NCBI GenBank assembly: GCA_017887885.1
Contig: JAGHHB010000042.1
Span: 1-34,381, forward strand
Direction: 5' to 3'
DNA from: Bacilli bacterium
Lineage (GTDB): Bacteria > Bacillota_I > Bacilli_A > RF39 > UBA660
DNA: 34,381 nucleotides
This document shows positions 1-34,381 of this stretch, piece by piece (within the stretch, counting starts at the first letter, position 1; each line of letters opens with the position of its first letter). A program made the position numbers and the translations under genes. A model generated the notes under the pieces. That model was given only the letters and a program-made list of their open reading frames with translations. It did no database searches and was not told the origin of the DNA.

Positions 1-29
1 AATTCTTCTAAAATTTTAAATTCAAGCAT
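1..29 (-). CDS. Start of an unidentified gene running off the left edge
   Basis: Reading the minus strand, ATG at 29-27 begins MLEFKILEE and runs out of the window. A strong Shine-Dalgarno (AAGGAGG, near 40-46) sits upstream at slightly long spacing. Nine residues are too few to identify the product. It lies downstream of the tRNA-Gly gene on the same strand, separated from it by a terminator hairpin, so it probably has its own promoter in the AT-rich 47-82 stretch. I could not pick a convincing one. Confidence 0.6.
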
Positions 30-82
30 AAAAAATGTCCTCCTTCCTAGAAAGAGAACATTAAAGTTTTATATAAAATTAA

Positions 83-112
83 AACTTACGAACTTTTTAC
101 AGTCCGTAAGTT
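83..112 (-). terminator. Rho-independent terminator after tRNA-Gly
   Basis: Perfect 8-bp stem AACTTACG/CGTAAGTT (83-90 with 105-112). On the minus strand it is followed by a T-rich run (TTTAATTTT). It sits just after the 3' end of the minus-strand tRNA-Gly and would end that transcript before the next minus-strand gene. Confidence 0.65.
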
Positions 113-121
113 GTATTCAAA

Positions 122-196
122 TGGAGCAGATGAGGGGAGTCAAACCCCCGTCTCAGCCTTGGCAAGGCCGAATTCTAATCGTTGAACCACATCTGC
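122..196 (-). tRNA. tRNA-Gly(GCC)
   Basis: The minus strand folds as a standard cloverleaf. The acceptor stem is GCAGATG paired with CATCTGC, followed by discriminator T and an encoded CCA (122-124). The anticodon stem CGGCC/GGCTG closes the seven-base loop TTGCCAA, giving anticodon GCC. The T arm contains GGTTTGACTCC-type sequence. The D-arm context GTTCAACGATTAGAAT is typical of bacterial tRNA-Gly. A promoter lies directly upstream (212-240) and a terminator directly downstream (83-112), so it is a single-gene transcription unit. Confidence 0.95.
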
Positions 197-211
197 AGTA
201 AATATATATTT

Positions 212-240
212 ATTATATTAGAAAAAAATATAAAAATCAA
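212..240 (-). promoter_or_regulatory. SigA-type promoter of tRNA-Gly
   Basis: On the minus strand TTGATT (240-235) and a perfect TATAAT (217-212) are separated by exactly 17 bp. The mature tRNA 5' end lies about 15 bp downstream. This is a near-consensus vegetative promoter, as expected for a stable RNA gene. Confidence 0.8.
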
Positions 241-298
241 CCATTTTTTATTAAAAAATGAAAAATATAATGTATAATAGTAGTTAAGGTGATAGATT

Positions 299-1606
299 AT
301 GTTTGAAAACTTAAGTGATAGATTGCAGAATATTATTCATAAAATGAAAGGGTATGGAAAAATAACAGAAGATAATATAAGTGAGATGATGCGGGAAATA
401 CGACTTTCTTTACTTGAAGCTGATGTTAATTATAAGGTTGTAAAAGAGTTTACAAATAATGTTAAGGAAAAAGCTTTAGGGGAAGAGGTTAATAAGAGTT
501 TATCTCCAGGAGAAGTCTTTGTTAAAATTGTGAAAGATGAACTTACTTATCTTTTAGGAGGTGAAAATTCTCCTCTAGTGGTTAATCATAGTTTATCTGT
601 AACAATGCTTGTAGGCCTTCAAGGAAGTGGAAAGACTACTACTATTGGTAAACTTGCTAATTATTTAAGAAAACACTATAAAAAGAAGCCTTTATTGGTA
701 GCATGTGATGTATATAGACCTGCTGCTATCGAACAGTTAGAGCAAATTGGTAAGGAGCTTGGGATTGGTGTTTATACTGAAGGAAAAAGTGATCCTACGC
801 AAATTTCTAATAATGCTGTTTTGTATGCTAAAGATCATGGATACGATTATGTTCTTATTGATACGGCCGGGAGATTGCAAATTGATGAACATTTAATGGG
901 AGAACTTTCTAATATTCAAACAAAGATAAATCCTGATGAAACAATTTTGGTTATTGACTCTATGATGGGACAGGATGCTATTAATGTAATTAATGGTTTT
1001 AATGAAAGAATTAAACTTACTGGTGTTATTCTTACGAAATTAGATGGTGATACTAGAGGAGGTGTTGCGCTTTCTGTTAAACATCTTACAAATCTTCCTA
1101 TTAAGTTTATTGGCACAAGTGAAAAAATGGATGGTCTTGCACCTTTCTATCCAGAGAGAATGGCTTCTAGGATATTGGGAATGGGGGATATCTTATCGAT
1201 AGTTGAACAAGTTCAAAGTGAGATAAATGAAAAAGAAGCAGAAAAAACAGCTAAAAAAATGGCTAAAGGTACTTTTGATTTGAATGATTTTTTAAGTCAA
1301 CTTAAACAGATCAAAAAATTAGGCCCTTTGGAGAATATTTTAAAATTACTACCTGGTGCTAAAAAATTAGGTCTTAATAATGTCAATATCGATCCTAAAA
1401 TAATGAAGAGAATAGAAGCAATTATTTTGTCGATGACCATGGAGGAGAGACAGAATCCTACTATTCTTAAGGCTAGTCGTAAGAAAAGAATAGCGGATGG
1501 TTCTGGTACTAGTGTGACAGAAGTAAATAAATTACTTAATCAGTTTGAACAGATGAAAAAAATGATGAAAATGATGAGTAGTGGTAATTTTAAAATGCCT
1601 TTTTAA
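299..1606 (+). CDS. ffh: Signal recognition particle protein Ffh (SRP54)
   Basis: GTPase subunit of the signal recognition particle. It binds 4.5S RNA and hydrophobic signal sequences emerging from the ribosome and docks with FtsY at the membrane. The 435 residues match the family length. Order: N-terminal four-helix domain (about 1-95), GTPase domain with P-loop GLQGSGKTTT, DTAGR and TKLDGDTRGG motifs (about 100-295), and a methionine-rich M domain ending in a Met/Lys tail (MKKMMKMM). AAGGTGAT upstream of the ATG is the ribosome site, and TATAAT at 273-278 is a likely -10 box with no good -35. Its usual partner ylxM is not immediately upstream here; tRNA-Gly lies divergently instead. Nothing in it looks damaged. 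Confidence 0.97.
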   Translation: MFENLSDRLQNIIHKMKGYGKITEDNISEMMREIRLSLLEADVNYKVVKEFTNNVKEKALGEEVNKSLSPGEVFVKIVKDELTYLLGGENSPLVVNHSLSVTMLVGLQGSGKTTTIGKLANYLRKHYKKKPLLVACDVYRPAAIEQLEQIGKELGIGVYTEGKSDPTQISNNAVLYAKDHGYDYVLIDTAGRLQIDEHLMGELSNIQTKINPDETILVIDSMMGQDAINVINGFNERIKLTGVILTKLDGDTRGGVALSVKHLTNLPIKFIGTSEKMDGLAPFYPERMASRILGMGDILSIVEQVQSEINEKEAEKTAKKMAKGTFDLNDFLSQLKQIKKLGPLENILKLLPGAKKLGLNNVNIDPKIMKRIEAIILSMTMEERQNPTILKASRKKRIADGSGTSVTEVNKLLNQFEQMKKMMKMMSSGNFKMPF

Positions 1607-1653
1607 AATTATTGAAAACTAGACTTCTTTACTATTTACATATGTAATAAGTA

Positions 1654-1662
1654 CATATTATA
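1654..1662 (+). promoter_or_regulatory. Possible sporulation-sigma -10 box for the coat gene
   Basis: CATATTATA fits the CATAnnnTA -10 pattern of mother-cell sigma factors (SigK, and loosely SigE) and lies 22 bp before the coat-gene ATG, just upstream of AGGAGG. I could not find a matching -35 at the expected 16-17 bp, so this is a weak, half-site call. Confidence 0.3.
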
Positions 1663-1684
1663 TTTGTAGATAGGAGGATAAATT

Positions 1685-1903
1685 ATGAATTATACTGATG
1701 GTTTTAATCAAAGTATGTATGATGGTGATATTGATATAAATATTACTAATCAAAATGTTAATGATAATACTAATATGAATACTATGGGGGCAGCAGCAAT
1801 GGGAGGAACATCTATGATGGGAATGACTACTTGTCCTGTTGTTGAAACTCCTAGAGAAAGAGTTGTTTATAGAAATATTTATCATACTGTACCTCAAGTG
1901 TGA
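1685..1903 (+). CDS. 5' part of an interrupted CotD-like spore coat gene
   Basis: Reads as a 72-residue protein. The Asn/Asp/Gly/Met-rich N-terminus (TMGAAAMGG, MMGM) is followed by CPVVETPRERVVYRNIYHTVPQV-type coat sequence that stops abruptly at TGA 1901-1903. AGGAGG (1672-1677) precedes the ATG. Only codons 1-70 are ancestral; the last two residues and the stop come from the inserted element, whose left attachment site covers 1874-1916. The missing C-terminal half is at 13205-13336. Joining 1894 to 13205 through the CA core gives an uninterrupted 113-residue protein with a VPHVCP junction, a run typical of small His/Tyr/Cys-rich CotD-family coat proteins (family call by recognition only). 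A truncated 72-residue product could still be made while the element is present. Confidence 0.8.
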   Translation: MNYTDGFNQSMYDGDIDINITNQNVNDNTNMNTMGAAAMGGTSMMGMTTCPVVETPRERVVYRNIYHTVPQV

Positions 1904-1916
1904 TAATTTTTGATAG
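1874..1916 (+). other. attL (left element-chromosome junction)
   Basis: Chromosomal coat sequence up to 1894, core CA at 1895-1896, then the element arm AGTGTGATAATTTTTGATAG (1897-1916). The outer TTTTTGATAG is the inverted partner of CTATCAAAAA in attR. The alternative core GT (1898-1899) would also keep the coat reading frame, but the inverted-repeat centre fits CA and not GT. Confidence 0.8.
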
Positions 1917-1955
1917 ACTAAATAAAGATAAATAAGTGCAATTTGATTAAAACTA

Positions 1956-1984
1956 TTGACTTTATTATAAAAAATGTTTAGAAT
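1956..1984 (+). promoter_or_regulatory. SigA-type promoter of the element's metabolic operon
   Basis: TTGACT (1956-1961) and TAGAAT (1979-1984) are separated by exactly 17 bp and lie about 30 bp before the first operon gene. The promoter lies inside the element, 60 bp from attL, so the cargo carries its own expression signal and does not depend on the coat promoter. Confidence 0.7.
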
Positions 1985-2013
1985 AATTTGTGAAATGGGG
2001 GAGTTGATCTGAA

Positions 2014-3297
2014 ATGATTGATTATTCTAAAGTTGAACCTACTGATTGTGAAAATTTAGAATGTTTGACAAAAGTAAACAATCTCTTTGCTCTTTTCGAT
2101 ACTCCAGCTAACGTTATTTTTATTGATCAATTTAACTCTAATTTGAAAGAATTTAAAGATATTTTTAAGCAATATTTTATGCCGGAAAATATCTTTTTTT
2201 CATGCAAATGTAATAAAAGCCATGCCTTATTAGAGTATTCAGCAAGACAAAATTGTGGTGTTGAAGTATCAAGCAACTATGAACTAATTGATGCATTAAA
2301 ACATACTAAAAAAATAATTGCTACAGGTCCAGCAAAAGATGATACTTACTTGGAAAATTCCATAAATAATAAGGTTATTATTTCTGTTGATGATATTGAA
2401 GAACTTAAAAATATTCTTAAATTTAATAAGGAAACAAAAGTTTTATTAAGACTATCAAATTTACTTAATATAGTAAGTAGATTTGGAATTAACATTAATC
2501 AAATTGATGAGTGTTTAAAATTAATTGAAAATAGTAATGTTAAATTTTTAGGATTTTCATTTCATATAAACAATTATTCTTTAGATGATAGAGTAAATGC
2601 AATAAAACAGATAATATCAATAATTAAAAAGAAGAATTTAAAAATCAAGTATATTGATATTGGTGGAGGGCTGCCATCTAATTATTGTTCAAAACAAGAT
2701 TATGAGAATTTTATAAAAAATAATAATGAAAATATGTATTTTAAGAAGCATTTTATAGATGACTACTACCCATATTATAGTGATATAGCAAATGCGGATG
2801 CATTAAATTATATATTAAAAAATACTTGTGAAGAATTAAAGCAAAATAATATCGAGTTAGTTGTTGAACCCGGAAGAAGTTTATTAAGCAATGTTGGCGT
2901 TAGTATATATGAAGTTCAATATTTAAAAAAACTTTATAATGGAGATAATTTGATTGTAACAAATGGAAATATAAATTGTTTATCGGAGCAATGGTTTAAT
3001 AGTGATTATCTAATTGAACCAAAATTATATATACCAGATAAAACTAGGAAAAAGGAAAGGATATATGCTAGTATTTGTGGGAACTTATGTCTGGAACAAG
3101 ATATGCTTACATGGCGAAGGATAAAATTTGATTATATTCCTAAAAAAGGTGATTTATTAGTTTACTATAATACTGCAGGATACCAAATGGATTCAAATGA
3201 AAGTGAATTTCATAAAATTCCTTTAGTAAAGAAAATAATAGTGAGAAAAGATAATTTAAGATATATCATTGAGGAGGATGAGATATATGATAGTTAA
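2014..3297 (+). CDS. Fold-type III PLP decarboxylase (DAP/ornithine decarboxylase-like)
   Basis: Alanine-racemase-fold, PLP-dependent amino-acid decarboxylase of the LysA/Y4yA/SbnH group, 427 residues. The PLP Schiff-base lysine is Lys65 in SCKCNKS. A GFSFHIN strand, a GGGLP loop and EPGRSLLSNVG (phosphate and ring contacts) follow. C355-GNLC-LEQD363 corresponds to the CxxxCESxD substrate motif of the family, and a C-terminal YNTAGYQ segment completes the active site. The substrate cannot be read from sequence. It is not assumed to be meso-DAP, because an operon this specialised does not look like lysine biosynthesis. GGGGAG precedes the ATG, and the stop overlaps the next gene. First gene of the 2014-8949 operon. 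Confidence 0.8.
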   Translation: MIDYSKVEPTDCENLECLTKVNNLFALFDTPANVIFIDQFNSNLKEFKDIFKQYFMPENIFFSCKCNKSHALLEYSARQNCGVEVSSNYELIDALKHTKKIIATGPAKDDTYLENSINNKVIISVDDIEELKNILKFNKETKVLLRLSNLLNIVSRFGININQIDECLKLIENSNVKFLGFSFHINNYSLDDRVNAIKQIISIIKKKNLKIKYIDIGGGLPSNYCSKQDYENFIKNNNENMYFKKHFIDDYYPYYSDIANADALNYILKNTCEELKQNNIELVVEPGRSLLSNVGVSIYEVQYLKKLYNGDNLIVTNGNINCLSEQWFNSDYLIEPKLYIPDKTRKKERIYASICGNLCLEQDMLTWRRIKFDYIPKKGDLLVYYNTAGYQMDSNESEFHKIPLVKKIIVRKDNLRYIIEEDEIYDS

Positions 3298-4276
3298 TAA
3301 AGTTACAGATATAATTGGAAATACACCATTATTACAAATTAATATGAAGAATAATGATTGGAAAGTGTATTTAAAATTAGAAAAGTTTAATCCTGGTGGC
3401 AGTATGAAAGATCGTATGGCATTAAATATGATAGAACAAGCTGAAAAAGATGGAAGATTAAAACCAGGTGGAACAATAATTGAATCATCTAGTGGTAATA
3501 CGGCTATTGGTTTAGCAATTGTATCAGCAATAAAAGATTATCGTTTCATTGCGGTTGTTGATCATCATGCTTCAAAAGAAAAAATTGATATGATAAAAGC
3601 ATATGGTGGAGAAATAGTGGTAGTTGGAGATGACTATAAAGCTAATGAGGTAGCTGTTATTGAAAGAGAAAAAACTGCAAAGAGAATGTCAGAAGAAATG
3701 GAAAATGCTTTTTTTCCTAACCAAGCAGATAATTTTGACAATCGCTCAGCTTATACAGATACTTTAGCAAAAGAATTATTAGATGAATTAAGTACAGTTG
3801 ATGCTTTTTATGCAGCAATTGGTACTGGTGGATCTGCTTGCGGGACGGCATTAGGCTTAAAAAAGAGAGGTTCTAAAGCAACTATTAATGTTATTGAACC
3901 AGTTGGGTCTATTCTTTTTGGTGGAGAGGGTAAACCATACTTCCAATCAGGAACTGGAAATCCAATAAATGCTCCAATTCCAAAAATTATTGATTATAAA
4001 ATAATCGATAAAAACTTTTATGCCAAAGATGATGAAGCATTTAATACTTGTAGATATTTTGCTAAAAAATATGGTTTATTAATTGGTGGTTCAGCTGGTG
4101 GTGTTTTATTTAAAGCATTAGAGGATATAAATAGTAAAACTGGTTCTGGCACAGCTGTTATATTGCTTTGCGATGGTGGAGAAAAGTATTTGAACAATAT
4201 CTTCAATGATGAATGGATGAAAAGTAATAACTTAATTAATCATGATATAGATAAAATAATTGAAAATTGGATTTAG
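3287..4276 (+). CDS. Cysteine synthase/SbnA-like PLP beta-replacement enzyme
   Basis: Fold-type II PLP enzyme of the CysK/CBS family, 329 residues. Lys41 in NPGGSMKDRM is the Schiff-base lysine, SSSGNTAIG is the substrate loop, GTGGSACG binds the PLP phosphate, and GGSAGG lies near the C-terminus. Such enzymes replace the beta-substituent of serine derivatives with sulfide or amines: CysK makes cysteine, SbnA starts 2,3-diaminopropionate synthesis, and DcsD makes O-ureidoserine. Next to a decarboxylase, a ureohydrolase and ATP-grasp ligases, a non-cysteine role is more likely; this is inference. ATG 3287 is preferred over the upstream TTG 3269 because GAGGAGG (3271-3277) lies ahead of it and the family N-terminus (KVTDIIGNTPLLQI) fits. 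Overlaps the previous stop by 11 bp. Confidence 0.88.
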   Translation: MIVNKVTDIIGNTPLLQINMKNNDWKVYLKLEKFNPGGSMKDRMALNMIEQAEKDGRLKPGGTIIESSSGNTAIGLAIVSAIKDYRFIAVVDHHASKEKIDMIKAYGGEIVVVGDDYKANEVAVIEREKTAKRMSEEMENAFFPNQADNFDNRSAYTDTLAKELLDELSTVDAFYAAIGTGGSACGTALGLKKRGSKATINVIEPVGSILFGGEGKPYFQSGTGNPINAPIPKIIDYKIIDKNFYAKDDEAFNTCRYFAKKYGLLIGGSAGGVLFKALEDINSKTGSGTAVILLCDGGEKYLNNIFNDEWMKSNNLINHDIDKIIENWI

Positions 4277-4286
4277 GGAGTGATTG

Positions 4287-5420
4287 ATGATGAGATTTGA
4301 AAAATGGGAAGAGGAAGCATTTAATTATTTAACAAATTTATATGATAATTTTTTTAAAGAATTATCTGAAAGATGTAAAGAATGTTTTAGAATTGATTCA
4401 AAAGAATTGTTTTCAGAAGATGTTAAAGAATTAACTCCAGATGAAGAGCAGAAAATATATGATTTTTGGAAAAAGTATACAGATGATTTTGATATTGCAT
4501 ACCACAAGTATTACATTGATAGAACTGGCAAATTTGATGAAAAATTTATTCCTGATGATTTGTTTGTTGGTTATATTGATGGATATCTTAACAATAGAGC
4601 TATTGAACCAGGAATTGCTGACAAGAACTATTTTGACTTGTATTTAAAGGGGTTTAAACTCCCTGAAACCTATGTGCATTTAATCAATGGTGTTTTTGAA
4701 GATAAAAATTATAATATTATTACTAAAGAAGAAGCAATTAATATTTTATTGAAGCATAAGAATATAACTGTTAAGCCAAGTATGGCATCTTTTGGGGGAA
4801 AAGATGTTAAATTCTTTGATAATCCATCTGAAGAAGAAATAATAAATTATTTAGATAATTTAGAAAGTGATAATTTAATATTTCAAGAAACAATTAAACA
4901 GTCAAAAGAAACTGCAAAATTGCATCCAAATTCTTTAAATACAATTAGAATTATGACTTTGATTTTAGATAATGAAGTTAAAATATTACCAAGCGCTTTT
5001 AGAATGGGTGTAGGAAAATCTAAAGTTGATAATGCAAGTTTTGGTGGCATATATTGCAAAATAAATGAAGATGGCACATTATCAAATTTTGCATATGATG
5101 CTTTAGGAAAAAAATTTGATATTCATCCAGATGGTGGAAAATTCTCTGATATTAAATTTGATTTTATGGATAAGATAAAAGAACTCGTTAAAAAAGCAGC
5201 ACAAAGATTTCCACATTTTAGGTTAATCGGTTGGGATATAGCAATAAATGAAAATAATGAACCAGTAATAATTGAAGCTAATTTAACTATGAGTGGTATG
5301 GATGTTATTGAGACTATATGTGGTCCATTATTTGGAGAATATACGGAAAAAGTATTAAATGAAGTCTTTCTAGAAAAACATAGGAAGAAAACCAGTATGG
5401 ATATTTCCCAATATGTCTAA
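4287..5420 (+). CDS. ATP-grasp protein, sugar-transfer-associated type
   Basis: About 377 residues. An N-terminal helical, acidic region (1-100) is followed by an ATP-grasp fold. Recognisable parts are KPSMASFGGKDV (ATP-binding loop), HPNSLNTIRIMT, DNASFGGIYCKINEDG and the metal-binding IGWDIAIN...PVIIEAN end, as in the ATPgrasp_ST (sugar-transfer-associated) group. These enzymes activate a carboxylate with ATP and join it to an amine or similar nucleophile; the substrate is unknown. The start is chosen at ATG 4287, six bases after GGGAG (ATG 4290 is an alternative; TTG 4284 less likely). It follows the CysK-like gene by 10 bp and shares its operon. Confidence 0.75.
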   Translation: MMRFEKWEEEAFNYLTNLYDNFFKELSERCKECFRIDSKELFSEDVKELTPDEEQKIYDFWKKYTDDFDIAYHKYYIDRTGKFDEKFIPDDLFVGYIDGYLNNRAIEPGIADKNYFDLYLKGFKLPETYVHLINGVFEDKNYNIITKEEAINILLKHKNITVKPSMASFGGKDVKFFDNPSEEEIINYLDNLESDNLIFQETIKQSKETAKLHPNSLNTIRIMTLILDNEVKILPSAFRMGVGKSKVDNASFGGIYCKINEDGTLSNFAYDALGKKFDIHPDGGKFSDIKFDFMDKIKELVKKAAQRFPHFRLIGWDIAINENNEPVIIEANLTMSGMDVIETICGPLFGEYTEKVLNEVFLEKHRKKTSMDISQYV

Positions 5421-5434
5421 TAGAAGAAATGGTT

Positions 5435-5923
5435 ATGTTAAGTGAATTAATAAGTAGTGAAGATTGTAAAAAAATGTCATAGTTGTTGTACATTTTAACT
5501 AGATGAGCTATTAGATGCTCCTACCTTTATTAAAGAAATTAAAGATTATATTATTAAGAGTATAGATGCTAATATTAAATTAAAAAAATAAATAATGTAT
5601 TTGAAATAATTTTAAATAAAAAAGGTAGTTGTTATGTTTGCCCATTATTAAAAGAAAATGGTTGCTGTTTAGGGAGATATAAACCTTTTGATTGTGATTC
5701 TTGGCCGTTTTATGTTATGAAAAAAGATGATAACTATGTTATACCTATTTCAAACGATTGCCCAGTTTTTAATAACATACCAATACATAGGCTAGAATCA
5801 TTTGTAGAAAATAAATTTAAAAAGGAGGGGATGAAAATTATAAAGTAATACCCAGATATGATTACCGAGTATAATAGGAATTTGAAGATAGTATGTGTTT
5901 TAGATAAGAATTTATTTGATTGA
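5435..5923 (+). pseudogene. Decayed YkgJ-like cysteine-cluster gene
   Basis: Stitched frames read MLSELISSEDCKK, then CHSCCTF, LDELLDAPTFIKE, KKINNVFEIILNKKGSCYVC, NGCCLGRYKPFDCDSWPF, and finally YPDMITEYNRNLKIVC before TGA 5921. The spaced CxxCC, CxxC and GCCLGxYKPxDCxxxPF pattern is that of YkgJ/UPF0153 Fe-S or zinc cluster proteins, which can act as demethylases or accessory redox proteins. Four lesions are visible: +1 in the A-run near 5468-5474, TAA at about 5496, -1 in the A-run at 5582-5588, and TAA after MKIIK near 5849. Both stops interrupt otherwise continuous sequence, so this is true decay and not just homopolymer error. It sits in operon order with its flanking genes intact. Confidence 0.75.
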
Positions 5924-5937
5924 GGGAGTGGTAAAAT

Positions 5938-6915
5938 ATGGAAGATAGAGAAGAAGAATATATTTATGCTGGTATTCCAACTTATATGGGCGGAAATTTT
6001 ATCCAAGAAAATGAAATAAAAAAATATGATGTAGTTTTTCTAGGGGTACCCTGTGATTATGGTGCATCATATAGATTAGGAGCAAAGTATGCACCTAGAC
6101 AATTAAGAGAATATTCGTTTTGGGATAGGATATATGGAGAAGAGCTTTATGATTTAGACCATAATAAATATTTAAAAACTAACAATTTAAAAATTGCTGA
6201 TTTAGGGGATGTTTATGTTAATCCTACTAATCCTACTTTAAATCAAAATGCTATAACAGAAAAAGTTTATTCTATATCAAAGGATAGTTTCCCTTTAGTT
6301 TGTGGTGGTGATCATTCAATTACTTATGGAAGTTTTAGAGGTTTCCAAAGGGCGATGAAAGAAAAATATCCAGATTATGAAGTTGGTTTAATTCATTTTG
6401 ATGCACATCTTGATGTAGAAGATAAATATTTAAATATGCCAGATGTATGGCATGGAAATGTTTTTAGAAAACTAATTGAAGATAAATATTTAAACGGGGA
6501 AAATATGTATACTATAGGACCTCGTGGTATTGTTGGAAGAGAATGGTTTGATTATGTTAAAGAAAATAAAATTAATTTGTTTACTGCTAACTATGTAAAA
6601 GAAAATGGAATTTTAAATGTAATATATGATATTATTCAAAAAAATAAAAATAAAAGAATTAAGTTTTATATTACTTTTGATATTGACTGTCTTGATGTTT
6701 CATATGTATTTGGAACTGGTACACCTCAATGCAATGGACTAACACCATATGAATGTGATGAGGCATTAAGAAACTTACACGAATTAGATATAGCAGGATT
6801 TGATATCGTAGAGTTAAATCCAAAGTTAGATGATTCATATACATCATTTGTGATTGCTGAAGAATTAATTTATCATTTTTTAGCTTTTGGTATAAATAAA
6901 AGGAGCGCAAAATGA
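5938..6915 (+). CDS. Ureohydrolase (arginase/agmatinase family)
   Basis: Binuclear manganese hydrolase that removes urea (or a related one-carbon unit) from a guanidino compound, 325 residues. All metal ligands are present: His126 (GGDHS), Asp155/His157/Asp159 (DAHLD) and Asp248/Asp250 (FDIDCLD), followed by GTGTP. Arg/agmatine specificity cannot be told from these motifs. In the family the same fold makes hydroxyurea from N-hydroxyarginine (DcsB in D-cycloserine synthesis), a useful comparison given the CysK-like and ATP-grasp neighbours. GAGGGAG precedes the ATG, and it overlaps the next gene by 4 bp (ATGA). Confidence 0.88.
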   Translation: MEDREEEYIYAGIPTYMGGNFIQENEIKKYDVVFLGVPCDYGASYRLGAKYAPRQLREYSFWDRIYGEELYDLDHNKYLKTNNLKIADLGDVYVNPTNPTLNQNAITEKVYSISKDSFPLVCGGDHSITYGSFRGFQRAMKEKYPDYEVGLIHFDAHLDVEDKYLNMPDVWHGNVFRKLIEDKYLNGENMYTIGPRGIVGREWFDYVKENKINLFTANYVKENGILNVIYDIIQKNKNKRIKFYITFDIDCLDVSYVFGTGTPQCNGLTPYECDEALRNLHELDIAGFDIVELNPKLDDSYTSFVIAEELIYHFLAFGINKRSAK

Positions 6916-7883
6916 AAAAGATAGCATTATTATTTAATCTGAATAGACATAAATTTGAATATGAAACAGAATTTGATTCAGAACTAACAATTAATTCAAT
7001 ATTTGATGTTTTATCAAAGGATTATGAAGTTAAAAAGATTGAGGCAGATAAAGACTTTAAGTGGATTGATTCATTGGTAAAATATAAACCAGATTTAGTT
7101 TTTAATATATGTGAGGGATACTATGGACCGGCTAGAGAAGCTGTTTATGGTGCAATATTAGAACAATTTAAATTCAATTATTCTGGACCAGATAGTACTA
7201 ATTTATTAATGTGCCATAATAAGTTTTTAGTAAAGAATTTATTACAAGATTATATTATTGTCCCTAAGGGATATTGTATATGCAATAAAGAAGAAATTGA
7301 AAATCTTAAAGATATTTCATTTCCTATAATTGTTAAGCTTAATTCGGAAGGATCTAGCATAGGAATGAGCCAAAAATCAATAGTTAATAATTATGATGAT
7401 TTAAAAAAACAAGTTTTATATTTACTTGAAAAATACAAAAGAAGTGTGTTAGTGGAAGAGTTTGTAGATGGACAAGATATAAGTATGATTTATCTAGAAG
7501 GTATAGGTGCTTTGGGGCCTTGTTATGTTAATTGTGATTCATTATTTTATGATTATGAAATGAAAACAATAAAAGATGATACTGTTAAAATAGGACCAAT
7601 GAATGGAAATTATCAAGAATTAAAAGATATAGTAAATATAATTGTAAAAAGATTAGATATCAAAGGATATGCTAAAATAGATTTTAGGGTTAAAGAAGAT
7701 AAATATTATCTTATTGAAGTAAATTCACAGGTTAGTTTTCATCCGAATGGTGAATTTATTACTTGTGCTAAAACCGGGGGTTATACTTTTGATAAAATCA
7801 TATTGTTTATTGTAAAAAATGCATTAAAAAACAATATTAAAAGTAATTCAATAGGAATTGGAGTGATAAATGATGCTGGATGA
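6912..7883 (+). CDS. D-Ala-D-Ala-ligase-like ATP-grasp ligase
   Basis: About 323 residues with a Ddl-type layout: N-terminal Rossmann-like part (LVFNICEGYYGPAREAVYGAILEQ, compare NxxEG of Ddl), a central ATP-binding domain (VKLNSEGSSIGM, the flexible loop; VLVEEFVDGQDIS), and a C-terminal metal site (AKIDFRV...YYLIEVNSQVSFHPNGEF). Ddl enzymes join two amino acids using ATP. This one is shorter and diverged at the substrate loops, and its operon contains amino-acid-modifying enzymes, so I infer it ligates a non-standard amino acid. It is unlikely to be the cell-wall Ddl. It begins inside the ureohydrolase stop (4-bp overlap), indicating translational coupling. Confidence 0.8.
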   Translation: MKKIALLFNLNRHKFEYETEFDSELTINSIFDVLSKDYEVKKIEADKDFKWIDSLVKYKPDLVFNICEGYYGPAREAVYGAILEQFKFNYSGPDSTNLLMCHNKFLVKNLLQDYIIVPKGYCICNKEEIENLKDISFPIIVKLNSEGSSIGMSQKSIVNNYDDLKKQVLYLLEKYKRSVLVEEFVDGQDISMIYLEGIGALGPCYVNCDSLFYDYEMKTIKDDTVKIGPMNGNYQELKDIVNIIVKRLDIKGYAKIDFRVKEDKYYLIEVNSQVSFHPNGEFITCAKTGGYTFDKIILFIVKNALKNNIKSNSIGIGVINDAG

Positions 7884-8949
7884 AAAAATAATTGATCAAA
7901 AATTAGCCAGTAAATATAATAATTTGGTTAAAACAGATGATTTGTTGCCAATAAAGGTCACGGATTTTTATAAGAAAAAAGTTTTAGAAGAGATAAATAC
8001 GATTGGCAAAGGAGGTCCACTTTATAGATCGGTAGTCCCAACTATTGAAAAAATCAATGTAAAGACCAGTGTTGAGACGAGAGATTATGTTGAAGAAGAT
8101 AAACATAATCCAGTGAAAAATTGTGATTATATAATACAAAAATATGATGATAGACTTGTATTTATCATAACAGATGTATGTTTTGCTCATTGCCAATATT
8201 GTTTTAGAACTTATAATTTATCTCAATTTCAAAAAAGTAATTTAAAAGAAACTATAATAAATAAGGTTCACATTTTAAAAGATTACTTAAAAATAAATTC
8301 AAATATTAAAGAAGTTATATTTTCCGGTGGAGATCCCTTAAGTATTGACTATGAAAATTTAAAATATGCTTTAGAAGAGTTGAACAATTGGGAAATAAGA
8401 ATTCATACAAGGGCAATAGTTTATGAACCATCAGTATTTTCAAAACAAATAATTGAATTGTTAAGTGAACATAATGTTAGATTAGTGTTTCATATAAATC
8501 ATCCTTATGAAATTGATAGTGAAGTAGAAAATAAAATAAATGAAATAAGGCAAAGTGGTATTAGAATGTATTCTCAGTTCCCATTGTTAAGAGGGATTAA
8601 TGATAATTCAAAAGTTATAATTAAGCTATTAAATAAAATGGATGAATTATATGTAAGACCATTATCAATATTTATATCAGATCCTATATCTTATGGTGCG
8701 GTAAACAGAGTTTCTGTAATGAGAATAGAAAAAATAATGGATGAGGTAAATTGGGGTACACCATCTTGGATTAATTCTACCAGGTTTGTTATGGATACAA
8801 CAATAGGAAAAGTTAGAAGAGAAAATATAATAAAAAGAGAGGGAAAATGTTTAACATTTATGAGAGATGGCAAAACAGTTGAATATTATGATTTAGATGA
8901 TGGAATTGATGTACCGACAGATTTAAATAAATTGCTATGGAAAGATTAA
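7870..8949 (+). CDS. KamA-like radical SAM amino-acid aminomutase
   Basis: Radical SAM protein of about 359 residues related to lysine 2,3-aminomutase. Cys104, Cys108 and Cys111 (CFAHCQYC) hold the [4Fe-4S] cluster. FSGGDPLSI matches the family's SAM-contacting GGDPL, and Lys314 (TTIGKVRRE) is the likely PLP lysine corresponding to the GGGGK region of KamA. Such enzymes move an alpha amino group to the beta carbon of lysine, glutamate, ornithine or arginine, giving beta-amino acids used in peptide natural products. The substrate here is unknown; arginine is tempting because a ureohydrolase is two genes upstream. It overlaps the preceding ligase by 14 bp (ATG 7870 or 7873). Last gene of the operon. 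Confidence 0.82.
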   Translation: MMLDEKIIDQKLASKYNNLVKTDDLLPIKVTDFYKKKVLEEINTIGKGGPLYRSVVPTIEKINVKTSVETRDYVEEDKHNPVKNCDYIIQKYDDRLVFIITDVCFAHCQYCFRTYNLSQFQKSNLKETIINKVHILKDYLKINSNIKEVIFSGGDPLSIDYENLKYALEELNNWEIRIHTRAIVYEPSVFSKQIIELLSEHNVRLVFHINHPYEIDSEVENKINEIRQSGIRMYSQFPLLRGINDNSKVIIKLLNKMDELYVRPLSIFISDPISYGAVNRVSVMRIEKIMDEVNWGTPSWINSTRFVMDTTIGKVRRENIIKREGKCLTFMRDGKTVEYYDLDDGIDVPTDLNKLLWKD

Positions 8950-8986
8950 AAAAAATTAATAATAGTTTTAAAAAATAAAAGAAAAA

Positions 8987-8995
8987 TGTTATAAT
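8987..8995 (+). promoter_or_regulatory. Extended -10 promoter of rsgA
   Basis: TGTTATAAT is a perfect TGnTATAAT extended -10 in the 92-bp gap after the aminomutase gene, about 46 bp before the rsgA start. No good -35 is needed for this class. It means rsgA can be expressed separately from the operon. Confidence 0.6.
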
Positions 8996-9040
8996 AATAG
9001 TGAAATTCAATGAGATATTTTTAGAAATGGAGGAATTTAT

Positions 9041-10138
9041 ATGCCACATTATAATGCTTATGATAGTTTTAAAATAAAAAAGAGTATGGAAAAAAAGCAA
9101 AGAGCAAAGGCTAAAGCTTTTGGTAAAAAGAAAGAAGAAATAGATGGTTTTGTTGTCGAAAGTCAAGATAAATATGGTGTTGTTATTGAGGTAAGATATG
9201 ATGAGGCTTATATACTTTATGATGGGGAAATTATACTAGCTAAATTAAGAAAAGATATTAATTTAGTTTGTAATCAAGTGGTTTTTCCAGGAGATAAAGT
9301 CATATTAGACAAAAATAGCGATGACTATACTATCATTCATTTAGTGAAGAGAACATCCTTACTTTCAAGAACAAAGAAAGATAGTACTAGACTAAATGAT
9401 GTTGGTATTTCCAAAAATATTGCCTCTAATGTTGATTTAGCGGTTATTGTTGTAGCTGCAAAAGAACCACCATTACATCCTAAATTTATAGATAGATACT
9501 TAATGATATTGCAAAATAGTAATATTCCAACCATTATATGTTTGAATAAATGTGATTTAAAATCTTTTGAAGATGAAGAAGTTTTAGATATTTATAGAAA
9601 TTTAGGTATTACAGTAGTTGAAACTTCAACTTATAGAAATATAGGTATTGAAGAGCTAAAAAGTTTTTTGAAGGGGAAGCAAGCAATCTTTGTTGGAAAT
9701 AGTGGGGTTGGTAAATCATCATTAACTAATGCAATTATGGAAGATGATGAAATAAAAACTAGTCATGTAAGTGATAAAAGTAAAAGGGGTAGACATACTA
9801 CGACAACTTCAAAATATTATGTATGGGATGAGGATTCATCTATTATTGATACTCCAGGAATCAGAAGTTTAGATGTATCAACGTTTTCTCCAATTGAAAT
9901 TCAAGATTATTTTCCTGAGTTTAATGATTGGAAAGATAAATGTCGCTATAATGATTGCTTACATTTTAATGAACCATCCGATTCATGTCTTGTTAAACAG
10001 GGTGTTGCTAGTGGGTTAATAAGTCATGATAGATATGAAAGTTATTTGAGAATTATGAGTGATGTTTTGAATGTTAAAGATTATTCAGGAGTTTTAAATG
10101 AAGTATTACCAAATGATGTAAAAAAAAAATCAAGATGA
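9041..10138 (+). CDS. rsgA: Ribosome biogenesis GTPase RsgA, divergent
   Basis: Circularly permuted GTPase that aids late maturation of the 30S subunit. 365 residues: a lysine-rich N-terminal helix (KKSMEKKQRAKAKAFGKKKEE), an OB-fold (about 45-105), then G4 (LNKCDL) before G1 (GNSGVGKSS) and G3 (DTPGIRS), the permuted order that defines RsgA, and a C-terminal zinc site CRYNDCLHF...C. The basic N-terminal tail resembles the Gram-negative form more than the short B. subtilis form. It lies inside the recombinase element, so it may be a second copy beyond the core chromosomal one. Its own extended -10 promoter (8987-8995) and terminator (10171-10217) make it a single transcription unit. GGAGG precedes the ATG. 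Confidence 0.93.
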   Translation: MPHYNAYDSFKIKKSMEKKQRAKAKAFGKKKEEIDGFVVESQDKYGVVIEVRYDEAYILYDGEIILAKLRKDINLVCNQVVFPGDKVILDKNSDDYTIIHLVKRTSLLSRTKKDSTRLNDVGISKNIASNVDLAVIVVAAKEPPLHPKFIDRYLMILQNSNIPTIICLNKCDLKSFEDEEVLDIYRNLGITVVETSTYRNIGIEELKSFLKGKQAIFVGNSGVGKSSLTNAIMEDDEIKTSHVSDKSKRGRHTTTTSKYYVWDEDSSIIDTPGIRSLDVSTFSPIEIQDYFPEFNDWKDKCRYNDCLHFNEPSDSCLVKQGVASGLISHDRYESYLRIMSDVLNVKDYSGVLNEVLPNDVKKKSR

Positions 10139-10170
10139 AATAGATTTTTGAAAATATAATTTGAAAAAGT

Positions 10171-10217
10171 AATCATCCTATTATTTTTATTAAAATCAAG
10201 AATTTAGGATGATTTTT
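10171..10217 (+). terminator. Terminator after rsgA
   Basis: Perfect 10-bp stem AATCATCCTA/TAGGATGATT (10171-10180 with 10205-10214) followed by TTT, 33 bp after the rsgA stop. Confidence 0.7.
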
Positions 10218-10430
10218 ATATGGCTTAAAATTTTAAATTAATAGAGATTATCCTAAAACATCCTATAAAATAGGATGAATTTTGCAAGTGCAAAATAAGA
10301 AATATGTATCAATTTTTCTTATAAGGATAAAATTACTATTGATGCACATTCTTTTTATCATGCTTTTGTAGAATCCAAGAAAAATAATGCAAATTAGGAC
10401 GATTAAACAAATATACTAGCAAAATATGAT
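10218..10430 (+). other. Gene-free stretch with two short palindromic hairpins
   Basis: No convincing gene. It holds CATCCTA-TAAAA-TAGGATG (10259-10277), which repeats the stem motif of the preceding terminator, and immediately after it ATTTTGCA-AG-TGCAAAAT (10279-10296). A short open frame around 10306-10401 (reading ITIDAHSFYHAFVESKKN) has no start and may be a gene remnant. I see no further promoter until 10431. Confidence 0.5.
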
Positions 10431-10459
10431 TTGACAAATATTAATATATGAGCTAGCAT
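10431..10459 (+). promoter_or_regulatory. Promoter of the recombinase transcript
   Basis: Perfect TTGACA (10431-10436), 17-bp spacer, TAGCAT (10454-10459, four of six). The predicted start is near 10466, just before AAAGGAG (10468-10474). It would drive the short ORF, hairpin, 58-residue ORF and recombinase. It looks vegetative (SigA type), not sporulation-specific. Confidence 0.6.
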
Positions 10460-10483
10460 GTATCATTAAAGGAGATCATGTAT

Positions 10484-10531
10484 ATGGAAGTTGAAATTAA
10501 GATTTGTAAAGAGGCGACTGTCTATAAGTGA
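10484..10531 (+). CDS. Possible 15-codon leader peptide before the recombinase
   Basis: ATG with well-placed AAAGGAG (9 bp upstream) encodes MEVEIKICKEATVYK and stops at TGA 10529-10531. That stop lies inside the left arm of a hairpin (10527-10577), so ribosomes finishing this ORF would disturb the stem. It could be a regulatory leader or the stump of a longer lost gene. Function unknown. Confidence 0.35.
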   Translation: MEVEIKICKEATVYK

Positions 10532-10577
10532 TACTAAATTAATGGGCAATGTGATATTTACATGATTTAGTATTACT
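10527..10577 (+). repeat. Long hairpin in the recombinase leader
   Basis: AGTGATACTAAAT (10527-10539) pairs with ATTTAGTATTACT (10565-10577): 13 bp with one G-T pair and a 25-nt loop. No T-run follows, so it is not a standard terminator. It overlaps the stop codon of the 15-codon ORF. It could be an RNA regulatory stem or a DNA-binding palindrome. Confidence 0.5.
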
Positions 10578-10623
10578 AAAATTTATATTTTATCCATAAG
10601 CTTAAGTGAGGTGTACAAAATTT

Positions 10624-10800
10624 ATGGATAAGTACAAAATAAACTATATATTTAGTGAAGAAAAAGATATAAATGATATTTTAATAAATGTTTTAAACAA
10701 AGAATTAAAAAAGTATATTCAAATGATTTGTAAAAATGATAAAAGAGGGGTAATATCATCATGTGTGCGATTTTCTCTAAAAGGAGGTAAGAATTGTTAG
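10624..10800 (+). CDS. Small hypothetical protein overlapping the recombinase start
   Basis: 58 residues (MDKYKINYIFSEEKDINDIL..., ending SLKGGKNC), charged and mostly helical in appearance, no signal or membrane segment. ATG 10624 is preferred over GTG 10606 because GAGGTG lies about 10 bp upstream. Its last codons overlap the recombinase TTG (10794) and its ribosome site, so the two are translationally coupled. I do not recognise the family. A small basic/charged protein directly upstream of a large serine recombinase is a reasonable candidate for a recombination directionality factor or regulator, but that is only inference from position. Confidence 0.55.
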   Translation: MDKYKINYIFSEEKDINDILINVLNKELKKYIQMICKNDKRGVISSCVRFSLKGGKNC

Positions 10801-12362
10801 AGATTATAAGTAGGATATACAATGTTGGTATTTATATAAGATTATCTCGTGAAGATGATGATAAAGTGTATGAGAGTGAAAGTATTACAAATCAAAAGAG
10901 TTTATTACTTCAATATGTTAAAGAAAATAATTTAAGAGTTTATGATATTTATATTGATGATGGATATAGTGGAACTAATTTTGATAGACCAGCATTTAAA
11001 AGACTAATAAACGATATTGAATCTAAAAAGATAAATATGGTTATTACAAAAGATATGTCGAGACTTGGTAGAGATTATATTGGAACTGGAGAATTAGTGG
11101 AAAAGTATTTTCCATCTAAAGGAGTTAGATATATAGCAGTTACTGATAATATAGATACATTTTTAGATAACTCTAATAATGATATTGCACCATTTAAAGC
11201 AATAATGAATGATATGTATGCTAAAGATATTTCTAAAAAGATTAAATCTAGTTTAAGGGCAAAACAAAAAGAAGGTAAGTTTGTTGGTGGTAGAACTCCA
11301 TTTGGATATAATCAAGACCCAAATGATAAAAACCATTTAGTAATATATGAAGAACAAGCACTAGTTGTAAAAAGAATATTTGATATGTGTTTAGAAGGGT
11401 TAACATTCTTTAAAATAGCAAAACAATTAACTAATGAGGGGATAAAAACACCAGCTGGGTATTATAGTTTTGAATGGAAAAGTAATAAAACTATAAAATA
11501 TGGACAGTGGCATTCTAAAACAATAAGAGATATTTTGACAAATCAAATGTATATAGGGGATATGGTACAAAATAGAAGAAGTAAAGTTAATTATAAAGTT
11601 AAAAAAGTTATCAGGAATAATCCTAAAGATTATATAATTGTAGAAAATACTCATGAACCTATTATTGATAAAGAAACTTTTTATGAAGCACAAAAGAAAA
11701 TCCCTAAAAATGTAGGGAGAAATGAAAAGAAAGAAAATCATTTATTAGATGGACTTTTATATTGTGGCGATTGTGGGCATAGAATTTCTATACAAGCAAG
11801 AAGAAAAAAAGATAACAGATGTTATACCATTTGTAATTATTATCGAACTTATATAAAACAAAAACTTTGTACAACTCATTCAAATAATTATGAGAAGCTA
11901 GAAAAAGTTATAATTAATTCTTTAACTAATATGTGTTTAAATTATATTAACAAAGACAAAGTTAAAAATGCTGTATTAAACCATCTAACTGAAGACAACA
12001 AGATAAATAACAAAAAAGAGTTAGAAATGCTAACTAATGATATTAAACAAATAAATGATAATTTAGATATTATTTATATTGATAAGTTAAATAAAAAAAT
12101 AACTGAAGAACAATTTGAAAGGGTAAAAGCTAAGTTAGAAAATGACTTAAACATAAAACAAAAAAGGTATAATGAATTGAATAATGATATTACTAATACT
12201 CTTAATGAAGAATTTAAAAACAAAATGATTAATGAGTATATAAATAAATTTTTATCGATGAAAGAACCTAATAGAGAGTTAATAATTAATTTAATTGATA
12301 AAATAGAAATATTTGAAGATAAAACTATAAATATTAAGGTTAGTTTTAATAATTTTAGTTAG
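10794..12362 (+). CDS. Large serine recombinase (integrase/excisionase of the element)
   Basis: Site-specific recombinase that cuts attP and attB and rejoins them through a covalent phosphoserine. About 522 residues: N-terminal resolvase domain with catalytic Ser18 (YIRLSRED), DGYSGTNFDRPAF, and MSRLGRDYIGTGE; recombinase domain (about 165-290, GGRTPFGY); zinc ribbon with Cys324 and Cys327 (YCGDCG) plus later cysteines in CYTICNYY and KLC; then a coiled coil (about 395-480, Lys/Asn/Glu-rich). Same architecture as SpoIVCA/TnpX/TndX. Start is TTG with AAAGGAGG six bases upstream; no in-frame ATG fits. It is the only recombinase in the element and presumably acts at attL/attR. Confidence 0.95.
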   Translation: MLEIISRIYNVGIYIRLSREDDDKVYESESITNQKSLLLQYVKENNLRVYDIYIDDGYSGTNFDRPAFKRLINDIESKKINMVITKDMSRLGRDYIGTGELVEKYFPSKGVRYIAVTDNIDTFLDNSNNDIAPFKAIMNDMYAKDISKKIKSSLRAKQKEGKFVGGRTPFGYNQDPNDKNHLVIYEEQALVVKRIFDMCLEGLTFFKIAKQLTNEGIKTPAGYYSFEWKSNKTIKYGQWHSKTIRDILTNQMYIGDMVQNRRSKVNYKVKKVIRNNPKDYIIVENTHEPIIDKETFYEAQKKIPKNVGRNEKKENHLLDGLLYCGDCGHRISIQARRKKDNRCYTICNYYRTYIKQKLCTTHSNNYEKLEKVIINSLTNMCLNYINKDKVKNAVLNHLTEDNKINNKKELEMLTNDIKQINDNLDIIYIDKLNKKITEEQFERVKAKLENDLNIKQKRYNELNNDITNTLNEEFKNKMINEYINKFLSMKEPNRELIINLIDKIEIFEDKTINIKVSFNNFS

Positions 12363-12367
12363 AATCG

Positions 12368-12376
12368 TGATATAAT
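12368..12376 (+). promoter_or_regulatory. Extended -10 promoter of the NERD gene
   Basis: TGATATAAT, a perfect TGnTATAAT, begins six bases after the recombinase stop and 25 bp before the next ATG. It gives the NERD gene its own promoter. The transcript would have a very short leader with little ribosome-binding sequence. Confidence 0.5.
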
Positions 12377-12400
12377 TGATTTGGATGTGGTTTTATAGAA

Positions 12401-13180
12401 ATGATTAAAAGTTTTATAGAAGGAATTATAAATATATATTCAAATAATCCCAAACTATTATTAGAAACAATTATTTTAATAATATTATGTGTGTTAATAA
12501 AAATATATTATCCAAAATTTAGAGGATTTATGGGAGAATTTTGGGTAAAATTAGAATTAAGAGAATTACCTAAAGATAAATATATAGTTTTAAATGATAT
12601 TATGATAAAAGATGAAAAGGGAACTCATCAAATCGATCATTTAGTTTTATCTCGATTTGGTATTTTTGTAATTGAAATGAAAAATTATTATGGTTTGATA
12701 AAAGGAAAAGAAATTGATAATAAATGGTGCCAATATTTAGGAAAAAATAAAAGTTACTTTGTAAATCCTATTCATCAAAATTATGGACATATAAAATCTT
12801 TATCAAATTTACTTAAGTTAGATGATAAATATTTTATATCTGTGATATGTTTTTCTAATCAAGCAAAACTTGATGTTAAAAGTAATAATATAGTTACACA
12901 ACTTGATTATTTAAAAAATGAAATTTTAAAGTATAAAGAATTTCTTGTTGATAATGATATTAAAGAATTAGCAAAAATTATTATTCAGAACAATATTGAA
13001 GATAAGGCATTAAGAAAACAACATATAAAAAATGTTCATATTAAAATTAATCATGATAAAGAATTAGAAAATAATATGATATGTCCAAAGTGTGGTAACG
13101 GACTAGTTGAACGAAATGGTAAACATGGAAAATTTATTGGATGTTCTAACTTTCCAAAATGTAGATACATTAAGAAATAA
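12401..13180 (+). CDS. Membrane-anchored NERD nuclease-like protein with C4 zinc ribbon
   Basis: 259 residues. One N-terminal membrane span (about 17-35), then a NERD domain: GEFWVKLELREL, YIVLNDIM, GTHQIDHLVLSRFGIFVIEMKNYYG, with the QIDH...EMK pattern matching the D-ExK core of restriction-like nucleases. It ends in a topoisomerase-type zinc ribbon, CPKCGNGL...GKFIGCSNFPKC. NERD proteins are proposed DNA-processing enzymes and occur in mobile or defence contexts; the substrate is unknown. It is cargo between the recombinase and attR; its stop TAA is 24 bp from the attR core. Little ribosome-binding sequence is visible before the ATG. Confidence 0.85.
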   Translation: MIKSFIEGIINIYSNNPKLLLETIILIILCVLIKIYYPKFRGFMGEFWVKLELRELPKDKYIVLNDIMIKDEKGTHQIDHLVLSRFGIFVIEMKNYYGLIKGKEIDNKWCQYLGKNKSYFVNPIHQNYGHIKSLSNLLKLDDKYFISVICFSNQAKLDVKSNNIVTQLDYLKNEILKYKEFLVDNDIKELAKIIIQNNIEDKALRKQHIKNVHIKINHDKELENNMICPKCGNGLVERNGKHGKFIGCSNFPKCRYIKK

Positions 13181-13184
13181 AAAT

Positions 13185-13226
13185 CTATCAAAAAAGGGCA
13201 AGGACATGTATGTCCTATTAATACTA
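13185..13226 (+). other. attR (right element-chromosome junction)
   Basis: Element arm CTATCAAAAAAGGGCAAGGA (13185-13204), core CA (13205-13206), then coat sequence. CTATCAAAAA mirrors TTTTTGATAG of attL at the same 10-nt distance from the core. GGACAT-GT-ATGTCC (13202-13215) is also palindromic across the joint, but half of it is element and half chromosome. Confidence 0.8.
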
Positions 13227-13336
13227 GAGTTGTTAATAATCACGTTTATAGACATACATACCAACCAAGATATAGTTGCTGTGAAGAAAATGTTGTAACT
13301 AACGAACAATGTGGTTCATGCTGTCAATTTAGATAG
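13205..13336 (+). pseudogene. 3' part of the interrupted CotD-like coat gene
   Basis: Without a start of its own, the frame from 13205 reads HVCPINTRVVNNHVYRHTYQ then PRYSCCEENVVTNEQCGSCC and QFR, stopping at TAG 13334. The VNNHVYRHTYQP core and Cys-rich tail are typical of small CotD-like spore coat proteins. It continues exactly, in frame, the truncated protein at 1685-1894 once the element is removed. While the element is present this half is unlikely to be translated, because a stop at 13178-13180 precedes it in the same frame and there is no start codon. A terminator overlaps its stop, as expected for the 3' end of a real gene. Confidence 0.85.
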
Positions 13337-13360
13337 AGCTTTATAGCTCTTTTCTTTTTG
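13335..13360 (+). terminator. Terminator of the coat gene
   Basis: AGAGCT-TTAT-AGCTCT (13335-13350) followed by TTTTCTTTTT, starting inside the coat-gene stop codon. It supports the idea that the 3' fragment is the true end of an expressed gene. Confidence 0.75.
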
Positions 13361-13505
13361 GGTAAATATAGTTGTAATTTAGATTAATTGCAATTTTAAT
13401 TAATGTTCGTATATTTGTTTGTTCAAACATTTGTACTTTTTTCACTCTTGAGATATTGATTTAAAAGGATTACTATGATTATAGAATAAATTTAAAAAAA
13501 TATTA

Positions 13506-13534
13506 TTGACTTATAAGTTTACATGATATATACT
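13506..13534 (+). promoter_or_regulatory. Promoter of the adhesin-sortase gene, with nearby palindrome
   Basis: TTGACT (13506-13511) and TATACT (13529-13534), 17-bp spacer. The 14-bp perfect palindrome TTTGCAATTGCAAA (13538-13551) covers the expected start site and could be an operator. The 150 bp before it (13361-13505) hold nothing else I can name. Confidence 0.65.
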
Positions 13535-13587
13535 TCCTTTGCAATTGCAAATTATTAAAAAATTAATTTTTTAGGGGAGGTTTTTGT

Positions 13588-16500
13588 TTGAAAAAATTTA
13601 TTATCTTAATTGCTCTTTTATTTTTTTGTCACGATGTTAAGGCACTTGAAGTCTTATTAAGAATAGATAATATTGATAATACTTATACTTATTATTATGA
13701 TAGTGAGCTGGGAAGAAATAGATACTTATATGCTAGTAAGTATATATTTAATAGTAATGTAGCTTATTGTTTGGAACTCGGAAAGAAGATCGAAAGTAAT
13801 ATTTATAATATGTCTAGTTCATTTGATGAAATTAATATGGATAGAGATGATATCGCCTTTATTAAACTTATTAGTTATTATGGTTATGATTATCCTCATC
13901 ATAATAGTGATAAATATTATATGGCTACACAAGAACTTATATGGAAAAGACTTTCTAATACTTCAGTTAAATGGGTCAAAGATTTAAATCCTTCGAATGT
14001 TATAGATGTATCTTTTGAAAAGAATGAAATTATGTCTTTAGTAAATAATCATTATGTAAAACCTTCTTTTGACAATTATGAAGTAGAGATGGTACTTGGT
14101 AAGGATTTAGTTATCACCGATACAAATGGTGTTCTAGAAAACTATGAAGTTGACAGTAAATATGCTAGAATTGATGGTAATAAATTAATTATAGATGGTA
14201 TGATAGATACTGATGAAATTATCTTAAATAAGAAAAATTATAATGACCGAGTTTTCTTTGTTTATAGTTCTGGTAATTCTCAAAAAATGTTGTCTTCGGG
14301 GAAGGTAGATAATGTAAGTAGTAAAATAAAAGTTAAAATAAAGAGTGGGAGTTTGACTATTGATAAGCGGGATAAAGAAAATAATAGTACTATTCCGCAA
14401 GGAGAGGCAAGTCTTTCTGGAGCAATATATGAATTATTTGATGAAGAAAAAAATCTAGTTGATTGCTTTATTGTAGGTAAAAAAAATACTATTGATAATT
14501 TGCCGCTTGGTAAATACTATGTTAAAGAAAAAGAAGCAAGTATAGGGTATTTACTTGATAATAATGTATATGAAGTTGAGGTTACAGAAGATGAGAATAA
14601 TATTAGTCTTACAGTTTACGAAGAGGTTATTAAAAGAGAGGTAGATATTTTTAAGGTTTTTGCAAGTGATAAAACGGGTATTTTAATAGGAGAGGTTGGG
14701 ATCATCTTTGAAGTATATAATAATGAAAATAAATTAGTGGATACTATTATTACTGATGATGATGGTTTTGCTAAAATTTTACTACCGTATGGTAGTTATA
14801 CATTTAAACAGATTAATAGTACTGAAAATTATTATAAGGTTGATGATTTTGTTGTTAAAGTAGATAGTTATGATGAAAGACCAATATATAAACTTTTATC
14901 TAATAGTGAAATTAAAGCAAGGCTTAAGGTCGTAAAGAAAGATTTGGCAACGGGAGAAAATATTATTAATTCTAATATCAGATTTAAGATATTTGACGTT
15001 AAGAATAATGATTTTGTTCGTTTTGAAATTACTTATCCAGAAAAAAAAGAGCTAGAAGTTTTTAGTGTTGATAAAAATGGAATTTTTGTTACTCCTTCAG
15101 CCCTTCCTTCAGGAGAATATATCTTATATGAAGTTGATGATATGATGGATGGATATTTATATAATAAAGATGGAGTAAAGTTTACTATAGGTGATGATGC
15201 TAATTTAATTAATGATAATGAATATGGAGTTATAGTTGAGGTTCCATTTTATAATAAAAGAGTTAGAGGAAATATAACTATTTTAAAATATGGTGAAGAT
15301 GTGGTTATAGAGCAGTCATATAAGTACAATAAAATATTATTAGAAGGGGTCAAATTTAATATTTATGCTTTGGAAAATATATATGAAAATGGCAAATTAA
15401 TATTTGAAGATGGAGCGTTAGTGGGAAAAGTTATTACTAATCAAGATGGTTTAGCAGAAATAAATGATCTTCCACTTGGAAAGTATGAAGTTAAAGAAAT
15501 TAGCTCTAGTAATGGTAATGTTATAAAAGATGAGGCATACACAGTTATTCTTTCTTATATTGATCAGTATACACCGTATGTAAATTATAAGCTTATAGTT
15601 AATAACTATTTACCTAAAGGGAAGCTTGTGATTAATAAATATGAAGCTAAAACAAACATCGGGATTCCTAATACATTAATAGAAATATGTAATTTTAATA
15701 ACGAAGTTGTCTATAGAGGGTATACCAATATTAGAGGTCAAATTATTTTAGATGATTTACTTTATGGTGAATATTATATATCGGAGATAGAAGCTAGCGA
15801 AGGTTATAGACTTCTCGAAGATAAAATTTATTTTAAAATAGATGAAAATATAAAAAATATTGATATATATAATGAACGATTTGAAGTTCCAAGTACGGGA
15901 CTAAATAATAATATTTATAATATTGTGTCTATTTCTTTATTGTTATTAGGTTTAGTGTTTGTTTTTATAAGAAGAGTAAAAATAAAGATACTGGGAGTTA
16001 TCTTTATGGTATTGGGTTTTGGTTATCATATTTTTAATTATTATTTATATATTAATGATTCATATAATAATGAGAAAAGTATTAATGCTGTTTTAGCAGA
16101 TAAGAATGAAAATATAGTAGATTCTAAATATAGTTATATTGGCTTTTTAGAGATTCCTTCTATAGGATTAAAAAGGGGTTTTTTAGATGAGAATAGCAAA
16201 TATAATGATGTTAAGTATAATATAGAAATTATTGACAGAAGTGAGAATGGAATAATTATGGCTGCTCATAATGGAAATAGCTATAATTCTTATTTTGAAG
16301 ATTTGAAAAAAATGGAATTGGGAGATGTAATATATGTCTGTTATAATAATGAGAAATATACATATATTTACAGTGATTACTATGAAGTTGCTAAAACTGG
16401 TTATGTCGATATATATCGTGATGATACAAAGAAAAATATTGTGTTAATTACTTGTAAGGATAGTGACAAGCAAAGTGTTTTTATTGGTTATTTAAAATAA
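13588..16500 (+). CDS. Thioester adhesin with SpaA repeats fused to a sortase domain
   Basis: 970-residue surface protein. Signal peptide (1-19); thioester domain with Cys61 (YCLELG) and Gln115 (ATQELIW), the pair that forms an internal Cys-Gln thioester for covalent host binding; several SpaA/Cna-B-like repeats (about 270-765, each with the LPxGxYxxxE-type end, e.g. LPLGKYYVKE, LPLGKYEVKE); sorting signal VPSTG (767-771); membrane span about 776-796, RRVKIK, second span about 803-823; and a C-terminal sortase domain (850-970) with His894 (AAHNGNS) and Cys956 (LITC). The usual catalytic Arg is replaced by Gln962. Two spans put the sortase outside, next to its own sorting signal. TTG start with GGGGAGG seven bases upstream; no other start fits the signal peptide. 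Confidence 0.85.
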   Translation: MKKFIILIALLFFCHDVKALEVLLRIDNIDNTYTYYYDSELGRNRYLYASKYIFNSNVAYCLELGKKIESNIYNMSSSFDEINMDRDDIAFIKLISYYGYDYPHHNSDKYYMATQELIWKRLSNTSVKWVKDLNPSNVIDVSFEKNEIMSLVNNHYVKPSFDNYEVEMVLGKDLVITDTNGVLENYEVDSKYARIDGNKLIIDGMIDTDEIILNKKNYNDRVFFVYSSGNSQKMLSSGKVDNVSSKIKVKIKSGSLTIDKRDKENNSTIPQGEASLSGAIYELFDEEKNLVDCFIVGKKNTIDNLPLGKYYVKEKEASIGYLLDNNVYEVEVTEDENNISLTVYEEVIKREVDIFKVFASDKTGILIGEVGIIFEVYNNENKLVDTIITDDDGFAKILLPYGSYTFKQINSTENYYKVDDFVVKVDSYDERPIYKLLSNSEIKARLKVVKKDLATGENIINSNIRFKIFDVKNNDFVRFEITYPEKKELEVFSVDKNGIFVTPSALPSGEYILYEVDDMMDGYLYNKDGVKFTIGDDANLINDNEYGVIVEVPFYNKRVRGNITILKYGEDVVIEQSYKYNKILLEGVKFNIYALENIYENGKLIFEDGALVGKVITNQDGLAEINDLPLGKYEVKEISSSNGNVIKDEAYTVILSYIDQYTPYVNYKLIVNNYLPKGKLVINKYEAKTNIGIPNTLIEICNFNNEVVYRGYTNIRGQIILDDLLYGEYYISEIEASEGYRLLEDKIYFKIDENIKNIDIYNERFEVPSTGLNNNIYNIVSISLLLLGLVFVFIRRVKIKILGVIFMVLGFGYHIFNYYLYINDSYNNEKSINAVLADKNENIVDSKYSYIGFLEIPSIGLKRGFLDENSKYNDVKYNIEIIDRSENGIIMAAHNGNSYNSYFEDLKKMELGDVIYVCYNNEKYTYIYSDYYEVAKTGYVDIYRDDTKKNIVLITCKDSDKQSVFIGYLK

Positions 16501-16614
16501 TCTATGAACTGTTAGTTAAAAGAGTAGTAGGTGTTTATAAATATTATTGCTATTCTTTTTTCTTGCTTTTTTTAGTTTATCGTGATAAAATTATTATAGG
16601 TGAGAAGGCAAAAG

Positions 16615-17121
16615 ATGATTAATGAAAAGAAGAGTATGAATGCTATTAAAGTGAAAAAACTTACTGATCATATTGCTTACCAAATTATTGGCAATACAAT
16701 TTATTTATTGCAAAAAAAAGTTGATATTTCAGCTGACGAAGTTAACAAGGCTTTAAAAAAAATATCTTCGGTTGTTTTGGGAGGAGATATTTTGAATATA
16801 AATATATCAGCTAATAAAATAGAAGATAGGAAAGTATTTTATCAAAATTTAGGTTTTTCTTTTGCTTATTATGATGTACATAGGCTTTGTATGCTATATC
16901 CAAATAAAAAAAATAAAAGTAATTATAGATGTTATGGGTTTATGACAAAAAAGAATTTTCTTACTAATTTCAATGCTGAAAAAGAAAATAGATCAGGCAA
17001 TGGGGAAAGAGAACTTATTTTCTCCAATAATGGTTATGTTAGTAATTTATTACTTCTCTTTTTTGGTATTATTTTACTGTGCTTTGTTTGTGTGGAAGGG
17101 GCCATTTATTTGGTTAAATAG
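16615..17121 (+). CDS. Unknown protein with C-terminal membrane anchor
   Basis: 168 residues from ATG 16615 (GAGAAGG six bases upstream; GTG 16600 is possible but has no ribosome site). The soluble part (1-135) has no motif I recognise and contains Cys and aromatic residues (YRCYGFM). One membrane span near the C-terminus (about 145-165, LLLLFFGIILLCFVCVEG) suggests a tail-anchored protein with its body in the cytoplasm. It lies 14 bp upstream of cdaA and is probably cotranscribed with cdaA-cdaR, so a link to c-di-AMP or envelope control is possible but unproven. Confidence 0.6.
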   Translation: MINEKKSMNAIKVKKLTDHIAYQIIGNTIYLLQKKVDISADEVNKALKKISSVVLGGDILNINISANKIEDRKVFYQNLGFSFAYYDVHRLCMLYPNKKNKSNYRCYGFMTKKNFLTNFNAEKENRSGNGERELIFSNNGYVSNLLLLFFGIILLCFVCVEGAIYLVK

Positions 17122-17135
17122 AAAGGATTTTATAT

Positions 17136-17969
17136 ATGTCATTAAATAGTATATTAGTAATATTACAAAAGATAATTGATATTTCATTGGTATGGATGGT
17201 TATTTATTTTGTTTTAAAAAGTGTTAAGAATAATGTTAAATTAATTTTACTTTTTAAGGGTGTTTTGGTAGTGCTTATAGTTAAGATACTTAGTGATACC
17301 CTTAATTTGACTACAATTGGTCTTTTACTCGAGTATGTTATTATGTGGGGACCACTGGCACTTATTATAATATTTCAACCGGAAATTAGAAGTATTTTAG
17401 AACATATTGGTAGAAAACAATTACTTGGAAGACATAAGATTTTGACACTTGATGAACGAGAAAAATTGATTTATGAAGTTATGTCCGCTGTTGATTATTT
17501 AAGAAAATCGCGTGTAGGGGCCCTTATTGTTGTCGAAAGGGATATTAGCTTAAATGAATATATTGCAAGAAGTAAACCAATTTATGGTGATATTTCTTCA
17601 GAACTATTAATTTCTATTTTTTTTCCTAGAAATCCTCTTCATGATGGAGGGGTTATTATTCAGGGAAATAAAATAACTTCAGCGGGAGCGGTTTTTCCGA
17701 TAAGTATTAATAGCAAGATAAGCAAAAAGCTTGGAACAAGACATCGTGCTGCCATTGGTATTAGTGAAGAGTCTGATGCTATTGCTATTGTTGTAAGTGA
17801 AGAGACTGGTAAAATATCGATAGCTATTGATGGCAATTTAAATTATAATCTTTCTCTTGATGATGCAAGAATGATTTTAGTTGAAGAATTAAAACCTAAA
17901 AAAGAGATCTTACTAGATGATGAATTTAATGATGACGATAAGGAGGAAGATAATAGTGAAAACGCTTAA
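17136..17969 (+). CDS. cdaA: Diadenylate cyclase CdaA
   Basis: Makes cyclic di-AMP from two ATP; c-di-AMP controls potassium uptake, osmotic balance and wall homeostasis. 277 residues, the usual CdaA length: three membrane spans (about 12-35, 37-55, 62-82) and a DAC domain (about 100-235) with LHDGGVIIQGN (the DGA-type motif, here DGG) and LGTRHRAAIG (the RHR motif). The C-terminus is acidic. It overlaps cdaR by 14 bp. In many Firmicutes the trio is cdaA-cdaR-glmM; glmM is absent here. Confidence 0.95.
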   Translation: MSLNSILVILQKIIDISLVWMVIYFVLKSVKNNVKLILLFKGVLVVLIVKILSDTLNLTTIGLLLEYVIMWGPLALIIIFQPEIRSILEHIGRKQLLGRHKILTLDEREKLIYEVMSAVDYLRKSRVGALIVVERDISLNEYIARSKPIYGDISSELLISIFFPRNPLHDGGVIIQGNKITSAGAVFPISINSKISKKLGTRHRAAIGISEESDAIAIVVSEETGKISIAIDGNLNYNLSLDDARMILVEELKPKKEILLDDEFNDDDKEEDNSENA

Positions 17970-19326
17970 AAAAATTGTTAAAGCTATTAGAAACTTTTTT
18001 CGTTTTATTGCAAGTTTTGTCGATAAATATATTGTAACTCCGATAACAAAGTTTGCTTTATTTATTGGAGAAAGAACTGATCGGCAAACGGGCAAGTTTG
18101 AAAGATGGCTAAATAGACGAAATACTTTAGTATTTATATCACTTTTAGTATCTTTGTTGATTTTCTTCTATGTCGACTCTCATGCTGGAACAGTGATCGA
18201 TTCAGCTGCCGAAGTGCTTAGAAATCAAAAAGTTGAAGCTAGATACAATGCAGAAGCTTATGTGGTAGAGGGACTTCCTGAAACGGCAGATGTTACTTTA
18301 ATTGGAAGAACTGTCGATTTGTATTTGGCCAAACAGTTGTCGACGGGAAAAGTTACTGTTGATTTATCGAATTTAAAAGAGGGAACTCATAAGGTCGATT
18401 TAAATTATGAAAGTCAAATAAATTCAGTTAATTATAAATTAGATCCTTCATCAATTACAGTTATAATTTATCCTAAAGTATCTGCGACTAAAACGATCAC
18501 TGTGGATGTTATAAATAAAGATAAGTTAGATAGTAAGTTATCTATTCAGTCTGTTTCAATTGATAAAGAGGAAGTTATTGTTAAAGGTGCTGAGCATACT
18601 CTTGAAAAAGTTGCTACGGTTAAAGCTTTGGTTGATGTTGAAAATATTGTCGATCCTACAGCTGGGGTCATGACTTTAGAAGATGTTAAGTTAGTTGCTT
18701 ACGATAGCGCTGGTAATGTAGTGGATGTCGAAATGGTTCCTGATAAGGTAACGGCTACTTTGAATATCGAATCTTATAGTGCTAATGCTAAAATTAAAAT
18801 AATTCCAACGGGAAATGTGGCCTTTGGAAAGGCTATAAGTTCAATAACTACATCAGTTGATAGCATAAATATCTATGGTGACGAGGAAGTGGTTAGTAAT
18901 TATTCTCAATCTTATATTCCTATTGAAGTTGATGTTACTGGTTTATCAGAAAACAAAACATATACGGTTGTTGTTCCAAAACCTGATGGCATAAGAGAAG
19001 TGTCTGAAAAGACTATTTCTGTTAGTATTTCTTTAGGGGAAGAAACAAGTATTGAAGTAGATGACATTAAGATAGATGCTATTAATTTAGGACCTAATTT
19101 GAAAGCTGGAGCTATAGGGGAAAATTCTTCGAAAACAGCGGTTATTATCAAGGGAACTAAAGAGGTATTGGATGCTATTGATGCCGCTAATATAAAAGCT
19201 ACTGTTGATTTGTCTGGTTTAGGAGAAGGTGAGCATACTGTTCGGGTAAATGTCGTTGGGGATGAAGTAAAGGCTACTTATAGCCCTAAGACGACAACAA
19301 TAAAGGTTAGAATAACGAAAAGCTAG
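17956..19326 (+). CDS. cdaR: CdaR (YbbR-domain regulator of CdaA)
   Basis: Membrane-anchored partner that binds CdaA through its extracytoplasmic YbbR repeats. About 456 residues from GTG 17956, which has AAGGAGG ten bases upstream; the earlier ATG 17917 inside cdaA has none. Cytoplasmic basic/amphipathic N-terminus, one span (about 56-75, TLVFISLLVSLLIFFYV), then about four YbbR repeats (e.g. LPETADVTLIGRTVDL, KVTVDLSNLKEGTHKV, VTGLSENKTYTV, VDLSGLGEGEHTVRV). It overlaps cdaA by 14 bp, indicating translational coupling. 218 bp without a large gene follow. Confidence 0.92.
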   Translation: MKTLKKIVKAIRNFFRFIASFVDKYIVTPITKFALFIGERTDRQTGKFERWLNRRNTLVFISLLVSLLIFFYVDSHAGTVIDSAAEVLRNQKVEARYNAEAYVVEGLPETADVTLIGRTVDLYLAKQLSTGKVTVDLSNLKEGTHKVDLNYESQINSVNYKLDPSSITVIIYPKVSATKTITVDVINKDKLDSKLSIQSVSIDKEEVIVKGAEHTLEKVATVKALVDVENIVDPTAGVMTLEDVKLVAYDSAGNVVDVEMVPDKVTATLNIESYSANAKIKIIPTGNVAFGKAISSITTSVDSINIYGDEEVVSNYSQSYIPIEVDVTGLSENKTYTVVVPKPDGIREVSEKTISVSISLGEETSIEVDDIKIDAINLGPNLKAGAIGENSSKTAVIIKGTKEVLDAIDAANIKATVDLSGLGEGEHTVRVNVVGDEVKATYSPKTTTIKVRITKS

Positions 19327-19409
19327 TATCGAATAATGACATGATTTGTCGAAATTAATGCAAAGCTTAAGGTTTTATGTTATCCTTATATTAAAGGAGG
19401 ATGATACTA

Positions 19410-19511
19410 ATGCTAGGCTATGTATTAGTGGAAGATATTTTAGATGAGATGTCACAAAATATTAGTTATATTAAACTCAATTCTTATGCAAGAGAAGGAA
19501 AGAAAAAATAG
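19410..19511 (+). CDS. Possible small protein (33 residues)
   Basis: ATG with a perfect AAAGGAGG nine bases upstream encodes MLGYVLVEDILDEMSQ, then an amphipathic NISYIKLNSYAREGKKK tail and TAG. The end overlaps the first arm of a strong terminator (19494-19526), a layout often seen for real small genes. No family recognised and no clear promoter. Confidence 0.4.
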   Translation: MLGYVLVEDILDEMSQNISYIKLNSYAREGKKK

Positions 19512-19526
19512 TTTCCTTCTTTTTTT
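19494..19526 (+). terminator. Terminator after the small ORF
   Basis: GAAGGAAA (19494-19501) pairs with TTTCCTTC (19512-19519), 8 bp with a 10-nt loop, then TTTTTTT. It ends the cdaA-cdaR/small-ORF transcript. Confidence 0.85.
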
Positions 19527-19527
19527 G

Positions 19528-19556
19528 TTGAAAAAGAGCTTTATTTGTTGTATAAT
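19528..19556 (+). promoter_or_regulatory. Promoter of the lipoprotein gene
   Basis: TTGAAA (19528-19533), 17-bp spacer, perfect TATAAT (19551-19556), immediately after the preceding terminator. The transcript start would lie about 12 bp before the ATG, so its leader is very short. Confidence 0.8.
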
Positions 19557-19574
19557 TTTTATAGAGATGATAGT

Positions 19575-20258
19575 ATGAAAAAATTATTAGTATTATTTAT
19601 AACTTTACTTGTTGCTACTGGTTGTGGGAAAGAAACTGATGGTGAAAAATTCAAAAGAGAGTACGAAAAATTAAATGGTGAGATTGCCGCTAGTGGAGAG
19701 GAATACTTAACAGTAGATATTAATAAAAATAATGTTATTAAGTATAGTATGGTGGATGAAATAATAGCAATTGTTCAAGATGGAACCGGAGTTATTTATT
19801 TAGGGTATCCAGAGTGTCCTTGGTGCCGGAATGTTGTTGAACCACTTCTTGAAGCAGCTGATTCGACGGCTCTTGAAACAATCTATTATTTAAATATGCG
19901 TGATATTAGAGATAGACTGTCTTTAGATAGTGATGGTAATGTTGTAGTCGAAGTGGAAGAGAAAGAAGGGTATTATGATTTAGTAGAGGCTCTTTCAGCC
20001 ATATTAGATGATTATATTTTAACCTCAACTAGTGGTGAAACGATTAATACTGGAAAGAAAAGAATATATGTTCCTATTGTAATCTTTGTTAAGAATGGAG
20101 ATATTGTTTCTTATCATGCTGATACTGTTGCGACGCAAATAGATCCTTATGTTGAATTAACAGAAGAAGAAAATAATGAATTAGTAAATATATATAAAGA
20201 AGCTATAATGAAGGTTATTGATTTGAATTATTGTAGTGAGGATGAAGAGAGATGTTAG
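19575..20258 (+). CDS. Thioredoxin-like CPWC lipoprotein
   Basis: Exported lipoprotein of about 227 residues. The signal peptide ends in lipobox VATGC (Cys17), so it is anchored on the outer face of the membrane. A thioredoxin fold follows, with YLGYPECPWCRNV as the redox CPWC motif, then beta/alpha segments ending near VIFVKNGDIV. It could reduce or form disulfides in exported proteins; the partner is unknown. ATG 19575 is chosen over the upstream start because it begins the signal peptide MKKLLVLFITLL. Only weak ribosome-binding sequence is present, consistent with a nearly leaderless transcript. Confidence 0.8.
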   Translation: MKKLLVLFITLLVATGCGKETDGEKFKREYEKLNGEIAASGEEYLTVDINKNNVIKYSMVDEIIAIVQDGTGVIYLGYPECPWCRNVVEPLLEAADSTALETIYYLNMRDIRDRLSLDSDGNVVVEVEEKEGYYDLVEALSAILDDYILTSTSGETINTGKKRIYVPIVIFVKNGDIVSYHADTVATQIDPYVELTEEENNELVNIYKEAIMKVIDLNYCSEDEERC

Positions 20259-20268
20259 AGGTGTAAAA

Positions 20269-20829
20269 ATGTCAAAGAGAAAAAAATTAGATGATAATGA
20301 AGAAGTTATAAAGATAGAAAAGAGAAAAAATAATATATCAGAAGAATTTTATTATTTATTGGGGATTGTTTTAGCATTAGTTCTTATATTTGCTACGGAA
20401 GAATTTTTGTCTACAATAAATTATTTATTCGTGGTTATTTTTGCGATTGTTGCGGTTATACAACTTATTAATTTTATAATGAATAAGGAGTATGAAAGAA
20501 AAAATTATACTTATATTTCAAGGTCTATAGTTTGTATTTGGTTAGCTCTATTTATATTTCAATATGGTAATTTTTTGTTTTTAGAAATGTTACCTATTTT
20601 GTTATCATTAATTTTATCGTTAATGGCGATTAGTAGCTTAACTAAATATTTTGATTTTCGAAATAAGGGAAATTTAATTATAACAATTATATCTTTAGTA
20701 CTAGCAGTTTTATTGATGTTCATTCCTAGAGATATTATCTATATATTCTTTAAGATAACAGGTTTTTATATTTTGGTTATGTTTATTTTAGATTTTATTG
20801 ATTATAAAAAGCATTATTTTAAAATATAA
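20269..20829 (+). CDS. DUF308/HdeD-like membrane protein
   Basis: About 186 residues from ATG 20269 (GAGGTG eight bases upstream; the ATG at 20242 lies in the previous gene). A charged Lys/Asp/Glu N-terminus (1-25) precedes five or six membrane spans in close pairs, the layout of DUF308/HdeD-type small integral membrane proteins. Function unknown. It is 10 bp after the lipoprotein and forms a two-gene unit with it. Confidence 0.65.
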   Translation: MSKRKKLDDNEEVIKIEKRKNNISEEFYYLLGIVLALVLIFATEEFLSTINYLFVVIFAIVAVIQLINFIMNKEYERKNYTYISRSIVCIWLALFIFQYGNFLFLEMLPILLSLILSLMAISSLTKYFDFRNKGNLIITIISLVLAVLLMFIPRDIIYIFFKITGFYILVMFILDFIDYKKHYFKI

Positions 20830-20864
20830 AAGTGAACGTTTATCAAAAAATGTTCTTTTATTTT
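20830..20864 (+). terminator. Terminator after the DUF308-like gene
   Basis: GAACGTTT (20834-20841) pairs with AAAATGTTC (20847-20855) with one G-T pair, followed by TTTTATTTT. Confidence 0.5.
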
Positions 20865-20894
20865 GGTAATAAAAAATATTATCTAATAAAATAG

Positions 20895-20922
20895 TTGCAA
20901 AATAAATAATTTATGATATAAT
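20895..20922 (+). promoter_or_regulatory. Promoter of typA
   Basis: TTGCAA (20895-20900), 16-bp spacer, TATAAT (20917-20922) preceded by TG in the extended -10 position (TGATATAAT). Confidence 0.75.
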
Positions 20923-20952
20923 TATAACTTGTGAAAAAAGAGGGTGTGTTTC

Positions 20953-22761
20953 ATGAAAATAAGGAATATTGCTATTATTGCTCATGTCGATCATGGTAAA
21001 ACAACATTTGTCGATCAATTGCTAAAAAAATCTGGAACTTTTAGAGATAATGAACAAGTTTCTACACGTGTGATGGATTCAAATGATATTGAAAAGGAAA
21101 GAGGAATAACAATATTGGCAAAGACGACATCCATTCATTATGATGGTTATAAAATTAATATTCTTGATACTCCTGGCCATGCTGATTTTGGTGGCGAAGT
21201 GGAGAGAATTATGAATATGGTTGATGGTGTTATGCTTTTAGTTGATGCTTATGAAGGAACAATGCCTCAAACGAGATTTGTTTTAAAAAAAGCTTTAGAG
21301 GCTGGTATTAAACCTATAATAGTGATCAATAAAGTAGATAAACCAACTGCTAGAATAGAAAAAGTCCTTGATGAAGTAATTGATTTGTTTATTGAACTTG
21401 GTGCTAGTGATGAACAGCTTGATTTTAAGGTTGCATATGTTTCAGCTCTCAATGGAACTGCTAGTTTAAATCCCGATATTAGTACCCAGTCTGAAAGTTA
21501 TGATGATATTTTTAAATTAATTATTGATGAAATTCCAGAACCTAATGTCGATAATTGGGAAAATTTACAATTTCAACCAGCACTTTTAGATTATAATGAG
21601 TATGTTGGCAGAATAGGGATTGGGAAGATTCATAGTGGCCGTATTAAAGTAAATGAAATGGTAAGTTGTGTTAGGCTAGATGGTAGTATTAAACAGTTTA
21701 GAATACAAAAATTATTTGGCTTTGATGGTCTAAAGCGTATTGAAATAACTGAAGCTGAAGCAGGTGATATTGTCGCAGTAGCGGGACTTATGGATATTTC
21801 AGTTGGAGAAACAATATGTGATATTGGCAAGGAAAAGGCTTTACCGATTCTTAGGATAGACGAACCAACGTTAAAGATGACTTTTATGACTAATAATAGT
21901 CCTTTTGTTGGTAGAGAAGGGAAGATTGTAACTGCTAGAAAAATTGGAGAAAGATTATTTAAAGAAACACAACGTGATGTGAGCTTGAAGGTTGAAGAAT
22001 CAGGTAATGAATCTTGGATAGTAGCGGGAAGAGGAGAACTACATTTGTCAATATTAATTGAAAATTTACGAAGAGAAGGTTACGAACTTCAGGTATCAAA
22101 ACCAGAAGTTATTATTAAGGAAATTGATGGAGTAAAATGCGAACCATATGAGGATGTACAGATTGAAGTTAGTGATGAATTTGTAGGAAATGTTATCGAA
22201 GCTTTAGGTCTTCGTGGTGGAAAAATGGATAATATGACTAATGTGAACAACTTGATTAGACTTAATTATACTATTCCTTCGAGAGGATTAATTGGTTTTA
22301 ATACTAATTTTATGACTTTGACAAAGGGATATGGTATTCTTAATCATACTTTTAAAGAATATTTACCGGTAGAAAATATTAATTCAACTGATAGAAAAGT
22401 AGGCGTATTGGTTTCAACAGAAACTGGAAAAGCGACGGCTTATGCGTTAGGCCAACTTGAAGATAGAGGAACTATGTTTATTGAACCTGGAGTAGAAGTT
22501 TATGAAGGTATGATTGTAGGGGAATGTAATAGAGAAAATGATTTAGCGGTCAATGTGGTCAAAGGGAAACAACTTACTAATACAAGAGCTGCAGGATCTG
22601 ATCATACAGTAGTTCTTAAAAGACCTAGACTTTTATCGCTTGAATATTGTTTGGATTATATAAATAGTGATGAACTAGTTGAAGTTACTCCACTAAATAT
22701 TAGACTTAGAAAATTTATTTTAAATACAGAATCAAGAAAGAAGTTTGATGCCAAGAAATAA
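20953..22761 (+). CDS. typA: Translational GTPase TypA/BipA
   Basis: Ribosome-associated GTPase of the EF-G family, needed for large-subunit assembly at low temperature and for stress responses. About 602 residues, the normal length. The G domain carries AHVDHGKTT (G1), RGITI (G2), DTPGHADF (G3) and NKVDKP (G4); then EF-G-like domain II, domains III and V, and the TypA-specific C-terminal domain (GKQLTNTRAAGSD, rich in basic residues). ATG 20953 is preferred over GTG 20944 because GAGGGTG lies just upstream and MKIRNIAIIAHVDHGKT is the family start. Confidence 0.97.
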   Translation: MKIRNIAIIAHVDHGKTTFVDQLLKKSGTFRDNEQVSTRVMDSNDIEKERGITILAKTTSIHYDGYKINILDTPGHADFGGEVERIMNMVDGVMLLVDAYEGTMPQTRFVLKKALEAGIKPIIVINKVDKPTARIEKVLDEVIDLFIELGASDEQLDFKVAYVSALNGTASLNPDISTQSESYDDIFKLIIDEIPEPNVDNWENLQFQPALLDYNEYVGRIGIGKIHSGRIKVNEMVSCVRLDGSIKQFRIQKLFGFDGLKRIEITEAEAGDIVAVAGLMDISVGETICDIGKEKALPILRIDEPTLKMTFMTNNSPFVGREGKIVTARKIGERLFKETQRDVSLKVEESGNESWIVAGRGELHLSILIENLRREGYELQVSKPEVIIKEIDGVKCEPYEDVQIEVSDEFVGNVIEALGLRGGKMDNMTNVNNLIRLNYTIPSRGLIGFNTNFMTLTKGYGILNHTFKEYLPVENINSTDRKVGVLVSTETGKATAYALGQLEDRGTMFIEPGVEVYEGMIVGECNRENDLAVNVVKGKQLTNTRAAGSDHTVVLKRPRLLSLEYCLDYINSDELVEVTPLNIRLRKFILNTESRKKFDAKK

Positions 22762-22776
22762 CTTCTTTTTTCTTTT
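22737..22776 (+). terminator. Terminator overlapping the typA stop
   Basis: AAAGAAGTT (22737-22745) pairs with AACTTCTTT (22760-22768), followed by a T-rich run. The stop codon lies within the hairpin. Confidence 0.75.
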
Positions 22777-22807
22777 TATTTTAATATACTAAATTAGGGT
22801 GATATTT

Positions 22808-23734
22808 TTGAATATAATTGATAGAGATTTCAAGGAATTTGTTCGGGAAATAAAGAGTAAAAATGAAAAAGAGATATATTATCATATGAGGAGAAAGTTT
22901 GAAACGATTCCTGAAGAAACAAAAAAAAGTTTAGAAAAATTTTTTAGTACTTTTGACTATTGGGGAAAATTAGATATAGATAATGATATATATGAAGAAA
23001 TTGAAAATAAAGAAAAATGTCTATATGATCATATTGATGATTTTGTTTGGTTTTATAATAATTTAGCGGATTATCGATCAAAGAAGACTTTATATTCGAT
23101 TTTAAATAATTGGTATAATTATGATTTTGCTTTATCGGCTTCGACCATAGAATATATGTATGATGATTATTTTGATTTAGATTTAGTTAAAGGTGATAGT
23201 AATGAGGTTATTGTGGATTTGGGAGCATATATAGGGGATACTATTTTGTCATATATTAAAAACTATGGTCAAGAAGCTTATAAAAAGATTTACTGCTATG
23301 AAGTAACCGCTAGTAGTTTTGATCTTTTAAGAGAAAATTTAAAGAACTATAATAATATAGATTTGAGATTTAAAGGGGTTAGTGATTTTTCTGGTATGAT
23401 GAAGCTTGTAAATAATAGGGAGAGTGCTAGTGCTAATACGGTTGTTAATGGTGATGATGGTGATATTGTCGTCACTACTCTAGATGAAGATATAAAGGAA
23501 GCTATTACTTTAATAAAAGCAGATATTGAGGGTGGAGAAGTAAGGGCAATAAAAGGTGCACAAAAGCATATTGTTAATGATCATCCTAAACTTTTAATTT
23601 CTGTTTATCATAGTAACGATGATCTATGGAAGATACCACGTATGATTTATGAGATGGATTCTAGTTACAAATTTTATTTGAGATATAAAAGTACTTGTGT
23701 GTATCCGACAGAAATAACTTTGATTGCTATTTAA
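22808..23734 (+). CDS. FkbM-family SAM methyltransferase
   Basis: About 308 residues. The C-terminal half is a class I SAM methyltransferase of the FkbM type: VIVDLGAYIGDTI is the SAM-binding motif I, followed by YCYEVTASSF and the FkbM hallmark IKADIEGGEVRAIKGAQKHI. The N-terminal 130 residues are helical, Asp/Lys-rich and not recognised. FkbM enzymes methylate sugar or polyketide hydroxyls; the substrate here is unknown. Start TTG 22808 has AGGGTGAT upstream; GTG 22799 overlaps that site and is less likely. A bidirectional terminator separates it from the convergent cotJ operon. Confidence 0.8.
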   Translation: MNIIDRDFKEFVREIKSKNEKEIYYHMRRKFETIPEETKKSLEKFFSTFDYWGKLDIDNDIYEEIENKEKCLYDHIDDFVWFYNNLADYRSKKTLYSILNNWYNYDFALSASTIEYMYDDYFDLDLVKGDSNEVIVDLGAYIGDTILSYIKNYGQEAYKKIYCYEVTASSFDLLRENLKNYNNIDLRFKGVSDFSGMMKLVNNRESASANTVVNGDDGDIVVTTLDEDIKEAITLIKADIEGGEVRAIKGAQKHIVNDHPKLLISVYHSNDDLWKIPRMIYEMDSSYKFYLRYKSTCVYPTEITLIAI

Positions 23735-23743
23735 TAAAAAAAT

Positions 23744-23769
23744 AGAATAATACTTTTGGGTATTATTCT
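23744..23769. terminator. Bidirectional terminator between the methyltransferase and cotJC
   Basis: Perfect 10-bp stem AGAATAATAC/GTATTATTCT (23744-23753 with 23760-23769) around TTTTGG. A-rich sequence to the left and T-rich sequence to the right give a T-tract for both strands. It overlaps the cotJC stop. Confidence 0.8.
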
Positions 23770-24323
23770 AAATTCATTTTTTTATATTCATCATATAGTT
23801 CTTTAAATCTTGTGAAATGGACGATCTCTCTTTGTCTTAAGAATAGTAATGGACCGATAACATCGGGATCATCTGTTAAATTTATCAAGTTTTCGTATAC
23901 GGCTCTAGCTTTTTGTTCGGCGGCCATATCTTCTGATAGATCGGCCAATGGATCACCAGTTGTGGCAAAATAGGCAACAGTAAAAGGAACTCCATTAGCA
24001 TCAGTTGGGTATAATCCTTTACCATGTTCGGCATAGTGGGAGTCTAATCCAGCTTCTCTAATTTCTTTCATACTAGCATCTTTCATTAGTTGATAGATCA
24101 TCGTCGATATCATTTCTACATGTGCTAATTCTTCTGTTCCAATATCTGTAAGTAGAGCTTTGCCTTTGTCAGTTGGCATTGTATAACGTTGATTTAAATA
24201 GCGAAATGCAGCGGCTAATTCTCCATTAGATCCACCATATTGTGTTACTAAATATTTGGCCATTCTTAAATCTTTCTTTTTAATGTTAATTGGATATTCT
24301 AAAGATTTAACATATTTCCACAT
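23763..24323 (-). CDS. cotJC: Spore coat protein CotJC (manganese-catalase type)
   Basis: About 186 residues (family about 190). Ferritin-like Mn-catalase fold with the expected dimanganese ligands: Glu in NGELAAAFRYLNQRY, Glu/His in GTEELAHVEMI, Glu in AAEQKARAVYENL, and Glu/His in RQREIVHFTRF. It is a coat component and probable peroxide-destroying enzyme of the spore. The start is set at ATG 24323 by GGGAGGTG eight bases upstream and by the family N-terminus MWKYVKSLEYP; the longer frame from 24368 runs through the neighbour. One-base overlap (TAATG) with the cotJB-like gene means coupled translation. Confidence 0.93.
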   Translation of the reverse strand: MWKYVKSLEYPINIKKKDLRMAKYLVTQYGGSNGELAAAFRYLNQRYTMPTDKGKALLTDIGTEELAHVEMISTMIYQLMKDASMKEIREAGLDSHYAEHGKGLYPTDANGVPFTVAYFATTGDPLADLSEDMAAEQKARAVYENLINLTDDPDVIGPLLFLRQREIVHFTRFKELYDEYKKMNLE

Positions 24324-24814
24324 TATTTTTGCACCTCCCAAGGCCATGGGGCATTCTTCCAGAGCCAATTTTTTGTTTGCACAGGACTATCTAGAGTTAA
24401 TGGTCCATATTTTTTTTCAAACATCATACAAAGTTCTTTTTCTTTATTTAAATAATTGTTAAATAAATTTAGAGCATTTTGATCATTAGGATAAAGATCT
24501 AAATATAATCCTAAATCGATTATGGCAAATCTTTGTTCATCGATTTGCATAATTAGATCTTCCCTCTCACTATTGGCTTTTAATTCTTGAGGCTTATAGT
24601 TTTTATATTCGTCATAAAGATTATCAAACATATTTCCTCTTTTAAAACCCGTAAATGGGTCGGCTATATTATTATTGGGTTTACCTTGAATAAAATTATT
24701 TGGAAAAGCTGCTTGATAGTTCATATCATTGATCATGCTATTTGGATTAGTCATGAAGTTCATATCATTATAGCTATTGTTTAGATAGTTATAATAATCA
24801 TTGTAATTATTCAT
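24323..24814 (-). CDS. cotJB: CotJB-type coat protein with a CotJA-like N-terminus
   Basis: 163 residues. An Asn/Tyr/Met-rich N-terminus (1-50) leads into DPFTGFKRGNMFDNLYDEYK, resembling the CotJA motif. Then a typical CotJB region follows: REDLIMQIDEQRFAIIDLGLYLDLYPNDQNAL, YGPLTLDS, and the C-terminal WLWKNAPWPWE. B. subtilis has separate cotJA and cotJB; here they appear joined. AGGAGGG precedes the ATG. Upstream on the minus strand CATACACA (24864-24857) resembles a SigE -10 box, but I found no good -35. First gene of the cotJ operon. Confidence 0.85.
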   Translation of the reverse strand: MNNYNDYYNYLNNSYNDMNFMTNPNSMINDMNYQAAFPNNFIQGKPNNNIADPFTGFKRGNMFDNLYDEYKNYKPQELKANSEREDLIMQIDEQRFAIIDLGLYLDLYPNDQNALNLFNNYLNKEKELCMMFEKKYGPLTLDSPVQTKNWLWKNAPWPWEVQK

Positions 24815-24918
24815 TTTCTTTTTCCCTCCTAAAATAGGTTATGTTATTGATGAAAATGTGTATGGGTAAATTCCTAGATGATAGTAAATTTATATTTAAT
24901 AAGTTTGTTGATTTAGAA

Positions 24919-24946
24919 AGGTGAAAAGATTACTTCACTTTTTTTC
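24919..24946 (+). terminator. Terminator-like hairpin upstream of the ABC operon
   Basis: AAGGTGAA/TTCACTTT stem (one G-T pair, 8-nt loop) followed by a T-run, just ahead of the TTGACA box. No plus-strand gene obviously precedes it except a weak 27-codon frame (24842-24925) with no ribosome site. It may insulate the ABC promoter. Confidence 0.5.
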
Positions 24947-25001
24947 TTGACAAAAGAATATTTATGTAGTATTATTTAATTGTACTAGTGCAAATAGTAC
25001 A
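24947..25001 (+). promoter_or_regulatory. ABC-operon promoter with a YtrA-type operator
   Basis: TTGACA (24947-24952), 17-bp spacer, TATTAT (24970-24975). Straight after it lies the perfect inverted repeat TGTACTA-N7-TAGTACA (24981-25001), covering the expected start at about 24982. Its GTAC...GTAC ends and TA-rich centre fit GntR-family operators, and a YtrA-type GntR regulator is encoded in the same operon (27879-28244), so autorepression is likely. Confidence 0.75.
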
Positions 25002-25031
25002 GACATATACTATTGTGAAAGGAGATAGAAT

Positions 25032-25928
25032 ATGATAAGAATTGATAAATTATCTAAAAGATATGATAAAGATTATGTTTTAAATGATCTTAATTGTAGT
25101 ATCAAAGATAATTCTATTTATGGTTTAGTGGGAGCTAATGGATCGGGAAAAAGTACTCTTCTTCGAATAATTATGGGTATTTATGAACCTGACAAAGGAA
25201 ACATTTTGGTCGATGACGAATTAGTTTATGATAATGAAGTTATGAAGCAGAAAATGGTTTTTATTCCAGATGATTTATTTTTTTATCCAGGTTATACTTT
25301 ATTGGATACTGCTAAATATTATGCGTCAATGTATAAAAATTTTGATATGGCTTATTTAAAAGAATTGGCATCTTTATTGAATCTTGACTTAAATAAAAAA
25401 ATAAGTACTTTTTCAAAAGGAATGAAAAGGCAATGTGCACTTATATGTGCAATTGCTACTAATGCCGATTATATGTTTTTTGATGAAACTTTTGATGGTC
25501 TTGATCCGGTTATTAGGAATACGATGAAAAAGGCGCTTATTAAACAAATGAATAAAAAAAATACTACTATAGTTATGACTAGTCATAATCTTAGAGAACT
25601 TGAAGATATTTGTGATAATTTAGGACTTTTATACAAGGGTGGTATTTTATTTGAAAGTGAAATTGATACAATTAAGACAAATATGTTTAAGGTGCAAATA
25701 TCATTAGATAGAGAATTTTCGGAGAGTGATTTTAAAGATTTTAATATTCTTAATTTTAGAAAACAGGGTAGTGTAGCTACTATCATTATTAAAGATTTAG
25801 ATGGAAAAGGGAAAGAAAAATTAGAAAAGATGAATCCAATTATATTAGATTATTTGACTCTTACCCTTGAAGAAGTATTTATTTATGAGATGGAGGCATT
25901 AGGTTATGAATTTAACAAGTTTGTTTAG
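25032..25928 (+). CDS. ABC transporter ATP-binding protein (YtrB-like)
   Basis: 298 residues. Walker A GANGSGKST, Q-loop near DDLFFYPG, signature STFSKGMKRQ (a common FSKGM form), Walker B YMFFDETFDGLDP and an H-loop SHNLRELE. The C-terminal extension (about 215-298) is typical of YtrB/CcmA-type exporters. It would energise the permease encoded next. GAAAGGAG precedes the ATG, and it overlaps the permease gene by 23 bp. First gene of a five-gene operon. Confidence 0.92.
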   Translation: MIRIDKLSKRYDKDYVLNDLNCSIKDNSIYGLVGANGSGKSTLLRIIMGIYEPDKGNILVDDELVYDNEVMKQKMVFIPDDLFFYPGYTLLDTAKYYASMYKNFDMAYLKELASLLNLDLNKKISTFSKGMKRQCALICAIATNADYMFFDETFDGLDPVIRNTMKKALIKQMNKKNTTIVMTSHNLRELEDICDNLGLLYKGGILFESEIDTIKTNMFKVQISLDREFSESDFKDFNILNFRKQGSVATIIIKDLDGKGKEKLEKMNPIILDYLTLTLEEVFIYEMEALGYEFNKFV

Positions 25929-27864
25929 TTTTAGTTACTTAAAAGAAAATTTGAAGAAGTCTCGAGCAATAGTTCTACTTTGTATATTTTTAGTGCCAAT
26001 TATTAATGGTATTGTCTATCTTATGAGAGTTGTTAATAATTCTGCTTTTATGCCCACGATTAATGATTTGTCTGGACTATTACTTTTTTCGATGTACTTG
26101 ATACCGGTAATACTTTCTATTACATTATTTAGTTTTGTATATAAAAGAAAGAGTTGTGATTTTATAGCAGCTATGCCAATATCGAAAAAACAAATCTTTC
26201 TTACAAATACTGTTGGTGGAATTTTAGTGTTATTTTCTATGCAATTAGTTAATTTTATCTTTTTATCAATTATTAGTTTATTATTTAATAATGTTTTTCT
26301 TGATTATTCGATGCTTGTCGATATTTTACTTATTTATAGTATAGCTTACATTTTTGTATTTACAGCTACTAATATAGCAGTTAGTTTAGCTTCTAATAAA
26401 ATTACGACAGTCATTGTCACTCTGCTTGTATTATTTTTGATTCCTTTTATACATACTTTTCTAACTTCTGAACATTTTAGAGGCGATTATAATTATAAAA
26501 CATTAGTTTTGTGTGAGGAAGATTCTTGTCAACCTCAAAATTTCGATTGTTATAATATTGCTTGTGAAGCTAATAGAAAAGAAGGCATATATATTACTGA
26601 TTTAAGTAGTTTAAATAATACGCCATATACCCTTCCTTATGCCGCTATTAATAGGTTTTTATTTGGTATTAGTTCTGAAAATAATCTTAATAGTTCCTTA
26701 ATTAAGATGACACTACTTAGTGTTTTGTATATTATAATTGGACTCATGTTATTTAAAAGAAAGAAATTTGAGGTTGTCGATACTTCTTTTAAAAATGAAC
26801 GAACCCATATTTGGGTTAGAAGTTTGACTATCGTTCCAATTATTTGTATTTGCTACGTTGTCATTGTTGATATGGGAAGTGGAATCTTGAACTTTTTAAC
26901 AATATTATTTCTTTTGGTTTTACTTATTACTTATCTTATCATTTATGATCTTATTACAAGAAAAAAGATTACCAATTTTATGAAGACATTAGCTTCTTTA
27001 ATTATCGTTGTAATACTGGTTGTTCTTATTGGTGAGGCTACCGCTACCAAACAAGAAGAAAACGTCTTAAAAATTAAAGATATAGAAACCATGACCTTCG
27101 ATAATAGCAATTTAGTTTCTAACTTAGGTTATACAAAAGATAAGGAGTTAATTAATTATACTATGTCGATATTTTTAGATAGTATGTTAGAGGGAGAAGC
27201 AAAAAGTTCGTTTCACATAGAAGTTAAAACAAAAACTAATGAAACATATAGTTTTAATATTACAGTAAATGATGAGCAGTATAAGTATATTACCGATAAA
27301 CTTAATTCGGATAAAGACTATTTAAAGACAGCTAAATTTATTGAAAGTGGTGATGATGTTTTTGCGATTAGTCTTGGAGAAGGTGATATATACATAGAGA
27401 AAAGTAGCACTTTATATAAGGCTATTATCAATAAATATGAAAATAGTAAAGGCGTTTTAGATAGAGATAATTCTTCTTTATCTAATATCAAATTATATAT
27501 TTATGATAATTATAATATTCATACTGTTTACTTTAATGATAATGAACTTATAAAGGAAATGATTACATTTTATAATTCAAGAACTAAAAAATTTCTAGGT
27601 AATATGAAAGATGATGATTGTATTGATGCCTATTTCGTAGGAAATTTAACTGAAAGAATATATTTTAGTAGTCCTAATTATACTGAATTAGATAATTTTA
27701 TACTTGATCATATTGATGATCCCTTTGATATTAATAAAGAATTTAGATATGTTGACTTTTATAGTAATGGAGACATGTATACATTTGTTACTAACATGGT
27801 AGAAGAATTTGATGATCTAATCGAAAGAATAGGTGGTAGTGATGAAAATACTTATATGGAATAA
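25906..27864 (+). CDS. ABC permease with a large extracytoplasmic C-terminal domain
   Basis: 652 residues. N-terminal half: about six spans (starting with IVLLCIFLVPIINGIVYLM near 18-36) and then, after an outside loop with four cysteines (about 200-220: CEEDSCQ...CYNIAC), about four more spans up to residue 385. The C-terminal 270 residues are hydrophilic and probably extracytoplasmic. It pairs with the ATPase at 25032. The four-cysteine loop could hold disulfides or a metal; substrate unknown. YtrC/YtrD-like in operon position. Confidence 0.75.
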   Translation: MNLTSLFSFSYLKENLKKSRAIVLLCIFLVPIINGIVYLMRVVNNSAFMPTINDLSGLLLFSMYLIPVILSITLFSFVYKRKSCDFIAAMPISKKQIFLTNTVGGILVLFSMQLVNFIFLSIISLLFNNVFLDYSMLVDILLIYSIAYIFVFTATNIAVSLASNKITTVIVTLLVLFLIPFIHTFLTSEHFRGDYNYKTLVLCEEDSCQPQNFDCYNIACEANRKEGIYITDLSSLNNTPYTLPYAAINRFLFGISSENNLNSSLIKMTLLSVLYIIIGLMLFKRKKFEVVDTSFKNERTHIWVRSLTIVPIICICYVVIVDMGSGILNFLTILFLLVLLITYLIIYDLITRKKITNFMKTLASLIIVVILVVLIGEATATKQEENVLKIKDIETMTFDNSNLVSNLGYTKDKELINYTMSIFLDSMLEGEAKSSFHIEVKTKTNETYSFNITVNDEQYKYITDKLNSDKDYLKTAKFIESGDDVFAISLGEGDIYIEKSSTLYKAIINKYENSKGVLDRDNSSLSNIKLYIYDNYNIHTVYFNDNELIKEMITFYNSRTKKFLGNMKDDDCIDAYFVGNLTERIYFSSPNYTELDNFILDHIDDPFDINKEFRYVDFYSNGDMYTFVTNMVEEFDDLIERIGGSDENTYME

Positions 27865-27878
27865 AAAGGGTGATACTT

Positions 27879-28244
27879 ATGAATGAATCACTGATTAATC
27901 TTGATTATCAAAGTAGGGTTCCTATATATGAACAAATAGTAAATAGTATTGAGAAGTATGTAGCTGTTGGAATTTTGAAAGAAAAAATGCAAATTCTTTC
28001 CATTAGAGAGATGGCCGCTAGTTTAGGTGTTAATCCTAATACTGTTAAGAAGGCGTATGATATATTAGAAAGAAAGGGGATTATTATGACAATTAGTACG
28101 AAGGGAACATTTATTTCAGATGATACTAAAGCGGCGACGAGAGAAAAAATTGATCGAGAGATTAATGATATTAAATCTAGAATAGGTGAGCTTACAAAAA
28201 TGGGCATTAGTAGAGAAGAAGTAATAGAAAGGATCAAAAAATGA
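27879..28244 (+). CDS. GntR-family regulator, YtrA type
   Basis: About 121 residues, the short YtrA length. An N-terminal winged helix (SRVPIYEQIVNSIEKYVAVG, MQILSIREMAASLGVNPNTVKKAYDILERKGII) is followed by a short helical dimerisation tail (to REEVIERIKK) with no ligand domain. It represses ytr-type ABC operons, which are often induced by cell-wall antibiotics. ATG 27879 is set by GGGTGAT upstream (GTG 27870 overlaps that site). It overlaps the next gene by 4 bp. Its likely operator is at 24981-25001. Confidence 0.9.
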   Translation: MNESLINLDYQSRVPIYEQIVNSIEKYVAVGILKEKMQILSIREMAASLGVNPNTVKKAYDILERKGIIMTISTKGTFISDDTKAATREKIDREINDIKSRIGELTKMGISREEVIERIKK

Positions 28245-28921
28245 AAATATTAGAAGTTAATAATTTGTGTAAAAATTATGGAAAAGGAACAACTTTAGTA
28301 AAAGCTATTGATAATATTTCCTTTTCAGTTAATGAAGGAGATTTTGTTGCAATTGTTGGTTCATCTGGAAGTGGGAAATCGACACTACTACATATACTTG
28401 GAGCTGTTGATAAACCTACTAGTGGAAAGGTCATTATAGGTGGAGTGGATGTTTTTAAACAGAAAGAGGATGCATTAGCGGTATTTAGAAGGCGCAAGGT
28501 AGGTCTTATTTATCAATTTTATAATTTAATACCAATTCTTAATGTTGAGGAGAATATGATTCTTCCATTAATGCTAGATGGTAAGAAAGTCGATAAAAAT
28601 TATTTAAAAGAGCTCATTAATACTTTAGGTTTAGAAAAGAGGATAAATCATTTACCAAATGAGTTGTCTGGCGGTCAACAGCAAAGGGTATCTATCGGTA
28701 GAGCTTTAATAGCAAGACCGGATATTATTCTAGCGGATGAGCCAACAGGTAATTTAGATTCTAAAGCAAGTAAAGAAATTATGGAATTACTTAAACTGTC
28801 TAACCAAAAATATCATCAAACGATTATTATGATCACACACGATATGAATTTAGCAAAAAATGCAAATAGAATAATTACTCTTGAAGACGGAAAGATAGTT
28901 AAAGATGAGGAAATAAAATGA
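28241..28921 (+). CDS. ABC transporter ATPase, MacB/LolD type
   Basis: 226 residues, the standard length. Walker A GSSGSGKST, Q-loop YQFYNLIP, signature LSGGQQQRVSIGRAL, Walker B IILADEPTGNLDS, H-loop THDMNLA. This class drives FtsX-type permeases that move substrates by mechanotransmission (antibiotic resistance or lipoprotein export). It overlaps the regulator gene by 4 bp on the left and its permease by 4 bp on the right. Confidence 0.95.
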   Translation: MKILEVNNLCKNYGKGTTLVKAIDNISFSVNEGDFVAIVGSSGSGKSTLLHILGAVDKPTSGKVIIGGVDVFKQKEDALAVFRRRKVGLIYQFYNLIPILNVEENMILPLMLDGKKVDKNYLKELINTLGLEKRINHLPNELSGGQQQRVSIGRALIARPDIILADEPTGNLDSKASKEIMELLKLSNQKYHQTIIMITHDMNLAKNANRIITLEDGKIVKDEEIK

Positions 28922-31473
28922 AAATTCTAAATGAACTTACGATAAAAAATCTGAAATTAAATAAAAAAAGAACAATAGTAACGATTATCGGAATTATTTT
29001 ATCGACATCCTTGATGGTTGGAATTGGGCTTCTGTTTTCGACTTTTCAAGACTATATGATCGAAGAAGTTACAAGTTATAGTGGAAGTTATCATGCCCTA
29101 TATAGTGGTCTTTCGGCTGATAGTTTAAAAAATATTAATGGGGAAAGTGAGTTTACTACTTTTTATGAAAAGGGAATTGGTTTTAGTAAAATTGATACAG
29201 ACAATGAATATAAACCATATCTTTATATAATGGAAGTTAATAAAAATTATTTTAATGAACTTAAATTAATTGAGGGAAGATTTCCTGAAAATGATAATGA
29301 ACTTGTTATTTCTTCACATATTAGTAGTAACGGTTCTAAAGATTATGCCGTTGGCGAGAGTATAACGTTAGATTATGGATATCGAGTTTTTGAAGGTGAA
29401 AAAAACTATAATAATGATGGTTATATTGAAGGAGAGAATCTAGTAATTACTGATTCCCGTGAATATACTATTGTTGGTATAGTAAGTAGAAGTAATTATG
29501 AAGATTATTCGGCCTCTGGTTATAGTGTGTTTACTTTAAATGAGAATCTTGATGGAAATATAAATCTTTATACTGTTTTTAATCAAAAAAATAAAATCAT
29601 TAATCAAGCTAAAGAATTAGCTAAAGAACTTAATTATGATGAGAATGCAATTATTTATAATGCTTCTTTACTTGCTTTATATGGTGAAAGTGGTTATTCA
29701 AATGTAAGCTCTTCTATGGTAAAGATGCTAGTAATTATGCTTAGTCTTGTTTCTATAGGATGTATTATTGTTATTTATAATTCTTTTGCTATATCAGTTA
29801 TGGAAAGAAAAAAAGAATTTGGACTTCTTTCAAGTATTGGAAGTACGCGCAAACAACTTTCTTATATGGTCTTTTTTGAAGCTTTAATAGTTGGTTTAAT
29901 TGGAGTTATTCTTGGAATTGTTGGAGCTTACATTGGTATTGGTGTTGTTGTGGCTATTATTAATAATTTGATTGGCGATCTATTAGAATACAAACTTCAT
30001 TTAGTTACTAATATGATGTTTATTATAATACCAGTTATTTTTATGGCTTTAGTGATACTTATTTCAGCAATTGTCCCATCGAGAAGAGCTAGTAAAGTAT
30101 CGCCAATTGAGGCTATTAGACAAAATGACGATATTAAAATTAATAGAAAAAAAATTAAAACTAGCAAATTTATTAATAAATTATTTGGTATTGAAGGTGA
30201 AATTGCTCTTAAGAATATTAAGCGAAATAAAAAGAAATATCGAATTACTATAGTTAGTTTATTTATTAGTATTGTTTTGTTTATATCTTTTTCAGCTTAT
30301 ATGAATTATACTTTAAATACTGTTAATAATGTGGTGGGAGAATATCCTTATGATATTACTATTGTTTATTATGATGAAAGTGATACCATAAAACAAAAAA
30401 TTGATCAAATAGTCAATAGTCCGGAAGTTGATGATTATGTTAAGTATAAAGTTGTCGAAGTTCCAATAAAGAGAATAAATAATTACACGGAAGAATATAA
30501 GAATTATGCAAAGAATAGATTTATGGATGATTATGATGAACTTTTTGCCAAAAATAAGTTTGATTATATATCTGTTATTGTGTTAGACGACAATAGCTAT
30601 GATACTTATAAGGAGAAAATAGGATTAAATGAAGATAAAATAATTCTTCTTAATAATTATAAAGGTGTTACTTATAGTAATGATGCGAGGGTTAATTATG
30701 ATATTCCTGTTGTTAAAAAAGGGAATTTAAATCTTACTATTTGTAATTTTGCTGAAGTAAATGATGATGAAATCAAAGAAAATAGTGATAATTATTGTAA
30801 TAAAAATATTAATAATATCTTTATTACAGATAAAAGTTATTATCTAGCACCTGAATTAGCTAGTTATGATTCTTATAAACTAGTTGTTAATGAAAAAATA
30901 TTTAAGGCCATTATCGATAATAATGAAATGGTAACGCATATTGTTAATATAGCTAGTGATAATTATGTTAATATTGACAAAATGGGTGAAGAATTAAGTA
31001 AGCAAGAAAACGTTTATTATTCTAATATTGAAGAGGATAGTAAAATGGAGAGAAATTTGGTTTTGGCTATTGAAATTTTAATGTATGGCTTTATTGCTTT
31101 AATTACTTTGATTGGTGTTACATCGGTATTTAATACAATTTCAACAAGTATGGCTTTAAGAAAGAAAGAGTTTGCAATTTTAAGAAGTATTGGTCTTACC
31201 AAAAAGGGATTTAATAAGATATTGTTTTTTGAAAGCCTTTTCTTTGGACTTAAGTCTTTATTGTATGCTTTACCAATGTCTTTTATAATTATTGTTTTGA
31301 TACATATGTCTCTTTCTGGTGTAATTAGTAGTGGCGGTATTATGGTGCCTTGGAATAATGTTATTTTGGCAATTATTATGGTATTTATGATTGTTCTTCT
31401 TACTATGTTGTATTCATCAAATAAAATAAAAAAACATAATATTTTGGAACAAATAAGAGAAGAAAATATCTAA
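28918..31473 (+). CDS. FtsX-family ABC permease with two FtsX domains
   Basis: 851 residues. One N-terminal span (about 18-40), a large extracytoplasmic domain (45-260), a first FtsX domain of three spans (about 265-395, with VMERKKEFGLLSSIGSTRKQL coupling segment), a central basic stretch (KINRKKIKTSK), another span near 440-460, a second outside domain, and a second FtsX domain (about 715-845; ALRKKEFAILRSIGLTKKGF). This double layout is typical of bacitracin/peptide-exporter permeases. Partner of the ATPase at 28241. A strong terminator follows. Confidence 0.9.
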   Translation: MKILNELTIKNLKLNKKRTIVTIIGIILSTSLMVGIGLLFSTFQDYMIEEVTSYSGSYHALYSGLSADSLKNINGESEFTTFYEKGIGFSKIDTDNEYKPYLYIMEVNKNYFNELKLIEGRFPENDNELVISSHISSNGSKDYAVGESITLDYGYRVFEGEKNYNNDGYIEGENLVITDSREYTIVGIVSRSNYEDYSASGYSVFTLNENLDGNINLYTVFNQKNKIINQAKELAKELNYDENAIIYNASLLALYGESGYSNVSSSMVKMLVIMLSLVSIGCIIVIYNSFAISVMERKKEFGLLSSIGSTRKQLSYMVFFEALIVGLIGVILGIVGAYIGIGVVVAIINNLIGDLLEYKLHLVTNMMFIIIPVIFMALVILISAIVPSRRASKVSPIEAIRQNDDIKINRKKIKTSKFINKLFGIEGEIALKNIKRNKKKYRITIVSLFISIVLFISFSAYMNYTLNTVNNVVGEYPYDITIVYYDESDTIKQKIDQIVNSPEVDDYVKYKVVEVPIKRINNYTEEYKNYAKNRFMDDYDELFAKNKFDYISVIVLDDNSYDTYKEKIGLNEDKIILLNNYKGVTYSNDARVNYDIPVVKKGNLNLTICNFAEVNDDEIKENSDNYCNKNINNIFITDKSYYLAPELASYDSYKLVVNEKIFKAIIDNNEMVTHIVNIASDNYVNIDKMGEELSKQENVYYSNIEEDSKMERNLVLAIEILMYGFIALITLIGVTSVFNTISTSMALRKKEFAILRSIGLTKKGFNKILFFESLFFGLKSLLYALPMSFIIIVLIHMSLSGVISSGGIMVPWNNVILAIIMVFMIVLLTMLYSSNKIKKHNILEQIREENI

Positions 31474-31477
31474 TTTT

Positions 31478-31520
31478 AAAAAACTGTTTTGAAAGATTTG
31501 TATTTTGAGACAGTTTTTTT
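31478..31520 (+). terminator. Terminator of the ABC operon
   Basis: AAAAAACTGT (31478-31487) pairs with ACAGTTTTTT (31510-31519), ten bp, with a T-run; five bases after the FtsX-permease stop. Confidence 0.85.
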
Positions 31521-31602
31521 AAATAACTGATATAATAAAATTAAAAAGTGCTTTCTTTTTTTTATAGTTTATTATATAATAATATAGAAAGAGGGTGAAA
31601 AA

Positions 31603-32295
31603 ATGGCAAAATTTTGTACTAACTGTGGTAAGGAGTTAGAAGAAAATGCCGCAATGTGCGTTAATTGTGGTAAATTAGTTGATAATGGCAACAAAAAAGA
31701 TGATAAAAAGAAAAAGAAAGGATTACCGACTTGGGCTATTGTTTTGATAGTCGTAGGTTCTGTTATTTTATTACCACTTATCTTAATTATAGTAATAAGT
31801 ATTGTGGGATATAATATTTTTAGTGATATGGATACTAAAGATCATATTGATAATAATAAAATTCTTGCGGGAACAATAGGCGATACTTTGAAGTCTGATG
31901 ATTTTAAAATTACCCTTACGGATGCGATAATGTATTCGAGTATTGAAGGTTCATATTATACAGACATGCCGGCAGATGGTAAAGAGTATTTAGTATTTTT
32001 CTTTAATATCGAAAATATCTCTGATGAAAGTGAATATATTTCTACTTATAATTTTGATGGTTATGTTGACGATAATGCTGTATCAGTGAAATACCTTATG
32101 AATGACATTAATGGCATAGAATCTTTGGGATTAGATTTGAGTCCAGGAAAGAAGGCAAGTGGCTATGTTGCCTTTGAAATTGATACAACATGGAAAGACT
32201 TTGAGATTCAGTTTTCAGATAGTTCTTGGGATGATGAAGATACTTTAATATTTAGCGTTATAAATGAAGATTCAACCCAAAGTCAAGGAGCATAA
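31603..32295 (+). CDS. Zinc-ribbon membrane protein with DUF4352-like domain
   Basis: 230 residues. N-terminal zinc ribbon (CTNCGKEL...CVNCGKL, about 5-26), a Lys/Asp linker, one span (about 45-70, TWAIVLIVVGSVILLPLILIIVISIV), then an extracytoplasmic beta-rich domain (about 85-225) with the DUF4352-like run LTDAIMY...DGKEYLVFFFNIENISDES and PGKKASGYVAFEID. Probably a cell-surface sensor or binding protein; ligand unknown. TATAAT near 31572 and AGAGGGTG upstream of the ATG give it its own unit. Confidence 0.75.
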   Translation: MAKFCTNCGKELEENAAMCVNCGKLVDNGNKKDDKKKKKGLPTWAIVLIVVGSVILLPLILIIVISIVGYNIFSDMDTKDHIDNNKILAGTIGDTLKSDDFKITLTDAIMYSSIEGSYYTDMPADGKEYLVFFFNIENISDESEYISTYNFDGYVDDNAVSVKYLMNDINGIESLGLDLSPGKKASGYVAFEIDTTWKDFEIQFSDSSWDDEDTLIFSVINEDSTQSQGA

Positions 32296-32327
32296 TGTAA
32301 ATATAAGAAAAGAAATGATCATTTTTG

Positions 32328-32370
32328 AACTGGATAAACATCGAATTATGGGGATCCAGTTGTTTTTTTA
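32328..32370 (+). terminator. Terminator after the zinc-ribbon protein
   Basis: AACTGGAT (32328-32335) pairs with ATCCAGTT (32354-32361), then GTTTTTTT. Confidence 0.85.
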
Positions 32371-32456
32371 AAATCTTTAAATTTATAAAATATGCTATAG
32401 CTTTCTCTTTATTTTTTTTATTATATGGTATATAATTATTATAGGAGGAGAAATTT

Positions 32457-33152
32457 ATGAATGTAGTGGATATAGTAATATTTATCTTTTTAGCTTTAGG
32501 TGCTGTAGGTGGATTTAAAGCTGGGGTAATAAAAAAGACTGCTGATTTTATTGGTACTTTTTTAATTCTTATTTTAGCTTTTTATCTAAAGAATTATTTA
32601 TCAACTATTATGTATGAAAATTTGCCATTTTTTAATTTTGGTGGTTTTATTAAAGGAATCGATACTTTAAATATTTTATTATATGAAATAATTGCTTTTA
32701 TTATTGTTTTTATTGCCTTATTATTTATATTAAAAGTTATTCTTATGATTACTGGTCTTATAGAGAAAGTTCTCAAAGCTACGGTAATTCTTAGTATTCC
32801 ATCAAAATTACTCGGAATAGTGGTTGGAATAGTGGAAGCATATGTATACACATTTATTGTTCTTGTTATTATAACTCTACCAATATTTAAGATCCCTTAT
32901 ATCAAGGATTCTAAAGTTGCTAATTTTATGTTAAATAATACACCTGTTCTTTCTAAAATTTCAGAAGAAATGATCGATATTTATGGTAAGGTCTATAAAA
33001 TTATCGATGATAAAGATGATAAATCTAATGAAGAATTGAATGAGGAAATTCTTGAGCTTTTAATTGATAAAGAAGTTATTACTAAAGATTCTGCTAGAAA
33101 ATTAGTTGAAAAAAATAAAGTTCATATTAATGATAAATCGATTATTGAATGA
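32457..33152 (+). CDS. CvpA-family membrane protein
   Basis: 231 residues. Four predicted spans (about 5-20, 25-45, 70-100, 120-145) in the CvpA pattern, with the GFKAGVIKK loop between spans 1 and 2, then a charged cytoplasmic tail (150-231, Lys/Glu/Asp-rich). CvpA proteins are linked to colicin V export and envelope stress, but their biochemical role is not settled. AGGAGG seven bases before the ATG. The thioredoxin gene follows after 11 bp, so the two are probably cotranscribed. Confidence 0.8.
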   Translation: MNVVDIVIFIFLALGAVGGFKAGVIKKTADFIGTFLILILAFYLKNYLSTIMYENLPFFNFGGFIKGIDTLNILLYEIIAFIIVFIALLFILKVILMITGLIEKVLKATVILSIPSKLLGIVVGIVEAYVYTFIVLVIITLPIFKIPYIKDSKVANFMLNNTPVLSKISEEMIDIYGKVYKIIDDKDDKSNEELNEEILELLIDKEVITKDSARKLVEKNKVHINDKSIIE

Positions 33153-33163
33153 GAGGAGAAATT

Positions 33164-33457
33164 ATGAGTTTAATACATTATGATAACGATTTTACTTCTT
33201 TGATAGAAAAGAAGGCAGTAGTAGATTTTTATGCTGAATGGTGTGGACCTTGCAAAATGTTTTCACCTGTTTTTGAGGAGTTATCGACTAAATATCATTT
33301 TAATTTTGTTAAAGTTAATGTTGATCAAAATGCTGATATAGCTAAAGAATATGGAGTTATGACGATTCCAACAGTTATTTTGTTTGAGAATGGTAAAGAG
33401 GTAAAGAGAAATATTGGCTTCATGTCAAAAGATGATCTTGAAACATTTTTAAAATAG
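33164..33457 (+). CDS. trxA: Thioredoxin
   Basis: 97 residues, cytoplasmic. VVDFYAEWCGPCKMF carries the WCGPC redox centre, and MTIPTVILF has the cis-proline that closes the fold. ATG 33164 has GAGGAG upstream; the earlier GTG 33149 overlaps the previous gene. It reduces disulfides in ribonucleotide reductase, peroxiredoxins and similar partners. A very short N-terminus (about eight residues before the first strand) makes it a minimal thioredoxin. Confidence 0.95.
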   Translation: MSLIHYDNDFTSLIEKKAVVDFYAEWCGPCKMFSPVFEELSTKYHFNFVKVNVDQNADIAKEYGVMTIPTVILFENGKEVKRNIGFMSKDDLETFLK

Positions 33458-33475
33458 TCTTTCGACTATTTTTTT
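33451..33475 (+). terminator. Terminator overlapping the trxA end
   Basis: AAAATAGTC-TTTC-GACTATTTT (33451-33472) followed by TTTT. The stop codon lies inside the left arm. Confidence 0.9.
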
Positions 33476-33564
33476 CATTTTATAAGGAAAGTGCTTTTTA
33501 ATACATAAAATAAAAAATAGTGTCCCGAACTGTATCAAAGCACTATAAAAATTATCTTAAAGAA

Positions 33565-33732
33565 TTAGTCTTTAAAATATTTTTTTGATATAAATTTTTC
33601 TGTATCACATCTTTGGCAATTTAATGTTATGACTCTCTTTCTTAATTCTTTATGAAATTTTTTCTTTCCAAATTCATCATATATAAAATTTGGGTCTAAT
33701 ATGTTATCTACTAGTTCTCTTTTCTTTTTCAT
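33565..33732 (-). CDS. Small Lys-rich protein with CxxC, transposon-associated
   Basis: ATG 33732 with AAGGAAAG upstream encodes 55 residues: MKKKRELVDNILDPNFIYDE, then a basic stretch and NCQRCDTEKF near the end, giving a CxxC pair. It lies 24 bp after the decayed transposase on the same strand. Function unknown; perhaps a zinc-binding accessory of that element. No homology claimed. Confidence 0.5.
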   Translation of the reverse strand: MKKKRELVDNILDPNFIYDEFGKKKFHKELRKRVITLNCQRCDTEKFISKKYFKD

Positions 33733-33756
33733 ATGTAAAACTTTCCTTAAAAATAT

Positions 33757-34160
33757 TCACTCTTTAAGTATACTAATAGTATTTTTACATATTGGACAAG
33801 AAAGTGGGTCAATGTGAAAATTTGTTATTATTTTTAGTCTCCATTTATTTGCTTTTTCTTTAAATTCTATAACTTTTTCATTAAATAGTTTTAAAAATGA
33901 TTTATGACATTTTGCTGTATTACAATAAGCACCATAGAATCTAATGTATTTAAAGTTTTCTTATGGTATATGAATTATTAATCTAGATATAAATTCATAA
34001 GCATGAACTTTTTCTATTACAATTTTGTCGTCTTCATGTCTTTGGTACCAAAATGTTACATAAGTTTCGTCATAATCAATTATTCTAGATTCAGCCATAA
34101 CTGACCTAGACAGATATCTTGTTGGATAATTTAAGAATGCGATCTTGAAAATAGCAGTTG
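33757..34160 (-). pseudogene. IS91-like transposase remnant (C-terminal part)
   Basis: Reading the minus strand from about 34160, the frame gives NYPTRYLSRSVMAESRI, YVTFWYQR, AYEFISRLIIHIP, then a TAA stop and in the same frame ENFKYIRFYGAYCNTAKC and ending IDPLSCPICKN...KE. YxxRYxxRxxxxxSRI and the F-x-RIRxYG run are those of Y2 (IS91/IS801-type) transposases. The catalytic N-terminal two-thirds are missing and one internal stop is present, so it is dead. The 5' side is replaced by the promoter of the next plus-strand unit. Confidence 0.65.
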
Positions 34161-34186
34161 CAATATAAGTTAATATTTAGTATAAT
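34158..34186 (+). promoter_or_regulatory. Promoter of the terminal transcription unit
   Basis: TTGCAA (34158-34163), 17-bp spacer, perfect TATAAT (34181-34186). It points toward the leader ORF and attenuator at 34221-34354. Confidence 0.7.
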
Positions 34187-34220
34187 AAAAATATAAAAAG
34201 AGTAAAGGAAGTTACCCCAA

Positions 34221-34265
34221 ATGATTAAGATAATTAACATTTTGTTAACTAGGTGGGGGGTCTAA
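34221..34265 (+). CDS. Possible 14-residue leader peptide
   Basis: ATG with AAAGGAAG nine bases upstream encodes MIKIINILLTRWGV then TAA. It lies between a good promoter and a strong terminator that precedes the next gene, the layout of ribosome-controlled attenuation. GTTACCCC (34211-34218) before it can pair with GGGG...TAAC (34255-34266) at its end, a rare G/C-rich stem in this AT-rich sequence. Confidence 0.4.
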   Translation: MIKIINILLTRWGV

Positions 34266-34284
34266 CTATATTACTTATTTAATG

Positions 34285-34354
34285 TATAATATTGGAGATA
34301 ATAAACTATAGAAAGAAGTTTAGAAGTAAACTTTGTTTTTCCTATAGTTTTTTT
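34285..34354 (+). promoter_or_regulatory. Leader terminator (attenuator) before the last gene
   Basis: AAACTATAG (34303-34311) pairs with CTATAGTTT (34342-34350), enclosing a second hairpin AAGTTTA-GAAG-TAAACTT (34316-34333), and is followed by a T-run. The next gene starts only 18 bp later, so the stem would block it unless disrupted. An additional TATAAT lies at 34285-34290. Confidence 0.65.
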
Positions 34355-34371
34355 ATGTGAGGTGAATTATT

Positions 34372-34381
34372 GTGAATAAAT
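34372..34381 (+). CDS. Start of an unidentified gene at the right edge
   Basis: GTG 34372 with GAGGTG about eight bases upstream starts MNK and leaves the window. Too little to identify. It would be controlled by the leader and terminator just upstream. Confidence 0.5.

Follow-up and report, generated by a model that had tools for sequence, protein, structure and literature searches.

An integrated mobile element in the genome of a gut Bacilli bacterium (RF39; UBA660) carries a conserved unit of seven genes, encoding six enzymes, A to F, and RsgA2, a second, long copy of the 30S-assembly GTPase RsgA. Enzymes A to F very probably make an amino-acid-derived small molecule. Our best reading of the whole, which we favour tentatively and with somewhat short of even confidence, is an NRPS-free pathway to a cationic pseudopeptide that would bind the 30S subunit, with RsgA2 in a protective role.

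The gene unit and its enzymes

We analyzed a window of 34,381 nt (GCA_017887885.1, contig JAGHHB010000042.1, positions 1-34,381, forward strand). The ORF listing, together with Pfam scans and NCBIfam scans at curated cut-offs, confirmed six enzyme ORFs at 2014-8949 on the + strand, in the families that a sequence-only reading had assigned to them. The features are as follows.

1685..1893, + strand: 5' part of an interrupted CotD-like coat gene; the remainder resumes at 13204
1894..13203, unstranded: integrated mobile element of about 11.3 kb, missing from the same-genus genome G140 (contig C17), where the flanks join
2014..3297, + strand: A, fold-III PLP decarboxylase (PF02784/PF00278; Orn_Arg_deC_N, Orn_DAP_Arg_deC)
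3287..4276, + strand: B, CysK/CBS/SbnA-like PLP beta-replacement enzyme (PF00291, PALP)
4284..5420, + strand: C, predicted ATP-grasp carboxylate-amine ligase of the 'sugar-transfer associated' family (PF14397, ATPgrasp_ST)
5475..5911, + strand: X, frame-broken remnant of a gene for a CxxCxxCC-like cysteine-cluster protein, with intact relatives elsewhere
5938..6915, + strand: D, ureohydrolase of the arginase/agmatinase superfamily (PF00491)
6912..7883, + strand: E, Ddl-like ATP-grasp ligase (PF07478, Dala_Dala_lig_C)
7870..8949, + strand: F, KamA-family radical SAM aminomutase (family scan; catalytic residues aligned to lysine 2,3-aminomutases)
9041..10138, + strand: RsgA2, second, long RsgA (30S-assembly GTPase; PF03193)
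10794..12362, + strand: large serine recombinase of the element, CcrB/CcrC/XisF type (PF00239/PF07508/PF13408)
12401..13180, + strand: element-borne NERD-nuclease-domain protein with a Top1 zinc ribbon (PF08378/PF01396)

The genes had been said to overlap or nearly touch under one promoter. Four of the five junctions are indeed this tight, and B most likely starts at the ATG at 3287, overlapping A by 11 nt, but a 517-nt gap containing the broken gene X separates the end of C (5420) from the start of D (5938). Promoter-like sites in the window were about as frequent as in shuffled sequence, leaving a single promoter unproven, and the gaps between genes held no terminator-like sites. The unit extends past 8949 to include the RsgA paralog. 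The sequence-only reading had the six enzymes right and overlooked the linked paralog, the boundaries and recombinase of the insert, and the decayed gene X.

The element has imperfect inverted ends, TTTTTGATAG (1907-1916) and CTATCAAAAA (13185-13194). Alignment of the window to G140:C17 showed that the host gene, whose CotD-like identity was assigned by eye, has an uninterrupted reading frame across the site in that genome and is cut in the window. A to F and RsgA2 are therefore cargo of a serine-recombinase element, as had been proposed for the operon. Within the host family a strong match to F was present in three of 145 genomes (G000, G081 and G128), and G140 lacks F.

Enzymes A to F score below the curated cut-offs of the enzymes they resemble, so they are not plain lysine, cysteine, arginine or cell-wall orthologs, in line with the earlier view of them as non-housekeeping enzymes. 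A reached 131 bits against the lysA model (cut-off 298). Aligned to DapDC, it keeps the PLP-lysine region, EPGR and the catalytic cysteine region, and it has similarity to FslC and BtrK-type proteins. B reached 221 bits against cysK (cut-off 351) and 250 against SbnA, a 2,3-diaminopropionate synthase (TIGR03945, cut-off 350). The O-ureidoserine synthase 3x43 matched B at 147 bits and was outranked by many CBS/CysK chains, which scored up to 185. Lys42 and the ESSSGNT loop of B are invariant across the family alignment.

C matched no NCBIfam model. Its structure, predicted by AlphaFold with an alignment of 15 homologs, had a pLDDT of 83 (36, and unusable, without the alignment), and the top Foldseek matches included LysX/ArgX, YwfE/BacD and Ddl at TM scores of about 0.35-0.45 by query length, a resemblance at fold level only. 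By the fold of this model, C is a predicted carboxylate-amine (C-N) ligase. Relatives of C and A are paired in Rhizobium and in Shinella, where they accompany ACP and AMP-binding genes. The second ligase, E, reached 128 bits against the Ddl model (cut-off 243) and, judged by eye, has lost the usual Ddl N-terminal motif. D missed the agmatinase cut-off (148 bits against 174); its metal motifs GGDHS, DAHLD and DIDCLD are complete when aligned to guanidinobutyrase, and the nearest solved structures are guanidinobutyrase, 'probable agmatinase 2', guanidinopropionase and proclavaminate amidinohydrolase.

F scored 150 bits against the KamA family model (cut-off 199) and 115 against the arginine 2,3-aminomutase BlsG (TIGR04468, cut-off 600). 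Sequence comparison with solved structures gave F a single relative, lysine 2,3-aminomutase (LAM, 2a5h). Cys104, Cys108 and Cys111 of the CxxxCxxC cluster, Arg113 and Lys314 are invariant and align to LAM catalytic residues, and Asp271 and Asp309 align with LAM D293 and D330. In LAM we take the arginine to bind the substrate carboxylate, both aspartates to hold the side-chain cation and the lysine to bind PLP. Immediately ahead of the PLP-lysine F lacks two residues, as does BlsG. Because the cluster, the arginine, both aspartates and the PLP-lysine are kept and the deletion is BlsG-like, the substrate of F is likely to be cationic (arginine, lysine or ornithine); glutamate, judged by the same residues, appears unlikely.

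Distribution of the set and linkage of RsgA2

To assess conservation, we searched 84,980 species genomes once, using F as the query, and obtained 25 loci. Twelve sister loci, from gut Bacilli, Clostridia and one odd bin, contain the complete A-F and RsgA2 set at 56-89% identity to the window. The enzymes are thus neither ordinary orthologs nor a set that never recurs, and 12 further complete copies show that their association is not chance. Gene order is A-B-C-D-E-F-RsgA2 in ten of these loci, some with extra genes in between; in the other two (L023 and L031) C has moved in front of A. Mean pairwise identity per gene is 67-78% across loci, and the pairwise distances of the seven genes are intercorrelated (Spearman 0.58-0.90). 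In the three gene pairs for which dS could be estimated, dN was 0.015-0.039 against a dS of 1.1-1.2, as under purifying selection.

Flanking genes vary between loci. Among 50 flanking proteins scanned against Pfam, no family of transporters or regulators recurred; the commonest families were integrases (three) and serine recombinases (two). This distribution shows that a working unit has spread horizontally. With F, RsgA2 and B as queries, the viral contigs searched gave no relatives, phage records yielded only distant KamA relatives, and a literature search for the same gene set found nothing.

Accessory genes differ between operons. Gene X, split between two frames in the window, is 41-56% identical to intact ORFs in L013, L018 and L024, and L027 has a shorter relative. 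A second ATP-grasp gene occurs in L013, an extra radical-SAM gene in L011 and L015, and a small acetyltransferase-like gene (recognized by eye, without a match in the Pfam scan) in L011 and L013; L025 adds an aminotransferase-like gene, a second fold-III decarboxylase and a 743-aa unknown. Such coming and going of tailoring-type genes is typical of natural-product families.

RsgA2 appears to be an intact GTPase: its GTPase domain (PF03193) scores 175 bits, and the G motifs GNSGVGKS and DTPG and the zinc ligands C301, C306, H308 and C316 are invariant in the alignment. The housekeeping RsgA lies on another contig (G000:C69) in a 302-aa frame and is about 36% identical to RsgA2. Eighteen sister loci contain E and extend far enough to be informative, and each of them has RsgA2 at 10-1402 nt downstream of F. 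Four loci (L026, L028, L029 and L030) have F alone, with neither A-E nor RsgA2. RsgA2 is therefore tied to the pathway and not to the aminomutase as such. In L027, whose contig starts 1.5 kb upstream, F is accompanied by the cysteine-cluster gene and RsgA2 but has no E directly upstream of it. RsgA2 is rare: counting the genome of the window itself, two of 395 and one of 392 genomes have it.

Long RsgA copies elsewhere include one inside an NRPS cluster of Streptomyces NBC_00162, with an overlapping start, one beside a methyltransferase/acetyltransferase gene between Tn3 transposons and one adjoining fosM. In Vibrio, one copy lies near acetyltransferase genes and another adjoins an RNHCP gene, and one sister genome has a copy within a GNAT/RNHCP/NUDIX/APH-like island. 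Plasmid copies in Roseomonas, Deinococcus, Bosea and Peptoclostridium have neutral neighbors, so this resistance context is suggestive and not general. RsgA clamps helix 44 (h44) at the decoding center (PMC9032327). Deletion of rsgA in E. coli increases sensitivity to gentamicin and also to cefotaxime (PMC10295648), so the effect of losing RsgA is not specific to 30S drugs. Our literature search found nothing on RsgA as a self-resistance gene; one paper listing rsgA places a duplication in a berninamycin producer, outside the cluster. By analogy with these contexts, we propose that RsgA2 serves in self-protection of the 30S subunit.

Proposed pathway and alternatives

In the pathway that we propose, F would act on a cationic amino acid, arginine or lysine, and shift its amino group from the alpha to the beta position, and D would take urea off a guanidino group. 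B would convert an activated serine into a beta-substituted alanine, of the 2,3-diaminopropionate type or an N-alkyl analogue. C and E would join the pieces by amide bonds, and A would decarboxylate an amino acid or an amide-linked intermediate to an amine. A beta-amino acid ligated by ATP-grasp enzymes is the most plausible candidate product; it could take the form of a small polycationic pseudopeptide that binds the 30S subunit much as negamycin or the tuberactinomycins do. RsgA2 would bind the 30S subunits of the producer as a second GTPase and maintain their function. That the product acts on the 30S subunit and that RsgA2 protects against it is possible, and we hold it short of probable.

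We put forward with more doubt the wider suggestion that these loci make beta-amino-acid pseudopeptides assembled by ATP-grasp enzymes without an NRPS, a new antibiotic family horizontally spread among uncultured gut Bacilli and Clostridia, and that RsgA2 confers self-resistance of a new kind by protecting or repairing the decoding center. To our knowledge, gut Bacilli with genomes of 1-1.5 Mb are not commonly regarded as producers of natural products, and this operon would escape cluster finders that rely on NRPS/PKS signatures. If true, the suggestion would give access to a new class of small molecules that are made in the gut and act on the ribosome. It would also show that an RsgA paralog can serve as a protection protein; some plasmid RsgA copies and the Streptomyces NRPS-cluster copy hint at the same role.

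Neither the operon nor, by the Pfam scan of 50 proteins, its flanks contain a conserved exporter or regulator. A missing exporter is unusual for a secreted antibiotic; this is the main weakness of the antibiotic reading and gives room for an intracellular role. The product could be a cationic small molecule that is not secreted, either polyamine-like or a modification of a ribosomal component, that tunes ribosome maturation with RsgA2 as the matched 30S-assembly factor. Fold-III decarboxylases and ureohydrolases are typical of polyamine routes, RimK/LysX-type ATP-grasp enzymes also modify proteins, and the best NCBIfam model for F, by a narrow margin, is EpmB (TIGR03821), which acts in EF-P modification. 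However, F scores only 150.5 bits against the EpmB cut-off of 369, and we rejected EF-P modification by an EpmB ortholog; the operon also lacks an acceptor protein or EpmA-like transferase. Furthermore, F and its set are rare, horizontally moved and missing from a same-genus genome, unlike a core translation function, and the accessory-gene variation resembles product diversification. We regard an intracellular molecule as unlikely, and the most credible of the alternatives.

The absence of an exporter, the recombinase-bearing element that carries the set and the strict linkage of RsgA2 would also suit an addiction or chemical-defense module, in which translation would be poisoned by the molecule, either within the cell or in cells infected by phage, and RsgA2 would serve as antidote. 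Yet for most other copies there is no clear sign that they sit on this element, and the viral contigs searched held no relatives; we know of no precedent for such a module and consider it improbable.

A siderophore or metallophore of the staphyloferrin or opine kind, built by the SbnA-like enzyme, the decarboxylase and the ligases, is more improbable still. The score of B on the SbnA model, the similarity of A to FslC and the BtrK type, and the cysteine-cluster protein of some operons point that way, but B misses the SbnA cut-off and a linked ribosome GTPase would be left unexplained. We rejected this reading because there is no NIS synthetase, no SbnB-like dehydrogenase and no recurrent transporter in the flanks.

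A catabolic or nutritional operon for arginine or lysine degradation that merely sits beside RsgA is very improbable and was rejected, since, although ureohydrolases, decarboxylases and aminomutases occur in amino-acid catabolism, two ATP-consuming ligases and a synthase would be senseless there, no equivalog cut-off is reached, and RsgA2, which is distinct from the housekeeping copy, accompanies the set at every informative locus.

Comparison with known systems

The operon had been judged to fit neither D-cycloserine nor staphyloferrin B synthesis, and this assessment holds. Like the D-cycloserine genes (DcsD/DcsB/DcsG), it brings together a CysK-like enzyme, a ureohydrolase and an ATP-grasp ligase. 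However, B is no closer to O-ureidoserine synthase than to CBS/CysK proteins, the arginine hydroxylase, acetyltransferase and racemase are missing, and the operon has in addition an aminomutase, a decarboxylase, a second ligase and RsgA2. With staphyloferrin B (SbnA/SbnH) it shares an SbnA-like enzyme and a fold-III decarboxylase but not NIS synthetases or a transporter, and B falls short of the SbnA cut-off. The window operon has no ORF for an SbnB-like dehydrogenase to release diaminopropionate, all of its genes being assigned to other families.

BtrJ and BtrK, an ATP-grasp enzyme and a fold-III decarboxylase, are paired in butirosin synthesis. The pairing of C and A resembles this module, and A weakly matches BtrK structures, but the window operon has no acyl carrier protein, whereas the Shinella C and A pair does. 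The tuberactinomycins (viomycin and capreomycin) combine diaminopropionate-type and beta-lysine-type building blocks and target the ribosome. These are the building-block types and the target proposed here; the tuberactinomycins, however, are NRPS products. Among plasmid records, the nearest KamA-like relatives of F are radical SAM proteins of rhizobial symbiotic plasmids, at 44-45% identity; their neighbors differ, being a LysE exporter, an amino-acid permease or a YqcI/YcgG protein, with no A-E or RsgA2 annotated.

Negamycin, made by the neg cluster of Kitasatospora, binds the 30S subunit and is chemically a cationic pseudodipeptide (PMC12154649, PMC9290621, PMC8097410). Compared by gene family, the window operon has no gene recognized as a KinJ/NegJ-type heme enzyme, which forms the N-N bond, every intact gene having another assignment, and has the CysK-like enzyme, ureohydrolase and decarboxylase instead. 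The negamycin genes combine an ATP-grasp ligase with beta-lysine formation (PMC12154649), and the joining of ATP-grasp ligation to beta-amino-acid formation makes the logic of the two pathways analogous.

Coat and surface protein genes of the host

The serine-recombinase element splits a CotD-like coat gene, and further coat genes lie downstream in the window of this 1.25-Mb host genome:

1685-1903 and 13204 onward, the two parts of the CotD-like coat gene
13588-16500, surface protein of 970 aa with a thioester domain and five SpaA repeats
23763-24814, CotJB and Mn-catalase-fold (CotJC-like) gene

The surface protein carries a VPSTG-like sorting motif, recognised by eye, and its C-terminus is a fused sortase domain; it may unite a sortase and its own substrate in a single chain.

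Relatives of aminomutase F

In strain D16-51, F occurs alone (locus L026, 8106-11080), adjoining a prenyltransferase/cyclase-like toroid protein; this strain may be a cultured organism from which the aminomutase can be obtained. Rhizobial plasmids encode a KamA-like radical SAM protein that matches F at 44-45% (L062, 9834-13077; L063, 11935-13693; L065, 9700-13035). At these three loci its gene is partnered by one for a LysE exporter or amino-acid permease, sometimes accompanied by a YqcI/YcgG protein.

Additional rsgA genes

In a sister genome (L058, 6040-11994), an orphan long RsgA, 65% to RsgA2, shares an island with GNAT, NUDIX, RNHCP, HAD, phosphatase and APH-like genes. On a Vibrio coralliilyticus plasmid (L074, 5595-7026), an extra rsgA is overlapped by an RNHCP-domain gene. 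The proximity of RNHCP to an extra RsgA at both loci raises the possibility of a functional link. On the Streptomyces NBC_00162 plasmid (L080, 18014-21101), an rsgA with an overlapping start lies within an NRPS cluster that also encodes a 2OG-Fe dioxygenase and a prolyl oligopeptidase.
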